Assembly (NCBI GenBank): GCA_000309945.1
Contig: CM001633.1
Coordinates: 4,289,912 to 4,353,911 of the forward strand
Direction of reading: 5' to 3'
DNA length: 64,000 bases
From: Leptolyngbyaceae cyanobacterium JSC-12
GTDB lineage: Bacteria; Cyanobacteriota; Cyanobacteriia; Leptolyngbyales; Leptolyngbyaceae
Position 1 is the stretch's first letter. Each line of letters opens with the position of its first letter. The notes below the pieces were generated by a model. The model was not told where the DNA came from and searched no databases. It saw only the letters and a list, made by a program, of their open reading frames with translations. Below are positions 1-64,000 of this stretch, piece by piece. The position numbers and the translations under genes were made by a program.

Positions 1-1
1 T

Positions 2-700
2 GCCAAAGCTCAGCGACGCATTGGGTTACCGTGGAGTCCGGAGTTGGTGAATCGTACCTGTGTTGCTGTAGGGGGGACTATTCTCACGGCAAAACTGGCG
101 CTGGAGTGTGGCATTGCCTGTAACACAGCAGGCGGAACCCATCATGCTTTTCCCAGCTATGGGTCGGGCTTCTGCATTTTTAATGACATGGCGATCGCGG
201 CGCGCGTGTTGCAACAGTTGGGATTAGTGCAGCAAGTGTTGATCGTAGATTTGGATGTGCATCAGGGAGATGGCACCGCCTGGATTTTTCGGGATGATCC
301 CACAGTGTTTACGTTTTCTATGCACTGCGAAGTCAACTTCCCTGGCACTAAGCAGCAGAGTGATCTGGATGTGCCCCTGCCGGAAGGAATGGAAGACGAT
401 GAGTATTTGCAAACGCTGGATACTTATCTGCCGGATTTGCTATCTCAGGTTAAGCCGGATCTGGTGATTTACGATGCTGGGGTAGATGCGCACATGGGCG
501 ATCGTCTAGGTAAACTGGCACTTACCGATAGCGGTTTGTTTCGCCGCGAGATGCAAGTATTGACGACCTGCTTAGTACGGGGTTACCCGGTTGCTTGTGT
601 AATTGGTGGTGGCTACGCCGAAGATTTACCAACATTAGCCTATCGCCATTCCTTGCTGCATCGGGCTGCTGCTGAAGTTTATCATCATGGTCGTTTCTAA
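2..700 (+). CDS. Histone deacetylase / AcuC-AphA family amidohydrolase, 3' part
   Basis: The frame is open to the left edge, so the 5' end lies outside the window; about 232 codons are visible. Family hallmarks are present: GGTHHAF (metal/active-site His pair), GFCIFND, the zinc-binding DLDVHQGDGT and YDAGVDAH, and GGGY near the C-terminus. These proteins are zinc-dependent deacylases of the arginase-deacetylase fold that remove acyl groups from amines such as acetyl-lysine or acetylpolyamines. The substrate cannot be told from sequence. The visible C-terminal two thirds look intact, with all metal ligands in place. The next gene lies on the opposite strand, so this gene ends a transcription unit. 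Confidence 0.9.
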   Translation, partial: AKAQRRIGLPWSPELVNRTCVAVGGTILTAKLALECGIACNTAGGTHHAFPSYGSGFCIFNDMAIAARVLQQLGLVQQVLIVDLDVHQGDGTAWIFRDDPTVFTFSMHCEVNFPGTKQQSDLDVPLPEGMEDDEYLQTLDTYLPDLLSQVKPDLVIYDAGVDAHMGDRLGKLALTDSGLFRREMQVLTTCLVRGYPVACVIGGGYAEDLPTLAYRHSLLHRAAAEVYHHGRF

Positions 701-841
701 ACTTACCCATCCCCCACGGCAAGACAAAATTGCCCAGACTTACCACACTCACCCCTACCAACCCACCCAACGGTTCCATATGATGAATAACTAGATGCGA
801 GCTAAATTGCTGCGATCGCCCCCTTCTGATCCTTTAAAGAA

Positions 842-863
842 ATGCTCATGGGAAAATGAGCAT
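842..863. terminator. Hairpin between convergent genes, possible terminator
   Basis: A perfect 8-bp inverted repeat (ATGCTCAT, loop GGGAAA, ATGAGCAT) sits between the 3' end of the HDAC-like gene and the 3' end of the truncated ZIP gene. There is no clear T-run, so a role as terminator is inferred from position only. Confidence 0.35.
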
Positions 864-872
864 GTACCCAGC

Positions 873-1136
873 TTAACCCCCAGCCACCCAGTAAATGCCA
901 ATCACCATAACTAACGCCGCTGTGGGCTTAGAGTAACCCAGATTAATCGCAGCCTCCGTTCCTGGAATAATGAGAGAAAATGCCGTTGCAGCTAACATCA
1001 CCCCGCCTCCAAATCCCAACAAAATACCCTGCGTGCGCTGAGTGATCCTGGGCGTAAATAAAATGGGCAATGCCCCAATTGCAGTACACAATCCAGCAAA
1101 GAGGCTAGCTGCAAACCCTACAAGAATTGATTGCAT
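873..1136 (-). pseudogene. ZIP-family metal transporter, N-terminal fragment
   Basis: About 87 codons from an internal ATG (MQSILVGFAAS) read as the first two to three membrane helices of a ZIP (ZupT-like) zinc/divalent metal permease, with features such as AGLCTAIGALP and GFGGGVMLAATAFSL. ZIP proteins normally have about 240-270 residues and eight helices. Here the frame stops after a third hydrophobic stretch, so the His-rich loop and metal-coordinating helices 4-5 are missing. Read as a truncated, presumably non-functional copy. An upstream in-frame ATG at 1268 would add 44 unrelated-looking residues. Confidence 0.6.
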
Positions 1137-1304
1137 ATCCAGTGGTGAAACACAGTGATGAAATGAGAAGCCTAAATCATACTCGTTATGACTTTGTATA
1201 AGTCTACAAGTCTGGAATCCCCAATAGGGACAATACAGTGTATCCCTACTGGGGTAATCCCATTCCACTAAACAGTTTTCAGATTAGCCAAGAATATCTG
1301 AGGT

Positions 1305-1586
1305 TCAGGTGCCGTATTTGTCTGTGTAAGCCTTCTCAAAATCCTCGAAAGATGGCTTTTTGCTATCAGTAGATTTTTGAATGGCTTGAGAAGGTTGTGA
1401 GGATTGGGGTAACTCGTCTGTCTTCTTTACTGGCGAATTTTGAACAGTTTCTCGGCAAATTACTGCCTCGCTAATTGTGGGGTGCGATCGCTGCGGCAGT
1501 AGCTCTGGACGGATTGCCTTTGCGCCAGGAGCCACCAGTGTTGAAAGTACAAGTGTTGAGGTAGCAACTGCAAGTATACGTCTCAT
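1305..1586 (-). CDS. Small secreted protein of unknown function
   Basis: Ninety-three residues starting MRRILAVATSTLVLSTLVAPGA, a typical Sec signal peptide with a likely cleavage after AKA. The mature part is polar and rich in Ser, Pro, Gln and Lys, with one cysteine, and ends FEKAYTDKYGT. I do not recognise the family. AGGAGAC just upstream of the ATG could serve as ribosome binding site. It is flanked by a ZIP fragment and a divergent lipocalin-like gene, so it is probably monocistronic. Confidence 0.6.
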   Translation of the reverse strand: MRRILAVATSTLVLSTLVAPGAKAIRPELLPQRSHPTISEAVICRETVQNSPVKKTDELPQSSQPSQAIQKSTDSKKPSFEDFEKAYTDKYGT

Positions 1587-1801
1587 AACTTAGTCTCCTA
1601 AGTGAAGGGAAAAAGGAGTGGAGCGCCTTCACCTGAAAACTAGAATCGCAGCCCTACCTGAAAGTACTCTGATAATTAACTGAGGGCATAATTGCAAGTT
1701 CCTGAGAATTTTTGGGGTGCTCTAATGTTCTTTCGCAACATCGCCATCAACATCTGAAGCATAATCAATTCAGTTGCCTCCTGATGACTTGGAGACTCAG
1801 C

Positions 1802-3049
1802 ATGAAACGATCGCGATCGCTCAGATTCCTCTGTTCTGTCCTTGCAAGCGTTTGCTTAATCTGGTTGTCCTTGCCGCAGCATCCTGCTGCTGCTAACCTC
1901 ACAGGTGAATTGTCCAATTCTCCCGTCTTACCCTTAATCACGAGTCCAAAATCCAAAATCCAAAATCCCATCACCTGGCAAGCATTACCAGCAATAGACA
2001 CCTCCGGTTTTGAAAAAGCGATCGCCCCTCGCATCTGGCACTTTCCAGAAGATTTTGGTGCTCATGAAACCTATCAAACTGAGTGGTGGTATTACACAGG
2101 TAATCTGGAAACTGCAGAGGGTCGGGAATTTGGATTTCAACTAACCTTTTTCCGACAGGCACTACATCCCCCAACAGAAATATCCACAGCCTCATCTCAC
2201 TGGCGCAGTCACCAAATTTACTCAGCACATTTCACGATTAGCGACATTGCCAGCAATCGCTTCTATCCTTACGAGCGATTCAGTCGAGGCGTGGTGCAGT
2301 TAGCCGGAGCACAGACAAACCCCTATCACGTTTGGCTAGAAGATTGGTCTGCGACAGAAATTGAACCAGGAGTTGTGCGGTTACAAGCTCAAACTTCCGA
2401 TGTTGCCCTCGATCTAACCGTGAAACAGACGTTGCTGCCTGTGCTGCAGGGCGATCGCGGCTTGAGCATCAAAGGTGCCGAACCTGGAAACGCCTCATAC
2501 TATTACTCCCTAGTACAACAGCCTACTCATGGAACAATTACCATCAACGGCAAATCCTTCACCGTCAGCGGTCTCACCTGGAAAGATCATGAATACTCCA
2601 CCAGTTCTCTCAGTCCTGGTACTGTTGGCTGGGATTGGTTCTCGCTCCAGTTCAACAACGGTTCCGCTCTTATGCTTTATCTGTTAAGGCACGAAGATGG
2701 CACTCCGGAACCCACCTCTGCGGCAACCTTCATTTCATCAACAGGCGAGTTAACATCGCTAACCTCGGCAGACTGGACTTTGGAAGTGTTGAACACCTGG
2801 AAAAGTCCTCAAAGTCAGGCAATCTATCCAGCAAAGTGGGCACTCCAGATTCCACGGCTGAATTTGACGCTCCAGGGGCAAGCCCTGATGCCCAATCAAG
2901 AGTTGAATACATCAACCGCCACCTATTGGGAAGGAGCCGTTGCTTTCCAGGGAACTTTGCAGAATCAACCCTTACAAGGCAAAGGGTATGTGGAACTGAC
3001 CGGCTATGCCGATCGCCTGGACACCATTCTTTCTGCCAGTGCCCCCTGA
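1802..3049 (+). CDS. CrtC/AttH-like lipocalin-domain protein (carotenoid 1,2-hydratase family)
   Basis: Start chosen at the internal ATG giving MKRSRSLRFLCS, because this exposes a clean signal peptide ending near HPAAA; an upstream in-frame start at 1712 would bury it. The mature protein carries the AttH/CrtC signature WHFPEDFGAHETYQTEWWYYTGNL at its start (given here as landmarks WHFPEDF and TEWWYYTGN), then GFQLTFFR, YSAHFTISD, the WKDHEYS box and GWDWFSLQF. The family is a double lipocalin/calycin fold. Some members hydrate carotenoids (CrtC); most bacterial ones are uncharacterised secreted proteins. About 415 residues is normal for the family. With an exported protein, true carotenoid hydratase activity is doubtful. 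Confidence 0.8.
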   Translation: MKRSRSLRFLCSVLASVCLIWLSLPQHPAAANLTGELSNSPVLPLITSPKSKIQNPITWQALPAIDTSGFEKAIAPRIWHFPEDFGAHETYQTEWWYYTGNLETAEGREFGFQLTFFRQALHPPTEISTASSHWRSHQIYSAHFTISDIASNRFYPYERFSRGVVQLAGAQTNPYHVWLEDWSATEIEPGVVRLQAQTSDVALDLTVKQTLLPVLQGDRGLSIKGAEPGNASYYYSLVQQPTHGTITINGKSFTVSGLTWKDHEYSTSSLSPGTVGWDWFSLQFNNGSALMLYLLRHEDGTPEPTSAATFISSTGELTSLTSADWTLEVLNTWKSPQSQAIYPAKWALQIPRLNLTLQGQALMPNQELNTSTATYWEGAVAFQGTLQNQPLQGKGYVELTGYADRLDTILSASAP

Positions 3050-3148
3050 ATGTTTGATTTGAGCCAGTTGAATGAACAATTCAGAATTCGACGATCATAC
3101 GCAATGGCTAATTGAATAAGGGTTTCATACGTTTGATGCAAGCACTCC

Positions 3149-4174
3149 TCATGATGACGAATTGTGATTCCCAAAAATTATGGCATCTGCGATCGCATTC
3201 GATTGATCCTTCTTTGCTGCAGGCGATCGTGCATCGCCAAGGAGATAGTCAGTTTTTGGCACTGGGCGACTGCGAGCAATGTTGCCATGTTGCCGTTCGT
3301 AAGACTCTAATGCTTTGGAAATCATCGCCATCCGCCGATCTTGATCTCGACGAATGCTTTCTTTCTTGCTGATATCATCGTAAGCCCGCAATCCAGGCGC
3401 ATCCCAACTGTTTTTGTCCCCATCCCAAAACGCCCATATCCGCGCTTCCAGAATGGCAGCATCGCCGGTTAAGCCTTTTTCTTTTTTTGCCTGCGCCAAC
3501 CGCTCAATGTAACCGCCCTCTTCGGTGACAGCTAACGGAGCTTGGTTAATTAAATCAATCCCATTCATTTCTTCTGCCACGGTCAGGGGCGCTACACCAT
3601 GCTGTTCTGCTTTGGGTAGCATGACTGATTCGTAAATCCGCTTGATTTTGGCAAGTTGGCGGCGATCGCTCTCATCTGGTGACAAATTTTCTACATTGCC
3701 AAACTGATAGGAAAACGTGCCCCGATTCCAGACACCATTACCAGGATCTACATGCCCATAATAGTTTTGCGTTTTACCGCCATCTGGGGTGCGGGTTCCT
3801 TCAGCCGCTCCTACAGTCCGGGCAACCAGTGACTCAGAACCGCCTTCAAATATATCCATTCGCGCTGAACTGGCAGATGAATTGCGGGCAACTTTTTGAG
3901 ACTTGTCTGTTTGAGGTTGGGGAGAGGTGGTTGGGACTGGAGTGGTGTCTGCGATCGCCCCAGAGTGTGTCTCCTGAGAGTCCAGAGTTTCCTGTCTGGC
4001 TAAGTCAGAGCGTGGTTCAAAGCTGATTACACCCGATGCATCAGTCCAGGTTCCAGAGGCAGGAGGATCCTCTACTGGCATATCCGTTTGAGCAATATCA
4101 TTTGCCTGAGCCTGGAAGGGCACAGTAATGGTTGCAACTAAACCCATTGCCACTCGAATAACGGCTTTCTTCAT
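3149..4174 (-). CDS. Secreted protein of unknown function
   Basis: 341 residues with a signal peptide (MKKAVIRVAMGLVATITVPFQAQA). A low-complexity Ser/Thr/Pro linker fills roughly residues 25-110. A compact C-terminal region (about 125-315) follows, with the landmarks NYYGHVDPGNGVWN, IYESVMLP, AEEMNGIDLINQAP and ARIWAFWDGDKNSWDAPGL. The length and acidic/aromatic pattern suggest a peptidoglycan- or surface-associated enzyme, but no catalytic motif is assigned. It lies six bases after the lipoprotein gene on the same strand, so the two, together with the 4623-5012 gene, look like one operon behind the LexA-type box at 5070. Confidence 0.7.
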   Translation of the reverse strand: MKKAVIRVAMGLVATITVPFQAQANDIAQTDMPVEDPPASGTWTDASGVISFEPRSDLARQETLDSQETHSGAIADTTPVPTTSPQPQTDKSQKVARNSSASSARMDIFEGGSESLVARTVGAAEGTRTPDGGKTQNYYGHVDPGNGVWNRGTFSYQFGNVENLSPDESDRRQLAKIKRIYESVMLPKAEQHGVAPLTVAEEMNGIDLINQAPLAVTEEGGYIERLAQAKKEKGLTGDAAILEARIWAFWDGDKNSWDAPGLRAYDDISKKESIRRDQDRRMAMISKALESYERQHGNIARSRPVPKTDYLLGDARSPAAKKDQSNAIADAIIFGNHNSSS

Positions 4175-4180
4175 AGGTGC

Positions 4181-4654
4181 TTATGACTTGGTGAGAAATT
4201 TTTCGATGGTAGGTATGCTTGGCTCCACAATTGCCCAAGTGCCATCAGGCTGTTTTCGTAGCGTTGCGATGTGAACCTGGGAGCCACTGCCAATGATGTC
4301 TCCCTGGCGATGTTCCCTTAAGTGCAGATTAGCCAGTCCACATAACCGAAACAAATAAGCCGGAACATCTGGACTCGAGAAGATTAAACATTCTCGTTGG
4401 TCTTTTTGCGCTCGTCCATCGAAGGGGGCATAGACCGATTTGCCATCCAATGCGATGGAAATATCACCTAATCCTGCCAGGATCTTATATCCCTTGATTT
4501 CTGTGCCAGGTTGCAGTTGCCATTTTTGATAAACCTGAAGGTTGATACTATCGTCTGGGCTAGAACGGCGATCGCACCCTACTAACAAAGTTGCCAGCAA
4601 AGTTAGCAACCAACCTATTGGTTTAGCGACGGAAACTGAATGAGTATCCGGCAT
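4181..4654 (-). CDS. Predicted lipoprotein, unknown function
   Basis: Start taken at MPDTHSVSVAKPIGW, which gives an N-terminal hydrophobic stretch ending in the lipobox LLVGC with the lipid-modified cysteine. The mature domain (about 130 residues) contains GTEIKGYKILAGLGDISIAL, YAPFDGRAQ and HRQGDIIGSGSQVHIATLRK. That pattern resembles small M23/biotinyl-lipoyl-like beta domains, but I see no peptidase HxH motif. The 5' end overlaps the 3' end of the preceding gene by 32 bases, which indicates translational coupling in the operon. Confidence 0.65.
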   Translation of the reverse strand: MPDTHSVSVAKPIGWLLTLLATLLVGCDRRSSPDDSINLQVYQKWQLQPGTEIKGYKILAGLGDISIALDGKSVYAPFDGRAQKDQRECLIFSSPDVPAYLFRLCGLANLHLREHRQGDIIGSGSQVHIATLRKQPDGTWAIVEPSIPTIEKFLTKS

Positions 4655-5012
4655 AGAACTCTCCCTCATACAGAACAATCAGCCAGGTTTGAGGGTCAAA
4701 TGCGAGGGGATAGGCCTCTCGCTCGGCTGTTGCGCCAGATCGTACCTGAATGTTTGGTAACCGACAGTAAGGCGATCGCATGACCTGCCGTAGTTGCTCC
4801 CGATTAGAACCCTCTGGAATTGCCAATAATTTTGCTAAGACATCGCGGGATAACACCGACTTTGGCTCAATCACTTCCTGGCAAATGTCTTTTGCAGGCA
4901 TGGATTTTGGCAACAGCCCATTGAGATCAGCGACCAATCCCAGGGCTGCAACTACTGACCCTCCTGCTAGCATATACTTAACTCCCATACCGCGATTGCG
5001 ATACTGCACCAT
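4623..5012 (-). CDS. Small membrane-anchored or secreted protein, unknown function
   Basis: 129 residues. The ATG at 5012 is supported by a GGAGG eight bases upstream. A short positive N-terminus (MVQYRNRGMGVKYM) is followed by one hydrophobic segment, then a conserved-looking domain with SVLSRDVLAKLLAIPEG, LRQVMRSPYCRLPNIQVRSG and a C-terminal FYAGYSFSFRR. I recognise it only as a type of small protein seen in cyanobacteria, with no known role. It is the first gene of the minus-strand operon that continues into the lipoprotein and the 341-residue secreted protein. A perfect LexA-type palindrome lies 58 bases upstream of its start. Confidence 0.65.
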   Translation of the reverse strand: MVQYRNRGMGVKYMLAGGSVVAALGLVADLNGLLPKSMPAKDICQEVIEPKSVLSRDVLAKLLAIPEGSNREQLRQVMRSPYCRLPNIQVRSGATAEREAYPLAFDPQTWLIVLYEGEFYAGYSFSFRR

Positions 5013-5069
5013 TTTGCCAAACCTCCATTAACCTTGCCGGAGATGCATCTGCACCTCGCTTTCTGGATA

Positions 5070-5083
5070 AGTACAATTGTACT
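5070..5083. promoter_or_regulatory. LexA-type operator (SOS box), predicted
   Basis: The 14-base perfect palindrome AGTACAATTGTACT matches the cyanobacterial LexA consensus AGTACWNWTGTACT at every position. It lies upstream of the 4623-5012 gene and after the 3' end of the SGNH hydrolase, so it can only serve the three-gene operon of small exported proteins. The site is seen directly; LexA binding is inferred. Confidence 0.6.
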
Positions 5084-5153
5084 GTATACGATTCCAGTCA
5101 GAATTGGGAGAGAAATCCCTTGCCTCTGCGCAGGGTGAAGCAAAGAATTTGCC

Positions 5154-5903
5154 TCACGATACAACAAATTCCTGGATGAGTTGTCGCCAGCGATCATAGG
5201 CTTTGCCGTTGAGATGCAGTTCATCCTGGCTGTACTGAGGGTCTAGACCTCCCTGAGGATTGGTAAATTGAGGATACAAATCAATGTACTGATAATCAAA
5301 TTGTTGTGCCAGAGTTGGTAATACCTGGTTGACTTCAAGAATCGTCGATCGCATTTTCTGACAATAACGGCGATCGCCAACGGGTAGTAAGCTTTGAACA
5401 TAGACTCGAGTAGATGGCGAATCAGTGCGAAACCGAGTCAAAATTGTTGTGTAGTTTTGCACGATTTGTTCAATACGCACACCCCGAATAATGTCATTAA
5501 TACCAATCATTAGAAATACTTTGTGAGGCTTAGCTTGAACAATAGGTTCAAGCCGTTGTAGCAACCCAGCCGTGGTATCACCTGAAATTGCGCGATTTTT
5601 AACGCTAGCTGATAGAAATTCTGCCCATTCTCCTTCATTTGTCAAACTATCCCCCAGTAGAACAATATCAGACGGCTTAATAGCAAGCAATTCAAATTGG
5701 CTCAATCGGTGGACATAAAATGGCACATGACTAAAGTCTTCATTAGGATCAGGATGACTCACTTGCTGAAGTTTTTTACTGAGATAGGCAAGTCCGCCTC
5801 GTTTTGCTACAAAGATGAAAAATGCTGTTAACAACAGAACATTTGTCAATAAAGATACGAGCCAAAGTGCTATTTGCATGATTACGCGACACTGTTTTCG
5901 CAT
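5154..5903 (-). CDS. SGNH/GDSL-type hydrolase with N-terminal membrane anchor
   Basis: 249 residues. One hydrophobic helix (about residues 9-31) is followed by an SGNH domain. Block I is VLLGDSLTNEGEW with the catalytic Ser, a Gly is at AISGDTT, block III is MIGINDI with the oxyanion Asn, and block V is DELHLNG with the Asp/His pair. SGNH enzymes hydrolyse esters of lipids, acylated sugars or peptidoglycan acetyl groups. The membrane anchor suggests action at the cell envelope. An alternative start eight codons in (5879) also keeps the anchor. The gene is followed at its 3' side by the LexA-type operator of another operon. Confidence 0.8.
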   Translation of the reverse strand: MRKQCRVIMQIALWLVSLLTNVLLLTAFFIFVAKRGGLAYLSKKLQQVSHPDPNEDFSHVPFYVHRLSQFELLAIKPSDIVLLGDSLTNEGEWAEFLSASVKNRAISGDTTAGLLQRLEPIVQAKPHKVFLMIGINDIIRGVRIEQIVQNYTTILTRFRTDSPSTRVYVQSLLPVGDRRYCQKMRSTILEVNQVLPTLAQQFDYQYIDLYPQFTNPQGGLDPQYSQDELHLNGKAYDRWRQLIQEFVVS

Positions 5904-5985
5904 CTACTGTAAGCGGGAGATCGCGATCGCAACCTCCCACTTAAAAATCTCTTTAACCCAAACGCTGTAGAGCAATCGCAATCAA

Positions 5986-6249
5986 TTACAGCCCAAGCAG
6001 ATCATCCAACTCATTCAGTGCATCACAGGAAGGTGACTGAGATTTGGCTTTCGTTTTGCCGCTGGGCGGCGGCACTACCGGAGCAGGAGATGGTAATTCA
6101 CCACTAGAGCGCCGTCCCAAATACTCATCTGCATAACGACGAAACACCGCTTCCACGGCTGCTCGTGCATTTTTCAGCCCCCATTCTTGAGCAATGATTT
6201 CTGCTTTTTCTAACACATCCTGGCTCAGTCTTATCTTGTTGTCATACAT
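5986..6249 (-). CDS. ParR-like small DNA-binding partner of the actin-like ATPase
   Basis: 87 residues. The N-terminal half (NKIRLSQDVLEKAEIIAQEWGLKNARAAVEAVFRRYADEYL) fits a ribbon-helix-helix protein: a short beta strand followed by two helices. The C-terminal half is a Pro/Ser/Lys-rich linker ending in the acidic-hydrophobic tail ALNELDDLLGL. In type II segregation systems ParR binds the centromere through its RHH domain and contacts the ParM filament tip through its C-terminal tail; this layout fits well. Its ATG lies inside the 3' end of the ParM-like gene (19-base overlap), so the two are translationally coupled. No close ParR identity can be claimed by eye. Confidence 0.6.
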   Translation of the reverse strand: MYDNKIRLSQDVLEKAEIIAQEWGLKNARAAVEAVFRRYADEYLGRRSSGELPSPAPVVPPPSGKTKAKSQSPSCDALNELDDLLGL

Positions 6250-7256
6250 AGCTGCAAACCTTCTGCGATCGGGAACAAACCACGGACATTAGCGAACTGC
6301 GGATCAGGAATCACCGCAAATAGCTTACGTCCAGCAAGTCGTTCGGCAATCAGATGAGAGCCACCCCCTGTAACCAGGAACCGGGTAACACGTGCCATAT
6401 ATGGAGTGTACTGAGCTTTCACCGTCTGGAAAATGCCGCGAAACCAGGGATCTAAGTATTCTTCTAACCAGGGTGCCCAAGACAATCCTGTGTCGGCATA
6501 GCTGTGTCCAGCTTTGAACCCATCCATGACTAAACCTGGATCGACGGTTGTCCCCAAGGCATCTGTCAGACGGCGATCGAAACTGATAGATGCCGCCAGT
6601 TCATAAGAACCACCCCGATCCATCACGTTCTCATCAATCACTTCCCCTTCCCCATCAACTAGACGGGTCAGCCAGGTGCCGCCACCAATATCTACAACAA
6701 TCGTGTAGCCACTGTCGGGAATCAGTCCCAGGCGTTGGGCATAGTAATAGGCTCCCATGCCTTCCCGTTCTACATTGACCTGCCCCACTGTGACATGGAA
6801 AGCGACTCCATTCCGTTTAAACTCATGCACACCCATCAGTTGCGATCGCAATAGTGCTTCATTTCTTGACAACTCCGGTGTTGAAATATGGAGATTAAGC
6901 GAGAACTCGGTATTCCCATCCCATGGCTCCAAACATGCATAGAGATGTAACCGCGCCAGTTCAACTTTATTTTCAATCACCGTTTGCTGCTGTCTACGAT
7001 ATTTGTATGCCTGTACCCCAAAGTGATAGCGGGTGCCGTCTGGCAGTTCGATTAAGGGAGAAGTATCTAAAAAGCGTACGGGATCACGTCCCTGCGGTAA
7101 CTGGTAGTGCACCGAGCGAATTGCCTTAGGACTGTTTGTTCCGTCCCAAAATTTGAGATCATAGTTTCCCGCATCTAATGCTAAAGTACGGGTAGAAATC
7201 GTGGGGGAAACAGGCTCTTTAATAGCCTTGGCGCGTCTTGTTTCGGTAGAAGTCAT
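6231..7256 (-). CDS. parM: ParM/StbA-like actin-family ATPase
   Basis: Start at MTSTETRRAK (7256), preceded by GGAGAAAGATCC; the upstream extension to 7334 reads as non-coding. Actin-fold signatures are in order: phosphate-1 loop LALDAGNYDLKFWD near residue 25, phosphate-2 VVDIGGGTW around residue 195, and the adenosine motif FLVTGGGSHLIAERL near residue 305. About 341 residues is standard for ParM-like proteins, which polymerise to push apart DNA bound by ParR. The adjacent overlapping RHH gene supports a partition pair. No replication gene is nearby, so the pair is either chromosomal or an integrated-element remnant. A LexA-type box sits 176 bases upstream of the start. Confidence 0.8.
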   Translation of the reverse strand: MTSTETRRAKAIKEPVSPTISTRTLALDAGNYDLKFWDGTNSPKAIRSVHYQLPQGRDPVRFLDTSPLIELPDGTRYHFGVQAYKYRRQQQTVIENKVELARLHLYACLEPWDGNTEFSLNLHISTPELSRNEALLRSQLMGVHEFKRNGVAFHVTVGQVNVEREGMGAYYYAQRLGLIPDSGYTIVVDIGGGTWLTRLVDGEGEVIDENVMDRGGSYELAASISFDRRLTDALGTTVDPGLVMDGFKAGHSYADTGLSWAPWLEEYLDPWFRGIFQTVKAQYTPYMARVTRFLVTGGGSHLIAERLAGRKLFAVIPDPQFANVRGLFPIAEGLQLCMTTR

Positions 7257-7431
7257 GGATCTTTCTCCAAAGATGTTGCGAGGTAGTGAACGTACTACAG
7301 GTAGTGTTCCTGACACAGAATTTTCTTTTCTCAACCCTGCATACAGGGACGATTCATTTTACAGCAGGCTTTCGAATTCGCTGACTTGATTTGCTAACAT
7401 TTGTCCCCATTCGCGGTCGAATCAACCCATC

Positions 7432-7445
7432 AGTACAAATGTACT
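7432..7445. promoter_or_regulatory. LexA-type operator upstream of parMR, predicted
   Basis: AGTACAAATGTACT matches the cyanobacterial LexA consensus AGTACWNWTGTACT completely. It lies between the 3' end of the GT61 gene and the ParM start codon, so it belongs to the parM-parR promoter region. Two full matches within 2.4 kb are unlikely by chance. Binding is inferred. Confidence 0.6.
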
Positions 7446-7508
7446 TTATGCCAGGACGCGGTTGAATGTCAACTTGAAAATGTAGCGGTGGTCAGTCAGG
7501 CAATCCGA

Positions 7509-8552
7509 TCAAATGATTCTGTCAATTTTATCTAGGGTTCTTGCCAGATCATCGATCGCGATCTCGAATCCAGTGCCAACGAGTTTGCCTACAACAAACG
7601 CATATCTAGCCCCCAAACAGTCGGTGTAATCTTTGTAAACATTGTTGAAGCGGAAGGGGGGCTGTAGTGTCAGCATGACTCCATCATCTGCCATGGCAAA
7701 CAAGCCGTGAACAAGTTGGCTGCCTTCAACACCTACTACAATTTTTGCGCCCACGGTTGCTTGTACAATTTCTTCTGCGGAAAGGGTTTCTGCTTCCAGG
7801 ATGGTGAATCCCTGGGATTGCAAGAAATCTGCGATCGCTATTTCGTTGACCAGCGATCGTGGTGCTCCAGTCGCCTTTCGCAAGAACATCACACCTGGAT
7901 GGGGCGCAGCTAAACAATGTTGTTTCAATTTTGTTCGCAAAATTTGGTAACGTTCCTGCTTAAATTGATTCTGCCCAATGTCATCAATAATGATAAAGTT
8001 CTTGCAAAATGCTTGTCGAACTGGTGATGATTGAATATTAAATAATGTGCTGTATTGAATTTGATGACAGGTCCACTGCTTTTCAACCGTGATTGCCATT
8101 GCAAGTTGTTGTGCCGCAAGAGTCAATGTTAAATCATCCACTAGCCAATGCCCAAAAAATTGATTACCAACCCAGGTGCAAGCAAGGGCGGCATCAGAGA
8201 TGATGTTAGTTGAACCTTGACTTAGGAAGGATTCTTTTGAGGTGACTAAAACATGTTTCATTGCCCCTCGATACACATAGCCATTGAGAAAATGAACATT
8301 GTGTAACTGATAAGCAATGGTTGCATCATGTTCAACCATGCCGCCCTGAATGCGTTTGAGTTCAGCCGCATAAGTTGTGGTAGAGGCCACCTCTGTTACT
8401 TTATCTAGCTCCCCGTTTAGATAGATGGCAGGAGGATGGGTAGAACATACACTGGGAGCTAAGGTCCACTGGCGATCGCAGACAGCCTGATAGGTTTTGT
8501 GTCCCTGAATCAGCCTCAATACTCGCTGCTTAAAAGGAGCTAGATGAATCAT
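7509..8552 (-). CDS. Glycosyltransferase family 61 (DUF563) protein
   Basis: About 347 residues from the internal ATG at 8552 (MIHLAPFKQ), which follows a GAGG motif and clears the lpxD stop by 10 bases. The C-terminal half carries GT61/DUF563 landmarks: FGHWLVDDLTL, VMFLRKATGAPRSLVNE, ADFLQSQGFTILEAETLSAEEIV and VVGVEGSQLVHGLFAM. Bacterial GT61-like proteins are thought to transfer sugars during capsule or lipopolysaccharide synthesis. The tight spacing behind lpxD suggests one transcript and an outer-membrane glycan role. Donor and acceptor cannot be deduced. Confidence 0.7.
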   Translation of the reverse strand: MIHLAPFKQRVLRLIQGHKTYQAVCDRQWTLAPSVCSTHPPAIYLNGELDKVTEVASTTTYAAELKRIQGGMVEHDATIAYQLHNVHFLNGYVYRGAMKHVLVTSKESFLSQGSTNIISDAALACTWVGNQFFGHWLVDDLTLTLAAQQLAMAITVEKQWTCHQIQYSTLFNIQSSPVRQAFCKNFIIIDDIGQNQFKQERYQILRTKLKQHCLAAPHPGVMFLRKATGAPRSLVNEIAIADFLQSQGFTILEAETLSAEEIVQATVGAKIVVGVEGSQLVHGLFAMADDGVMLTLQPPFRFNNVYKDYTDCLGARYAFVVGKLVGTGFEIAIDDLARTLDKIDRII

Positions 8553-8562
8553 GCAACCTCGC

Positions 8563-9621
8563 TTAAGCGTTTTTTTCCAGGTCTTCAATGCGTTTTTGCA
8601 GTTTTTTCAGAGTCTGATGCATTTCCGGCAACCGGCTATAGATTGCAGACGACTTGAGATAGGTTTTGTGATCCACGCAGGGATAACCAGATACAATCTC
8701 GCCAGCCGCAATATTTCCATGCACGCCTGTTTTGGAGGATGCAATCGCGCCATCGCCGAGCGTTGCCTCGTTCGCCACACCCACCTGCCCTGCTAAAATC
8801 ACACGGTTGCCCACTTCTACCCCACCTGCCAAGCCCACCTGCGCTGCAAAAGCACAACCAAACCCAATCTGGCATCCATGCCCAATATGCACCATATTAT
8901 CGAGCTTGGTTTGTTTCCCAATGCGGGTCTCGCCCACAGCTGGACGGTCAATCGCGGCATTGCAACCAACTTCCACGCCATCCTCCAGCACAACGTACCC
9001 CGACTGCTGCATTTTGTACCAGCCCTGCGGCGTCGGAACAAAGCCAAAGCCTTCCGCTCCAATTACTGTACCAGAATGAATCACGCAGTCCGCTCCAATT
9101 TGCGTGCGTTCATGAATTGTACAGTTGGCGTGTAAAGTGGTGCGATCGCCAATTCGTGCTTCAGGGTAAATCACCACATTGGGGTGGATGCAAACATGGT
9201 TACCAATAGAAACCCCAGCTTGAATCACTACATGCGCACCAATGTAAACAGATTCGCCAAGCATTACCGTAGGATGAATCACTGCTGTGGGATGAATTTC
9301 GGGTGCAGGCTGAAAAGGTTGGTAAAACAGGGCAATCGTTTGAGCAAATAACAACCGTGGTTCAGCCGTTTCTAACCAGGCAATGCCGCGATCGTTGGCG
9401 ATTGTTTGCAGAGCGCAACTTTTAGGCAAAATCAAAGCACTGGCAGCAGTTGTGCGAACGTGTCCGGCAAACTTAGCGCCATCAATATAGCTAATGGTTC
9501 CAGAGGTTGCCTGATCAACTGCCATCACCCCAGCTATGTCTGGATCACGGTCGGGGTAAGAGCTAAGGCTTGAATGGGCTGGAGCCACATCCAGCCGTTG
9601 CACAAGGTCACTAAATTTCAT
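8563..9621 (-). CDS. lpxD: UDP-3-O-acylglucosamine N-acyltransferase LpxD
   Basis: 352 residues, family-typical length. The N-terminal uridine-binding domain (about 1-105) is followed by a long left-handed beta-helix of hexapeptide repeats (IHPTAVIHPTVMLGESVYIGAHVVI and onward). NMVHIGHGCQIG contains the catalytic histidine region, and LAGQVGVANEATLGDGAI lies in the last coils. A C-terminal helix of charged residues (MHQTLKKLQKRIEDLEKN) is typical. LpxD adds the second 3-hydroxyacyl chain in lipid A synthesis, in the cytoplasm. No other lpx gene is in the window. The GT61 gene follows ten bases downstream. Confidence 0.95.
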   Translation of the reverse strand: MKFSDLVQRLDVAPAHSSLSSYPDRDPDIAGVMAVDQATSGTISYIDGAKFAGHVRTTAASALILPKSCALQTIANDRGIAWLETAEPRLLFAQTIALFYQPFQPAPEIHPTAVIHPTVMLGESVYIGAHVVIQAGVSIGNHVCIHPNVVIYPEARIGDRTTLHANCTIHERTQIGADCVIHSGTVIGAEGFGFVPTPQGWYKMQQSGYVVLEDGVEVGCNAAIDRPAVGETRIGKQTKLDNMVHIGHGCQIGFGCAFAAQVGLAGGVEVGNRVILAGQVGVANEATLGDGAIASSKTGVHGNIAAGEIVSGYPCVDHKTYLKSSAIYSRLPEMHQTLKKLQKRIEDLEKNA

Positions 9622-9692
9622 CGCTCATTTAGTTGCAAACGCCGTCATCATCCTATGCCAAATGAGGACAAATGACCACGCGCAACAGGCTC

Positions 9693-10868
9693 TCACGCAG
9701 GAAGGGTCGCAGCTTTACGGAGCGCTTCAATCGTTGAAATTGTGTGTTTAGCAACCAGGTCTACTTCCGCCTCGGTGTTAAAACGTCCGATCCCAAACCG
9801 GATCGAAGCATACGCCAGTTCAGCCGAACGTCCAATTGCTTGCAGGACATGAGACGGGGTCGATTTTGCCGAGGTACAGGCAGACCCTGAAGAAACTGCA
9901 ACAACGGATTGCAACCCAACTAGCAGCGCCTGTCCATCAATCCCTTCAATACTGATATTGAGGTTACTGCAAAGCCGCTGAGTTGGATGTCCGTTGAGAT
10001 ATATGCCGCCCAGTGAGGTGAACGCCTGCCAGAGGCGATCGCGTAATTGCGTAATCCGGACAGTTTCAGTTTCCATTTCCTCGATTGCAAGTTGCACGGC
10101 TGCTGCCATTCCCACAATTTGGGGCGTATAGAGTGTTCCAGAACGCATCCCTCGTTCGTGCCCACCGCCATGCAACTGAGGCGCAAGCTGTACCCGTGGA
10201 TTCCGTCGTCGCACATACAGAGCACCAATGCCCTTGGGTCCGTAAATCTTATGGGCTGTCAGCGACATCAAATCAATGTGCATCGCTTCCACATCCAGCG
10301 GCACTTTGCCGATCGCCTGGGCAGCGTCGGTATGGAACAGAATCCCTCGCTGATGGCACAAAGCCCCGATTTCAGCAATCGGTTGCAACACCCCAATTTC
10401 GTTATTGGCAGCCATTACTGAAACCAGGATCGTGTCAGGACGCAGGGCATTTTCCAGATCCAATAAATCAATCAAGCCATCAGGCTTAACAGACAAAAAG
10501 GTGATATCAAACCCCAGCGATCGCAAATAGCGGCAGGGATCTAGAACGGCATTATGCTCCGTTTCTACAGTGATAATGTGCTTACCTCGACTGCAATACG
10601 CTTCTGCAACCCCCTTAATAGCAAGGTTATTGGCTTCCGTTGCCCCACTGGTAAACACAATCTCTTCAGGCATTGCATTGATGGCTAAGGCCAGCAATTC
10701 TCGTGATTGCTGCACGGCTGCATCGGCTTCCCATCCGTATTGATGGCTGATGCTTGCTGGGTTGCCAAAGAACTCAGTAAAAAACGGAAGCATCACTTCC
10801 ACTACACGTGGATCAACAGGAGTGGTGGCATGACAGTCAAGATAAATCGGGCGTTGGGACATCTCCAT
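9693..10868 (-). CDS. Cysteine desulfurase, NifS/IscS class V aminotransferase
   Basis: Start taken at MEMSQRPIYLDCHATTPVD (10868); the 14 extra upstream residues of a longer reading look non-coding. Family features: HATTPVDPRV, GATEANNLAIKG, TVETEHNAV, the PLP lysine in SLTAHKIYGPKGIGALYVRR, and the catalytic cysteine in the long loop VAVSSGSACTSAKSTPSHVL. The enzyme is PLP-dependent and takes sulfur from cysteine as an enzyme persulfide for Fe-S clusters and tRNA thiolation. No iscU or sufE lies beside it. The loop containing the active cysteine marks it as a group I (IscS-like) enzyme. Confidence 0.93.
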   Translation of the reverse strand: MEMSQRPIYLDCHATTPVDPRVVEVMLPFFTEFFGNPASISHQYGWEADAAVQQSRELLALAINAMPEEIVFTSGATEANNLAIKGVAEAYCSRGKHIITVETEHNAVLDPCRYLRSLGFDITFLSVKPDGLIDLLDLENALRPDTILVSVMAANNEIGVLQPIAEIGALCHQRGILFHTDAAQAIGKVPLDVEAMHIDLMSLTAHKIYGPKGIGALYVRRRNPRVQLAPQLHGGGHERGMRSGTLYTPQIVGMAAAVQLAIEEMETETVRITQLRDRLWQAFTSLGGIYLNGHPTQRLCSNLNISIEGIDGQALLVGLQSVVAVSSGSACTSAKSTPSHVLQAIGRSAELAYASIRFGIGRFNTEAEVDLVAKHTISTIEALRKAATLPA

Positions 10869-10928
10869 AAGGGGTTTAGCTGCGCAATTTGCTGCGTTCA
10901 GTATGCCCAAATTCCGGGTGTATCCACT

Positions 10929-11357
10929 CTAGTACACGAAAATTCCACCCGTCTGCTGAATGTTAACGGTTGTATTGCCAGGTTGCAATTCGGGAAGTTG
11001 CCGAACTGTAATCGTGACAACATTCTGGTTTGTCGCAACAGCAAACTTCAGGTTGAATCTGGGATCAACTGGGCTAATTAACAAGTAGATGGGCAATGGT
11101 AATTGCATCAAAGTTCCAGTTGCACCTGGTTTCAATCGACGAGGGGCAAATTCATTAGTGGTAGAAGCATATTCCAGAGAAACCCCTGTTTGGTTCACAA
11201 TCTGAACTTTGTAGGCTTTTTGGGGATTGATGCGAGCAACGGGTTGCCAAGGAGCTGCCGCGATCGCTCCAGCAGGAACCGCATCTGCTCGAAACTGAGT
11301 TGCAACTGGTAAGCAAACCGTAACCAGCAAAGCAACCATTGCTCCAGGTATTCTCAT
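10929..11357 (-). CDS. Secreted protein of unknown function
   Basis: Start at MRIPGAMVALLVT (11357) because AGGAG stands about eight bases upstream. A signal peptide (about 25 residues) precedes a roughly 115-residue domain with INPQKAYKVQIVNQTGVSLEYASTT (landmark KVQIVNQTG), FAPRRLKPGATGTLMQLPLP and a beta-rich end NVVTITVRQLPELQPGNTTV. The pattern suggests a small all-beta exported domain. The gene lies 60 bases upstream of the cysteine desulfurase on the same strand, but no functional link is evident. Confidence 0.65.
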   Translation of the reverse strand: MRIPGAMVALLVTVCLPVATQFRADAVPAGAIAAAPWQPVARINPQKAYKVQIVNQTGVSLEYASTTNEFAPRRLKPGATGTLMQLPLPIYLLISPVDPRFNLKFAVATNQNVVTITVRQLPELQPGNTTVNIQQTGGIFVY

Positions 11358-11822
11358 TTTTTCACTCCTCAAAAATTGGTTTGAAGTCAGTCTATCGCTC
11401 TCAGTCCCGCGACAGCAAGTCAGTTTGAACCTGTACTAGCAACTTAATGCAACTTGCACAGCAGATCCTACTAGGGAATCTGTAACTATCCATGGGTTGC
11501 TTGGTCTAGTTGATGAGTATTCATGGCAATCTAAACCACGTGCAACAGTACACACAGGAGTACACACAGGAATTTATTGAGGTTCGTGCAGTTATATCAG
11601 CACTACAACCCTAAATCTAGCCTTGAAATTTGACATTGCTAGGTAAGTTGCGCTGCCACTTTTATTAAGCAGATTTTTTAGTGCTTTCAGTATTTTAAGG
11701 GGTTTATTATGATTAGGCTTGTCTTTTACAATTTTAGCAACCTTATTAAGTTTAACAATTGTTTATTCGGTTATTCCAAACAAGGCACCCGATTAGTGAG
11801 TATCTTTTTTTGCTAATATGCT
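11358..11822. other. Intergenic stretch with a tandem 12-base repeat
   Basis: This 465-base gap separates divergent genes, so promoters for both must lie here. The right part is AT-rich. The only clear structure is a perfect tandem duplication AGTACACACAGG at 11547-11570. No ORF with a ribosome binding site was found. Confidence 0.5.
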
Positions 11823-12671
11823 GTGATTGCTGAAAAAATCACTCGCATGTCGAAATCAGGATGGTCTCTCGATCAACGCAATCCTACTACTATTCGTTCT
11901 TTGATTCCACTATGGGAACTGTTTTACCGATATTACTTTCGAGTTGAAACGAGCGGTTGGGAACACATTTCAACCCAGAGGAATGTGATGCTAGTTGGTT
12001 CCCACAATGGGGGAATTGCTGCTCCAGATATGTTTATGATGATGTACGACTGGTTTCAGCGCTTTGGTTTTGAGCGTGAAGCCTATGGATTATTGCATCC
12101 TTCTACCTGGAAAGTAGCCCCCGCGATCGCAGATATTGCGGCTCAAGTGGGTGCGGTTGTGGCTCATCCTAAAATGGCGATTGCAGCTCTTAAACGGCAA
12201 GCCGATGTGCTAGTTTATCCCGGTGGCGTGAAGGATGTGTTTCGCCCTTATAAATTGCGTCATAAAATTTGTTTGGGCGGTAATCAAGCCTTTGTGCGGT
12301 TAGCTCTGGAGTATGAAGTCCCAATTGTGCCACTCATCTCCTATGGTGCCCACGATACCTTGATTATTTTGACTGATGTTTATCGCCAAATGCAGCAGTT
12401 GCATGAGTGGGGGATGCCGTGGCTCTTCGGTGTTGATCCAGAAACATTTCCAATTTATTTGGGGTTGCCCTGGGGGTTAGCATTTGGACCATTACCCAAT
12501 ATTCCCTTTCCCATCAAAATGTATACGCGCGTTTGTCCGCCGATTTATTTTGAACATTATGGACGAGCAGCGGCGAGCGATCGCACCTATGTGAATGCTT
12601 GTTATAACTACGTGTGTGCACAAATGCAGCAGGCAATGAATGAGTTGGTCTTAACTGTAAAACAGGCTTGA
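11823..12671 (+). CDS. Lysophospholipid acyltransferase-like (PlsC superfamily) protein
   Basis: 282 residues from GTG; an ATG eight codons later (11847, MSKSGWS) is an equally possible start. The acyltransferase motifs fit a divergent PlsC group: VGSHNGGIAAPD stands for the usual NHxxxxD block (the second residue is H in SHNGG), then VVAHPKMAIAALKRQADVLVYPGG (PlsC block III, the EG-like VYPGG), and VPIVPLISYGAHDTL (block IV). Members transfer acyl chains to glycerolipids or other acceptors at the inner membrane. Sixty bases separate it from the following MgtA-like gene on the same strand. Confidence 0.75.
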   Translation: MIAEKITRMSKSGWSLDQRNPTTIRSLIPLWELFYRYYFRVETSGWEHISTQRNVMLVGSHNGGIAAPDMFMMMYDWFQRFGFEREAYGLLHPSTWKVAPAIADIAAQVGAVVAHPKMAIAALKRQADVLVYPGGVKDVFRPYKLRHKICLGGNQAFVRLALEYEVPIVPLISYGAHDTLIILTDVYRQMQQLHEWGMPWLFGVDPETFPIYLGLPWGLAFGPLPNIPFPIKMYTRVCPPIYFEHYGRAAASDRTYVNACYNYVCAQMQQAMNELVLTVKQA

Positions 12672-12731
12672 GTATAAACCTCGTCCTGCTCCAAATTCGG
12701 AGTATCCACTTTACAATCCCTGTTTTGAATC

Positions 12732-15408
12732 ATGCCTCTAAGGTTTTCCCTGTTTCTGGATCGCGCCGCCCCTGCCGTCCAAACTTTGCAAGTATCTCTG
12801 CGAGTTGTAGAAGAGTCCCAGACGGAACTGGGTACGCTGCTAACCAAACTAGACACCCACAAATATGGGCTGACTGCTGCGCAATCCCGACAACGCCTTC
12901 GTCAATTTGGCCACAACGAAATTACCCATGACAGTCCATCGTCCTGGTATGGGCAACTGCTGCATGGGTTCAATAATCCCTTTGTCTATTTGCTGCTGGG
13001 ATTAGCGATCGCCTCCTGGCTTATGGGAGATATTCAGGGCATGGGAGTGTTACTAGCGATCGTGCTGCTGAGTGGATTGTTTCGATTTGGACGGGAATAC
13101 CACTCGACGAAAGTGGCGGCAAAGCTACGGACATTAGTCAATGTGACAGTAACTATTAGCCGCTACAACGATCTGATGCCACGTGAGCGACGACAGGAAA
13201 TCCCAATTCATAATTTAGTTCCTGGCGACATTGTGCATTTGTTGCCAGGAAAGATGGTGCCTGCAGATGTACGGCTACTGGAAGCAAAAGACTTATTCGT
13301 GAGTCAGGCAATTCTCACTGGAGAATCCACCCTGGTGCAAAAGCACGACACCCTGGGCAACCCAGTGGAAAAAATCGCGATTCGCTATGCTCGACCCAAT
13401 CCTCCCGACCCGCTTGATACCCCCACTATTTGCTTTATGGGAACGACTGTGATGGGAGGTACTGCCAGGGCTGTGGTGGTGGCAACGGGGAATCAGACTT
13501 ATTTGGGATCCCTAGCCCAAGCGATCGCGGGCAAACGCGCCCTGACGAGTTTTGAAGCAGGCGTTAATCGGGTCACCTGGTTGCTGATCGGCTTCATGGC
13601 AGTGATGGTGCCGATCGCCTTTCTGCTGAACAGCATCAGTCGCGGACAGCAAAATGCCGCCTTCTTTTTCGCCATTGCAGTTGCTATCGGCTTAGTGCCA
13701 GAAATGCTACCGCTGATTGTGAGTCTCAATCTGACGCGAGGAACCAATGTATTGGCAAAGCAACAGGTGCTGGTGAAGCGGGTAGACGCGATTCAAAATC
13801 TGGGGGCGATCGATGTTCTGTGTACAGATAAGACAGGCACTCTGACACAAAATCAGGTTTCACTAGCGCACCATATCGATCCACTAGGGCAGGACAGCCC
13901 AGAAACACTAAACTATGCCTATCTCAACAGTTACTATCAGACGGGTGTGCAAAATCTATTGGATGCCGCCGTGCTAAAGCATACTGAGTTAGAGCACTCG
14001 CTGCATCTGAAATTGGATTACCGTAAGCTTGGAGAAGTTCCGTTTGATTTTGTCCGGCGACGGTTGTCGGTGGTGCTAGAACACGAAGGACAACCCCTGT
14101 TGATCTGCAAAGGAGCAGTCGAAGGAGATAGTAACGCTCTGCTCAACAGCCAAAGTCCAGGGTCGGGTGGTGCGCTTAACAGAAGATCTCTATCGGCAGA
14201 GTCGGGAGGTTGCACAGCGACTCAACTCCGATGGCTTTCGAGTGTTGGCGATCGCCTACAAGCGCTTCGGCACCCCCAAGGAACACTATGCCGTCGAAGA
14301 TGAGTTCAGCTTGACCTTGGTGGGCTATCTGGCCTTTCTCGATCCACCCAAGGAAAGTGCCAGGGAGGCGATCGCAGCCCTGCAAGCTAACCATGTAGCC
14401 GTGAAGATCATTACGGGAGACACAGAAGCCATTGCCCGAAAGATCTGTCAGGATGTGGGGCTGACCGTGCAGTGGGTGCACTTAGGCGCGGTCGTAGAGC
14501 GGATGACGGATGCTGAACTGGCAGCAGTGGTTGAGGAAACGACCATCTTTGCCAAAATGTCTCCTGCGCAAAAGGCACGGGTGGTTCGAGCATTGAAGCA
14601 GCGGGGGCATACGGTCGGATATTTGGGAGATGGCATTAACGACGCCCTAGCCCTGCGCGATGCGGATGTGGGCATTTCGGTCGATACAGCGGTGGATGTG
14701 GCAAAAGAATCAGCAGACATTATCTTGCTGGAAAAAAGCTTACTGGTGCTAGCGCAAGGCATCCAAGAAGGCCGCCGCACCTTTGGCAACCTGATCAAGT
14801 ACATTAAAATGGCCACCAGTTCCAACTTTGGGAATGTGTTCAGCGTTTTGGGAGCCAGCATTTTTCTGCCCTTCCTACCGATGCTGCCCATCCAACTATT
14901 GATCCAAAATCTGCTGTATGACCTATCTCAGACGACAATTCCCTTTGATCGCGTCGATGAAGACTACCTGGCAACGCCGCAGCGCTGGTCGGTTCGAGAT
15001 TTGCGTCGCTTTATGCTGTGCCTGGGGCCGGTCAGTTCTGTGTTTGACTATGCCACCTTTGCCGTGCTGTGGTTTGGGCTGGAGTTCAACACGCCAGAGG
15101 CAGCCCCTCTGTTTCAATCGGGCTGGTTTGTAGAAGGCTTGCTGTCCCAAACCCTGATCATTCACGTGATTCGGACTGCGAAACTCCCCTTTTTTCAGAG
15201 TACGGCAACGCTCCCAGTGTTGGTGCTGACAGGGCTGGTAATGGCGATCGCCCTAATCCTGCCCTTCACCTCACTTGGAGCAACCTTTGGACTAGTCTCC
15301 CTTCCAGCCCGTTACTTCCTTTGGCTTGTCATGATTCTGGTCAGTTATTGCTTACTCACTCAAAGAATTAAAGTGTGGTATATCCAACAATTTGGCAAGT
15401 GGCTATAA
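12732..15408 (+). pseudogene. mgtA: MgtA-type cation P-type ATPase, split by a one-base frameshift
   Basis: Two overlapping frames together encode one MgtA-like ATPase of about 890 residues. The first frame carries the N-terminal cation_ATPase domain, TGES in the A domain, and the phosphorylation site CTDKTGTLT. It runs to ICKGAVE at 14123. The second frame continues as EIVTLCSTAKVQG and holds GDGINDALAL plus the C-terminal membrane helices. Alignment with the intact paralogue at 16836 (ICKGAVEELFNVCS) puts the shift at GAAGGAG, 14121-14127, where one extra G is present. All catalytic motifs are otherwise intact, so the lesion is either recent or an assembly/sequencing error. Substrate is predicted to be Mg2+. 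Confidence 0.85.
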
Positions 15409-15633
15409 AGTTTCTTCAGTCATGATCTTCTGTCATGAATTGAGTAGGAAAGTAGGGTTCAAACTAACTGAGTCAGGAATTCTAACACTCCTTTTTTCGT
15501 ATCAACTGATGCTCCTTTTTTTGTATCAGGTTTATTGACAGAATAAGATTTCCAAAGTTACAGTTGCAAAGGGTGGTATAAGCTTCACAACTTCGCCACC
15601 TTCTCCATCATTCTTTCTTTAAGGAGACCCTCA

Positions 15634-15783
15634 ATGGAGGCTTCTGGTAGTAGTTGCCTGATCGCAACGCTTCAAGAAACCGTGTTGTCTGACGAATTGT
15701 CTGACGAAGACCCTGACCCATATCCTGCGCGTGGTCTGGGGGCGATCTTTTGGATGAATCTGCCCGGCGTGACTCTGGCTTAG
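15634..15783 (+). CDS. Possible 49-residue small protein
   Basis: An ATG preceded at good spacing by AAGGAG opens a 49-codon frame: MEASGSSCLIATLQETVL, an acidic middle (SDELSDEDPDPYPARG), and a hydrophobic end LGAIFWMNLPGVTLA. The ribosome binding site is the main support. I recognise no family. It lies between two MgtA paralogues, together with the 59-residue gene at 16503, so it could be an accessory protein of the cation ATPase, but nothing in the sequence proves this. Confidence 0.4.
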   Translation: MEASGSSCLIATLQETVLSDELSDEDPDPYPARGLGAIFWMNLPGVTLA

Positions 15784-16100
15784 AGTCCCAGGTTCATCTC
15801 CTGATCGCCACTGGGCACGGCGATTGTACTGATAAAGGAGATGAATCATGAAAGGCTTTAGATCCCTACCTCGATAGCGTGTGGGCAATTCCAACTGGAA
15901 CCGACAGTGAGCCAGGTACTCACTGTGCAGGTTCATGGGAGGTTTTGCTGGAATGAGCAAGTTGGATAGAAATCACTTCCGTTTGGCGCTGATTGAAACG
16001 GCAAATAGTTACCCGCAGCAATTAGGTGAGATTGATTTCTGCTGGTCAACGCTGGTCATTTGATGTAGCAACAAACTGGTTTCGTAACTTACTCAGTCTG

Positions 16101-16197
16101 CCCTCACCCTAAATCCCTCTCCCAAGGAGGGAGAGGGACTTTGAACTGGTTCGGTTCCCCTTCTCCCTCCTTGGGAGAAGGGGCTAGGGGATGAGGG
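16101..16197. repeat. MITE-like inverted repeat, copy 1
   Basis: About 97 bases with complementary ends (CCCTCACCCTAAATCCC ... GGGGATGAGGG) and two internal hairpins, CTCCCAAGGAGGGAG and CTCCCTCCTTGGGAG. A second copy in inverted order is at 25880-25973 and a partial one is at 38301-38334. Such dispersed hairpin elements are common between genes in filamentous cyanobacteria. No coding capacity. Confidence 0.7.
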
Positions 16198-16254
16198 CTG
16201 TTTGTAGCCTGAGTAGTTACCTGGTTGCTTAGGACAGATAGGTTATTCAGGCTC

Positions 16255-16280
16255 GTAGTCAGGACTTAAGTCCTCACTAC
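16255..16280. repeat. 26-base near-palindrome of the GGACTTAAGTCC family
   Basis: GTAGTCAGGACTTAAGTCCTCACTAC (described here by its core GGACTTAAGTCC and arms GTAGT/ACTAC) is nearly self-complementary. The same core and arms recur at 19610-19635 and 19703-19728 behind the second MgtA gene, so this is a dispersed palindromic repeat. Confidence 0.6.
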
Positions 16281-16502
16281 TAACGTCCTAACTGGGTTAT
16301 GTATTGCTATAGCCAGCAAAAGCGGGCTGGTTTCTATTGAAAAACTTGTGATTTCTTCTGCTTTCGATCATCCGTTTGCGATGTCAAAACGGGCTATTTT
16401 TTCATGTCTTGAAATTGAAAAATTAGCCTCCAAAATTGTGCTGCATTTTTCTATCAATCGGCTTTGAACTGCAAGCTTTATCCGCTCAAGGAGGTGAGTG
16501 TC

Positions 16503-16682
16503 ATGTTCGTATTGTTTGAATTTGTTCTTGATCACATTGATGATGTGCTGGCAATTGTTTGTGGTCAGTTTTTCAAAGTCCTGTTTGGGCGCTGGATTGA
16601 TGGCTGGATGAAGCGTGTGGCTGTCCGCAAAGCGGTGCAGGACGAGCAGCCCGGTGAGCTTTGCCCGCTGCCCGCAGCCTGA
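16503..16682 (+). CDS. 59-residue small protein upstream of mgtA
   Basis: ATG with a strong AAGGAGG at the right distance. The product MFVLFEFVLDHIDDVLAIV... is hydrophobic for its first 30 residues and then basic (WMKRVAVRKAVQDEQ), so a short amphipathic or membrane-associated protein is likely. It precedes the intact MgtA-like gene by about 150 bases with only a hairpin repeat between. Small membrane proteins modulate MgtA in enterobacteria (MgtS, MgtR). This one has no visible sequence relation to them; the parallel is only positional. Confidence 0.6.
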   Translation: MFVLFEFVLDHIDDVLAIVCGQFFKVLFGRWIDGWMKRVAVRKAVQDEQPGELCPLPAA

Positions 16683-16693
16683 TCTGTGAGATT

Positions 16694-16755
16694 TCACCAC
16701 AAAGGCACGAAGGGCACAAAGGGATTGCTCTGTGTTCTTTGTGCCTCTGTGGTGA
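16694..16755. repeat. Hairpin repeat with CACCACAAAG ends, copy 1
   Basis: Inverted repeat starting TCACCACAAAGGCACGAAGG and ending CTTTGTGCCTCTGTGGTGA; nearly the whole 62 bases fold into one stem. A second copy lies at 19993-20047. The two copies bracket the intact mgtA gene and its small follower. This is a dispersed repeat type in cyanobacteria; it could also act as a transcript-stabilising or terminating hairpin. Confidence 0.65.
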
Positions 16756-16835
16756 GACTTTAGGTTTTTTGGGTCATATAACCCGTTGTTTTGGACTGTT
16801 TGACAATTTAACCCTTTAGCGAGAGGAGGCTAATC

Positions 16836-19571
16836 ATGCGGAATACTCCCACCCCAGCCCGCGGACGGGGCAATGTCAATGAACGCGCCCTGGAAAGCGC
16901 TAAGCTATCGCTGCGTGCCCTAGAAGAAGCGGGCAGCAGCGTCGATCAGGTGTTGCGATCGCTCGACAGCAATCGTAAGGGTTTGACCGAAGCCGATGCC
17001 CGTGATCGCCTACGCAAGTACGGCAAAAACGAAGTTAGCCACGAAAAGCCACCCGCCTGGTATGTGCAACTGTTCAAGGCGTTCAACAATCCCTTTGTCT
17101 GGATCTTGGTGGCGCTGGCAACGGTCTCTTACGTGATGGACTATGCCCTGGCTGCCCCCGAAGACAGAGACCTCAAAACTGTGATTATTCTATCCATCAT
17201 GGTGCTGGTCAGCGGCTTCCTGCGGTTTTTCCAGGAATACCGCTCCACCCAAGCGGCGGAAAAGCTGAAAGCTATGGTCAGCACCACTGCAACGGTGATT
17301 CGCCGCGATCGTCTGGATGGTAAAGAGCATCGTCGGGAAGTGCCCCTGAGCGATCTGGTTCCGGGCGATGTAGTGGCGTTGTCGGCGGGAGATATGATCC
17401 CAGCGGATGTGCGGCTATTGACCTCTAAGGATCTGTTCGTGAGTCAAGCCGTGCTGACGGGGGAATCCCTGCCCGTAGAAAAGTACGACACCCTGGGCAG
17501 TGTGGTAGAAAAGCGGGCAGATGTGAATGTGAATGAAGATCAGGTGAGTGCGCTAGATATTCCCACCGTCTGCTTCATGGGCACCAATGTCGTCAGTGGC
17601 ACGGCGACGGCGGTGGTGGTTTCCACGGGCGATCGCACCTACTTCGGCTCTCTGGCCAAAAACATCGTAGGCAAGCGCGTTCTCACCAGCTTTGAAAAAG
17701 GCGTCAACCGGGTCAGCTATCTGCTGATCACCTTCATGGCAGTGATGGTGCCGATCGTCTTCCTCATCCAATGGTTTACCAAAGGCAGTTTTCTGGATGC
17801 CCTGCTGTTTTCGTTATCCGTGGCCGTGGGGCTAACGCCGGAAATGCTACCCATGATCGTGACCGCAAACCTGGCGCGGGGTGCAGTCGTGATGGCGAAT
17901 CAAAAAGTAGTGGTCAAACGCATCAACGCCATCCAGAACTTTGGGGCAATGGACATCCTCTGCACCGACAAAACCGGCACGTTGACGCTGGATAAGATCA
18001 TCCTGGAGCGCCATGTGGATATCCACGGCTACGAGGATGACGAACCCCTGGAATATGGCTATCTGAACAGCTACTACCAGACCGGCTTAAAAAACCTGCT
18101 GGATGTGGCAGTGCTGGAGCATGTGGAGTTAAATACAGAACTCAAACCCGCAGAAAACTACGCCAAGGTGGATGAAATTCCCTTCGACTTTGTGCGTCGC
18201 CGCATGTCGGTGGTGGTGGAACCGCGTGGGGGGCGCTCAGAAGGCCAGCATGTGCTGATCTGCAAAGGAGCAGTTGAGGAACTGTTCAACGTTTGCTCCC
18301 ATGCTAAGTATCACGGCGAAATCATGCCCATGAACGAGTTTGTGCGGCTGGAAGGGCTACGGGTGACCCAAAGCCTGAATGAAGACGGCTTCCGGGTGAT
18401 TGCCGTCGCCTATAAGGAAATCCCCATTCCGCTAGACACCGTTCCTACCTACAGCGCCAAGGATGAATGCGACCTGATTTTGGTCGGCTATCTGGCGTTC
18501 CTTGATCCGCCTAAAGATAGTGCGATTGAGGCGATCGCTGCCCTGAATGACAACGGCGTTGCTGTCAAAGTGATCACCGGTGACAACGATATTGTCACCC
18601 GCAAAGTCTGTAAGGAGGTGAACCTAGAAGTTGAAGGAGTGCTGGTGGGTAGCCAGATTGAACGCCTGAGCGACGAGGAACTCACATCCCAACTAGACAC
18701 CACCACCATCTTCGCCAAGGTCTCCCCCCTGCAAAAAGCTCGCATTGTTCGCCTGCTGCGTGAGCAAGGGCACACCGTCGGTTACCTAGGCGATGGCATT
18801 AACGATGCTGCGGCCCTGCGGGATGCGGATGTCGGCATCTCGGTCGATACTGCCGTAGATATTGCCAAAGAATCGGCAGACATCATCCTGCTAGAAAAGA
18901 ACCTCATGGTACTGGAGCGGGGTGTGATTGAGGGACGGCGCACCTTTGCCAACATTCTTAAATACCTGAACATGACCGCCAGTTCCAACTATGGCAACGT
19001 GTTCAGTGTCATGGGGTCGAGTGCTGTGCTGCCCTTCCTGCCGATGCAGCCCATCCAACTGCTGACCCAAAATCTGATCTACGACCTGTCCCAAACCACC
19101 ATCCCCTTCGACAACGTGGATAAGGAGTTTCTCCGCAAACCCCAGAAGTGGAATGTGCCCAACATCGGGCGGTTCATGCTGTTCATTGGTCCGATTAGCT
19201 CCATCTTTGACTATGCCACCTACATCGTCATGTGGTTCGTGTTTGCAGCCAATACCCCAGAGGAAGTGAAACTGTTCAACTCTGGTTGGTTTGTGGAAGG
19301 GCTACTCTCCCAAACCCTGGTGGTTCATATGTTGCGGACGGCGCGGGTGCCCTTCTTCCAAAGCTGGCCCTCCCTGCCCGTGTTGCTCTCCACTGGCACT
19401 GCCATTATCGCTGGGATGATCCTGCCCTTTACCCCCCTTGGGGCAAATTTAGGGATGGTTCCTCTGCCTGCTAATTACTTCATCTGGCTGTGGTTGATTC
19501 TCGGCTCCTACTGCCTGCTGACTCAATCTCTCAAAGGTCTCTACATCCGCACCTTTGGCAAGTGGTTGTAG
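16836..19571 (+). CDS. mgtA: MgtA-type magnesium/cation P-type ATPase
   Basis: 911 residues, full length. GAGAGGAGG precedes the ATG. Domains: cation_ATPase_N (about 40-110), two helices, the actuator domain with LTGESLPVE, two helices around FLIQWF and VAVGLTPEMLPMIV, the phosphorylation site ILCTDKTGTLTLDK, nucleotide-binding KGAVEE, hinge YLGDGINDAAALRDAD, and six C-terminal helices. The GLTPEMLPMIV and CTDKTGTLT contexts are those of MgtA/MgtB Mg2+ importers. Its paralogue at 12732 is frameshifted, so this is the working copy of the pair. Followed by a duplicated 92-93 base unit and a 45-residue membrane protein. Confidence 0.93.
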   Translation: MRNTPTPARGRGNVNERALESAKLSLRALEEAGSSVDQVLRSLDSNRKGLTEADARDRLRKYGKNEVSHEKPPAWYVQLFKAFNNPFVWILVALATVSYVMDYALAAPEDRDLKTVIILSIMVLVSGFLRFFQEYRSTQAAEKLKAMVSTTATVIRRDRLDGKEHRREVPLSDLVPGDVVALSAGDMIPADVRLLTSKDLFVSQAVLTGESLPVEKYDTLGSVVEKRADVNVNEDQVSALDIPTVCFMGTNVVSGTATAVVVSTGDRTYFGSLAKNIVGKRVLTSFEKGVNRVSYLLITFMAVMVPIVFLIQWFTKGSFLDALLFSLSVAVGLTPEMLPMIVTANLARGAVVMANQKVVVKRINAIQNFGAMDILCTDKTGTLTLDKIILERHVDIHGYEDDEPLEYGYLNSYYQTGLKNLLDVAVLEHVELNTELKPAENYAKVDEIPFDFVRRRMSVVVEPRGGRSEGQHVLICKGAVEELFNVCSHAKYHGEIMPMNEFVRLEGLRVTQSLNEDGFRVIAVAYKEIPIPLDTVPTYSAKDECDLILVGYLAFLDPPKDSAIEAIAALNDNGVAVKVITGDNDIVTRKVCKEVNLEVEGVLVGSQIERLSDEELTSQLDTTTIFAKVSPLQKARIVRLLREQGHTVGYLGDGINDAAALRDADVGISVDTAVDIAKESADIILLEKNLMVLERGVIEGRRTFANILKYLNMTASSNYGNVFSVMGSSAVLPFLPMQPIQLLTQNLIYDLSQTTIPFDNVDKEFLRKPQKWNVPNIGRFMLFIGPISSIFDYATYIVMWFVFAANTPEEVKLFNSGWFVEGLLSQTLVVHMLRTARVPFFQSWPSLPVLLSTGTAIIAGMILPFTPLGANLGMVPLPANYFIWLWLILGSYCLLTQSLKGLYIRTFGKWL

Positions 19572-19739
19572 GGGGAACACCCATTCTCTGAGAGTCAGCT
19601 ACACAGTTCGTAGTGCAGACTTCAGTCCGTACTACAAGCTAGAGACTTGGCAAGTGGCTGTAAGTGGTAACACTCATTCTCTGAGAGTCAGCTACACAGT
19701 TGGTAGTGCGGACTTAAGTCCGTACTACAAGCTACACAG
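19555..19739 (+). repeat. Tandem duplication of about 92 bases spanning the mgtA stop codon
   Basis: Copy 1 (19555-19646) and copy 2 (19647-19739) start TTGGCAAGTGG and share ATTCTCTGAGAGTCAGCTAC and the palindromic core near the end. Copy 1 contains the last codons (GKWL) and stop codon of the ATPase, so copy 2 includes a second, out-of-context version of that end. Each copy includes one GTAGT...ACTAC palindrome. Confidence 0.75.
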
Positions 19740-19818
19740 GTCGTTGGCACCCTTTCTTAATATTCGCTTTCGACTCATCGTCCAAATCCACTTCTATGCA
19801 TCATTGGAGGTTTGTTCC

Positions 19819-19956
19819 ATGCTGGTTTTAGAAAATGTCTGGGCAGCGCTCTTTGCCGTTGCTGCCATCTTTATCGGCTACTACGCCCTGATTTATTTCA
19901 TCGTGGTGGTGATGATGCAGCAAGGGGTGTCCCAACAGCGCCGCCCCCGCTATTGA
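19819..19956 (+). CDS. 45-residue single-pass membrane protein downstream of mgtA
   Basis: ATG at 19819 follows GGAGG with eight bases spacing. The product MLVLENVWAALFAVAAIF... has one transmembrane helix (about residues 5-34) and a short basic tail SQQRRPRY. A longer frame reading in from the mgtA end is produced by the 92-base duplication and is not the gene. Size and position suggest a small accessory subunit or regulator of the upstream ATPase, but no homology is recognised. Confidence 0.55.
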   Translation: MLVLENVWAALFAVAAIFIGYYALIYFIVVVMMQQGVSQQRRPRY

Positions 19957-19992
19957 TCCTGTTCGGTAGCGAATCACTCATCTTTAACTGGA

Positions 19993-20047
19993 ACCACAAA
20001 GACACAAAGCGCACGAAGGAACGTTGTGTTCTCTGTGCCTTTGTGGT
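19993..20047. repeat. Hairpin repeat with ACCACAAAG ends, copy 2
   Basis: Inverted repeat ACCACAAAGACACAAAGCGC ... CTGTGCCTTTGTGGT, similar to the copy at 16694-16755. It lies between the 45-residue membrane protein gene and the DUF7219 gene. Confidence 0.65.
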
Positions 20048-20096
20048 GAAAAGTGTCTAGCAAACCCAGCTACGCATCCGTGCGAAGGAGGCAATC

Positions 20097-20423
20097 ATGA
20101 AAAAAACGCAATTCCAAACATTTGCCTGCCCGATCGCCCGCTACCGGGGTGTCAATCACCCAGGCAGTCAGGAATTCAATGTGCATCTCCAGTCTTTTGC
20201 CCATCGAGTGTCGCTTCTTGCTGGGTTGCACACGGGCGGCAAACTCCCAACCCATGAAACCTATCGGCGATTACTGACCCTTTGGGAAGCATTGCAGCCC
20301 TATTGTTCGTTAATTGCCGATGGCGATCGCCCCGCTCCCAGCTCAACGCCTCATCATTCTGCTTTCAATACCCTATTGGATAACTCGCCTAGCGGCATAC
20401 GACCCCATCTGGATGCTGACTAG
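20097..20423 (+). CDS. DUF7219-like small cyanobacterial protein
   Basis: 108 residues; AAGGAGG precedes the ATG. The sequence fits a small cyanobacterial family with pattern F-x-CP-x-x-x-Y-x-G (FACPIARYRGVNHPGS), FNVHLQSFAHRVSLLAGLHTGGKL and ETYRRLLTLWEAL, which I identify from memory as DUF7219. Function is unknown. The C-terminal 30 residues (DRPAPSSTPHH...) are low complexity and beyond the usual family length. A decayed relative of its N-terminus lies at 23522-23683, on the other side of the kinase gene. Confidence 0.65.
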   Translation: MKKTQFQTFACPIARYRGVNHPGSQEFNVHLQSFAHRVSLLAGLHTGGKLPTHETYRRLLTLWEALQPYCSLIADGDRPAPSSTPHHSAFNTLLDNSPSGIRPHLDAD

Positions 20424-20428
20424 GGGAG

Positions 20429-20701
20429 GTGAGGAATGGCGACCCCCTCCTCACGACTGCGCTCTCAACTGGGCAGGGCATTGCACCAACGCTACCGCAA
20501 CAGGCGATTGGCATTCCATCTCTCCCAATCGAAAACTGCCAAGATCTGGGAATTCTGGATACCCAATGGGCAGAACTTTGTGCGCTGAAGGCAGAACAAC
20601 GCTATTTGAAGTATCTGAAGCGAGGTATTTTACCCCAGTCTGCCTATCGCTGCGCCCTCACTCATGCCTCTGCTGTAACCAAGGATTCTTGGCAGGCATG
20701 A
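20429..20701 (+). CDS. Possible 90-residue protein of unknown function
   Basis: A GTG-start frame whose C-terminal half (DTQWAELCALKAEQRYLKYLKRGILPQSAY) has the composition of a real helical protein. The start region is weak. A competing ATG at 20436 with GGGGAGGTGAGGA just upstream opens a different 50-codon frame ending at 20588. One of the two is probably translated; the better protein-like sequence is the longer frame. No family is recognised. Confidence 0.35.
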   Translation: MRNGDPLLTTALSTGQGIAPTLPQQAIGIPSLPIENCQDLGILDTQWAELCALKAEQRYLKYLKRGILPQSAYRCALTHASAVTKDSWQA

Positions 20702-21025
20702 TCCTGCAACCCTACCCAATGGTCGATAGATGTTCTACGTGCAGCAGGTGTTTAAAGAATTTATGTTGGAGGATGCTTTAAAGGCCCGGTTTCTAGTGAT
20801 TTGGACGACTAAAGTGGTTCTAAGTTGAAATGACTACATGTGTTGGTTTCGCAGGAATTCGTGGGAAATCTTAAGGATGAGTTCAGCCAAATGGCGTAGA
20901 TGCCAAGAGGCTTTCCTCTCGCTATCCTCCAATCACCCTTTATCGAGGACTGCCTATCACAACAGTTGCCAAGCGGCATACTGCCTTTACAACTGGTTCT
21001 CTCCGTTCGGTAGCCTTAAGCCCAA

Positions 21026-21055
21026 TTCCGGTCTACTTTCAACTGTAGACCGGAA
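21026..21055. terminator. Perfect 11-base-pair hairpin
   Basis: TTCCGGTCTAC and GTAGACCGGAA form a perfect stem around an 8-base loop. There is no T-tract, so it may be a factor-dependent terminator, a repeat remnant or a regulatory palindrome. Confidence 0.4.
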
Positions 21056-21110
21056 TGAAGCGCGGGTTAATCTTCCCGATCCTTCTGCAAACTACCCTTC
21101 TGTAAACACT

Positions 21111-21155
21111 TGTAAAGCCTGAGAATGTAAAGCCTGAGAATGTAAAGCCTGAGAA
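21111..21155 (+). repeat. Three perfect tandem copies of a 15-base unit
   Basis: TGTAAAGCCTGAGAA is repeated three times without change, about 100 bases before the start of the two-GAF histidine kinase. It could be slippage, or an iterated binding site. Confidence 0.85.
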
Positions 21156-21251
21156 AATTTTCCGGTTGGTTCCCTGAATAGCCTGTTGTTTGACCTATTT
21201 GAATGAGTTGATTCAAGACTCACACCGTATCCTCTCTCTTTAAAGACTTGT

Positions 21252-23420
21252 ATGGATTATCAGCAGTTGGATCAGTTGAAAGCTCTTTGTCATGATGATG
21301 TTGCCTTTGAAAAACTCCAGAAGTACTTTTCGACTTGTATCGATGCTGCTAAGGCAGGGCAGCAAAAAGCGTTATTTCGAGTCATTACAAAAATCCGTGA
21401 ATCCTTAGACCTAAAAGCAATTTTTCAGACCACTGCAATTGAAGTCCGGCAACTGTTAAATGCAGATCGCGTTGCGCTGTTCCGCTTTGCCCTCAATTCT
21501 GGTTGGAATGATGGCGAGTTTGTTTCGGAAGATGTTGCTCCCGAGTTTAAGTCGGTTCTATCGGAAAAGGTTCACGATCACTGCTTCGGTGAACAGTATG
21601 CGATTGATTACCACAAAGGACGCGTGCAAGCTGTTAGCGACATTCAAACTGCGGGCTTGAAGGAGTGCCACGTTGAGATCTTAAAGCGCTTTCAAATTCG
21701 CGCTAATTTAGTCGTGCCAGTCCTAGAAGGGGAAACACTTTGGGGACTACTTTGCATTCATCAATGTTCTGCCCCCCGCACTTGGACATCTGATGAAATC
21801 GAGTTTATTCAGCAAGTTGCAACCCATCTTGGCGTTGCGCTTCAACAAGCAAAACTGTTGAACAAAGTGCGCTTTCAAGCAGAGCAGCAAAAGGCCTTGT
21901 TTAAGGTTGTTACTCGAATTCGAGAACCAATGGAACTGGAAGCTATTTTTAGAACGGCTGCCATTGAATCTCGACAATTGCTCCAGTCTGATCGCGTTGC
22001 AATCTTTCGATTTGCACCGGATTCTGGTTGGAATGATGGAGAGTTTGTGTCGGAGAGTGTTGGGGAGGGTTATGCATCAGTCCTAGCAGAGAGGGTTCAC
22101 GATCATTGTTTTGGCGATCGCTACGCTGCGGCCTATCATCAAGGACAAGTGCAGGCGGTTGCTGATATTTACTCATCCGGTCTTCAGGACTGCCATATTG
22201 AAGTTCTGTCGCGCTTTCAGATTCGAGCCAACTTAGTCGTGCCTCTGTTGCAGGGAACCTATTTGTGGGGCTTGTTGTGCATTCATCAATGCGCTGAAGC
22301 TCGGTTCTGGGAAGCAGAAGAGATTGAATTTGCTAAACAAATTGCAGCCCAGCTTAGCGTTGCGCTATGGCAGGTAGAGTTATTAACCAAAACTCAACAA
22401 CAGGCGACTGAGCTAAGTGCGTCATTAGATCGTCTCAAAAAAGCACAGACCCAATTGATTCAAAGCGAAAAGATGTCGAGCTTGGGGCAGCTTGTGGCCG
22501 GAGTTGCTCACGAAATTAATAATCCTGTTAATTTTATCCATGGCAACATCAACCATGCTTACTGCTATGCTCAGGATTTGATGGGACTAGTTAAACTTTA
22601 TCAGCAGCATTATCCACACCCTGTTCGTGCAGTGGGCGATCGCGCTCAGGAAATTGATATTGACTTCCTCATGGAAGACTTTCCTCGAATGCTGACATCG
22701 ATGCAAATTGGGGCTGAGCGAATCCGCAACATTGTGCTGTCTCTTCGGAACTTTTCGCGGCTCGACGAAGCAGAGATGAAAGTCGTGGACTTGCACGAAG
22801 GGCTGGAAAGTACCTTGCTGATTTTGAATTATCGCCTCAAGCCCAAGTCGGTTTCTAATCCTGCTCAAAATATTCAACTGGTTAAGGAGTACGGATCGTT
22901 GCCCTTGGTGGAGTGTTATCCGAGCCAGCTGAATCAGGTGTTTATGAATTTGCTCAGCAATGCGATTGATGCTTTGGAAGAGCAAATTGCGGCGAGAGAA
23001 AAGGTGCTTCAAGAATCTGGGAGCAACAGCCTCGATAATCTACTCCAGCCCACTATTACCATTCGGACTCAACTGTGTGGTCGACCGGATAAAGACGATG
23101 GTCTATATCAAGCTGGCCGTATGGGCGATCGCCATAACTCCGAGGATGTAGGGGGCTTGGAGAGCGATCGCCCTCAGTACCTTTCTATCTGCATTGCCGA
23201 CAATGGCCCTGGGGTGCCCGAAAAACTTCAAGCCAAACTATTCGACCCCTTTTTTACAACCAAGCCTGTCGGCAAGGGAACTGGCTTAGGACTTTCAATT
23301 AGCCAGCAAATTATCTGTGAACGGCATCGCGGCACGCTCCGGTGCATCTCACAGCCTGGCAAAGGTACAGAATTCCACATTACAATTCCAGTCCGTCAGT
23401 GCGAGACCAAGAAGCGGTAG
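21252..23420 (+). CDS. Tandem cyanobacteriochrome-type GAF sensor histidine kinase
   Basis: 722 residues. Two GAF domains (about 47-208 and 214-377) that are close copies of each other, then a coiled-coil linker, a HisKA region with the phospho-acceptor VAGVAHEINNPVNF (about residue 417) and a HATPase domain (NLLSNAIDALEE, ADNGPGVPEKL, GKGTGLGLSIS). Each GAF has DHCF and, exactly 28 residues later, a CH pair (LKECHVEIL, LQDCHIEVL), followed by RANLVVP and WGLLCIHQC. That is the arrangement of DXCF-class cyanobacteriochromes, in which two cysteines bind a bilin. A light-sensing kinase, probably blue/green-type, is therefore predicted. No receiver domain or partner regulator is adjacent. A loop of about 30 residues (ESDRPQYL region) is inserted in the ATPase domain. 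Confidence 0.85.
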   Translation: MDYQQLDQLKALCHDDVAFEKLQKYFSTCIDAAKAGQQKALFRVITKIRESLDLKAIFQTTAIEVRQLLNADRVALFRFALNSGWNDGEFVSEDVAPEFKSVLSEKVHDHCFGEQYAIDYHKGRVQAVSDIQTAGLKECHVEILKRFQIRANLVVPVLEGETLWGLLCIHQCSAPRTWTSDEIEFIQQVATHLGVALQQAKLLNKVRFQAEQQKALFKVVTRIREPMELEAIFRTAAIESRQLLQSDRVAIFRFAPDSGWNDGEFVSESVGEGYASVLAERVHDHCFGDRYAAAYHQGQVQAVADIYSSGLQDCHIEVLSRFQIRANLVVPLLQGTYLWGLLCIHQCAEARFWEAEEIEFAKQIAAQLSVALWQVELLTKTQQQATELSASLDRLKKAQTQLIQSEKMSSLGQLVAGVAHEINNPVNFIHGNINHAYCYAQDLMGLVKLYQQHYPHPVRAVGDRAQEIDIDFLMEDFPRMLTSMQIGAERIRNIVLSLRNFSRLDEAEMKVVDLHEGLESTLLILNYRLKPKSVSNPAQNIQLVKEYGSLPLVECYPSQLNQVFMNLLSNAIDALEEQIAAREKVLQESGSNSLDNLLQPTITIRTQLCGRPDKDDGLYQAGRMGDRHNSEDVGGLESDRPQYLSICIADNGPGVPEKLQAKLFDPFFTTKPVGKGTGLGLSISQQIICERHRGTLRCISQPGKGTEFHITIPVRQCETKKR

Positions 23421-23521
23421 TGCTGAACAATAGTTGAATAGTAATGCTAGGCTGGCGAACTAGAAGTAGGAACATTGCTTGCCTCTAAACCACAACCTTT
23501 TCACAAACTGGGAGGTGTGCC

Positions 23522-23683
23522 ATGACCCAGGCTGATTTTTTCTGCCCCCGTGCCCACTACCGGGGTATCCATGACCCAGGCAGTTAGAAATGCAACTTTG
23601 ATAAGGCAGGGCAAAGCATCTCTGAGAGCATTTTATGGGCTTGCCGATACAAAGCCTGCCAAACCGCACTCAAGGGGCATTGA
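23522..23683 (+). pseudogene. Decayed DUF7219-like gene
   Basis: GGGAGGTGTGCC then ATG opens MTQADFFCPRAHYRGIHDPGS, matching the start of the 20097 protein (FACPIARYRGVNHPGS), but a TAG follows at 23585. The same frame continues for 31 more codons without clear family similarity until TGA at 23681. A ribosome binding site is still present, so a 21-residue peptide could be made. Confidence 0.55.
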
Positions 23684-23698
23684 AATCGGTTCTTGTCC

Positions 23699-25087
23699 CT
23701 AGGTTGCCTTGGGTTTGCGCTGCGATTTTGCAGCCTTACCCTGGGACTGGGCTTGACGCTCTGCCCGAATCCGCTCTAGCAACACCGACGCAGGCTCATC
23801 ATTGGGGTCTTGGGGCACCAGTTCCCCCCGAAAAGCTTTGGCTAAGGTCGCCTGCTCCAACCTGTCGCACAGCTTCACCGCCTTTTGATATTCCTGCTCT
23901 ATCTTGTCAATCTTCTCAAACCTCTCCTCAACCCGCCGCACAATCTCTTTTTGTTCTTCGATTGGTGGAATTGGAATGGGGAGCTTATAAAGCCCAGCCT
24001 TATTTATTTTAGGTAAAACTGTTCGTCCTTGGTGTTCCATTGCCAGAACATTGAAATCATCTGATATGAGCCAATACAGGAGATACTTTGTATTGCATCG
24101 TGCATTTATTGGATACATATCAGCACTACATACACCTTCAAAGTCAATTATTACTGCTTTACGCAAATAAGGTCGAATCTTTGAGTAGATCAGTTGACCA
24201 GGGAAAAAGCGATGTTTTGGACTAACTACAGCATCCTCTCTTACTGTCTTAAAAGGTAGTAGTTGTGGCTTTCCTGACTCAATATGATTAGGTGCAATAT
24301 GGGGTAGATCCATTACTTCAGACGGATTCACAAGATTACTGACTACTTCAGCAATGTCTGATATATATTTCCAATCCCAACTTGCTGGAATTATCCAAGG
24401 CTCTCCATACCGCATATCTTGTTGATCATTGTGCCAATCTGCGGTTAAATCACCACGAAAAGCAGCCGCTAAGACCGCTTGTTTGTAACGGGCGATTAGT
24501 TTGGGGATATGGCTTAACTCATGACGCGCCCTGCGGAGGCGCTCCATAATCCGATCCAACTTCTCCACAATCCGCCGTTGTTCATTGAGTGGCGGTAAAG
24601 GGATTTTAATTTGTCGTATATGGCTAAGATTGACCCTAGCTCTTGTAGTTCCCTTTGTCTCAGCTTGCAATTGATTAATTACGACTTTGGAATTTATAGC
24701 ATGGAGAAGATAGGGTTTTGAGACAAATCTTTCATCAGGTCTAACTCTAACTATATCAGCAACAATTATTCCTTCTTTAATATTATTTGGAACAAGACAA
24801 GCCTTACCTAAAGGATCTCCTAACTTTGTGATAACAATATCACCATTTATAAAGCTATGCCGTTTTAGAGAATCTGCTTTTTCAGAACTGATAAATTTGA
24901 TATTCTTGTCAATAAACTGATTCCTGTCAATATTTTGCAAGCGAATTATAGGTATTCCAGAATCTAGATACTCAGTCGCTTTTAAGTTAGATCCAAATGG
25001 ACCATCAACAATATCATTTTTAGGATTCATTGTTATATCTTCCAATTGAATCCATACCCACCCGATCGGCAAATCGTCAGCCATCAC
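23699..25087 (-). CDS. hsdS: Type I restriction-modification specificity subunit HsdS
   Basis: 462 residues with the usual two-fold layout. A first target recognition domain (LPIGWVWIQLEDIT ... ) is followed by the conserved helix IPLPPLNEQRRIVEKLDRIMERLRRAR. A second TRD (WKYISDIAEVVSNLV...) is followed by IPIPPIEEQKEIVRRVEERFEKIDKIE. A final segment, ATLAKAFRGELVPQDPNDEPASVLLERI, is typical of HsdS C-termini. HsdS directs the methylase/nuclease complex to a bipartite DNA site. The subunit is intact, but its partner hsdM (27007) lacks its N-terminus and no hsdR is in the window. Confidence 0.93.
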   Translation of the reverse strand: MMADDLPIGWVWIQLEDITMNPKNDIVDGPFGSNLKATEYLDSGIPIIRLQNIDRNQFIDKNIKFISSEKADSLKRHSFINGDIVITKLGDPLGKACLVPNNIKEGIIVADIVRVRPDERFVSKPYLLHAINSKVVINQLQAETKGTTRARVNLSHIRQIKIPLPPLNEQRRIVEKLDRIMERLRRARHELSHIPKLIARYKQAVLAAAFRGDLTADWHNDQQDMRYGEPWIIPASWDWKYISDIAEVVSNLVNPSEVMDLPHIAPNHIESGKPQLLPFKTVREDAVVSPKHRFFPGQLIYSKIRPYLRKAVIIDFEGVCSADMYPINARCNTKYLLYWLISDDFNVLAMEHQGRTVLPKINKAGLYKLPIPIPPIEEQKEIVRRVEERFEKIDKIEQEYQKAVKLCDRLEQATLAKAFRGELVPQDPNDEPASVLLERIRAERQAQSQGKAAKSQRKPKAT

Positions 25088-25139
25088 TTAACCTCAATTC
25101 TAATGAAGATCATCAGTTGAGTAATTTGCATAAGTTGAT

Positions 25140-25526
25140 TTACCATAGTGTTTTAACTGCATATTCGCCAAATACTTCATCTTCGGATATCAAGGTTAAA
25201 GATTCGGATATGGCTTGAGAAACTAGCATTCGATCAAAGGGATCTCGATGGTGAAATGGTAAATCTTCTAACACGGACAAATGTGAAATATGTATTGGTA
25301 AAATTCTTAACCCGCTAGGGAGAATAAAGTTAGTCATGATTTGTTCGAGTGACATACCGAGTTCAAGTTTGCCTAGGCTAATTTTAATGGTTATTTCCCA
25401 TAAGCTGGCAATACTGAAATACAAACTATTATTTTCATCTTCGATCGCATACCTTGCCGTTTTGTTCAGCTTTTCACTGCCAGCGATTAACCAAATCAGG
25501 ATGTGGGTGTCTAGCAATAATTTCAT
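25140..25526 (-). CDS. PIN-domain toxin (VapC-like ribonuclease)
   Basis: 128 residues, normal for the family. Conserved acidic residues of the PIN fold are present: LLDTHILIW (first Asp), the SLWEITIK glutamate, HRDPFDRMLVSQAI (third Asp) and TLISEDEVF. VapC toxins cut tRNA or rRNA. The start codon overlaps the stop of the preceding antitoxin gene by four bases (ATGA). Located between hsdS and a MITE-like repeat, it forms part of the cargo inserted in the type I locus. Confidence 0.9.
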   Translation of the reverse strand: MKLLLDTHILIWLIAGSEKLNKTARYAIEDENNSLYFSIASLWEITIKISLGKLELGMSLEQIMTNFILPSGLRILPIHISHLSVLEDLPFHHRDPFDRMLVSQAISESLTLISEDEVFGEYAVKTLW

Positions 25527-25747
25527 TCCATGTACTCGGCAAAATCTTTTAAGGGCGCATTAAAATCATCTGCTATGACAACCTTACCGCGCAGGCAACC
25601 AAATAAATCCTGACGGCTAAAGCTATTTAGTGGCAATTGGTTGACGGTGCCTTGCCAGCGCCCGATCAAGTATGAAATTACATCCAACTGTTCCTGAAAA
25701 TCGAGCTGATCTATTTCTGCCAGGACTTTTTCTAATAAAGGACTCAT
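25523..25747 (-). CDS. Antitoxin partner of the PIN toxin (DUF2281/VapB-like)
   Basis: 74 residues: LLEKVLAEIDQLDFQEQLDVISYLI at the N-terminus (helical, as in DUF2281-type antitoxins) and a C-terminal tail FNAPLKDFAEYME that would bind the toxin. Its stop overlaps the toxin start, the classic antitoxin-toxin order. No clear DNA-binding fold is visible, so autoregulation is uncertain. Confidence 0.75.
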   Translation of the reverse strand: MSPLLEKVLAEIDQLDFQEQLDVISYLIGRWQGTVNQLPLNSFSRQDLFGCLRGKVVIADDFNAPLKDFAEYME

Positions 25748-25879
25748 GACTCACTTCTCCACAATTCTTCACCATTTTTATTTCTGTAACAACCCACGCC
25801 GTCGGTAAAATCACTCATCACTCAACCTCACTCTTACTCAAAGCCTAGTACTTTGCGGCATCTGTTTCACCACCGATCT

Positions 25880-25973
25880 CCCTCATCCCCCAGCCCCTTC
25901 TCCCAAAACGGGAGAAGGGGAGTTCCGGATTGAAGTCCCTCTCCCTTTTTGGGAGAGGGATTTAGAGTGAGGG
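25880..25973. repeat. MITE-like inverted repeat, copy 2
   Basis: Begins CCCTCATCCCCCAGCCCC, ends GATTTAGAGTGAGGG, with internal hairpins CTCCCAAAACGGGAG and CTCCCTTTTTGGGAG. It is the same element as 16101-16197 in the opposite orientation. It stands just beyond the truncated end of the HEPN-like gene at 25990. Confidence 0.7.
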
Positions 25974-25989
25974 CCAATTCATCCTTTTT

Positions 25990-26088
25990 CTAATCAATCA
26001 TCGGGGCTAAATTCATTAACACCGATTCCAATTTTTCCACGCAATCAATCATATCGAGTAGCAACAAAACCAGCGATCGCCTAGACAT
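25990..26088 (-). pseudogene. HEPN-domain toxin, N-terminal fragment
   Basis: A 32-codon frame, MSRRSLVLLLLDMIDCVEKLE..., overlaps the end of the nucleotidyltransferase gene by eight bases. Its start resembles HEPN (DUF86) partners of MNT-family proteins, which begin with a basic segment and LLxDMxxxIxxI. Normal HEPN proteins have about 110 residues with an RxxxxH ribonuclease motif, which is absent here. The frame ends 16 bases before the MITE-like element, so the rest was probably lost by the rearrangement that brought the repeat. Confidence 0.5.
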
Positions 26089-26395
26089 AACGCACTTCAT
26101 CTTTAATAAAGTCCCAAGTACGGGGACGAACCGCCTTTTTGCTCAACAAATCCACATCACAGCCCAATTTTTCCTCAAGGAAATCTGCAAGAGCCACAAG
26201 CTCTAAACCCAAAGGGCGATCGTAATCAAACAAAATATCCACATCGCTTTCAATCCCCGCCTCGCCTCTTGCCACTGAACCAAACACCGCCAGTTCAGTT
26301 ACTCCCCATCGTTCATATAGATAGGGTTTGAGCGTATGTAAAATCGAGATGACCCGATCGAGTGCTGGCGCAGTAGATGTATTTTCGATACTCAT
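26081..26395 (-). CDS. MNT-family nucleotidyltransferase (antitoxin type)
   Basis: 104 residues with the minimal nucleotidyltransferase signature AVFGSVARGEAGIESDVDILFDYD (landmarks GSVARGEA and SDVDILFDY; the two aspartates bind Mg2+) and ELVALADFLEEKLGCDVDLLSKKAVRP. In MntA/HepT pairs the MNT protein AMPylates and silences the HEPN toxin. Here the HEPN partner is reduced to a 32-codon stub. Three bases separate it from the Uma2 gene upstream. Confidence 0.85.
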   Translation of the reverse strand: MSIENTSTAPALDRVISILHTLKPYLYERWGVTELAVFGSVARGEAGIESDVDILFDYDRPLGLELVALADFLEEKLGCDVDLLSKKAVRPRTWDFIKDEVRYV

Positions 26396-26398
26396 GGA

Positions 26399-27010
26399 TC
26401 AAGCTCCAATCATCTGGGACGACGGCTCCGGGAATTCCACCTCCTCATAGACCAACGCCAAGGGACACTGAAAATCCAGACTCACCAGTTCTAAAATAGG
26501 ATTTTCCTGATCCGCCACATCGTCTGGATAGGCGGTCAGTTCCCATTTGCCCGCACTGGTTTTGCGATAGCAGTCTATGCCCACCTTCTCGGAGTCAATC
26601 AGCACATATTCTTCTAGCGTGGGAATGCGGCGATAAAACCTAAACTTATCGCCCCGGTCAAAACCAGCCGTGCTAGGCGAGAGAACTTCAGCAATCAGCT
26701 TGGGATATTGGATAGCTTCTATGGCTCGGCGATCGCGTTCATCACAACTCACCACCAAATCAGGATAAAAATACGGCCCTTTGGCGGCAACTCTAACTTT
26801 TGCATCAGACATCCGCACCTTGCACCCTGTTCCTCGCAGAGTCGTTCTCAGAATACTTGTCAAATTTACCGCAATGTCATTGTGGGGCAGTGTCCCACCC
26901 GTCATCGCGTAGACTTCCCCATCCATGTATTCGTATTTGATGGGTTGTTGAGCTTCCCACGCTAGGTATTCATCGGGTGTTAAACCTTTGGGTTGAGCAT
27001 TCGCAATCAT
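26399..27010 (-). CDS. Uma2-family (DUF820) PD-(D/E)XK nuclease-like protein
   Basis: 203 residues with the family features LTPDEYLAWEAQQPIKYEYMDGEVYAMTGGT (landmarks YLAWE, KYEYMDGEVY), GTGCKVRMSDAKVRV, YFYPDLVVSCDERD and KLIAEVLSPSTAGFDRGDKF. This is the predicted catalytic core of a restriction-like fold (E, D and ExL of the sheet). Cyanobacteria carry many copies with no settled function. The ATG overlaps the hsdM stop by four bases, so it is co-transcribed with the methylase remnant. Confidence 0.9.
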   Translation of the reverse strand: MIANAQPKGLTPDEYLAWEAQQPIKYEYMDGEVYAMTGGTLPHNDIAVNLTSILRTTLRGTGCKVRMSDAKVRVAAKGPYFYPDLVVSCDERDRRAIEAIQYPKLIAEVLSPSTAGFDRGDKFRFYRRIPTLEEYVLIDSEKVGIDCYRKTSAGKWELTAYPDDVADQENPILELVSLDFQCPLALVYEEVEFPEPSSQMIGA

Positions 27011-28041
27011 GACTGACCTCCAGTGAACTCCTCTATCAGTGTCTCCATTTCTTGCAAGGCATTGGCTAAATGGGTGGCGATCGCGGCGGCAATTTCCTCC
27101 GGCTCCGTTAGCTCATCCTCTGGATCATGACTCGTATCCCATAGCCAGCTAAGATCTAAATTATCCTGGCGATCGGCAATCTGTTGACGACTGAAGCACC
27201 GCCAGCGCTCTTCTTCCCCCTGATCCATGCGAGACGACTGGCCATAGGGGTCATCCCCAAAAGCGGCTTCAAACTCCGCAAAATCGTCGCGAGTCAGTTG
27301 CCGGGTTTTCCCAAAGCTATTCATATTGGTTCGCAGATCATAGACCCAAACGGCTTGGGTATTGCTGCGCTCCGTTTTGCCCCGCGTGAAAAACAGCACA
27401 TTCGTTTTGACTCCCTGGGCATAAAAAATCCCCGGCGGCAAGCGCAAAATCGTATGCAGATCGCACCATTCCATCAATTGCTGTCGTAGCCTGCGCCCCG
27501 TATTGTCCTCAAACAACACATTATCTGGCACCACCACCGCCGCCCTGCCCCCCGGTTTCAGAGCGCGATAAATATGCTCCACAAACGCCAACTGCTTGTT
27601 CGAGGTTTCGGCAGTAATGGAAAAATCCGATCGCGTCGGTCGTCCGCCCCCTTTCTTCGTCCCAAAGGGCGGATTGGTCAAAATCACATCGGCTTTCCCC
27701 AATGTTTCCCCATCCGGTGACAGGCTATCGCCACAGCCCACCATACTTTCAATGCCATGCAGCATCAAATTCATCAGGCACAGCCGATGGGTATCAGGCA
27801 CCAGTTCCAACCCCCGATAAGCCTCCTGGCGCTGGAAATGAGCCTGCTCTGGGGTCAGCGTATAGAAATCATCCGTCTGCTTTTTGATGTACTGATCCGC
27901 CGCCACCAAAAAGCCCCCTGTACCTGCCGCCGGGTCTTGAATCACCTCCCCCGCTTGGGGTTTCACCAGCCGCACCAGGCAATCAATCAATGGACGGGGT
28001 GTAAAGTACTGCCCTGCCCCCGCCAAAAATAATGACTTCAT
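27007..28041 (-). CDS. hsdM: Type I DNA methylase HsdM, 5'-truncated
   Basis: 344 residues covering only the catalytic half of HsdM, normally about 480-520 residues. Present: GAGQYFTPRPLIDCLV, the SAM-binding loop DPAAGTGGFLVAA, the catalytic ILTNPPFGTKKGGGR (N6-adenine NPPF), and the C-terminal region with SWLWDTSHDPEDELTEPEEIAAA. The N-terminal helical domain that contacts HsdS is absent. The frame opens at MKSLFLAGAGQYF, where the normal sequence would still run upstream, and a stop lies at 28081. Methylation activity is doubtful. Confidence 0.88.
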   Translation of the reverse strand: MKSLFLAGAGQYFTPRPLIDCLVRLVKPQAGEVIQDPAAGTGGFLVAADQYIKKQTDDFYTLTPEQAHFQRQEAYRGLELVPDTHRLCLMNLMLHGIESMVGCGDSLSPDGETLGKADVILTNPPFGTKKGGGRPTRSDFSITAETSNKQLAFVEHIYRALKPGGRAAVVVPDNVLFEDNTGRRLRQQLMEWCDLHTILRLPPGIFYAQGVKTNVLFFTRGKTERSNTQAVWVYDLRTNMNSFGKTRQLTRDDFAEFEAAFGDDPYGQSSRMDQGEEERWRCFSRQQIADRQDNLDLSWLWDTSHDPEDELTEPEEIAAAIATHLANALQEMETLIEEFTGGQS

Positions 28042-28078
28042 CTTAAGGGGGGTTTCCGCTCTAAGCCAGAGCGATCGC

Positions 28079-28224
28079 CATCAGATCTTCGCCAATCTGC
28101 CAGCAGCCATGCGTGAAGAATTTGTGACCAACCTGACGAGTGAGTTTTGCCGCGCTACCTCCGCCTTGCGATGCATCGTGAGGAACAGTTCGAGCGATCG
28201 CAGGAGCAGCTAAAAATTGAGTGA
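28079..28224 (+). pseudogene. Unidentified gene remnant, frameshifted
   Basis: One frame reads HQIFANLPAAMREEFVTNL then TSEFCRAT; after a shift near 28150 the next frame continues YLRLAMHREEQFERSQEQL and KIE to a stop. Charge pattern and helix propensity resemble the C-terminal end of a real protein. I do not recognise the family. It runs head to head with the truncated hsdM, marking a rearrangement junction. Confidence 0.3.
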
Positions 28225-28359
28225 ACCAAACCATTATCTTGGGCAGGACTGACGCACCTGCGATGAATTCCCTAAATTTCGGACGATTGCTCGCGGGCGG
28301 CGCTGGGTAGAGCCAGGGCTTGCGGCGATGAATGTCAGTTTGATAGGATTGGGGCGATT

Positions 28360-28479
28360 TGAAGGGGAGTAGCTGCTAACTGCGGTTAGAAGTTTGGGTC
28401 AACATGCTGGCGATGAGCCTGGCCCAAGCATTGCGAAATTAAGTGCCCTGTAGGGCGATCGCAACGAGCGAGACCTTCA
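28360..28479 (+). promoter_or_regulatory. yybP-ykoY (Mn2+) riboswitch aptamer
   Basis: Stem P1 pairs TGAAGG (28360-28365) with CCTTCA (28474-28479). The conserved GGGGAGTAGC follows the 5' strand, GGTCAACATGC and CAAGCATTGC appear in the middle, and GCGAGACC precedes the 3' strand. These are the hallmarks of the manganese-sensing yybP-ykoY class. The next gene is a UPF0016 Mn exporter, a regular target of this riboswitch, which makes the call strong. Mn2+ binding should turn the exporter on. Confidence 0.85.
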
Positions 28480-28482
28480 CTT

Positions 28483-28508
28483 GGTTCATATCTAGCGAGA
28501 TGTGAACC
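28483..28508 (+). promoter_or_regulatory. Hairpin after the Mn riboswitch, probable expression platform
   Basis: GGTTCATATCT and AGATGTGAACC form an 11-bp stem with one G-T pair around AGCG, starting four bases after the aptamer. No T-run follows, so control by translation or Rho is more likely than intrinsic termination. Confidence 0.5.
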
Positions 28509-28584
28509 TGGTGAGGTCTTGAATGGTTTCTCTCCAGGTTCCCTCAAGCTAGGTCATTTCCTTGAGACTTGAGAGGAGCCGAAG

Positions 28585-29229
28585 ATGTTTTATTCTGATT
28601 TGTTCACCGCTTTTACGGCTGGCTTGTTGCTGGTAGGGCTGGCGGAGCTTGGAGATAAGACTTTCTTTATCGCTGCGTTGATGGCGATGAATCATCCCCG
28701 GCGGCTAGTGTTTGCCGGGGCTTTTGGCGCATTGGCAGTCATGACGCTGTTGGCAGTCAGTGCTGGCCAAGTGGTTGGCCTATTGCCTATGCAGTGGGTA
28801 AAAATCGGGGAAGTGGTTTTGTTTTCTGGCTTTGGCCTCAAGCTGCTGTATGACGGCTTGTGTATGGGGTGCCATGACGCTGACTCTGATGAAGCGGAGG
28901 AGGCGAAGGCGGCGATCGCCGCAGCAGAGGGCAGTCAGACTGTCCCCCAAGCCCTGTCAGCCCTGGGGATTATTGGTAAAACCTTTGGTTTGGTTTTCCT
29001 AGGCGAGTGGGGCGATCACACCCAGATTACAACGGTGATGCTGGCAGCCACCCACCCAGCGCTAGGCGTTGCCTGTGGGGCACTTTCGGGCTTTTTTCTC
29101 TGCATTGGGCTAGCCGTGGTGGCCGGGCGACTGGTGGCCGGGCGACTGTCGGAGCGGTTCATTACCCTCTTTGCCGGAGCCTTGTTTCTGGTGTTTGCAA
29201 TCGCTGCCATCTTTAGAGGGATGGCTTAA
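28585..29229 (+). CDS. UPF0016/TMEM165-GDT1 family manganese exporter (Mnx-like)
   Basis: 214 residues, six to seven helices in two homologous halves. Each half carries the family signature: LAELGDKTFF in the first (E-x-GDKT) and GEWGDHTQIT in the second, where H replaces the usual K/R of E-x-GD(K/R)(T/S). An acidic loop (CHDADSDEAEEAKAA) separates the halves. Cyanobacterial relatives export Mn2+ from the cytoplasm or into the thylakoid lumen. GAGAGGAGCC precedes the ATG. A yybP-ykoY riboswitch in the leader supports Mn2+ control. Confidence 0.9.
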   Translation: MFYSDLFTAFTAGLLLVGLAELGDKTFFIAALMAMNHPRRLVFAGAFGALAVMTLLAVSAGQVVGLLPMQWVKIGEVVLFSGFGLKLLYDGLCMGCHDADSDEAEEAKAAIAAAEGSQTVPQALSALGIIGKTFGLVFLGEWGDHTQITTVMLAATHPALGVACGALSGFFLCIGLAVVAGRLVAGRLSERFITLFAGALFLVFAIAAIFRGMA

Positions 29230-29427
29230 AGGAGAGTGCTATAGCCAGGTTCAGGGGACAATCTCGCCTTGGGTAACCCAATGGATTCGATGACGGGCCA
29301 GAAGGGGCGAAGGGCGTTGAGCATTGCCAGTAAGTTAGCAGTATTGTTGATGATAACCACCAGCACCGGGTCGAGAATCAGCAATATCCCTAGGGTCGTG
29401 GTTAGGAGGTTGGGCAGGGTAATCAAC
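29226..29427 (-). pseudogene. C-terminal piece of the interrupted P-type ATPase homologue
   Basis: The frame LITLPNLLTTTLGILLILDPVL... NALRPFWP matches the last membrane helices of P1B-type ATPases and of the intact neighbour (VMLPNVGAVLAGVFLAINPVL, LNGLRP). It continues the 30833-33004 gene from the 9-bp target site. The stop is at 29226. A longer frame entering from the IS end has no independent start signal. Confidence 0.8.
29419..29427. repeat. 9-bp target-site duplication, left copy
   Basis: GTAATCAAC here and at 30918-30926 flank the IS element. Both are in the reading frame of the interrupted ATPase gene (GTTGATTAC on the coding strand). Confidence 0.85.
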
Positions 29428-30917
29428 ACAACTTGGCAAGTTACCGAAGTAGAAAAAACGATCGCCAATCAACTGGGGAGGAGAGCTTGTAAAATCTGTT
29501 CATTTGTATGTCCGTGAGAACATCGCGTCACAATGAATTGCAGCAAATCATCAAAGGCTTGACGAGTGAGGGTATAGAGCTTCTGTCCCACCGTTTGCTT
29601 GCCTTGAGCAAACTCAAATCGTTCAGATTGTGCGCCAGAACAGGCAGTCCGTTGCAGAATCGACTGCGCCACGCAACTAAGACGGAAGTGACGGTTGACC
29701 GCTTCCTCGTTCCGCACCTGAGCCGACTCTAGCCCGGTGTGCTGTTTGCTCACCTCATGAAAGACCTCGCAGGACCATCGATAACTCCAAGTCTGCATGA
29801 CTCGCCCACTTTCCCAATGCAACGCATCGGTGAGCAGGAAGCGAGGTGGGTCTTGTAAATCTGCTTGCTCGTGGACGATGACCAATCGCTTGCGTCCAAA
29901 CTTCTTGAGGCGCACGACTTTGGTAAATGCCCAAATCGGTTTCGTTTCGCCGTTGCGGCAAGTGACTTGAATCGGGCGAAAGCTCTCTGGGTGATGGATT
30001 CTGAGTTCTAAACCAATCGCATCTACCCGTTGCCATTGGTCATTCCACAAGATGTTGCGAGAACTTTCAACTTCACTCACCCAGTGTTTTCCTGCGGACT
30101 CAATCATGGTGGTTAACTCAACGGTCAACACCCCATTGTCAAACGCATAATCGGCGGTGGGAAATTGTCCTTCCGCTTCCACTTGGCGCACAATCTCGAC
30201 GGCAATCTCGGTGCGTTTGCGATACTCCAATCGATTCTTGTGATAATGCAACATCTCAATCAGTCGTTCTCGCACTTGGTCTAAATCGTCATAGTGGGAT
30301 TTTGCCGTCACCTTCAGATACTCCCGTTCTGCCACTGAAAAATCTGGAAACTGCACCACCACGTCAATCCCATCAATTAGGTGGCGGTTCGCAATCGTCG
30401 CCGTCACCACCGTTTGAAAGCAACTCATCCGATGTTCCACATAATCATAGGATCGCTTCACCCCAAAGATCTGCTTGCCCCAATCGTGATGGCTGAGCGT
30501 CCAATCCAGACTGATGACTTCTCGCCCTCGCCCCTGATGCTCTTTGGCTATCACAGCACGATGATGGGACATTAACTCTGAACTCCTCCAGCCCGCCTCA
30601 AACACCGCTGCGTGCATCGCTCTTCGTCCGCCGACCTCCCCACCTGCTACCCATTGTCCGGCAATCCCTTGCAAGGTTTTGTTCTCACTCAACAGCAATC
30701 CGGTCACATAGCGACTCACCTGCTCAAAGCCTGCGCCTCGGCAGAACAGGTCTCGATATTTCCCAAACTCTTGAGCAATCGTCGATGGCACAGCGACAAA
30801 GGGCAGCATGATACGGCTACGGCTAACGTCTCCTACATTTTCTGCTTATCTTTTTCCTTTCTGGGTAACTTGCCAAGTCGTGTATCTTTTTCCTTTCTGG
30901 GTAACTTGCCAAGTCGT
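29428..30917 (-). mobile_element. IS element (IS4/IS701-like) with 18-bp terminal inverted repeats
   Basis: About 1490 bases. Ends are ACAACTTGGCAAGTTACC (left) and, read inward from the right, ACGACTTGGCAAGTTACC, with one mismatch in 18. A 9-bp duplication GTAATCAAC flanks it. The only gene is a DDE transposase at 29469-30809. The right end is tandemly duplicated (36-base unit at 30848-30919). The 9-bp duplication argues for the IS4 group; transposase features alone do not fix the family. Confidence 0.9.
29469..30809 (-). CDS. DDE transposase of the IS element
   Basis: 446 residues, intact. The likely catalytic triad is D in SLDWTLSHHDWGKQ, D in ADYAFDNGVL and E in the C-terminal YRWSCEVFHEVSKQHTGLE, the Y-(2)-R-(3)-E-(6)-K type signature of IS4-superfamily transposases (here YRWSCEVFHEVSK). 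An N-terminal helical region precedes it. As the frame is complete and the ends are near perfect, the element may still be mobile. Confidence 0.9.
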   Translation of the reverse strand: MLPFVAVPSTIAQEFGKYRDLFCRGAGFEQVSRYVTGLLLSENKTLQGIAGQWVAGGEVGGRRAMHAAVFEAGWRSSELMSHHRAVIAKEHQGRGREVISLDWTLSHHDWGKQIFGVKRSYDYVEHRMSCFQTVVTATIANRHLIDGIDVVVQFPDFSVAEREYLKVTAKSHYDDLDQVRERLIEMLHYHKNRLEYRKRTEIAVEIVRQVEAEGQFPTADYAFDNGVLTVELTTMIESAGKHWVSEVESSRNILWNDQWQRVDAIGLELRIHHPESFRPIQVTCRNGETKPIWAFTKVVRLKKFGRKRLVIVHEQADLQDPPRFLLTDALHWESGRVMQTWSYRWSCEVFHEVSKQHTGLESAQVRNEEAVNRHFRLSCVAQSILQRTACSGAQSERFEFAQGKQTVGQKLYTLTRQAFDDLLQFIVTRCSHGHTNEQILQALLPS

Positions 30918-33004
30918 GTAATCAACGCTATATTTTGCTGCACGATGGCGATCGCCTCATCGGCCAACTCAAAGGCAGTCACCAGGGTCGTGAGGCGGCC
31001 CTGAGGTAAGGTCAAGTCAGCAATATCTTGAATGGGGGGATACGACTGGTGAGTGCCGACGGCCACATCGGCATAGCGCAGAGCCGGGTAGTCATCCATG
31101 CCTTCCCCCACGTAGATAACAGTGTGGCCGGCAGCTTGCAACTGACAGACAAACTCTTTTTTATCCTGGGGGCTGAGTTCTGGGCGAATGTAATCGGGGG
31201 CAAGCCCCACCTGGGTACCAATTGCCGTCGCAAGTTGGGGGTGGCCGCCAGTGACCATATACACAGTCATGCCCCGCTGTTTCAGGCGGGCGATCGCTGC
31301 CTCGGCCTCCGGTCGAACCTGGGCACAGCAGATAATCTGCCCCAGCAGGCGCTCTCCTTGAGCCACGTAGACATACCAGTAGCCTTGGTGCAGTCCATCC
31401 TGGCTACCCACTGGCCCATCAAACGCTTCTGGAAACAATACGCCCGCCTGTTGCAGATAGTTGCGGCTGCCGACCACCACCCGTTGCCCATCAATTTGGG
31501 CGGAGACTCCTAGCCCTGCTCCCTGCTTTGGGTAACAGGCTTCGCTCTGCGGCAGTGTTAGGCCAAGCGCGTTGGCTTCTGACATGATGGCGCGGGCTAC
31601 GGGGTGCTGCCACTCGGTTTGGTCGCATTGCTCGGCAGCGGCGGCCAAAGCAAGCAGGGCATGGGTCGGGTTTTCGATCGGGGCAGGAAGCAAGGACTGG
31701 GACTCAGGAGCAACCCGTACGCTAACGACAGACAGGTCGGCCTCGGTCAGCGTGCCTGTGCGAGCAAAAACGACCGTATCTGCTGCCGCTAGAGTCTCAA
31801 ATACTCGACCCGATCGCACTTTGATTTGCAATTGCTGCGCCCGCTTCATCATGGCCAGGATAGCGGTGGGAGTGGATAGGTGAATACCCGTGATCAAATC
31901 GAGTTGGAGGAGCGCCAGGGCCCGCTCCAGGTTTTGGGTGAGCAGATAGATGCCCCCAGAGAGGGCCAGGGTAGGGAGTACCAGGGTCTGTCCAACTGCC
32001 CTGGCATAGTCACTCAGTTCGGTTTGCTGGAGAGGAACTGCCTCGGCTAGCTCCAATTCTTGACCGTACTGGGTCTTCGTCCCCAGTGCTTCCACCACTA
32101 TCACCAGTTCTCCCTCAATCAGACTGCTGCCATAGAGAATGCGCTCGCCAGAACTCCGGGGCAGGGGGGAAGGTTCTCCGGTCAGGGTGCTAAGGTCTAG
32201 CCAGGCTTCTCCAGCGAGAATGCGACCGTCGGCGGGGCAGGTATCCCCGGTTTGCAGAACCACGCGATCGCCCAGGTTAAGATCCTCAATCGCCATCTCC
32301 TGGAGTTGTCCCTCTCGCTGAACCCGCACCCGGTCAATCGGGGGAATGGGATCGATGGTCGGGGTTGCGGCTGAGGCAGAGGTGGCCTCCCGTAGCACAT
32401 CGGCCACCTCCGACAGCACCAAATCCAGGTTGGGGGCTACAAAGTCGCCAGTGAATCCATAAAACAGCGTCCAAATGGATTCGAGCAATTCTTCGTCAAA
32501 GCGACCCCGGATCAGGCTCTGGCGAGTGCGGTCTAGCAGTGGCACAGCCGCAGCCAGGGTCAAGCCGCCCAGCAACCAGGGATACAGAGACCATTCCAAA
32601 GGAGTCAGCAGCAGCGCCAGGGTCAGCCCTAGGGTTGGCAAGGTCAGTCGCTGCAGCAGTTCTAAATCCAAGGGGTCGGTGGCAGGAAAAAGGGGTTGCT
32701 CCGAGGCTCTGGGTGCAGGTTCATGAATGAACAGGTGCTGTAGACAGTCCCGCAGGCGATCGCACACCTCCGCCGCTACAAGTCCCGGCTCATGCTCGAT
32801 CACTACAGATTCAGCCCAGGGGTTGACGCGGACAGAGGAAACGCCAGGATAGAGAGAAAGCTGCGATCGCACTGCCTCGGCCGCATCAGCCGACCATCGC
32901 AGCCCCGCCAGGCGTAACCGTAGCCGCCCCCGCAGCTGGTGAACCACCTGAACATTGAAGGTTCTGAAAGGGATTGCCATCGGGGTCGCCATGTCGATTC
33001 TCAC
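30833..33004 (-). pseudogene. P-type ATPase homologue lacking the catalytic aspartate, interrupted by IS
   Basis: 723 codons. N-terminal HMA2-like domain (VQVVHQLRGRLRLRLAGL, about 17-75; no CxxC), then membrane segments, actuator domain with LTGEPSPLPR (TGE kept, 275-277), phosphorylation region VVFARTGTLTEADL where DKTGT has become ARTGT (Ala414, Arg415), HP motif kept (HPVAR), TGD replaced by TGG (585), and the hinge GDGxND replaced by GEGMDD (633-638). Three catalytic acids are thus lost while the frame stays open, which looks like a maintained pseudoenzyme. The gene was then cut by the IS after IALIT (695). The last about 28 codons come from the IS end, and the true C-terminus lies at 29226-29427. 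Confidence 0.85.
30848..30919. repeat. Two perfect 36-base copies of the IS right end
   Basis: ATCTTTTTCCTTTCTGGGTA plus ACTTGCCAAGTCGTGT occurs at 30848-30883 and again at 30884-30919. The unit contains the terminal inverted repeat and reaches two bases into the target duplication. On the coding strand it gives the repeated peptide RLGKLPRKEKDT at the end of the interrupted ATPase frame. Confidence 0.9.
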
Positions 33005-33162
33005 TCGGCTGCGTTTGAGGGGGACACTCGGCTGATCATATCTAGCTGCTTAACCTATTTTGTGAGGGACGTAGCAGGGGCGCAATTGTACCCCGTAGTG
33101 ATCCCTCCCTACCATTGACGAGAATCCGGGCTTTTCGGCACTGCGTGGGTCAACTAGGGCAG

Positions 33163-33765
33163 CTAGTCTTGACTGGTCAGATTGAACTCTAAGAGCGGAT
33201 GAAAGGTACCTGATTCAGTCCTGTAGCACCAGGCTATGCCCTCTGGGTCTTGCTCCTGGCTCCAGTCTTTAAAGGTCGGTTGCTGCCGTCGGGGGGTAAT
33301 GGACTGGGAGGCTACCCCTAACCGTTCAGCCAGCTCGCGCTGGGTCAGCGGCTCTGGCAAGGTGACCGCTGGCTGATCTCCATCGGTTGGGTTGGCTGAG
33401 TCGGTTGAACGGTTAAGTAGCGGTGAAGGCGGGGATGCTGGCGTAGAGGCTGGCGGTTTAGGGTGCTGGGCGACCAGCGCTGAAGCCTGCTCTAGAGCAG
33501 GTTCTGAGGTAGGGAACCACCCCTCTAGTAAATCCAAGATCCTGGGTATCACTGGATCAGCCGAGGGGCGATCGCGAAAGTGAACAATGACTGAACAGGC
33601 AGCCCGATTAATCCGCACAGCCACTACTCCCTTCACTGCCTCTAGCTTCGACTGTAGGGTTACTGCCAAGGCTTCATCGCTGCGGAGGCGGGGCACCTGA
33701 ATCCGCAGCCGCTTTGAGGTTTGGTGCACAACCGCATAGTCCAGGTCAGTGGTTGAAGGAGCCAT
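33163..33765 (-). CDS. HMA2-like domain fused to a helix-turn-helix-like module
   Basis: 200 residues. Residues about 5-75 (YAVVHQTSKRLRIQVPRL, VVAVRINRAACSVIVHF) match the N-terminal domain of both flanking ATPases, an HMA-type fold without the CxxC metal site. After a Pro/Ser linker, residues 135-192 (LTQRELAERLGVASQSI, FKDWSQEQDPEGIAWCYR, FHPLLEFN) match the C-terminal extension of the 34253-37015 ATPase. The LTQRELAERLGVASQSI part has the form of a helix-turn-helix. A small metal- or protein-sensing DNA-binding regulator is a reasonable guess, not more. Downstream at 33004 the dead ATPase starts. Confidence 0.7.
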   Translation of the reverse strand: MAPSTTDLDYAVVHQTSKRLRIQVPRLRSDEALAVTLQSKLEAVKGVVAVRINRAACSVIVHFRDRPSADPVIPRILDLLEGWFPTSEPALEQASALVAQHPKPPASTPASPPSPLLNRSTDSANPTDGDQPAVTLPEPLTQRELAERLGVASQSITPRRQQPTFKDWSQEQDPEGIAWCYRTESGTFHPLLEFNLTSQD

Positions 33766-33838
33766 AGAGGTTTAACAGCACAACACCCTACAATAGGGTC
33801 TTGCAATCCGATCTACTTAAATCCGATTTAGTCTATTG

Positions 33839-33860
33839 ATGTACAACTGATGTACAACCT
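33839..33860. repeat. Tandem 11-base direct repeat upstream of the HMA2-HTH gene
   Basis: TGATGTACAAC is repeated twice without spacing, about 75 bases before the start codon of the 33163-33765 gene. Position and spacing of one helical turn would suit an operator. Confidence 0.5.
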
Positions 33861-33971
33861 TTGCCAGGCTGATCAGGTGCAGTTTTCGGTGGGCAGAGAT
33901 GGAACTCTTATCTGGGGGCACCGTCACACCCCCCTCATACTCCACCAGCGTGAAAAATGCCGTATACTAGC

Positions 33972-34130
33972 TTAATCGTCATGGGCCAGCTTAAAGCAGA
34001 GGGCTGAGAGCAAAAAGAAGGGAATCGCAGGAAGCCCTGGCAAAATTACACCGATAACCCCCACCACAAAGCTAACGACCCCTGCTGTGTAGAGAACTGC
34101 TTTCCGCAGATTATTAAGCGCAATGTCCAT
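33972..34130 (-). CDS. Short DUF454 (YbaN)-like membrane protein
   Basis: 52 residues; GGAG stands about nine bases before the ATG. MDIALNNLRKAVLYTAG... contains GVIGVILPGLPAIPFFLLSALCF, the signature of the DUF454 family (usually G-x-LP-LLPTTPFLLLAA-CF). Normal members have about 120 residues with further helices, so this is either a minimal variant or a 3'-shortened gene. It sits between the active ATPase and the HMA2-HTH gene in the same direction. Confidence 0.65.
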   Translation of the reverse strand: MDIALNNLRKAVLYTAGVVSFVVGVIGVILPGLPAIPFFLLSALCFKLAHDD

Positions 34131-34252
34131 AGTTTAATCTCCAGTGGATAGACAATAGATGTATAGCATTTAATTCAGCCTAGAAGCAGTGTCTACTCTC
34201 ACACTTCTTCTGCACAAAGACCCTCTGACTGCAAATTCACAACTTTGCCAAC

Positions 34253-37015
34253 CTACCCACTTGCCGCCAGATCCCCAGAGGAATGATGCCCAGAGCGACT
34301 AACTGGATCCCGCTCCTGCCCAGCGCGGAAGAGGAGCGTATCGGCTAGTACGGGATGAAAGATTTGCTCTTGCTGAGCGTAGCGCCAAGCCACCCGACCC
34401 GGATCACGGGTGCGGCTCCACTGGGCAAAGGTTGACTGCCGCTTGCGGCGAGAGAGAGTCTGAGGGGAAACCCCCAACCGCGCTGCCAGGTCTTTTTGGA
34501 TCAAGGACTCCGGGAGGGGGATCGATCGAGGGGCTGGAGCATGAGGGGCGATCGCCCCCAAGGGTCGAGCCTGCCTCGCCCAGCTTCCAGGTTTTGCCTC
34601 TGTGTTCACTAAAATGGGGGAGATGGCAGGAGCGCGATTCTCCTCCACCGCTGGCGCTACACCCCCTGCTTCGGCTGTTACAGCCAGCGACCTCAGCAGT
34701 GAAACTTTCGAGCGCGGCTGGAGCCAGTCGGGCAGCCCCGTGGGCCCCATGAGTGGGCGCAAACCATTTAGCTCTGCCAAAATTGCCGATCCATTATTGA
34801 TCAGAATGGCTAGGACTGGATTGATTGCCAGGAACACCCCCGCTAGCACAGCACCCACGTTGGGCAACATCACCAGCGCAATATTCTGGTTCACAATGTC
34901 TATCGCCTGCCAGGCAATAGCAATAGCAGTCTCAAGCTGAGTCAGCCTATCCTCCATCAGCACCACATCTGCCGTTTCTCGGGCAATACCGCTGGCCCCC
35001 GCAAAAGAAATCGAAACATCCGCGTAGGCTAGAGCCGCCGAGTCGTTGATGCCGTCGCCGCAGAAAGCGACGGTTTTGCCACCATCATGGAGCGCCTTGA
35101 CCACTTCCACCTTGCGCTCTGGAAATGATTCGGCATAAACCCGTTCCTGGGGAATGCCCAGAGTTTGGGACACGGCCCGCACCACCCGTGCCTCGTCGCC
35201 GCTCAGAACATAGACCTCAATGCCCTGAGCCTGGAGGGACTGCACCACCGCCGGACTCTCCGCTCGAATCGGGTCGCTGTAGAGGATGACCCCCGCCAGG
35301 GTCTCCCCCAGCGCCACATACACCAAGGAATGGGAACCGGCCTCCAGATCGGGATAGCAGCGATGTAACTCGCCCAGGTCAATGCCCCGCTGGGCCATGA
35401 GTCGGTGGCTGCCCACCCAAACCTGCTGCCCTCGAATTTGGGCCTCCACGCCCAAGCCCACATGGTATTCCCAGGCCTCACAGGGCAGGAGAGCCACCCC
35501 CTGATCCTTGGCATGGCGGATAATTGCCTCGGCGACCGGGTGGGTGAGACCCTGTTCGGCGCTAGCAGCAAGGCTCAGCACCTCACCACTCGACAGTGCT
35601 GGCAATAGCACGTGGATATCAGTGACCCCAGCCCGACCCTCCGTCAGCGTGCCAGTTTTATCAAAGACAATGGCATCCACGGCTGCCAATTGCTCAATAG
35701 TGCGCCCAGTCCGAATCAGCACACCATGGCGAGCCGCGTAGGTCAAGGCTGAGAGGATGGTAGTCGGCACCGAAATCCGAATGCCCGTCCCCACATCCAA
35801 GGTCAAAATCGAAATGGCGCGGCTTACATCACCGCTGACCGTACCGACCACCGCCGAAGCCAGCAGGGTTGGTGCAACCAGTTGGTTGGCCAACTTGGTG
35901 GCAAAGTTAGACACTCGCGTGTCGTACACTGGGGCTTCCCTCATTAGGTTGGCAATGATCCCAGCCCGCGTCTCCACACCAATGCGCTCAGTCTGGATGC
36001 ATAGGTGCCCGTCTACCAAGATCGTTGAAGCAAAAACATCGTCTCCAACGCCACAAACCACAGGAATAGACTCGCCCGTGAGCTTGCACTGATCTACTAG
36101 ACCAGACCCACGCAGGACAGTGCCATCTACTGGGATCTGGTCGCCAGGGTACACAACGACGCGATCGCCCACCACCACCTGATCAATGGGGATTTTTACT
36201 TCCTGTCCACTCCGCTCGACAATCGCCTCAGTGCCCAGGCAACTCAGCAAATCGAGAGAAGCCCGTTCACTACTGCGGGCAGTGAGATCGCGAATGGCCT
36301 CGCCCCCCTCTACCATGCCCAGCATCAGGGCTGGGGCGAAGAAGTTGCCTTCTAGAGTGTGCAAAGTAATGGCTAGAGCATCCAGCAGGTCAATGGCTAG
36401 CTCACCATTTTTGAATAGGGCGGTCATGGCGCGATCATAGACCGGGCGCGTGGCCGCCAAGATAATACCACCCACCACTAGGCTGGGCAGAGGCACGCCC
36501 ATCATGGCCCCAAAACCCAAAAGTAGTCCCGCTGCTGGCAAGCCCAGACGAGCCACCAAATCAACACCCTGCTCTGAGACCGGAGCCTTCTCTGGCGTTG
36601 AAACACCCTCCAATAAATTGATTTGATGCGCCTGCTGAATTGCGATGAAGAGGTGACATTCTGTCTCAGACTGCTCAGCGGCAACTGTCCCCCTGGTATA
36701 CTCCACAATCAACGACTGAGCTAAGGGCTGACAGCGAACCGACTCAACTCCCTCAAGTTCTTTGACCAAGCGACATAGCACGTGACTGTAATCTTCATCC
36801 ACCTTCAACAGGGGAATCCGTACCCTTAGTCGGTGGGCTGTGCGATGTACAACCTCATAGTGCACCAAACGCTCCGCTTGGAACCTCGAAGTCACTCCCT
36901 CTTCGGAGCCAGCATCAACTTCTCTACAGCCTTCAGAATCAGAAATCGCTGAGGCAGAGCCATCAGCTTCAGGGGGCAAAGGACCCCCTCGACTACCAGA
37001 ACCCACAGAATCCAT
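34253..37015 (-). CDS. Heavy-metal-type P-type ATPase with HMA2 N-terminus and HTH-like C-terminus
   Basis: 920 residues. Acidic N-terminal tail (1-45); HMA2-like domain without CxxC (VHYEVVHRTAHRLRVRIPLL, 51-107); membrane helices; actuator TGES (313-316); the sixth helix reads LDVGTGIRISVPTTIL (406-421), so the usual CPC metal-binding motif is absent; phosphorylation site FDKTGTLT (Asp452); HP, SGD and GDGINDSAAL intact; two last helices. Beyond these the protein extends about 120 residues with PLPESLIQKDLAARLGVSPQ, LSRRKRQSTFAQWSRTRDPG and AWRYAQQE (833-890), the same HTH-like module as the 33163 gene. Predicted active cation pump of unassigned specificity; the fused putative DNA-binding end is very unusual. 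Confidence 0.85.
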   Translation of the reverse strand: MDSVGSGSRGGPLPPEADGSASAISDSEGCREVDAGSEEGVTSRFQAERLVHYEVVHRTAHRLRVRIPLLKVDEDYSHVLCRLVKELEGVESVRCQPLAQSLIVEYTRGTVAAEQSETECHLFIAIQQAHQINLLEGVSTPEKAPVSEQGVDLVARLGLPAAGLLLGFGAMMGVPLPSLVVGGIILAATRPVYDRAMTALFKNGELAIDLLDALAITLHTLEGNFFAPALMLGMVEGGEAIRDLTARSSERASLDLLSCLGTEAIVERSGQEVKIPIDQVVVGDRVVVYPGDQIPVDGTVLRGSGLVDQCKLTGESIPVVCGVGDDVFASTILVDGHLCIQTERIGVETRAGIIANLMREAPVYDTRVSNFATKLANQLVAPTLLASAVVGTVSGDVSRAISILTLDVGTGIRISVPTTILSALTYAARHGVLIRTGRTIEQLAAVDAIVFDKTGTLTEGRAGVTDIHVLLPALSSGEVLSLAASAEQGLTHPVAEAIIRHAKDQGVALLPCEAWEYHVGLGVEAQIRGQQVWVGSHRLMAQRGIDLGELHRCYPDLEAGSHSLVYVALGETLAGVILYSDPIRAESPAVVQSLQAQGIEVYVLSGDEARVVRAVSQTLGIPQERVYAESFPERKVEVVKALHDGGKTVAFCGDGINDSAALAYADVSISFAGASGIARETADVVLMEDRLTQLETAIAIAWQAIDIVNQNIALVMLPNVGAVLAGVFLAINPVLAILINNGSAILAELNGLRPLMGPTGLPDWLQPRSKVSLLRSLAVTAEAGGVAPAVEENRAPAISPILVNTEAKPGSWARQARPLGAIAPHAPAPRSIPLPESLIQKDLAARLGVSPQTLSRRKRQSTFAQWSRTRDPGRVAWRYAQQEQIFHPVLADTLLFRAGQERDPVSRSGHHSSGDLAASG

Positions 37016-37078
37016 TGTTACCCTTTTCAGTCAGCAACTTCTCAGCCTTCCAAGAGCGATAGAACCCGCTTGGACTGC

Positions 37079-37429
37079 TTACTGGGCCTCTACGTTGATA
37101 GAGCGGGGCGTAAATACTTCAGATTCTTCCTGAACACGCTTCAGATCTTGGGCTTCACGTGCTTCTGCCAGCAAGTCATTGAAGGACTCCTGGGCTTCTG
37201 CTAGCCCGGACTGTACGTTGTCTACCAGATCAAGCCCCCAAACTAAGGCATCCTTGGTGGCTTGACGGGCTGAAGTCTTTACAGATTCACCAAGGCTGCT
37301 GAGTCGTTCATCCCCTTTCAGAGCATCACCTAACACATCCACGACTGGAGCTAACAAAATTGCTCCCGCGCCAATTGCAAGAGCTGTAATCGGTTCGAGG
37401 CCAAGGAGCAACGATTCAAGTTCAAACAT
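37079..37429 (-). CDS. DUF5132-like small protein
   Basis: 116 residues. An N-terminal hydrophobic segment (ALAIGAGAILLAPVVDVLGDAL) is followed by a long amphipathic helical region (ESVKTSARQATKDALVWGLDLVDNVQSGLAEAQESF) and a polar tail. The layout resembles DUF5132, which I recall near HMA2-domain P-type ATPases. It is 63 bases upstream of the ATPase start on the same strand and probably heads the operon. Function unknown; it may form a membrane-surface coiled coil. Confidence 0.55.
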   Translation of the reverse strand: MFELESLLLGLEPITALAIGAGAILLAPVVDVLGDALKGDERLSSLGESVKTSARQATKDALVWGLDLVDNVQSGLAEAQESFNDLLAEAREAQDLKRVQEESEVFTPRSINVEAQ

Positions 37430-37588
37430 TGCAAAGGAATATAAATGCTACAACAAATCCTGTCAGGCCATGTAGGAGCTGACTTGCGAACAAATCCGAA
37501 ATATTGTGCGTATTACACACAATTCCCTTGTTCTTGCAAGTCTTGCTCTTGACATCCTGATGACATGAGTGAGGGCTGCCGAGATTAT

Positions 37589-37870
37589 CTACTCGACAGC
37601 AAGACCCAAGTGAACCTTACTTACCTCATTTGTGCCAGTGATCCATGCCGTGCGAAATTCAGCTTTGCGGGCGATCGCGTTCCTCGTCAGCACTTCTTGG
37701 TTCGTTACAGTACAGAGCCGACTCTGCGCTGGTAAGTACGCAACGTTGATTTCATTAGTCCAGTTCCAGAAGTAATACACGCCAGGTTCCAGCCGCCGTC
37801 GAAAACGATTCTTGACATACAGATATCCCACTTGATGGGGCTTGATGGAAATTTGCTTATGAAACAACAT
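37589..37870 (-). pseudogene. SPFH/slipin-like protein fragment
   Basis: 93 codons: IKPHQVGYLYVKNRFRRRLEPG, YYFWNWTNEINVAYLPAQSRL and VTNQEVLTRNAIARKAEFRTAW fit the first strands of a band-7/SPFH domain (E-PG-x-Y-FW, QEVLTkD). The sequence stops where the domain would continue, and no membrane anchor is visible. Read as a fragment next to the tRNA-like element. Confidence 0.4.
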
Positions 37871-38061
37871 GCGGCGAACTCAATCAACTCAAGGGGGAGC
37901 GGTTTGAGGGGGCGGTGAGGGAAAGAACATCGGACTGTGGGGAAACTCGATTGAGCGCCAACTCGCAAGTCAGCCTGGTATCCTCCAGTTTGCTGCCGCA
38001 GCCCGATTGTGCTGGCGCACCGTTCTTCCCTGCGGAACCATGTGAAACTACATCCCGTAGT

Positions 38062-38125
38062 GGAGGGAGGGAGTCGAACCCTCTTGGAGACTTGCATCCG
38101 TAATCTCCTACACGAGCAAGCCTCC
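38062..38125 (-). tRNA. Degenerate tRNA-like sequence
   Basis: On the minus strand a perfect T-arm (GAGGG TTCGACT CCCTC) is followed by CCTCC, which pairs with GGAGG at the 5' end 64 bases away. The middle contains GGAGA TTACGGA and TCTCC, which would be an anticodon arm with ACG (Arg), but TGCAAG is inserted before the closing strand and the D arm is too short. Total length (about 64) is below a normal tRNA. It is probably a tRNA pseudogene or an att-type remnant. Confidence 0.4.
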
Positions 38126-38583
38126 TTGATTGTATAGGTGGCGGTTATTCTCATCATATTGTTAGCAAGCCTGACTGGCTTAGACGTGATGGAGCGCCAG
38201 ATTACCAACTCAGTCTGACTAAGATTGCACGATCGCTGCTTCATATCCGCCTTCATCGCCAATAGAACGATTGAGTGCAGCTTAACTTTTTGCCGCCTTT
38301 ACCCTAAATCCTTCTCCCAGAGCGGGAGAGGGAAAGCTCGCAAAATTGAGATGCTCCCGAACGATTTTCCTGAATTAGGAATTAGTCAGGATTTTGGAAT
38401 CAACCTGAAGCCCAATCTGGCATTGGATGAAACTGCAAAACGTAGCCTCGATGCAGTAGCATGGCAGCTTGCATTTTACTCAAGCTAACGATAAAAACTT
38501 TAAGAAGTGTCATACAGGATTCAGTGATTTTACGGTCAGTCTATCAGCATGGAAAAGATTAGAGCCAAGTATTGGGGTTATCA
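38126..38583. other. Intergenic stretch with a MITE fragment
   Basis: Holds a partial copy of the MITE-like repeat at 38301-38334 (ACCCTAAATCCTTCTCCCAG ... GGGAGAGGG) and a 45-codon frame at 38351-38488 (MLPNDFPELGISQDFGIN..., ending AWQLAFYSS) without a ribosome binding site. I cannot assign that frame. Confidence 0.4.
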
Positions 38584-39804
38584 ATGAAAACACTCCGAAT
38601 TTTGTATGCAGCAGGTCCTGGAGATGTGGTTAGAACTTATCAGCAGTGGAGAAATGGGCAAGATGACCAATCTCAAGTAGCAATTACCTACTCTGGGCAG
38701 TTTTATGATGTCTGCCAGGAGTTGGGTGCAATAGGCTATGTTATTTCATCCCATCCCAACAAGCGACGGATTACAGATGGGCAATTCATCGTTGAACATC
38801 GTCCTAAGCTCTTGCCCAACATTTCTGGAGTGGCTTATCAGATTAACCAGCTTATCTATGGCTTGCAGCTTATTGTTTCTGCGATAAAATTTAAGGCTGA
38901 TTTTGTGGTAGTGGATAGTGGAACCACTGATTGGCATCTTCTGCTAGTGCTGCCGTTTTTGGGGATTCGGCTCATTCCGTCGCTCCATTGCGTACTCTGG
39001 CGGAAGTACGGAGTTCCCAAATTGAGTGAGCGAGTATTACTGAAGCTGAGTCGTCCAGTGTTTGCAAGAAGCGCCACAGCCATTCTGAGTATGTCAGATG
39101 ATATTAAGACTCAAGTTATTCAACTTACTGAGGGCAGTCATCGTCCTATCATCAGTTGCCAACCAGTTTATCGGCGATCGCAGTTCAAAAATATTGCTGA
39201 ACCTGATCGGAAACAACCTCTGTTTCATGTGTTGTTTGCTGGTCGCATTGAAGACCACAAAGGGGTATTTGACCTGCTAGAGGTAGCGCGGCGTCTTGCA
39301 TCTGAAGGACGAAACGATATTGTGTTTGACATCTGCGGAGATGGATCAGCCCTGAGTGCTCTGCATGATGCAGTCCGGCGGGCAGGGCTAGAAGCCTCAT
39401 TTATCTGTCATGGACATTGCGATCGCGACACGATGCGAAGGATGTTTGAGCGATCACATGTCGTCATTGTCCCAACCCGCACTGACTTTACCGAAGGGTT
39501 TAACCAAGTAGTCGCCGAGGGGATTTTGGCATATCGACCTGTTATTACCTCGTCGGTTTGTCCAGCTCTTTCCTATGTGCAGGATGCCGTCGTTGAGGTT
39601 TCACCCAACAATATTGAGGCTTACAAAGAGGCATTACTCCTGTTGTATGAAGACCACGACTTTTATCAACGCAAACAGCAAGCCTGTTGGCGACTTCAGG
39701 AACAATTTTATGATCTATCCCGCAGTTGGGGAGCCGCTCTTAAGTCTGTGCTTGAACAAGCTCAAGCCAAAAGAGGAACTAGACCTGCGTCAACCTCAAT
39801 TTAA
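38584..39804 (+). CDS. Glycosyltransferase family 4 protein
   Basis: About 406 residues from ATG 38584 (MKTLRILYAAGPGDVVRTY); a TTG four codons upstream is also possible. The C-terminal GT-B Rossmann domain has VLFAGRIEDHKGVFDLLEVARRL, FDICGDGSALSALHDAVRRAG, and the donor-site motif VVIVPTRTDFTEGFNQVVAEGI (the E-x7-E region EGFNQVVAE). GT4 enzymes use nucleotide sugars in polysaccharide or glycolipid synthesis. The gene stands alone, so the acceptor is unknown. Confidence 0.88.
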   Translation: MKTLRILYAAGPGDVVRTYQQWRNGQDDQSQVAITYSGQFYDVCQELGAIGYVISSHPNKRRITDGQFIVEHRPKLLPNISGVAYQINQLIYGLQLIVSAIKFKADFVVVDSGTTDWHLLLVLPFLGIRLIPSLHCVLWRKYGVPKLSERVLLKLSRPVFARSATAILSMSDDIKTQVIQLTEGSHRPIISCQPVYRRSQFKNIAEPDRKQPLFHVLFAGRIEDHKGVFDLLEVARRLASEGRNDIVFDICGDGSALSALHDAVRRAGLEASFICHGHCDRDTMRRMFERSHVVIVPTRTDFTEGFNQVVAEGILAYRPVITSSVCPALSYVQDAVVEVSPNNIEAYKEALLLLYEDHDFYQRKQQACWRLQEQFYDLSRSWGAALKSVLEQAQAKRGTRPASTSI

Positions 39805-39979
39805 TTAGAAATCCGTTGAACAAAATTAAAAGTGACTGCCAGTAAGATTGACCATTTGCGCATTTTGTATTTTTCCTTCCCTGCTAGATGATCAGAAAAA
39901 CCAGATAAATCGCTAGATTCACCGATAACACGCGAAAATGTTACAGAATGCAACGTATAATGTGAGCCAGAGACAATGA

Positions 39980-41428
<1,449 letters not shown>

Positions 41429-41475
41429 GACGCTCTCAATCTAAACTGCAACGTTCGTCAAGCGCTCCTGGAGAC

Positions 41476-42408
41476 ATGCTGAAACTGCCGGATCACTCTC
41501 GCGTCAAACCATTGGTATCCGTTGAGGATTCCTACGAACTTTGTCGTCAAATTACGGCAAAGTACTCTAAAACTTTTTATCTCGGCACCCTGCTGATGCC
41601 AGAGGAAAAGCGTCGAGCAATTTGGGCAATCTACGTTTGGTGTCGCCGAACAGACGAGTTAGTGGACGGACCTCGTGCTAGCTACACTACCAATGAAACC
41701 CTGGATGAATGGGAAGCGCAACTGGAAACTATTTTTGCTGGTACTCCAGTTGAAGATCCTGATGTGGCACTGGTAGATACGTTGAAGCAATTTCCGTTGG
41801 ATATCCAACCGTTTCGAGACATGATCGAAGGGCAACGGATGGATTTGTATCGCTCCCGGTACGAAACCTTTGAGGAGTTAAAGTTGTATTGCTACCGGGT
41901 TGCCGGAACCGTTGGGCTAATGACTACGCCTGTGATGGGTGTAGATGAAACCGTTCGAACTGCTCCCTGGGATCTGTACCAAAACCGAAAAATGGATCCA
42001 ACCGAGCAGGCGATCGCTCTTGGAATCGCCAATCAACTCACAAATATTCTGCGAGATGTCGGGGAAGATGCACGCCGCGGGCGGATCTACCTTCCGTTGG
42101 AAGATTTGAAACGGTTTAACTACACCGAAGAAGATTTGTTTAACAGTGTAGTGGATGAGCGTTGGCGTGAACTCATGCGGTTTCAAATTCGACGAGCACA
42201 TTCCTTCTTTGCGGCTGCTGAGTCTGGGATCAGTGCTCTTAGCTTAGATGCACGTTTTCCAGTTTGGACGGCATTGATGTTGTACCGGGGGATTCTCAAC
42301 GTAATTGAGCGTAATGGCTATGACGTATTTCGCAAGCGAGCGTATGTATCTGGCCCCCAGAAGCTAACGTATTTACCCATCGCCCGGATTAGAGCGACGG
42401 TTTTATAG
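41476..42408 (+). CDS. crtB: Phytoene synthase CrtB
   Basis: About 310 residues from ATG 41476 (MLKLPDHSRV), which has GGAG upstream and matches the usual cyanobacterial start; a TTG at 41425 overlapping the crtP stop would add 17 residues. Contains YCRRTDELVD-type first Asp-rich motif (VWCRRTDELVDGP), YRVAGTVGLM and the second Asp-rich motif NQLTNILRDVGEDARRGRIYLP. It condenses two geranylgeranyl diphosphates to phytoene, the substrate of CrtP encoded just upstream. Confidence 0.97.
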   Translation: MLKLPDHSRVKPLVSVEDSYELCRQITAKYSKTFYLGTLLMPEEKRRAIWAIYVWCRRTDELVDGPRASYTTNETLDEWEAQLETIFAGTPVEDPDVALVDTLKQFPLDIQPFRDMIEGQRMDLYRSRYETFEELKLYCYRVAGTVGLMTTPVMGVDETVRTAPWDLYQNRKMDPTEQAIALGIANQLTNILRDVGEDARRGRIYLPLEDLKRFNYTEEDLFNSVVDERWRELMRFQIRRAHSFFAAAESGISALSLDARFPVWTALMLYRGILNVIERNGYDVFRKRAYVSGPQKLTYLPIARIRATVL

Positions 42409-42427
42409 GGAAATTGTTTGATATTGT

Positions 42428-43099
42428 TCAATGACAAGGAACACGGAAAGTTTGAAGGGTATTGAATAGTTCAGCAATTTTGTGCAAGTCTTTTTTGCCA
42501 GGTGCTAGCTCTACCCCACTGGATAAATCAAGCCCTCCAGGTTGAACCAGCGACAGTGCATCCAGGACATTTGCAGGGTTCAAGCCTCCTGCTAAAAACC
42601 AGGGAAGCGGTGGTTGAAACTGCTGGAGTATTTCCCAATCAAGTGTCTTTCCTGTCCCTCCAGCCAAGGTTGGATGATAAGCGTCTAACAAAAATGTATC
42701 GACCCACGTTTCGTAGAGCGGTATGTGTTGAAAGACGGCAGTTGATTGAATCCGGAATGCTTTAATCAGTTCCAGATTAGGAAGGCGTTGGCGTAGGGCA
42801 CGGCAGAATTCAACAGATTCATTGCCGTGCAATTGAATACCACTGAGGTTTGCGATCGCTGCCGTGTCAACAATTTGTTCCAGACCAGCATTCACAAATA
42901 CACCGATGCGATCGCAAAGGACAGTGCCTGTCTGGGAGTGCGTTGGCAACATAGCAACGATTTGGGCAATCTGCTCAGGAGAAACATAGCGGGGTGATTT
43001 TTCTACACAAATGAACCCCAAAGCCGTAGCTCCTAACTCTGCGATCGCCCGTCCTTGATCTGGTTCAGTAATTCCGCAAATTTTAATTCGTAAACTCAT
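42428..43099 (-). CDS. trpF: Phosphoribosylanthranilate isomerase TrpF
   Basis: About 223 residues from ATG 43099 (MSLRIKICGI); the upstream frame to 43150 is not protein-like. KICGIT with the catalytic Cys, GFICVEKSPRYVSPEQ, LSGIQLHGNES, FLLDAYHPTLAGGTGKTLDW (catalytic Asp) and FLAGGLNPANVLDAL (phosphate loop) with SSGVE are all present. It catalyses the Amadori step of tryptophan synthesis. It is convergent with crtB, only 19 bases apart, and not linked to other trp genes. Confidence 0.96.
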   Translation of the reverse strand: MSLRIKICGITEPDQGRAIAELGATALGFICVEKSPRYVSPEQIAQIVAMLPTHSQTGTVLCDRIGVFVNAGLEQIVDTAAIANLSGIQLHGNESVEFCRALRQRLPNLELIKAFRIQSTAVFQHIPLYETWVDTFLLDAYHPTLAGGTGKTLDWEILQQFQPPLPWFLAGGLNPANVLDALSLVQPGGLDLSSGVELAPGKKDLHKIAELFNTLQTFRVPCH

Positions 43100-43403
43100 C
43101 GTATCAACTGCATTTACTATCGGGGTAAACCTTAGAGGTTGGCTTACCAACCCGCTGACACTTGTTTGATGTATCAGACTATGAAGGTTTTCGTTAAATG
43201 ATTAAACAAATTTGAACACTCATTGCGGTTCCGCAACGAGAGCTTTTTATAATCCTCCTATAGCTGCTGCCATCTGAAAAGTAGCAGAGATAAGCCAGAA
43301 AGCTGCATAGGCTAGGCATTGCATTCTTTGCCAAATCCTCAGCTTTCGGATCAAATCATGATTCGCCAGTTGTAATCGCTTTTTAATTACTGGAGGTATA
43401 AAA

Positions 43404-43676
43404 TTGTATTACGCATCACTGCTTGCGGTTGCCCTTCCACGAGCCAGCAATTGGTCCTTGAGTGTTGGGATTACGATGCTGCTCTGTAACCTGGTTGCGG
43501 TCGCGATCGGACGATTTGCCATTCAACATAAGGGCGTTGGTCCCAAACTACCAGTCGAATTACCCGACCCGTTTGGAGGAGAGTTTGGTGTACCAGAACT
43601 ATTAGCGACTGCCAGCTTTGGACACATTTTGGGTGCTGGAGTCATCCTGGGACTCAGCAACGCAGGCGTTCTTTAA
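43404..43676 (+). CDS. psaK: Photosystem I subunit PsaK
   Basis: 90 residues from a TTG with GGAGG seven bases upstream. Two membrane helices (VGITMLLCNLVAVAIGRFAI and FGHILGAGVILGLSNAGVL) separated by a stromal loop GPKLPVELPDPFGGEFGVPELLATASF, the PsaK signature. PsaK sits at the edge of photosystem I and binds antenna chlorophylls. An intrinsic terminator follows at 43699. Confidence 0.93.
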   Translation: MYYASLLAVALPRASNWSLSVGITMLLCNLVAVAIGRFAIQHKGVGPKLPVELPDPFGGEFGVPELLATASFGHILGAGVILGLSNAGVL

Positions 43677-43698
43677 TATTTCGACAATCCCGTTTACT

Positions 43699-43727
43699 GC
43701 CCAGATAGCCTGTTGTCTGGGCTTTTT
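43699..43727 (+). terminator. Rho-independent terminator of psaK
   Basis: GCCCAGA, a ten-base loop, TCTGGGC and then TTTTT. Stem and T-run are complete, 22 bases after the psaK stop codon. Confidence 0.85.
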
Positions 43728-43776
43728 GGGTTCCCCCGACAGTTCTCCAACCAGAACCGTTGGGGTAGGGGTAAAT

Positions 43777-44277
43777 TTAGTTGTTCATATTGCGAGTGCC
43801 AGGAGCACAAGTGATCGCGTTAACCGTATAAACGGGAGCCGTAGCTGGGGCAGAACTGGGCTGATCACTCTCACACATAATGGTTTGAATCGCCTGACTG
43901 CCATTGTCCTGGGTTAGAGCAGACATGCCTGTGTAGGCGTGAACCTTAGGAATTCTAGGGGTTGCATAATGAACGGCATGAGTATTGTCGCCTGCTACCT
44001 GAATTTGAAAAGTGTAATTCAGGTTTGGGTGCTGTCTAAGAGCTAGAGCCTCAATGTTGTCAGTGAACCGAGCGTGCTCAGCATAATAAGCTTGTTGAGC
44101 GCGGTTCATTATTCCCAGGAATGTCCTGGCTTCTGCTTGTTTAGCTGCATTAGCTCGACTGAGAAAGGACGGAATTGCGATCGCTGCCAAAATACCTCCA
44201 ATCACCAGCACAATCATCATTTCTAAGAGTGTAAAACCACTATCATGAGCAGCAATGCGCGAGAAAGCTTGAATCAT
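43777..44277 (-). CDS. Type IV pilin-like protein (PilA-type prepilin)
   Basis: Start taken at MIQAFSRIAAHDSG (44277). The prepilin cleavage site is SG/FTLLEMM, giving a mature Phe1 and Glu5, followed by the hydrophobic helix MIVLVIGGILAAIAIPSFL. The globular part has LGIMNRAQQAYYAEHARF, as in cyanobacterial PilA, and a Cys pair near the C-terminus (MCES, ITCAPG) that likely forms the D-loop disulfide. Length (167) fits a major or minor pilin for motility, DNA uptake or adhesion. Confidence 0.9.
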   Translation of the reverse strand: MIQAFSRIAAHDSGFTLLEMMIVLVIGGILAAIAIPSFLSRANAAKQAEARTFLGIMNRAQQAYYAEHARFTDNIEALALRQHPNLNYTFQIQVAGDNTHAVHYATPRIPKVHAYTGMSALTQDNGSQAIQTIMCESDQPSSAPATAPVYTVNAITCAPGTRNMNN

Positions 44278-44929
44278 CAGTCTGGTACGCACAACCGACT
44301 CTCCTAGTACAACCAAAAGACGTTAGGAGCAGGTTTGTAGGAAAATGATGTTTTATCCAGGACAATTTGTCCCAGCAAGCTAGGCTACATTCAGCCATCA
44401 CTGGTAAACACACCCAAACGAAGTCAGTCAAAAACCTGCTACCCCTATTTACGTGATATCCTCAGGGAAAACAGGATGATTGAAAAAAAATTATCTGTAA
44501 AATTACAGGGGTCTTGATAGGGCATCTTTTTAAAGAGTCTATAAAGTCATTGCTATTACTTAACTTGAGGTTATTTTTGTTTAAGTCTGAGCGTGTGTAT
44601 AAATTATTCGGCAGCAATAGTTTGTGTCCGAAGAAACACCAGGGCCTCAAATGGAAAATACTGGTTAGGGGCACTTTTACAAGGAAAGAAATCTAACTTT
44701 TATAAGGAAGGAAATATAACAACCTGATTTAAGCAACAAGAATTAAACTTAAAAATAATTTAAACTTTAATTAAACTTAAAGTTATCTTATGCACTGCCT
44801 TTGCGCCCCTATTGACAAAAGTAAACAATCTCTAGTGATTGCTGCAAAGATAGCACTGTCGCTCCAATATCTGCTCCTAATCATCCAGCACCAAAAATAG
44901 CTCGGTCACGGCTCCTTTTGTGATCGCAA
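44278..44929. other. AT-rich intergenic region, no gene seen
   Basis: About 650 bases upstream of the pilin-like gene and downstream of pirin. Several short frames exist in both directions without ribosome binding sites or protein-like composition. AT-rich runs near 44740-44800 may carry the pilin promoter. Confidence 0.5.
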
Positions 44930-44961
44930 ACCCTCCCACTTGTGGCAACAAGCAGGAGGGT
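44930..44961 (-). terminator. Hairpin downstream of pirin
   Basis: ACCCTCCCACTTGT and ACAAGCAGGAGGGT form a stem with two mismatches around GGCA, five bases past the pirin stop. A weak T-rich stretch follows on the minus strand. Confidence 0.6.
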
Positions 44962-44966
44962 CCTAG

Positions 44967-45677
44967 CTATGCAAGATCAAACAAAACAGCCTCAGCGGAA
45001 GTGTTCGCTTCCAGAACTAATTTTTGCTCTTCAGAAACGGCTGCTCCATCACCTGTAAACAGTGTATGACCGTTGAGAACAAGTTCGCCGCTGACAACTT
45101 GCAGCCAGGCGTGGCGATCGCGCTCCAATTCATACAGCCGCCGTTCACCTGCATCCAGCGACGTAGCGAAGATTTTCACATCTTGGTGAATTGTCACAGA
45201 TCCATCCGTTGCATCCCGACTTGCCAATTTTACCCATTCCCCAGGCTGGGCTGCTAATGAAAACTCTTTTTGCTCGTAGCTAGGAGTTAATCCTTTAGCT
45301 TCGGGGAACAACCAGATTTGCAAAAGATGTGTGCTCTCAGTATGCGAAGGGTTGAATTCGCTATGAGCAATCCCTGTTCCCGCAGAAAACCGCTGGATGC
45401 CACGAGATTTTTCATGAGAGACTACGGTTTCCACATTTCCCAAACTATCTTTGTGCGCCAAAGCACCAGAAATCACATACGTGAGAATTTCCATATCACG
45501 ATGGGGATGGGTTGGAAACCCATTTTTGGGAGCAATCTGGTCTTCGTTGATGACTCTTAAATCACGGAAATGAATGTAGTCAGGATCGTAGTAGTTGGCA
45601 AACGAAAAGGTGTGATACGAGTTGAGCCAACCGTGATTGGCATGTCCGCGTTCGTCCGATCTACGAATCGTAATCAT
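44967..45677 (-). CDS. Pirin family protein
   Basis: 236 residues, AAGGAGG precedes the ATG. The N-terminal cupin has the metal-binding pattern FPTHPHRDMEILTYVISGALAHKDS (two His and a Glu) and GTGIAHSEFNPSHTE; RGIQRFSAGTGI is the pirin signature. Bacterial pirins act as quercetin dioxygenases or as redox-linked regulators. The CDGSH gene lies 18 bases upstream in the same direction, so the two probably form one transcript. Confidence 0.93.
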   Translation of the reverse strand: MITIRRSDERGHANHGWLNSYHTFSFANYYDPDYIHFRDLRVINEDQIAPKNGFPTHPHRDMEILTYVISGALAHKDSLGNVETVVSHEKSRGIQRFSAGTGIAHSEFNPSHTESTHLLQIWLFPEAKGLTPSYEQKEFSLAAQPGEWVKLASRDATDGSVTIHQDVKIFATSLDAGERRLYELERDRHAWLQVVSGELVLNGHTLFTGDGAAVSEEQKLVLEANTSAEAVLFDLA

Positions 45678-45695
45678 GGATACCTCCTTGTAGCA

Positions 45696-45932
45696 CTAAA
45701 GTTTAGTGTGAGAACCATCACAGAACGGCGAACTTTGAGTGTGCTTACAGTTGCAAAGAGCAACGATGCGGGCTTCAGTCACTTCAAATTTGAATGGAGC
45801 AAATCCAGATCCTCTATGAGAACCATCACAAAAGGGTTGCTCCTGGGATCTGCCGCAACTACACCAGTAATACGTTCCAGCCTCTAGCTTCATCACAACG
45901 GGCTTGGCATCTGCAATTACAGGTTCGTTCAT
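45696..45932 (-). CDS. Double CDGSH iron-sulfur protein
   Basis: 78 residues from ATG 45932 (MNEPVIADAKP), which has GGAG seven bases before it. Two CDGSH motifs are present: YWCSCGRSQEQPFCDGSH and ALCNCKHTQSSPFCDGSH, each a three-Cys/one-His ligand set for a [2Fe-2S] cluster. Small soluble CDGSH proteins are redox or cluster-transfer proteins. Coupling with pirin suggests an oxidative-stress context. Confidence 0.92.
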   Translation of the reverse strand: MNEPVIADAKPVVMKLEAGTYYWCSCGRSQEQPFCDGSHRGSGFAPFKFEVTEARIVALCNCKHTQSSPFCDGSHTKL

Positions 45933-46196
45933 GGGTTCACTCCAAAACAAACTATTTTAATACAAACAATATAGCACAGATAAAGTTTGAATACAAACAT
46001 TAAACCATCAGCCAATATCTTGCCTGTCTGATGGTCAATGGCATGCCACAGCTAATGTTGCTGTAACAATGAGTGCAATTGCTCAGAGGGGATGCACCCT
46101 TACTAGTGCTCACTGGCTGAGTTGGTTTTAACCGCAGAGCAACTCTCTAGTTGGTTAACGTTGTTTGGTCAACGTTGTAACGAGGGTTTCGCTAAA

Positions 46197-47306
46197 TCAT
46201 GACTCCTTATTTGACGCAACTTCCACCCAGGTTCCAGTAAGGTTCGATTCGTGGGCTAAGTCCATCAGCAGTTGGGAATACACGCCTTCTGTTAGGGAGG
46301 GAGCCAGCGATCGCCCCTGGTCAATGCCCTGTACCCAGCGATCAACAATGCGAACAAACGGAGCAATGCGTCCATCATCCCAGGTGCGAGGAAATTCTAA
46401 TTCAGCAGGGATCGCAAGTTCGGTTAGGGGTTCGCCATTGTGACTACCCCAGAGTTGGAAGCCGTGTACATAGTCTTTCTGGTTGCTACTGCCCAGAACT
46501 AATGTGCCGCGATCGCCGTAGACTTCCACCCAATGTCCCCGTCCTTGATAGGTAGCGGCGCTGAGGGTGATTTGGCAGGGAGTGCCATCTGCCAACTCAG
46601 CCATGAGTAAACAAGTGTCATCAGCATCTACAGGTTTCAACTGTCCGCCGCTGGCTGGATCAGGACGTTGGGGGATAGAAACAAATAAGCGGGCTGACAG
46701 GCGTTGAATTGGACCAAAGAGCCAGGCAATGTAATCGAATACGTGGGAGCCGATCGCGCCTAGAGCACCGCCACCTTTTTCCTTCTGGGCATACCAGTTC
46801 CAGGGACGGGAGGCATCTGCCCGCCCAGAGACTAACCAATCGATTTTGATCAGGCGGATTCGTCCCACATAGCCTTCTGCCAGGAGTTCTGCCAATTGCA
46901 ACCAGGTGGGAATGCAACGAAACTCGAAACTCATTGTAGTAACTAGATGGTTGGCTATGGCTAACTGGTGCAACTCTTTTGCTTCTGCCACATTCAAAGT
47001 GGTGGGTTTTTCTAGTAGCAGGTGTTTGCCTGCCTGCAACACGGTTTTTGCCATTGGGTAGTGTAAAAAAGGTGGCGTGGAAATGCTCACACCCTGCACT
47101 TCCGGCAGCGCTACAATTTCTTCAACCGATGAGCAGGCATGAGGAATGGCATGGGTGTGAGCGATCGCTTCCGCCTTTGCCTGATCGCGATGATACACGG
47201 CCACAATCCGTGTTCGGTGATGGGCTTGAAATGCTGGAATATGCACCTTTTGCCCAAATCCTGTGCCAACAATTGCCACTCCAATTTCAGCCTGAGCAGA
47301 TACCAT
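46197..47306 (-). CDS. Gfo/Idh/MocA family oxidoreductase
   Basis: 369 residues. N-terminal Rossmann domain with VAIVGTGFGQKVHIPAF and the family motif LLEKPTTLNVAEA (catalytic Lys in EKP). C-terminal domain carries GGGALGAIGSHVFDYIAWLFG, where the His serves catalysis in many members. Typical substrates are sugars, inositols or bile pigments (the biliverdin reductase is a relative); the substrate is not deducible here. No sugar gene neighbours it. Confidence 0.92.
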   Translation of the reverse strand: MVSAQAEIGVAIVGTGFGQKVHIPAFQAHHRTRIVAVYHRDQAKAEAIAHTHAIPHACSSVEEIVALPEVQGVSISTPPFLHYPMAKTVLQAGKHLLLEKPTTLNVAEAKELHQLAIANHLVTTMSFEFRCIPTWLQLAELLAEGYVGRIRLIKIDWLVSGRADASRPWNWYAQKEKGGGALGAIGSHVFDYIAWLFGPIQRLSARLFVSIPQRPDPASGGQLKPVDADDTCLLMAELADGTPCQITLSAATYQGRGHWVEVYGDRGTLVLGSSNQKDYVHGFQLWGSHNGEPLTELAIPAELEFPRTWDDGRIAPFVRIVDRWVQGIDQGRSLAPSLTEGVYSQLLMDLAHESNLTGTWVEVASNKES

Positions 47307-47430
47307 TGCAATAACACCCGTAACTGTTCACTACTCCCTCTCTATCATCCCCTACCCCTGTTCCATATTCTTCATTCACACCGTCCAAAAGCCAGTACGA
47401 TTAACGGTAGGCGAAGGAGACATCCGTACT

Positions 47431-47653
47431 ATGTTGCCAGCTCTCGCGATTGACATTGATTTGTCCCCAGATATTAGCCACTTGGTGATTGAAGACGATG
47501 CACCCGTGGATAACTTGATTTCTGAGAAACAGATGCGGTTGTTGACAGAAACCCTCTACAGCACAGGAGGGGGAACGAGCAGAGCAGGCAGAAGCAAGAT
47601 CAGTTCGACCGGCAGAACAGTTGCGATCGCTGGGTATTGATCCAGATGCATAA
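47431..47653 (+). pseudogene. Uma2-family gene with internal deletion
   Basis: The start MLPALAIDIDLSPDISHLVIE and DAPVDNLISEKQMRLLTETLYS is Uma2-like. Directly after GGGT a different frame carries the typical Uma2 end ERAEQAEA ... EQLRSLGIDPDA and stop at 47651. The whole central nuclease region (about 120 residues) is missing and the junction is out of frame. Confidence 0.7.
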
Positions 47654-47656
47654 CCG

Positions 47657-49150
47657 ATGGCTCGAATACCCACGCTGACCTACGATCGCGGCACATTAAT
47701 TTTGCATCCACCCCCACGCGGCAAAGAGTGGATAGATTTTGCTACCTGGGACGATCGCATCGAGCGGTTTCGCGTTCCGGCGATGCATTACCGTGATTTG
47801 GTGTTGGCACTGCGGGCAAGCAATATAGACATCATTGACAATGCTAAAGCTTTTCAAGAGATTGAACTCATCCCCAGCTTGGAAATGGAACCCTACCCGC
47901 ATCAGCAGGAGGCATTGGATGCATGGAAGCAAGCGGGACGGTTGGGGGTTGTAGTGTTACCCACTGCGGCAGGCAAAACATATCTGGCGCAACTGGCAAT
48001 GCAATCAACTCAGCGCAGTACGCTGATCATGGTGCCCACGTTGGATTTAATGCACCAGTGGTATGCTCATTTAGTGGCGGCATTTCCTGACACTGAGATT
48101 GGCGTGTTGGGAGGCGGTTCGCGAGACAGAACTCCAATTCTGATAGCAACTTACGATAGTGCCGCAATTCACGCGGAGACGTTGGGAAATCAATATGCAC
48201 TGCTAGTATTTGATGAATGTCATCATCTGCCTAGTGATTTTAACCGGATGATTGCTGAGTACGCGATCGCGCCTTATCGTCTGGGGTTAACTGCCACCCC
48301 TGAGCGCACCGATGGCAAACATGCTGATCTGGAAACCTTAATTGGGGCAGAGGTGTATCGCCGCACGGCTGAGGAATTGTCAGGAACTGCGTTGGCACGG
48401 CACAAGTCCCTTCAAATTAAAGTGCGTTTATCCAAACAAGAGCGAGAACGCTACGATCACCTGATTCAGGTGCGGAATGCCTTTTTGAAAGAAGCCAACA
48501 TTTTCCTTAGCAGCACCCAGGGTTGGCAGCGATTTGTGCAGGCAAGCGCCCGTTCTAAAGCTGGTCGCAAAGCAATGCTGGCTCATCGGGAAGCCAAAGC
48601 GATCGCCTATGGTACCGAGGGCAAGTTGCGGGTGTTAGCTGATTTGCTGGCAAATCACTACCCCGAACGCACCCTCATCTTCACTGATGACAACGCTACT
48701 GTTTACCGCATCTCCCAGGATTTTTTGATTCCGGCAATTACGCATCAAACGGGCATTAAAGAACGACACGATATCCTCACCCGGTTTAAGCAAGGGGAAT
48801 ATCGCACACTGGTGGCATCGCGGGTGCTGAATGAAGGGGTGGATGTGCCCGATGCCAGTGTGGCGATCGTGCTGTCGGGAACAGGTTCAACTCGCGAACA
48901 TATTCAGCGGCTGGGACGAATTTTGCGCAAAGGCAATGATCCAATCAAATTTGCCCAACTCTACGAAGTGATTGCCGAAGATACCAGTGAAGAAAACGTA
49001 TCGCGACGGCGACGTGGTCAGCCAACTGCAGCTAAACCCCAACGGCAACTAGAACTGGTACCGTACTCTGTGGCTTCCAATGCAATTCCACGGGCAGCAG
49101 AAAAGCTATCAGAGTGGGACGATCGCGTGTCTCAGGATGAGTTGGAATAG
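47657..49150 (+). CDS. XPB/SSL2-like DEAD/DEAH-box helicase
   Basis: 497 residues. Motifs: YPHQQEAL (Q region), PTAAGKTYL (Walker A), VFDECHH (Walker B, DECH type), LGLTATPER, the second RecA domain with TLIFTDDNATV, HQTGIKERHDIL, VASRVLNEGVDVPDASVAIVLSG and QRLGRILRKG (arginine finger region). The N-terminal region (FATWDDRIERFRVPAMHYRDLV) is the DRD-like part of bacterial XPB helicases. It acts in repair or transcription. In other genomes a Bax1/DUF790 nuclease follows; none is here. Three bases separate it from the Uma2 remnant. Confidence 0.9.
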   Translation: MARIPTLTYDRGTLILHPPPRGKEWIDFATWDDRIERFRVPAMHYRDLVLALRASNIDIIDNAKAFQEIELIPSLEMEPYPHQQEALDAWKQAGRLGVVVLPTAAGKTYLAQLAMQSTQRSTLIMVPTLDLMHQWYAHLVAAFPDTEIGVLGGGSRDRTPILIATYDSAAIHAETLGNQYALLVFDECHHLPSDFNRMIAEYAIAPYRLGLTATPERTDGKHADLETLIGAEVYRRTAEELSGTALARHKSLQIKVRLSKQERERYDHLIQVRNAFLKEANIFLSSTQGWQRFVQASARSKAGRKAMLAHREAKAIAYGTEGKLRVLADLLANHYPERTLIFTDDNATVYRISQDFLIPAITHQTGIKERHDILTRFKQGEYRTLVASRVLNEGVDVPDASVAIVLSGTGSTREHIQRLGRILRKGNDPIKFAQLYEVIAEDTSEENVSRRRRGQPTAAKPQRQLELVPYSVASNAIPRAAEKLSEWDDRVSQDELE

Positions 49151-49234
49151 CTATGCTAGGCTGGCAAATAGGGATTTCAACAGTAGCGCAATCGGGGTGA
49201 GGTCACAGTGCTTAATCACTAGGAGATTGAAGTT

Positions 49235-49693
49235 ATGAAAACGCTGACAGCCAGCCTGACTAGCGCGATCGCCACCACGACTCTGACGATACCAGCCATC
49301 GCAAATCCCCTATATCTGCCAGACAATACCTTTCAAATCTATTCGTACCCTGCACCAATCTATTCGTACCCGCCTCGACACTTCTCTACGCCATATCGCC
49401 ACTCCCCTGCCATCAGGCACCCATATCAAATTCCTGCCTCCAGCCCAACTCCTGTTTTGCCAGGCCCTACCCTGTTACCAGTTCCTCATCGGTCTCAAAT
49501 TCCCATTGTGATTCAGCCGAGAGTTTACCCCACGGTGTTGCCAGGGCAAGTGCTTCTCACCCATCCCTATCCTTCGCAAATTTCAGGTGTCATCCAGTCT
49601 CCAGGTGCCTATCCATACACTCGACCCATTTACAGACATTCCTTCCCAGGCAACGCGGGATCAGTTCAATTTCAATACAGATTTTCCCGCTGA
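49235..49693 (+). CDS. Secreted Pro/Tyr-rich protein
   Basis: 152 residues with a signal peptide (MKTLTASLTSAIATTTLTIPAIA). The rest is rich in Pro, Tyr, Ser and His with repeated SYPAPIYSYPP, YPTVLPGQVLL and YPSQISGVI motifs, and looks disordered. No family recognised. Its 3' end overlaps the 3' end of cobN by 33 bases on the opposite strand. The low-complexity content makes a wall or sheath role possible. Confidence 0.65.
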   Translation: MKTLTASLTSAIATTTLTIPAIANPLYLPDNTFQIYSYPAPIYSYPPRHFSTPYRHSPAIRHPYQIPASSPTPVLPGPTLLPVPHRSQIPIVIQPRVYPTVLPGQVLLTHPYPSQISGVIQSPGAYPYTRPIYRHSFPGNAGSVQFQYRFSR

Positions 49694-52600
49694 TGCTTCG
49701 ATCGCCCCTTCTGCTTGATTCGCGATCGCTCGTAACCGATCTAAAACCTGGGAATCTACGTTCTGCCATAAGCTGCGTTGGTGGGCTTCCAAAAGTCGTT
49801 CTGCCATATCGCGCAGTGCCCAGGGATTTTTTTGTTGAATAAAGGCTTGCACTGCTGGATCAAACACATAGGCATCTGCAATGCCCTGATACATAAAGTC
49901 TTCAACACACTGAGCCGTTGCATCATAGGCGAACAGGTAATCTACTGTAGCTGCCATCTCAAACGCCCCTTTGTAACCGTGGCGCATCACTCCCGCAATC
50001 CATTTAGGGTTAATCACGCGGGAACGATACACCCGCGCAATTTCTGCTTGCAATCGTCGTACTTTGGGATGTTCAGGACGGGAATGATCGCCAAAGTACG
50101 TCTGAGGATTTTTGCCTTGGAGCGATCGCACGGCAGCAGTCAATCCGCCTTGAAATTGGTAGTAGTCATCGGAATCCAGCAAATCATGCTCACGGTTGTC
50201 CTGGTTATGCAGCACAATTTGCATCTGGCTTAAGCGTTGCTCAAAGGCTTCTGGAGCAGAGTGTCCCATGCCTTGTCCTGTATAGGCGTAACTGCTCCAA
50301 CTAATGTAAGCACGAGCCAGATCTCTGTCATCTGTCCAGTTTTGGGCTTCAATCAAGCCTTGTAATCCGGCTCCATAGGCACCGGGTTTAGAACCAAAAA
50401 TGCGATAGCGCGATCGCCGCTCTGCCTGCTTTACTGATAACCCCCGCTCCTGCCAGATCTGACATTCCTGTTGTGCCTGTGCTGCTAGAGGATTTTGCTC
50501 AGCAGGCTCATCTAACGCGGCTACGGCTACCACTGCCTGATCAAACAAATCAATCAAATTGGCAAAGGCATCGCGAAAAAAGCCCGAAATTCGCAGGGTT
50601 ACATCCACTCTAGGACGCCCCAACACTGACAGTGGCACAATTTCAAAATCAATCACTCGTCGCGCCATTCCATCCCAAACAGGTTGAACTCCCATGAGTG
50701 CCAGTGCTTCAGCAATATCGTCACCCCCCGTTCGCATGGTTGACGTGCCCCAAATCGACAATCCCAGTGTTTTGGGATACTCTCCATGCTCCTGAACATA
50801 CTGTTCAACCACAGCTTCTGCTGCTTTTCGACCGACATCCCAGGCAGTTTCGGTAGGAATAGCACGAATATCCACCGAGTAAAAGTTGCGCCCGGTTGGA
50901 AGCACATCAGGACGACCCCGCGTTGGTGCGCCCGAAGCCCCACTGGGGACATACTCGCCATTTAGTCCTCGTAGTAAGTTTGCAATTTCCTGGGAGGTTT
51001 GCTGCAAGGCAGGAAGCAGGTGGGTGGCGATCCAGTGAAGTTCCCGGGAGAGGGTGGGGGATGGGGGCAGTGAGTGCAGGGGAGATGGGGAGGAGGGGGA
51101 CAGAAGCTGTTCAACAAGGTGGGCGGCGTGGTGTTCGAGGAGTTCTATGCAATCGCCGATGGTGCGTGGGGAGGAGGATAGGGAGACGAGGGGATGGGGG
51201 GATGGGGGGATGGGGGAGGCAGGATTCGCGGTGAGGGGGTCGAAGTCAAGGTTCCAGGCTTGAGCCAGGGCACGGGTGATGCCGAGTCGCCCTTGGGCAG
51301 GAGAGCGGGCGATCGCCACAATCAAATCTCGCAATTGCTGACCTTCTGGACACTTACCGAAGATGTGCAACCCATCGCGGATCTGGGCTTCTTTTAATTC
51401 ACATAAATAGCCATCCATCTGTGCCAAAACAGCGCTCCAATCTTCGCTTTCGGCGATTGGAGGAGCATCAAGCACTGCTCCGATAGCTTCTAATTTTTGA
51501 CTTCTGGCTGTTAAATCCCATGCCAAATTTTCTTGTTGAAGCAGAACCAAGATGCGATCGCGAATCATCTCTAATCGAGAAGGGTCCAGGCTCTGAGCAT
51601 CGTAATATTCATCAATGAGGGCTTCCAGTTGTTGCAATGGGCCATACAGTTCGGCGCGGGTCATGGGTGGGGTGAGATGGTCAACGATCACTGCCTGCGA
51701 TCGCCGCTTTGCTTGAGTACCTTCCCCTGGATCATTCACAATAAATGGGTAGAGATGGGGCAATGCACCTAGCACCACTTCCGGGTAACAATTTTCTGAA
51801 AGCGCGATGCCTTTACCTGGAAGCCATTCCAAATTGCCATGCTTGCCCACGTGCACGATCGCCTGTGCTCCAAAATGCTCTCGCAGCCAATAGTAGAAGG
51901 CTAAATACTCATGGGTAGGTTCCAGGTCGGGGGCATGGTAGTTCAATGATGGATCTTGGTCATACCCACGGGCAGGCTGAATACCGACGAAGATATTGCC
52001 GAATTGAATACCAGGAATGGGAATAGGGGATGGGGAATGGGGAATGAAGAATGGGGAATAGGTTTGGCATTGCGATAGTTCGCCCCAGCGATCGCAAACC
52101 CTCTTCCTGACTGCTTCTGGCAACCTGGCAAAATATTGGGCATAGTCTTCTTGAGAAAGGCTTTGGAGCATGGGGCGGAGAGCGCGTCCTTCAGGGTCGT
52201 TAGTAACAGTAGCGGTCAGTTGTTGCATTAGCTCGTCGCTGGTTTGAGGCAAATTGCTAACCTGATAGCCCGCTTGCTCCAATGCTTTGAGGATTTCGAC
52301 CACGCTGGCAGGAGTATCTAACCCCACTCCATTGGCAAGACGACCATCACAGGTAGGATAGTTTGCCAGAATCAGCGCAATTTTGCGTTGCTTGACTGGT
52401 GTTCGACGCAACCGCACCCAATTAGCTGCCAGATCAGCGACAAACTGGATGCGATCGCACACAGGTTCATAAACCACCACATCTGTTTCCAGTTGGGCAT
52501 GGCGAGCTTGTACCGCTTTGAATGAAACAGCACGGGTAATAATCCGTCCATCAACTTCTGGCAACGCCACATTCATTGCCATATCTCGTGGAGACAAGCC

Positions 52601-53560
52601 TCGTAGTTGAGTCTGCCATTGCTCCACCGTACCGCTACTGAGAATCACCTGGAGGACAGGAACATTGAGTTGGCTCCAGAGGGAAGGGGGAGAGGGAGAA
52701 GACTTTTGGGCTGCTGGCTTCTGGTCTCTACCTTCCTGCAAATCTGCGATCGCAAAGCTGGTCGTATTCAGCACTAGCTCGACAGCAGGTTCATCTTTAG
52801 GCTGAAAAATCTCCAACACTTCAGCTTGCACATCAGGATCTCGCAAGGAAGAAACGAAAACAGGGACAGCCTCTAGCTGGCGATCACGCAACGCCTGACA
52901 CAATGCATCAATGGGCGCTGTATTCCCAGCCAAATAATGAGCACGATAAAACAATATCCCAACTCGATTCCTCTGATTCTCTGCCTTTTGTCTTTTATTT
53001 GGGCGTTGGGTGCAAAGTCCCTTTCCTACTGGTGGAACAGGTTGTGGAGGAGGAGGATTATACGTTTTTTCCAGGAACTCATCAGCAACAAACTGAAGCG
53101 CATGGGTCATGTTGGCAATCCCACCTTCCGTCAGGTAGCGCCAAACTTGATTGGCACAGGCAAGAGAAACTGTGGAATGGCTGATCAACTCAGGATCGGG
53201 GCGATCGTCTCCAGGAAGGACAATCAAAGCGGCTCCTGTCTGTTGAGCTAGCTCTTTGACCCGCTCTAAGCCGTAAGACCAGTAGGCACGTCCTCCCAAA
53301 ACTCGAAGAATGATCACCTGGGCATGGGAAAGCACGTCATCTATGTAGGTGTCAATGGTCAGGTATTGCTGCAAATTCAAAAGGTTTGCAACTCGAATGG
53401 CTGGGAAATTGATAGGAAGCTGTTCAACTGCATTTGCCAGGGTTTGGATATCAGTATCGGCAGCGGTTAGAAGCACAATCGGAGCGGGGGTTTGTTCAAT
53501 GAATACGACCCCTTCGTCATCTGGATTCCAACCGCCTGGAGTTGCTGCTAACCGATGCAT
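49661..53560 (-). CDS. cobN: Cobaltochelatase subunit CobN
   Basis: About 1299 residues from ATG 53560 (MHRLAATPGGWNPDDEG), the usual cyanobacterial start; the 30 codons above it are not conserved-looking. CobN/Mg-chelatase features: VGILFYRAHYLAGN, FGAQAIVHVGKHGNLEWLPGKG, SDLxP-type YPFIVNDPGEGTQAKRRS, GLNGEYVPSGASGAPTRGRPDVLPTGRNFYSVD (landmark PTGRNFYSVD) and YRSRVINPKWIAGVMRHGYKGAFE. The protein inserts cobalt into hydrogenobyrinate a,c-diamide with CobST-type partners, or substitutes for the Mg-chelatase large subunit. Three Ser/Pro-rich insertions (for example near residues 540, 810 and 850) correspond to simple-repeat DNA. Confidence 0.92.
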   Translation of the reverse strand: MHRLAATPGGWNPDDEGVVFIEQTPAPIVLLTAADTDIQTLANAVEQLPINFPAIRVANLLNLQQYLTIDTYIDDVLSHAQVIILRVLGGRAYWSYGLERVKELAQQTGAALIVLPGDDRPDPELISHSTVSLACANQVWRYLTEGGIANMTHALQFVADEFLEKTYNPPPPQPVPPVGKGLCTQRPNKRQKAENQRNRVGILFYRAHYLAGNTAPIDALCQALRDRQLEAVPVFVSSLRDPDVQAEVLEIFQPKDEPAVELVLNTTSFAIADLQEGRDQKPAAQKSSPSPPSLWSQLNVPVLQVILSSGTVEQWQTQLRGLSPRDMAMNVALPEVDGRIITRAVSFKAVQARHAQLETDVVVYEPVCDRIQFVADLAANWVRLRRTPVKQRKIALILANYPTCDGRLANGVGLDTPASVVEILKALEQAGYQVSNLPQTSDELMQQLTATVTNDPEGRALRPMLQSLSQEDYAQYFARLPEAVRKRVCDRWGELSQCQTYSPFFIPHSPSPIPIPGIQFGNIFVGIQPARGYDQDPSLNYHAPDLEPTHEYLAFYYWLREHFGAQAIVHVGKHGNLEWLPGKGIALSENCYPEVVLGALPHLYPFIVNDPGEGTQAKRRSQAVIVDHLTPPMTRAELYGPLQQLEALIDEYYDAQSLDPSRLEMIRDRILVLLQQENLAWDLTARSQKLEAIGAVLDAPPIAESEDWSAVLAQMDGYLCELKEAQIRDGLHIFGKCPEGQQLRDLIVAIARSPAQGRLGITRALAQAWNLDFDPLTANPASPIPPSPHPLVSLSSSPRTIGDCIELLEHHAAHLVEQLLSPSSPSPLHSLPPSPTLSRELHWIATHLLPALQQTSQEIANLLRGLNGEYVPSGASGAPTRGRPDVLPTGRNFYSVDIRAIPTETAWDVGRKAAEAVVEQYVQEHGEYPKTLGLSIWGTSTMRTGGDDIAEALALMGVQPVWDGMARRVIDFEIVPLSVLGRPRVDVTLRISGFFRDAFANLIDLFDQAVVAVAALDEPAEQNPLAAQAQQECQIWQERGLSVKQAERRSRYRIFGSKPGAYGAGLQGLIEAQNWTDDRDLARAYISWSSYAYTGQGMGHSAPEAFEQRLSQMQIVLHNQDNREHDLLDSDDYYQFQGGLTAAVRSLQGKNPQTYFGDHSRPEHPKVRRLQAEIARVYRSRVINPKWIAGVMRHGYKGAFEMAATVDYLFAYDATAQCVEDFMYQGIADAYVFDPAVQAFIQQKNPWALRDMAERLLEAHQRSLWQNVDSQVLDRLRAIANQAEGAIEASAGKSVLKLN

Positions 53561-53703
53561 TCTGTTTGGCTTGTGGGTGTGCTCTGGCAGTGTAGCGCGA
53601 TCGCTCTTATTCTCAACAGCTTGATCATCCGCCCAATGGGAGGATAGCAAAATACTTTAAAAATCTTCATGATAAAGAGAGGTGCGTACTGAGGAAATAA
53701 GCC

Positions 53704-54948
53704 TTGAAAGTTTTTCAAACCCTCCTGCCACAGCAACAACGAAACTTAACATTTCTGTTTCTCGCAGGCTTGTTGTTTTGGTCGAGTTTAGCGTCAATGT
53801 TGCCAGTCCTGTCACTCTATATCAAAGACACAGGCGCAACCAATTTTGAAATTGGTGTGGTGATGGGCGCGTTTGCGATTGGGTTGTTGTTGTTTCGTCC
53901 TTGGGTGGGACAACTGGCAGATAAACACGATCGCAAACTGGTGTTGTACATTGGCTTGGCAGCCGTTGCGATCGCCCCACTTGGTTATTTAATGACGCAA
54001 TCTATTCCTCTATTGATTGCGGTTCGAGCCTTTCATGGATTGAGCATTGCCGCTTTTTCAACCGGGTTCAGTGCCTTAGTGGCTGACTTGGCTCCATCCC
54101 AATCCCGAGGCGAGATTATTGGCTACATGACGTTAGTGAACCCAATTGGAGTCGCTGTAGGACCGGCATTGGGAGGCTTCTTGCAAGCATGGGTAGGCTA
54201 CGCTCCCTTATTTTGGGTGTCAGCGGGACTAGGAGTGGCTGGAGTTGTAGCAGTCCACCAACTAAAAACCTCATCTAGCGCACTGAAGACACCCCAAGCA
54301 TCTGGCTTCAGCAGAGCATTCTGGCAACTCCTGGTTAGTCCCCGGTTACGCATCCCAGCGTTAGTATTGGCGCTGATTGGAGTGGCATTTGGGACATTGG
54401 CAATCTTTGTACCATTGTTTATTAAAGAGTCGGGCATTCATCTCAATCCAGGGTTGTTCTATACGATGGCAGCGATTGCGAGCTTTGTGGTAAGGATCGC
54501 TGTAGGGCGAGCATCTGACCAGTTTGGCAGAGGACGCTTCATCACTGGTAGTTTAGTGCTTTACACAATGTCGCTAACCCTGCTGGCGATCGCCCATAGT
54601 GTGCCCACTTTCCTGCTAGCTGGTTTTCTGGAAGGGGCGGGTGGTGGCATTCTAATACCCATGATGATTGCTCTTGCGGCTGATCGCTCCTCTGCCCAAG
54701 AACGGGGACGCATTTTTGGCTTAGTGTTAGCAGGGTTTGATTTGGGAATGGCGCTGGCTGGTCCAATGTTTGGTTATCTGGCGTTATTCCTGGGTTATCG
54801 AGGGCTTTTCAGTCTGTCTGCGATCCTTTCAGCTTTAGCATTGCTGATCTTCATTAGCTTCTCTAGTAAGGACTTTGCTCATTCGCTGCGTTTCTCGCTG
54901 GGACGAGGACGCGATCTTTACTCTCTCCCCAAGGGGTCTACGAGTTAA
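53704..54948 (+). CDS. MFS transporter
   Basis: 414 residues, twelve predicted helices, from a TTG with a GAGG upstream; an ATG at 53797 would remove the first helix and is less likely. Loop 2-3 motif is GQLADKHDRKLVLY, and loop 8-9 has GRASDQFGRGRF, as in drug/sugar efflux families. Substrate unknown. It is divergent from cobN and ends three bases before the convergent CNNM/CorC gene. Confidence 0.88.
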   Translation: MKVFQTLLPQQQRNLTFLFLAGLLFWSSLASMLPVLSLYIKDTGATNFEIGVVMGAFAIGLLLFRPWVGQLADKHDRKLVLYIGLAAVAIAPLGYLMTQSIPLLIAVRAFHGLSIAAFSTGFSALVADLAPSQSRGEIIGYMTLVNPIGVAVGPALGGFLQAWVGYAPLFWVSAGLGVAGVVAVHQLKTSSSALKTPQASGFSRAFWQLLVSPRLRIPALVLALIGVAFGTLAIFVPLFIKESGIHLNPGLFYTMAAIASFVVRIAVGRASDQFGRGRFITGSLVLYTMSLTLLAIAHSVPTFLLAGFLEGAGGGILIPMMIALAADRSSAQERGRIFGLVLAGFDLGMALAGPMFGYLALFLGYRGLFSLSAILSALALLIFISFSSKDFAHSLRFSLGRGRDLYSLPKGSTS

Positions 54949-54951
54949 TCG

Positions 54952-56448
54952 TTATTCCAGCATGGCATCATCTTCCGCAAAGGGTGGAGGACTACCATTT
55001 TCTGGTGATGGTTGCACGAGATCGCTAAGGCTGGAGCTTTCGGTGCTCTCGTCGGTTGGGGTTTCCAGCCGATGAATCCGAATTTGGTTCAGACGCGGAC
55101 CCTCAGTAGAGGTAACTGTGAATTCGTATCCGTTGTAATGCAAGATTTCGCCCGCTTCGGGAATGCGTTGTAGATGAAACAGGACAAATCCACCGAGGGT
55201 TTGGTAAGCGTCAGTGAGCGGTAGTCCCAGGTTCAACGTTTCATTGAGTTCTTCCAAATTTATCTGAGCCTGCACCAGGAAGGTTTGAGGATCGAGAATT
55301 TGGATAGGTGGTTCCTCTGTGCTATCGGGTTCTATCGTGTCGCCCAGGATTTCAGCCACGACATCTTCTATGGTGACGAGTCCTGCTGTCCCGCCAAATT
55401 CATCGACTACCATTACCATAGGTTGGTGCGATCGCTGCATCAATACCAGTAATTCATTTAATGGCATGTATTCCGGCACAAACCGAGTGGGACGAATCCA
55501 CTGCTCAATTGTTTGGTGTAAACGGGTGTCATTGGCGATCGGCTCTGCCAGTTCTTTAAATTGAATAATCCCACGAATGTCATCTAAAGACTCCCCAATC
55601 ACGGGATAGCGTGAATGTCCAGACTCCGCCACTTCTTCCAGCACCATCTTGAGGGTGGCATCACTGGGAATGGCAGCAATGCTAGTGCGAGGAACCATTA
55701 CTTCGCCCGTAGTAACTTCGCCAAATTCAAACACATTCCGCAGCAGTTCTCGTTCCTCTGCTTCCAACCCGGTTGATTCGCTCGAAGTGGTAATGATGAG
55801 CTGCAACTCTTCCGGTGTTACCTGGTTGTACCAGCCCTGCCCAGTATACTGAATTCCCACCAGCCGCAGAAGCAACTGGGTAGATTGATTCAAAATCCAG
55901 ATAAATGGGTTGAAAATTCGCGCGATCGCAAGGCTGGGTGCCCCCAATATCCGTGCCAATTCTTCTGGATAAAGCAACGCAACTGACTTGGGGCATAATT
56001 CACCCAAGACGATTTGGAGGTACGCGATCGCGACAAAGGTGATAGGAATTGCCAGCGAATGAGCCAATCCCAAAGTCATGCTCGTTGGCAGGGGCGAATA
56101 GGTTAACCAATCAGCCACCAGGCTAACCATGGCACTTTCACTGATCCATCCCAACGCTAGACTAGAAAGGGTAATACCGAGCTGCGTAGTAGACAGTAAC
56201 CGATCCAAGCTACGTTGGAGGTCTTGCACGGTGCGAGCCTGAATATCTCCAGCACTAACGAGTTGGTTGATACGCGATCGCCGCACGGAGACAATCGAAA
56301 ACTCTGCTGCTACAAAAAAAGCGTTGATTGCAATCAGTAGAAAAACTAACAATAGCTTAATCCCAGGATGGGATGGCTCAAGCATCCGAGATGTTTGAGC
56401 AACAAACACCCCATGCGGAATCGTGAAAATCAACGGAGAGGTCATCAT
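54952..56448 (-). CDS. CNNM/CorC (HlyC-type) transporter-associated protein
   Basis: 498 residues: DUF21 membrane domain (about 30-210, with NAFFVAAEFSIVSVRRSRI and LGELCPKS), a CBS pair (MVPRTSIAAIPSDATLK ... MVVDEFGGTAGLVTIEDVVAEILGD) and a CorC_HlyC domain near the C-terminus (LGLPLTDAYQTLGGFVLFHLQRIP). Members are linked to Mg2+ or Co2+ efflux; older annotation as hemolysin is misleading. The C-terminal tail is acidic and Ser/Pro-rich. Confidence 0.92.
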   Translation of the reverse strand: MMTSPLIFTIPHGVFVAQTSRMLEPSHPGIKLLLVFLLIAINAFFVAAEFSIVSVRRSRINQLVSAGDIQARTVQDLQRSLDRLLSTTQLGITLSSLALGWISESAMVSLVADWLTYSPLPTSMTLGLAHSLAIPITFVAIAYLQIVLGELCPKSVALLYPEELARILGAPSLAIARIFNPFIWILNQSTQLLLRLVGIQYTGQGWYNQVTPEELQLIITTSSESTGLEAEERELLRNVFEFGEVTTGEVMVPRTSIAAIPSDATLKMVLEEVAESGHSRYPVIGESLDDIRGIIQFKELAEPIANDTRLHQTIEQWIRPTRFVPEYMPLNELLVLMQRSHQPMVMVVDEFGGTAGLVTIEDVVAEILGDTIEPDSTEEPPIQILDPQTFLVQAQINLEELNETLNLGLPLTDAYQTLGGFVLFHLQRIPEAGEILHYNGYEFTVTSTEGPRLNQIRIHRLETPTDESTESSSLSDLVQPSPENGSPPPFAEDDAMLE

Positions 56449-56497
56449 GGACTGCCCTATTCATCCTGTGCTCAATGGAGCACCTCTAATCCACCCT

Positions 56498-57139
56498 CTA
56501 CCGACTGACTGGAATATTCGAGAGTTTGAGTTGAACTTGCTGATCGGGATAGTCTGATAAAGCTAGGGAGAGTTTCTGAGCCTTATCAATTGATGTAATG
56601 GGAATCCGAACATTTCCCGAATAGAGTTGACTATCTGGTGGCAATTCAGCAGGCAGTCCCTCCGTACTGGCGCTCAACACTCGTCCTTGATCATCTTTGA
56701 TTTCAAGGAATGAATACAAGAATTTCACAGAATCAGCCGTCTTATTCTGCAGATCGATCAGTAAAACTAGCGAATCTCCTTGCTGCTGAACTGATTTGAC
56801 TTCTAGAAATACCCCTTGGTTTTCAACCGAGATGGGCAACTTGGTTTGAGGCTCAGGTTTTTTGGCGGCAATTGCTTTCGGGGTTGGTTCTGGTTTGCTA
56901 CCCATTCGGGCTTTCACTTTGGCAATGATTTGCTCTTCCTTGAGAACAATCAGCTCATTTTTACGCGGCGCGTCTCCCTGTCGGTTTGCCAGATTGTTTG
57001 TAGGGCGGGTATCTGGTTGAGTAATGCCTTTGAGCGCTTCACGACCCAAACTCATCCCAGCAACGGCACTGAAGACTCCGGCAATCAACATAGATACCAG
57101 CAAAACCAGCGTAAGTCCTATCGTTGAGTTTAGTTTCAT
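56498..57139 (-). CDS. Membrane-anchored protein of unknown function
   Basis: 213 residues. One N-terminal helix (IGLTLVLLVSMLIAGVFSAVAGMSLG) is followed by a charged linker and a C-terminal beta-rich domain (about 100-210) with VENQGVFLEVKSVQQQGDSLVLLIDLQNKTADSVKFLYSFLEI (landmarks DLQNKT, FLYSFLEI) and a regular Leu-Ser-Asp-Tyr end. This pattern resembles DUF4352/telokin-like Ig-fold domains. Unknown role; it lies downstream of the tRNA gene's opposite strand and 49 bases before the CNNM gene. Confidence 0.65.
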   Translation of the reverse strand: MKLNSTIGLTLVLLVSMLIAGVFSAVAGMSLGREALKGITQPDTRPTNNLANRQGDAPRKNELIVLKEEQIIAKVKARMGSKPEPTPKAIAAKKPEPQTKLPISVENQGVFLEVKSVQQQGDSLVLLIDLQNKTADSVKFLYSFLEIKDDQGRVLSASTEGLPAELPPDSQLYSGNVRIPITSIDKAQKLSLALSDYPDQQVQLKLSNIPVSR

Positions 57140-57343
57140 AGGGGTTAGGCAGTAGGCGATCGCTCAAGCAGTAGAGTGTCAGCAATGCTGACTGCTCCAA
57201 TTCTAAAAGGTGATGCAATTTTAGAGGGGGATTGGCAAAGTTTAACCAAGAAATTATTAAAATATGCAAAAAACAGAGATGACAAAAACGTCAACTCCGT
57301 TCAGGCAACCAAAGTAGAAGATCCAGGATACAATGAGGGCTAG

Positions 57344-57416
57344 CCAGGGTTGGCCGAGCGGTTTAGGCAGCGAACTCATAATTCGCCTCAGGCAGGTTCG
57401 ACCCCTGCACCCTGGA
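57344..57416 (+). tRNA. tRNA with CAU anticodon, probably tRNA-Ile2 (lysidine) rather than Met
   Basis: Acceptor CCAGGGT pairs with ACCCTGG; D arm GCC...GGC; anticodon arm GCGAA CTCATAA TTCGC; T arm GCAGG TTCGACC CCTGC. The anticodon is CAT. It lacks the three G-C pairs of initiator tRNA-Met. The loop and D-arm pattern resemble chloroplast trnI-CAU, whose C34 is changed to lysidine, more than elongator tRNA-Met. CCA is not encoded. Confidence 0.9.
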
Positions 57417-57446
57417 TTCATGAGGAAATGAGAGCATCCGCAGTCC

Positions 57447-57953
57447 TTACCACAGCGCAGGAACTGGACGGGGTTTCGCTGGGGCAGTTGGGGCAACAGG
57501 CGACGGGGCTGTGATTGGAGGTTCTATCCCAACAGGCGGAATTGGGGTGGCAACCACTGGGGGAGGCAATGTTCGGAGTGATGCCTGGAAGGGGCTTTGT
57601 AAGTCGATTGTTCGGATGATGGGACCTGAATTCATCTGCCGATACTGAGTTTCCAGATACAGTTGATGGACATTCCTTTGATCTCGACTCATTGAGTTTT
57701 CAGGGAAGGGACCAAAGATCCGCTTAAGTTGACCTGTAAATGTTCGATTTCGGTTATAAGTATGGCTATTTGAGAAGAACTCTTGCTCAAATTGAAACGG
57801 AATTGAGCCAAACTGAACGCCTTGAATAAACGGGACATCTTCAACATCGTCGGCGATCGCAGCCGTACCCAATGCTGAAACCAACGATGCCGCAGCGATG
57901 AGCGCGATCGCCCAATGCTTACTAAGACCAATGGAATAACGCTCAAGCTTCAT
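57447..57953 (-). CDS. Secreted protein of unknown function with Pro-rich end
   Basis: 168 residues from ATG 57953, which has GAGGAG seven bases upstream. Signal peptide (MKLERYSIGLSKHWAIALIAAASLVSALGTAAIA), then a domain with FIQGVQFGSIPFQFEQEFFSNSH, LKRIFGPFPENSMSRDQRNV and YLETQYRQMNSGPIIRTIDLQSPF, then a Pro/Ala/Val-rich tail ending RPVPALW. No family recognised. Confidence 0.7.
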   Translation of the reverse strand: MKLERYSIGLSKHWAIALIAAASLVSALGTAAIADDVEDVPFIQGVQFGSIPFQFEQEFFSNSHTYNRNRTFTGQLKRIFGPFPENSMSRDQRNVHQLYLETQYRQMNSGPIIRTIDLQSPFQASLRTLPPPVVATPIPPVGIEPPITAPSPVAPTAPAKPRPVPALW

Positions 57954-58210
57954 AAGAAGACTCCTCAAATTTCAACCTGTGGCTGCCTATTTTTTGCTTA
58001 AGATTAAAGGGGACAAAGCAACAAATGATTGATGTTCTTTTACAGCATCCGAATCATATGGTTGATAAAGCTACCCTGAATCAAATACTGCCCAGAAAAA
58101 ATCTTTTAGCTTGGTTAATTGTACCCACACTCTTCAGAATTGAAGCGTTTAATTTTCACCGATTAAGCATTCGATGAAGTCTTACTCCCCTTAATTGTTT
58201 TGAATTGTGC

Positions 58211-58810
58211 ATGAAAACGGCTCTAGCGATCGCAACTGTTGACTTATCAACTCTTCGACAACACTTATTAGACTTAATTTGCCAGGTTGCCTATCAAGAG
58301 GGAACCTTTGTGCTGACATCGGGACAATCGAGTTCTTACTACATCAACGGCAAACAAGTGACACTCCACGCTGAAGGTGGGCTGGCAGTGGGGCGGATGT
58401 TACTTTCCCAGTTGCCACCTGACACCCTGGCAGTTGCAGGGTTGACTTTAGGAGCTGACCCAATGGTAACCGCCACGAGTGTTGTAGCTGCTTACCAAGG
58501 GCGATCACTAACCGCACTGATTGTTCGCAAAGAAGCGAAAGGACATGGCACCCGTGCGTACATCGAAGGTCCAAACTTGCCGGAAGGTACCCCAGTTACA
58601 GTTCTAGAAGATGTGGTCACAACTGGAAAATCTGCCCTGAAAGCTGTGGAACGACTGCGAGAAGGAGGCTATCACGTGAACGGTATTTTGGCACTGGTCG
58701 ATCGCCAGCAGGGTGGAGGCGAAACCTATCAAGCCGCCGGAATTCCCTTCCAAACCCTGTTTACAATTCAGGATATTCAACATCGCTGGCGAGAGATGAA
58801 TCATGCATAG
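58211..58810 (+). CDS. pyrE: Orotate phosphoribosyltransferase PyrE
   Basis: About 199 residues from ATG 58211. The PRPP-binding motif VTVLEDVVTTGKSALKAV, the flexible loop region VRKEAKGHGTRAYIEGP (catalytic Lys) and LTSGQSSSYYINGKQVTL are present. The enzyme joins orotate to PRPP in pyrimidine synthesis. It is on its own here, with 450 non-coding bases behind it. Confidence 0.95.
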   Translation: MKTALAIATVDLSTLRQHLLDLICQVAYQEGTFVLTSGQSSSYYINGKQVTLHAEGGLAVGRMLLSQLPPDTLAVAGLTLGADPMVTATSVVAAYQGRSLTALIVRKEAKGHGTRAYIEGPNLPEGTPVTVLEDVVTTGKSALKAVERLREGGYHVNGILALVDRQQGGGETYQAAGIPFQTLFTIQDIQHRWREMNHA

Positions 58811-59258
58811 AGACAGAATCAAAGTGACTCCTTTACCGATGGATAAATCCACCGCAAGATCCATCCATTACCTTTTCCCAGGAATGCCTGGGATTGATTT
58901 TACGGCCGATGGGCTTCGCCCTGGGTACTGAACAATGGGCATAATTGCATGCGGCGGGCGATCGCTGGCTGAAGCTCACAACTTGGTTGCCTATACCTTT
59001 GTTAAGTATCGTGTAAGTATCGTGTTTTTGCTGATTGCCGCCTCTCAAGTGACGGTGCTACCAGAGCAGCCACTCACGTCTGTGTGCAATGCCATCTTCG
59101 TATAATGTCATCTTCATTTTCGTAGCATCTTTGTTCATCAGTGGTTATCTCTCTCACTAGGTCGGACAGTTGTTTGAACTGGACAAATGAACTCAAACTA
59201 CACCTGCAAGTTGTGTTACGGTGATTCATTGCCAGCATACTCCTTGTTCCACTAAAGC
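58811..59258. other. Intergenic region, no gene seen
   Basis: About 450 bases. It holds a short tandem repeat TAAGTATCGTG TAAGTATCGTG near 59003-59024 and a GATGGGCTTCGCCC-type small hairpin at about 58905. Frames in both directions lack ribosome binding sites. Confidence 0.45.
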
Positions 59259-60824
59259 ATGACCGAAACTGTCCTTCCTCCGTTGATCCAACAAATGTTG
59301 CAGCGGGAATTCTACCCCCACCCGGTGACGCAGCCCATTGAACTGGTGCAAACCCATGTCTCTTACATTCTGTTAACGGGTGATTATGCATATAAGCTTA
59401 AAAAGCCCGTGAATTTTGGGTTTCTAGATTTTTCTACTCTGGCGAAGCGAGAACATTTCTGCCATGAGGAACTGCGACTGAACCAGCGTGGTGCAGCAGA
59501 ACTGTACTTAGAGGTAGTGCCAATTACGCAAGTAGGCGATCAGTTCCAATTAGGTGGGACAGGTGAACCTGTTGAATTTGCTGTCAAGATGCAGCAGTTT
59601 CCTGCGGGAACGTTGTTTAGCGACTTGTTTGAACAAGGCAAACTGACTGAAGCGTTACTGAACCGTCTGGCAAAAGAACTGGCGGCATTTCATCGCAAAG
59701 GTGCAATCAATGACTACATCCGCAGCTTTGGAGATGTCGCACAAATTCGTCAGGCATTTGACGAGAATTACGAGCAAACACTGAAGTACATTGGTGGACC
59801 GCAAACCCAACAACAGTTTGATGAAACCCGCCAGTACACTGATCGCTTATTTGAGCAACAAGCAGATTTATTCGCCAGTCGGGTGCAACACGATTGGATT
59901 CGCGAGTGTCACGGGGATGTGCATCTCCGCAACATTGCCCTGTGGAACGACAAGATTCTGCTGTTTGACTGCATCGAGTTCAACGAGCCATTTCGCTTTG
60001 TTGATACTATGTTTGACATTGCTTACATCATCATGGATCTGGATGCCCGTAACCGTCCCGACCTGAGCAACGTGTTTTTGAATGCTTACATTGAAGAAAT
60101 GGGAGACTGGGAAGGCTTACAGGTTTTGCCACTGTACCTCAGTCGCCAGTCCTATGTGCGGGCAAAAGTCACCTCCTTTTTGCTGGGTGATCCCTCTATC
60201 CCCGAAGCTGTGCAGCAAGAGTGCCAGGAAACCGCCGCCCGGTATTATCGTCTAGCATGGGATTACACGCGATCGCCTCTAGGTACTGCCAGCGAAACTC
60301 ACGGCGGCACCATCTATCTTATGTGTGGACTCTCCGGTTCTGGCAAAAGTACTGCTGCCCGCATCCTCGCCCGTCAAGTTGGAGCGATTCACATTCGCTC
60401 CGATGCCGTTCGTAAACATCTAGCAGGTATTCCTTTGGATCAACGTGGCAGCGAAGACCTTTACTCAGCCGAAATGTCACAAAAAACCTACGATCGCCTA
60501 TCGCATCTCGGCATTACCCTAGCAACCCAGGGCTACCCGGTGATCCTGGACGCGAAATACGATCGCCACTCTCTACGGCAAGCCGTAATCCAGGCAGTAG
60601 AACAAACCAGCACATCAGACCATCCCCTCAAGTTACAAATCCTTTACTGCGATGCCCCGCTTGATGTGCGCCAAACTTGGCTCAACCAGCGTCAGGGGGA
60701 TGTTTCTGATGCCACTGCCGATCTCCTCCCTAAACAACATATGGAGCCATTCACTGAAACTGAGCAACCCCTTGTCAAAACTTTAGACGCTACTCAAGAT
60801 TTAGCAGCACAATTGAGGAGGTAG
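59259..60824 (+). CDS. Aminoglycoside-phosphotransferase-like kinase fused to P-loop kinase
   Basis: 521 residues. The N-terminal two thirds resemble APH/ChoK kinases: VSYILLTGDYAYKLKKPV (ATP-site Lys), the Brenner motif WIRECHGDVHLRNIAL (catalytic Asp) and LLFDCIEFNEPFRFVDTMFDIAYI (Mg-binding Asp). The C-terminal AAA_33 P-loop domain starts at about residue 350 with GLSGSGKSTAARIL and carries IRSDAVRKHL. The family is found in bacteria as a two-domain kinase of unsettled substrate, sometimes annotated as gluconate kinase-like. Confidence 0.85.
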   Translation: MTETVLPPLIQQMLQREFYPHPVTQPIELVQTHVSYILLTGDYAYKLKKPVNFGFLDFSTLAKREHFCHEELRLNQRGAAELYLEVVPITQVGDQFQLGGTGEPVEFAVKMQQFPAGTLFSDLFEQGKLTEALLNRLAKELAAFHRKGAINDYIRSFGDVAQIRQAFDENYEQTLKYIGGPQTQQQFDETRQYTDRLFEQQADLFASRVQHDWIRECHGDVHLRNIALWNDKILLFDCIEFNEPFRFVDTMFDIAYIIMDLDARNRPDLSNVFLNAYIEEMGDWEGLQVLPLYLSRQSYVRAKVTSFLLGDPSIPEAVQQECQETAARYYRLAWDYTRSPLGTASETHGGTIYLMCGLSGSGKSTAARILARQVGAIHIRSDAVRKHLAGIPLDQRGSEDLYSAEMSQKTYDRLSHLGITLATQGYPVILDAKYDRHSLRQAVIQAVEQTSTSDHPLKLQILYCDAPLDVRQTWLNQRQGDVSDATADLLPKQHMEPFTETEQPLVKTLDATQDLAAQLRR

Positions 60825-60983
60825 AAGCCAGAAGTCAGGAGTCAGAAGCCAGGAGTTTAGAAGGTGAGGGAGACGGGGAGTGAATGAGTAGATGGAGTTT
60901 CGCTTCCTCCCTCACTCGTCTACTCCACACTTCACCTGTGGCTCTCCCCTTTCCCCCTTTCCTATCCTCTATTCCCTCCCCCT

Positions 60984-61328
60984 ATGGCCGTCCGACCCGA
61001 TTCCACAATGGGCTATCGCACAGGAGCAAAGTTGCTGCTGATTTTTCTGTTTGGGCTGGTCTTTATGGGGTATTCGCTGTTTTTAAGCGTGTGTTTAAGT
61101 GCGATCGCGGCGTTGACAGGGGGGTTTATTTCTTCCTGGTGGCACGCGAAGGAAGACTTTGTGACGGATGAGGAAGCAGAGTCTATGACGGTTGATGCGG
61201 CTTCGGGAACACCTACAACGATTCAGCCATCGCCTATACGGTATGGGATTGGGGTAAAGTCTGCCAGAGAGGGACGAGCAATTCGTCCTGTATGGGGAGT
61301 GGGCTGGTTATTTCGTCGCAATCGCTAA
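60984..61328 (+). CDS. Small membrane protein of unknown function
   Basis: 114 residues. One to two helices at about 15-50 (AKLLLIFLFGLVFMGYSLFLSVCLSAIAALTGGFISSWWH), then a polar tail with acidic start (KEDFVTDEEAESMTVD) and a C-terminal GWLFRRNR. I know no family. It starts after a repeat-rich spacer (CAGAAG/GTCAGGAG motif) and ends 15 bases before hisC, possibly co-transcribed. Confidence 0.6.
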   Translation: MAVRPDSTMGYRTGAKLLLIFLFGLVFMGYSLFLSVCLSAIAALTGGFISSWWHAKEDFVTDEEAESMTVDAASGTPTTIQPSPIRYGIGVKSAREGRAIRPVWGVGWLFRRNR

Positions 61329-61343
61329 TTCAAATTATCCACA

Positions 61344-62411
61344 ATGATCAGTTTCTTTCGTCCCAGTATCAATGCGATGACAGGTTACACTCCCGGTGAG
61401 CAACCTCGCCCTGGCACCCGCGTCATTAAGCTCAATACCAACGAGAACCCTTATCCACCTTCACCAGTTGCAATGGAAGTCTTGCGATCGCTGGATAGTG
61501 AGTGGCTGCGGCGCTATCCCACACCTTACGCGGATGACTTTCGGCAGGCGATCAGTGAGGTGTTAGAGGTCCCATCGGACTGGATTATTGTGGGCAATGG
61601 CAGTGATGAGTTATTGAGTGTAATTATTCGCGCCTGTACCGAACCAGGGCGATCGCTGGTCTATCCTACTCCAACCTATGTGTTGTACCGAACCTTAGCA
61701 GCCGCCCAACCTGCGGAGGTAATTGAGATTCCCTACGCTGATGGCTACTCCTTACCGATCGTAGAACTGGCTGCTGCAGGAGGCGCAGTGACCTTTATTG
61801 CTTCTCCCAATAGTCCCTCTGCCCATGCGGTGCCCATTCAAGATTTATGCAAATTGGCTTCCCAACTAACAGGCGTGTTGGTGATCGATGAAGCCTATGT
61901 AGATTTTGCCAATGAAACTGCTTTGCCACTAGTACAAGAATTTGAGAATGTGATGATTGTCCGCACATTGTCTAAAGGCTATTCCTTGGCAGGTCTCAGA
62001 TTAGGCTTTGGCATTGCTAACCCTAAGTTATTAAGTGGATTGTTTAAGGTCAAAGATAGCTACAACGTGGATGCGATCGCATGTTTAGTCGGTGCCGCTG
62101 CCATGCGCGATCAAGCTTATAAGAATGAGTGCATCGCAAAGATTAAAGTGTCTCGTGCCAAATTAGCACTTGATTTAAAGCAGCTAGGCTTCCAGGTTTG
62201 GGATTCTCAAACGAACTTTCTACTCGTTCAACCACCACAAGGTAAGGCTGAAGCAATTTATTTAGAACTGAAAGAACGCGGTATATTAGTGCGCTATTTC
62301 AACCAACCGGGACTCGACGATAAACTCCGCATTACCGTCGGCACCGATGAGCAAAACCAAACCCTGACTGAAGCGCTTCTGCGTTGTCTGATGTCACTCC
62401 ATCTGCACTAA
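61344..62411 (+). CDS. hisC: Histidinol-phosphate aminotransferase HisC
   Basis: 355 residues, normal length. Features: KLNTNENPYPPSP, IIVGNGSDELLSVIIRA, YPTPTYVLYRTLA, VIDEAYVDFA, and the PLP lysine in VRTLSKGYSLAGLRLGFGIA. Final arginine-containing region LRITVGTDEQNQTLTEAL binds substrate phosphate. It converts imidazole acetol phosphate to histidinol phosphate. No other his genes are here, as is usual in cyanobacteria. Confidence 0.95.
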   Translation: MISFFRPSINAMTGYTPGEQPRPGTRVIKLNTNENPYPPSPVAMEVLRSLDSEWLRRYPTPYADDFRQAISEVLEVPSDWIIVGNGSDELLSVIIRACTEPGRSLVYPTPTYVLYRTLAAAQPAEVIEIPYADGYSLPIVELAAAGGAVTFIASPNSPSAHAVPIQDLCKLASQLTGVLVIDEAYVDFANETALPLVQEFENVMIVRTLSKGYSLAGLRLGFGIANPKLLSGLFKVKDSYNVDAIACLVGAAAMRDQAYKNECIAKIKVSRAKLALDLKQLGFQVWDSQTNFLLVQPPQGKAEAIYLELKERGILVRYFNQPGLDDKLRITVGTDEQNQTLTEALLRCLMSLHLH

Positions 62412-62458
62412 CCACTTGAAAACGCCCATCACAAGGGGTGAAAGAAGTGGGGCGATCC

Positions 62459-63463
62459 CTACCAATTTGATAGACGAAGAAGCCCCTGGGACAGAGGCTT
62501 TCCGCTGCCGCCGCGGCGCACGAGAATCAGTTCAGCGGCAATGCTGACGGCAATTTCTTCTGGGGTGAGAGCACCAATATCTAACCCGATTGGGGCATGG
62601 ATGGATTGTAATTTGCTAACAGGAATTCCTGCTGATTCTAGGGCTTGAAATACCTGACGTACTCGCTTCTGGCTACCAATCATGCCGATGTATTGGCAGG
62701 GAATGTCTCGTTGCAGTAGTGCTTTGAGCGCTTCGAGATCGTACTCATAACCGCGGGTGACCAGTGCTGCATAGAGTTGGCTGTGAGTCGCGAGGTATGA
62801 AATGGCACGATCAATGGCATCAGTAAAAATGTGAACTGCTTGGGGATAGTGTTTGGCGTTTGCCCACTCTGGGCGATCGTCCTGCACGATGACTTGAAAG
62901 CCAATTAAATCTGCAACCTTTGCCAATTGAATCCCGCAATGCCCTGCACCGACGATCAGGAGAGTGGGAGGCGGATAGAGGGTTTCAGTAAAGGAGGGGA
63001 AAGATAGGGCAGAGGAGGGAGATAAAGGAGAGGGGGAAGGGGAGAGGAGAAGGAAAGGCGATCGTAGTTGTTCCAATGGCGTAACGAGCGTAGCAGGTTG
63101 ACCGGACTCTAGAAGGGTGAGGATTTGCTGAACGAGGGCGATCGCGGCTTTCCCCTGCCAGCGCTCCAGCCAAACCTGCATCATGCCGCCACAAATGCCT
63201 TCCGTATTACGATGGGATGCTCCAGAAAGGTCGATTTCAACCCGCTGTTTCTCGCCCGTTTGCAGCACTTCCATTGCCTGACGAATGACTTTAGCTTCGC
63301 CTGCGCCACCGCCAATGGTGCCGATGACCTGTCCATTCGATTGAATAAACATCTTGGCTCCTACTTCGCGCGGCACTGAGCCTTTGACATCCGTGACCGT
63401 TGCCAGCACAACTGCACCTATTCGCAATGTCTGAGCCAATTGGCGATAAAAATCAAAGGACAT
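62459..63463 (-). CDS. XdhC/CoxI family protein
   Basis: About 334 residues from ATG 63463 (MSFDFYRQLAQTLRIG). XdhC_CoxI domain with ATVTDVKGSVPREVGAKMFI, GTIGGGAGEAKV and GICGGMMQVWLERW; Rossmann domain with LLIVGAGHCGIQLAKVA, DDRPEWANAKHYPQAVH and ALVTRGYEYDLEALK, ending IGALTPEEIAVSIAAELILVRRG. XdhC proteins load or protect the molybdenum cofactor of xanthine-oxidase-type enzymes. No molybdoenzyme lies in the window. A Ser/Pro-rich insertion (LLLSPSPSPLSPSS) separates the domains. Confidence 0.92.
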   Translation of the reverse strand: MSFDFYRQLAQTLRIGAVVLATVTDVKGSVPREVGAKMFIQSNGQVIGTIGGGAGEAKVIRQAMEVLQTGEKQRVEIDLSGASHRNTEGICGGMMQVWLERWQGKAAIALVQQILTLLESGQPATLVTPLEQLRSPFLLLSPSPSPLSPSSALSFPSFTETLYPPPTLLIVGAGHCGIQLAKVADLIGFQVIVQDDRPEWANAKHYPQAVHIFTDAIDRAISYLATHSQLYAALVTRGYEYDLEALKALLQRDIPCQYIGMIGSQKRVRQVFQALESAGIPVSKLQSIHAPIGLDIGALTPEEIAVSIAAELILVRRGGSGKPLSQGLLRLSNW

Positions 63464-63561
63464 GAATGACTTAGATTTGAAATTGACCAATTATTAGATT
63501 GAGGAATGTCTATGGGGTTTAGGTTAACGAGTAAAAGGGTTAAGTTTGAATCAGGAGGATA

Positions 63562-64000
63562 TTAAACAAGACTGTTTTTAATTCGGGTTTGGGTCTCTTC
63601 CAGAAAGGTGGTGAACACACGCACCAGTTTGTGGATGCCATCGCTGCCACCTGCGATCAAACCGCCCGTCAGCAGAGTATCTAAAGACCGAAAAATGAAG
63701 ATTTGCCCATTATAAAACATAGGTTCTTGATCAAATTCTTGAATTGTGACGAGAGTTTCTAAAGCACGAATGCCAACACCACTGATTAATAGGCCAATAA
63801 ATAATGCCAGCCAGAGTGCAATTCTGCGAGTTTCTGATTTGTATAGAGCACGCTTCAGCCTTAGATCTTTCGACCGTTCCATCTCCTGATGTAGTTGAGT
63901 ATTTAGCTCATTCGTATCACCGATTGTTTGTGCTGGATTGAATTGGGCAATAATGTCTTTTCGATCTCTGCTGGAGATCTCTTCCAGCCTAATCAGTGTT
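63562..64000 (-). CDS. Membrane protein of unknown function, 5' end beyond the window
   Basis: The frame is open through the right edge: residues such as LIRLEEISSRDRKDIIAQF and NPAQTIGDTNELNTQLHQE precede the first visible ATG at 63882, so the gene starts outside the window. Two hydrophobic segments, IALWLALFIGLLISGVGIRA and LLTGGLIAGGSDGIHKLVRVF, end near the C-terminus LEETQTRIKNSLV. At least 146 codons. No family recognised; a charged coiled-coil stretch precedes the helices. Confidence 0.6.
   Translation of the reverse strand, partial: TLIRLEEISSRDRKDIIAQFNPAQTIGDTNELNTQLHQEMERSKDLRLKRALYKSETRRIALWLALFIGLLISGVGIRALETLVTIQEFDQEPMFYNGQIFIFRSLDTLLTGGLIAGGSDGIHKLVRVFTTFLEETQTRIKNSLV

What the first reader, a model, noticed from the sequence alone, without database searches (positions are those of the whole stretch)
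21252..23420. Orphan kinase with two near-identical DXCF cyanobacteriochrome GAF domains
Both GAFs have DHCF and CH cysteines spaced exactly 28 residues apart, as in known dual-Cys cyanobacteriochromes. Two copies so similar suggest a recent intragenic duplication. No regulator lies nearby, so output is unknown.
Basis: partly seen in the sequence, partly recalled or inferred. Interest (0 to 1): 0.6.

Follow-up and report, generated by a model that had tools for sequence, protein, structure and literature searches.

The report
Tandem blue-light cyanobacteriochrome histidine kinase
This cyanobacterial gene encodes a well-preserved light-sensing kinase of a known kind, with two related bilin-binding domains probably switched by blue light; it seems to have passed between cyanobacterial families and has no obvious partner gene next to it.

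Summary
The ORF is real: 21252-23420 (+), 722 aa, two GAF domains plus a histidine kinase. Both GAFs carry DHCF and CH cysteines 28 residues apart, in the columns of TePixJ's two bilin-ligating cysteines. No response-regulator domain was found in the window. The GAFs are not near-identical: 65% aa identity, third codon positions 41% identical. Six orthologues (59-82% identical) have the same tandem, and a sister pairing of the two window GAFs is rejected (p-AU 0.0008), so a recent duplication is wrong. The GAFs belong to a DXCF lineage with a loop insertion (three residues here) that sits nearest the red/green (XRG) group, not TePixJ. Both have the beta2 and helix-alpha4 Phe that TePixJ lacks; published work ties these to 'trapped-twist' teal photoproducts. 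I therefore predict a blue/teal, not blue/green, photocycle. Synonymous divergence to a genome of another family is low (dS 0.84; chelatase gene against a genus mate 1.38), so horizontal transfer is likely. Verdict: new member of a known kind; partner and physiology unknown.

The parts
21252..23420 (+). tandem-GAF cyanobacteriochrome sensor histidine kinase, 722 aa
21252..21359 (+). N-terminal helical leader, residues 1-36
   Evidence: helices in the full-length model, low to middling confidence; a similar leader opens the proteins of L021 and L070
21360..21866 (+). GAF1 (residues 37-205), DXCF cyanobacteriochrome domain
   Evidence: Pfam GAF; CBCR profile; AlphaFold2 model pLDDT 90.6 whose best PDB matches are cyanobacteriochromes
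21495..21512 (+). GAF1 loop (about residues 82-87) with the 3-residue insertion relative to TePixJ and NpR6012g4
   Evidence: alignment; lengths
21519..21521 (+). GAF1 beta2 Phe90
21576..21587 (+). GAF1 DHCF motif, second Cys = Cys111
21666..21671 (+). GAF1 canonical Cys139 and His140
21690..21692 (+). GAF1 Phe147 at the end of the fourth helix (alpha4 position)
21789..21923 (+). predicted signalling helix joining GAF1 to GAF2 (residues 180-224)
   Evidence: DSSP of the full-length model
21885..22391 (+). GAF2 (residues 212-380), DXCF cyanobacteriochrome domain
   Evidence: Pfam, CBCR profile
22020..22037 (+). GAF2 loop (about residues 257-262) with the 3-residue insertion
22044..22046 (+). 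GAF2 beta2 Phe265
22101..22112 (+). GAF2 DHCF motif, second Cys = Cys286
22191..22196 (+). GAF2 canonical Cys314 and His315
22215..22217 (+). GAF2 Phe322 (alpha4 position)
22314..22610 (+). predicted continuous helix from GAF2 into the dimerisation/phosphoacceptor domain (residues 355-453)
22509..22511 (+). predicted phosphoacceptor His420 (AHEINNP box)
   Evidence: invariant in 27 aligned sequences; HisKA match below its Pfam cut-off
22923..23396 (+). HATPase_c kinase domain (residues 558-715)
   Evidence: Pfam 80.1 bits, cut-off 26.4

Best explanation
A two-component photoreceptor kinase with two dual-cysteine (DXCF) cyanobacteriochrome GAF domains. Inferred mechanism: each GAF attaches phycocyanobilin through its canonical Cys (139, 314). 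The DHCF Cys (111, 286) adds to C10 in the dark, giving a blue-absorbing state, and the chromophore is isomerised to phycoviolobilin. Blue light turns 15Z to 15E and breaks the second bond. The beta2 and alpha4 Phe (90/147, 265/322) hold ring D twisted, so the photoproduct absorbs teal rather than green. The change passes down the inter-GAF and GAF-kinase helices to His420, changing kinase output to a response regulator encoded elsewhere. Shown here: the domains, motifs, their alignment to solved cyanobacteriochromes, lineage, conservation and gene context. Inferred: bilin binding, colours, signal direction, partner. The gene was most likely exchanged horizontally with a lineage near genus g42 of family f24 (direction not shown). 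Confidence: about 0.9 for a bilin-binding DXCF CBCR kinase, about 0.6 for blue/teal in both GAFs.
For: Both Cys of both GAFs are kept in 7 of 7 tandem orthologues, window included. DPCF/CH of TePixJ aligns column for column. GAF1 model: the first 41 Foldseek PDB rows are GAFs of cyanobacteriochromes or cyanobacterial phytochromes, or proteins derived from them; TePixJ Pb (4glq) TM 0.82/0.92, rmsd 1.4. With the trait columns removed, the insertion-bearing DXCF GAFs form one side of a branch (bootstrap/SH-aLRT 100/98, 46 rows), beside XRG (96/68) and apart from TePixJ. beta2/alpha4 are Phe/Phe in 62 of 72 of that group, 54 of 69 XRG-like, 2 of 15 other and 0 of 9 other DXCF GAFs. PMC5240096 and PMC5578081 (passages) link these Phe to trapped-twist tuning in red/green and teal-DXCF CBCRs. 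A PcyA-family bilin reductase gene is in the genome. Kinase motifs are invariant in 27 aligned sequences.
Against: No spectrum and no bilin binding are shown. No sequence of a measured teal-DXCF GAF (such as NpR1597g1) was available, so identity of this lineage with teal-DXCF is untested; the paper on DXCF lineages is not held. In a first tree of 101 rows the insertion-bearing branch was weak (SH-aLRT/bootstrap 78.9/54), and it held two relatives without the second Cys, which the group definition leaves out. VIA-align scores bacteriophytochromes as high as TePixJ, so fold alone does not decide. HisKA scores under its Pfam cut-off. GAF1 lacks the Tyr of the DIY stretch (Gln instead), a column that varies in the group (31 of 72 Tyr).
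Confidence: 0.65

Rival explanations
1. Same receptor, but blue/green like TePixJ and Tlr0924.
For: Same DXCF and CH columns and 28 spacing as TePixJ; typical DXCF CBCRs are blue/green (PMC11284453, opening text).
Against: The tree places it with the insertion-bearing lineage beside XRG, not TePixJ; TePixJ has Val and Leu where both window GAFs have Phe and Phe.
Confidence: 0.25
2. Green/teal receptor: PVB is formed but the DHCF Cys does not add to C10, so the dark state is green.
For: Green/teal CBCRs with trapped-twist PVB photoproducts exist (PMC12420706 passages); AM1_6305g1 isomerises without its second Cys (PMC11284453 passages).
Against: The DHCF Cys and its spacing are kept in both GAFs of 7 of 7 orthologues, which fits a chemical role.
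Confidence: 0.1
3. Only one of the two GAFs binds bilin or signals; the other is a structural spacer.
For: L070 and L142 have a single such GAF in front of the same type of kinase.
Against: All four residues examined (two Cys, two Phe) are kept in both GAFs of 7 of 7 tandem orthologues.
Confidence: 0.1
4. Recent intragenic duplication.
For: The copies share domain and motif; in one orthologue (L121, G071) the two GAFs are indeed sisters (100/97).
Against: 65% identity, third positions 41%, dS out of range; sister pairing rejected, p-AU 0.0008.
Confidence: 0.02

Closest known systems
TePixJ GAF (3vv4, 4glq, 6p58), a DXCF blue/green cyanobacteriochrome
   Same: DXCF and CH cysteines in the same columns, 28 apart; same fold
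   Different: No loop insertion; Val/Leu instead of Phe/Phe at the beta2/alpha4 positions; separate branch; deposited as a methyl-accepting protein, not a kinase
Teal-DXCF cyanobacteriochromes (for example NpR1597g1)
   Same: Expected: DXCF motif plus the trapped-twist Phe, and relatedness to red/green CBCRs (PMC5240096 passages)
   Different: No sequence was available to align; whether they carry the insertion is unknown here
XRG / red-green cyanobacteriochromes (AnPixJ, NpR6012g4)
   Same: beta2 and alpha4 Phe, nearest branch
   Different: They have WXDXXL and no DXCF Cys; the window has Val at the Trp position and Cys in DXCF
Dual sensor histidine kinase of 6oap (PPHK; name recalled), best PDB sequence match
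   Same: CBCR GAF in a histidine kinase; 46-49% identity over the GAF1 model
   Different: DQYF, so no second Cys
One-GAF DHCF kinases (L070, L142)
   Same: DHCF/CH GAF with the 3-residue insertion and the same type of kinase, 59-60% identical
   Different: One such GAF instead of two

Membership tests
DXCF (dual-Cys) cyanobacteriochrome | canonical Cys in the CH motif plus second Cys in Asp-Xaa-Cys-Phe | tested here: met
   Cys139/Cys111 and Cys314/Cys286 align with TePixJ
DXCF (dual-Cys) cyanobacteriochrome | GAF fold of the CBCR type, no PAS/PHY needed | tested here: met
   GAF1 model matches CBCR structures best; GAF2 was modelled only within the full-length protein; Pfam lists only GAF, HisKA and HATPase_c families
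DXCF (dual-Cys) cyanobacteriochrome | placement inside the CBCR tree with DXCF members | tested here: met
   100/98 branch of insertion-bearing DXCF GAFs; weaker (SH-aLRT/bootstrap 78.9/54)
DXCF (dual-Cys) cyanobacteriochrome | covalent bilin, PCB to PVB isomerisation, photoconversion | not testable with these tools
   needs expression and spectroscopy; bilin supply plausible, one Fe_bilin_red gene
Teal-DXCF sub-lineage | beta2 and alpha4 Phe for trapped twist | tested here: met
   Phe90/147 and Phe265/322; columns chosen as told in the full report
Teal-DXCF sub-lineage | clade with measured teal-DXCF GAFs | not tested
   no measured sequence held; key paper not held
XRG (extended red/green) cyanobacteriochrome | WXDXXL motif | tested here: not met
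   VHDHCF in both GAFs
Canonical phytochrome | PAS-GAF-PHY or GAF-PHY module | tested here: not met
   no PAS or PHY family at E <= 0.001 in Pfam
Two-component sensor histidine kinase | H box, N box, G boxes with HATPase_c | tested here: met
   HATPase_c 80.1 bits; H420, N566, N570, D650, G652, G654, G676 and G678 invariant in 27; HisKA only sub-threshold
NCBIfam T2SS_HK (NF038348) | score at or above 450 bits | tested here: not met
   234 bits

The most novel reading that the evidence does not exclude
The insertion-bearing DHCF GAFs are an undescribed DXCF lineage, sister to the red/green group, that kept the second Cys but already has the trapped-twist Phe pair: a living intermediate between DXCF and red/green receptors. 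In this kinase two same-colour copies, long diverged, work in series as a light-dose counter, in a gene that moves between cyanobacterial families without its partner.
Probability: 0.12. Interest if true: 0.6.

Novelty: new member of a known kind. Interest (0 to 1): 0.3.

Why it matters
DXCF cyanobacteriochromes are used as short-wavelength light switches and as a test bed for spectral tuning. This protein gives two naturally diverged copies in one kinase with the same Cys and Phe sets, and a sequence-based colour prediction (blue/teal rather than blue/green) that one expression experiment can settle. It also appears to be a photoreceptor kinase gene that moved between families on its own, which bears on how orphan kinases find partners.

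Tried and rejected
Recent duplication: rejected. The exact age is unresolved: all 14 tandem-orthologue GAFs as one clade is not rejected (p-AU 0.205), and all seven first GAFs as one clade is borderline rejected (p-AU 0.041).

A conserved neighbour as partner: none found. Protein comparison of window ORFs (100 aa or more) with L148-L153 and L070 matched only the kinase and reading frames overlapping it, and ten chosen neighbouring ORFs of orthologues held no response regulator (not every neighbour was scanned).

Divergence by positive selection between G057 and G232: not supported. Kinase dS (1.10) is like that of the five neighbouring ORFs compared (0.99-1.18) and only dN is raised (0.125); one of those neighbours has a similar dN (0.111).

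Insert-Cys identity: a simple pattern for a long loop with CXXR/K matched one GAF of the set, L100. Matching L047 to a named, measured Nostoc punctiforme receptor: not possible, no reference sequence. Papers: 'DHCF' with 'cyanobacteriochrome' gave 0; two searches for tandem or two-GAF DXCF proteins gave 5 and 2 papers, of which I saw passages of two from the first listing. sigma-70 and terminator scan at the locus: no more sites than in shuffles.

Rows dropped before counts: one search used 144 rows (138 of 189 domains, those covering over 135 profile positions, plus 6 references); one search used 101 of those 144 (canonical Cys present); one search used 213 GAFs including 6 references, without duplicate loci L148-L153; one search used 46 of 72, 18 of 69, 9 of 9 and 3 of 15 rows of the four groups; one search used 34 of 72.

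Full report
WHAT IS THERE. The ORF at 21252-23420 (+) encodes 722 residues. Pfam finds GAF in two stretches (159.4 bits for the whole protein, cut-off 22.4) and HATPase_c (80.1 bits, cut-off 26.4); HisKA is sub-threshold (24.5 against 26.9). DHCF lies at residues 109 and 284 and CH at 139 and 314, and the cysteine pairs are 28 apart in both GAFs. In alignment with the TePixJ chain 3vv4 both motifs fall on its DPCF and CH. Among 213 GAFs collected, 81 have D-x-C at the DXCF columns and a canonical Cys; 80 of them have spacing 28, 53 read DHCF, and 72 have a longer loop before strand beta2 than TePixJ: by three residues in 52, two in 19 and seven in 1; it is three in both window GAFs. So the exact 28 is a family trait, not special to this gene.

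NOT NEAR-IDENTICAL, NOT RECENT. GAF1 and GAF2 share 109 of 167 residues (65%); identity at codon positions 1, 2 and 3 is 69, 84 and 41%, and NG86 dS is out of range. Random matching at third positions would give about 26%. Six orthologues outside the window genome (L120/G232, L021/G057, L121/G071, L122/G197, L123/G269, L124/G281; 59-82% identical) have the same two DHCF GAFs. The first GAFs of window, G232 and G057 form a group, and so do their second GAFs, which further join L123's second GAF (94/82; 97/86). Forcing the window pair to be sisters is rejected (p-AU 0.0008); a clade of the six GAFs of the three closest genes is not (p-AU 0.62). In G071 the two GAFs are sisters (100/97), so separate duplication or homogenisation does happen in this family.

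LINEAGE AND COLOUR. A first tree of 101 GAFs (labels SH-aLRT/bootstrap) put the insertion-bearing DXCF GAFs with XRG (98.3/100), away from TePixJ (itself with two GAFs of this genome, L014), but their own branch was weak (78.9/54) and it included two rows without the second Cys. With the insertion, motif and Phe columns removed and the group defined by D-x-C, canonical Cys and insertion, the 46 rows form one side of a branch at 100/98 (bootstrap/SH-aLRT), XRG 18 rows at 100/99, and the two lie together at 96/68. At the beta2 and alpha4 Phe positions of the red/green receptor NpR6012g4, both window GAFs have Phe (90 and 147; 265 and 322). The Phe/Phe pair is found in 62 of 72 insertion-bearing DXCF GAFs, 54 of 69 XRG-like, 2 of 15 others and 0 of 9 DXCF GAFs without the insertion, TePixJ included. 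How I chose the columns: the spacings Phe-Trp 21 and Trp-Phe 40 in NpR6012g4 fit its Phe634, Trp655 and Phe695, numbers that I recall; in PMC5240096 the UG1 residues at the DXCF Cys column and alpha4 are 741 and 777, 36 apart like Cys111 and Phe147, while for UG2 they are 585 and 622, 37 apart. In the GAF1 model Phe90 lies in the second strand and Phe147 just after the fourth helix. Passages of PMC5240096 and PMC5578081 say that such Phe trap a twisted ring D in red/green and teal-DXCF receptors; the former says teal-DXCF receptors are related to red/green ones. That is why I predict blue/teal. PMC11284453 (opening text and passages) gives blue/green as typical for DXCF and says that XRG arose from DXCF lineages. 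The DXCF-lineage paper (Rockwell 2015) is not held, so I could not align a measured teal-DXCF GAF.

STRUCTURE. GAF1 modelled with 36 sequences: mean pLDDT 90.6. The best Foldseek hits are cyanobacteriochromes (6oap E 5e-21; 3w2z TM 0.91/0.86; 4glq TePixJ TM 0.82/0.92, rmsd 1.4). VIA-align gives Z 26.6 for 6xhh, 24.9 for 3w2z and 23.4 for 4glq, but bacteriophytochromes reach 23.9, so fold alone does not choose among bilin GAFs. The full-length model (pLDDT 81.5, pTM 0.40) has helices 180-224 and 355-453 joining the domains; the domain arrangement should not be trusted at that pTM.

OUTPUT. His420 and the N, D-x-G-x-G and G-x-G boxes are invariant in 27 aligned sequences. No Response_reg match lies in the window; the nearest are 28.6 kb upstream and 53.0 kb downstream, of 127 in the genome. 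None of ten neighbouring ORFs checked in orthologues is a regulator: RsgA, DnaJ, PRC-barrel, radical SAM, DUF72, a phosphonate-binding protein, TrkA-type, and three without a match. The partner is in trans and unknown. One Fe_bilin_red (PcyA-family) gene is present.

HORIZONTAL TRANSFER. In 388 genomes of the class, 70 have a match at E<=1e-130. The two-GAF orthologues that I recognised among the loci fetched come from six of these genomes, all family f24, while the window genome is family f1. One f1 genome (G025, L039) also has a protein with two insertion-bearing DXCF GAFs, but its loops are two residues longer than TePixJ's, not three, and its GAFs fall in other branches. In the two genus mates the best matches do not cover GAF1 (G002, residues 177-591) or cover only the kinase (G001, 84% complete). 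Kinase identity to G057 and G232 is 78 and 82%. Two control proteins behave differently. The magnesium-chelatase protein is 84% identical to G002 over its longest piece (81% over the whole gene), 76% to the other genus mate G001, 73% to G017 and only 59-69% to G009 of the same family, and 70-72% to G057, G071 and G197; G232 gave only a C-terminal piece at 76%, G281 a piece at 68%. The XPB-type helicase is 92 and 88% identical to the genus mates, 82% to G017, 74% to G009 and 72% to G057 and G232. So neither control is closer to g42 than to the genus mates over comparable lengths, whereas the kinase has its only near relatives there. Synonymous divergence window-G232 is 0.84 for the kinase, less than between G057 and G232 themselves (1.10; their five neighbouring ORFs 0.99-1.18), and less than for the chelatase gene between the window genome and its genus mate G002 (1.38). 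Window-G057 is 1.29. The flanking genes are not shared. NG86 dS near or above 1 is rough, and the direction of transfer is not shown. The order of the three closest genes differs between their first and second GAFs.

MECHANISM. As set out under Best explanation: two dual-Cys sensors in series on one helical stalk. Domains and residues are shown; chemistry, colour, signal direction and partner are inferred. Interest is modest: such receptors are a known kind, and kinases with several CBCR GAFs are common in the loci fetched. In one search, 54 proteins have at least one insertion-bearing DXCF GAF; 8 of them show exactly two and no other GAF found by the profile (7 are this orthologue group, the eighth is L039), and 17 show one only.

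Noticed in passing
window 12732-15408 (+): Two overlapping ORFs in different frames carry the N-part and C-part of one P-type cation ATPase: a frameshifted or decayed gene beside an intact relative at 16836-19571.
   Followed up: partly
window 23699-28041 (-): Type I restriction-modification genes: HsdS (23699-25087) and an HsdM ORF (27007-28041) whose best model match starts only at position 140 of 487, with PIN, nucleotidyltransferase (PDC-S09-like) and Uma2 genes between them; HsdR was not looked for.
   Followed up: partly
window 29469-37015 (-): DDE_5 transposase-like ORF (29469-30809) next to P-type ATPases (30833-33004, 34253-37015) and HMA_2 matches.
   Followed up: no
L121 (G071) 1123-3267: In this orthologue the two GAFs are each other's sisters (100/97), unlike the window: separate duplication or gene conversion.
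   Followed up: partly
L148 and L149: Between two genomes of one genus the kinase differs far more in protein (dN 0.125) than a nearby DnaJ gene (dN 0.026), though dS is alike; the RsgA-type neighbour (dN 0.111) is as fast.
   Followed up: partly
L014 (own genome) 553-4113 (-): A four-GAF protein of the same genome: two TePixJ-like DPCF GAFs, and a first GAF with DACIP and Ala at the canonical Cys column, which fits the DXCIP group without canonical Cys described in PMC5578081.
   Followed up: partly
L048 5419-9000 first GAF, L023 259-3546 fourth GAF: Relatives inside the insertion-bearing branch that lack the second Cys (HHYF/CD and DQHF/CY), possible colour-shifted derivatives.
   Followed up: no
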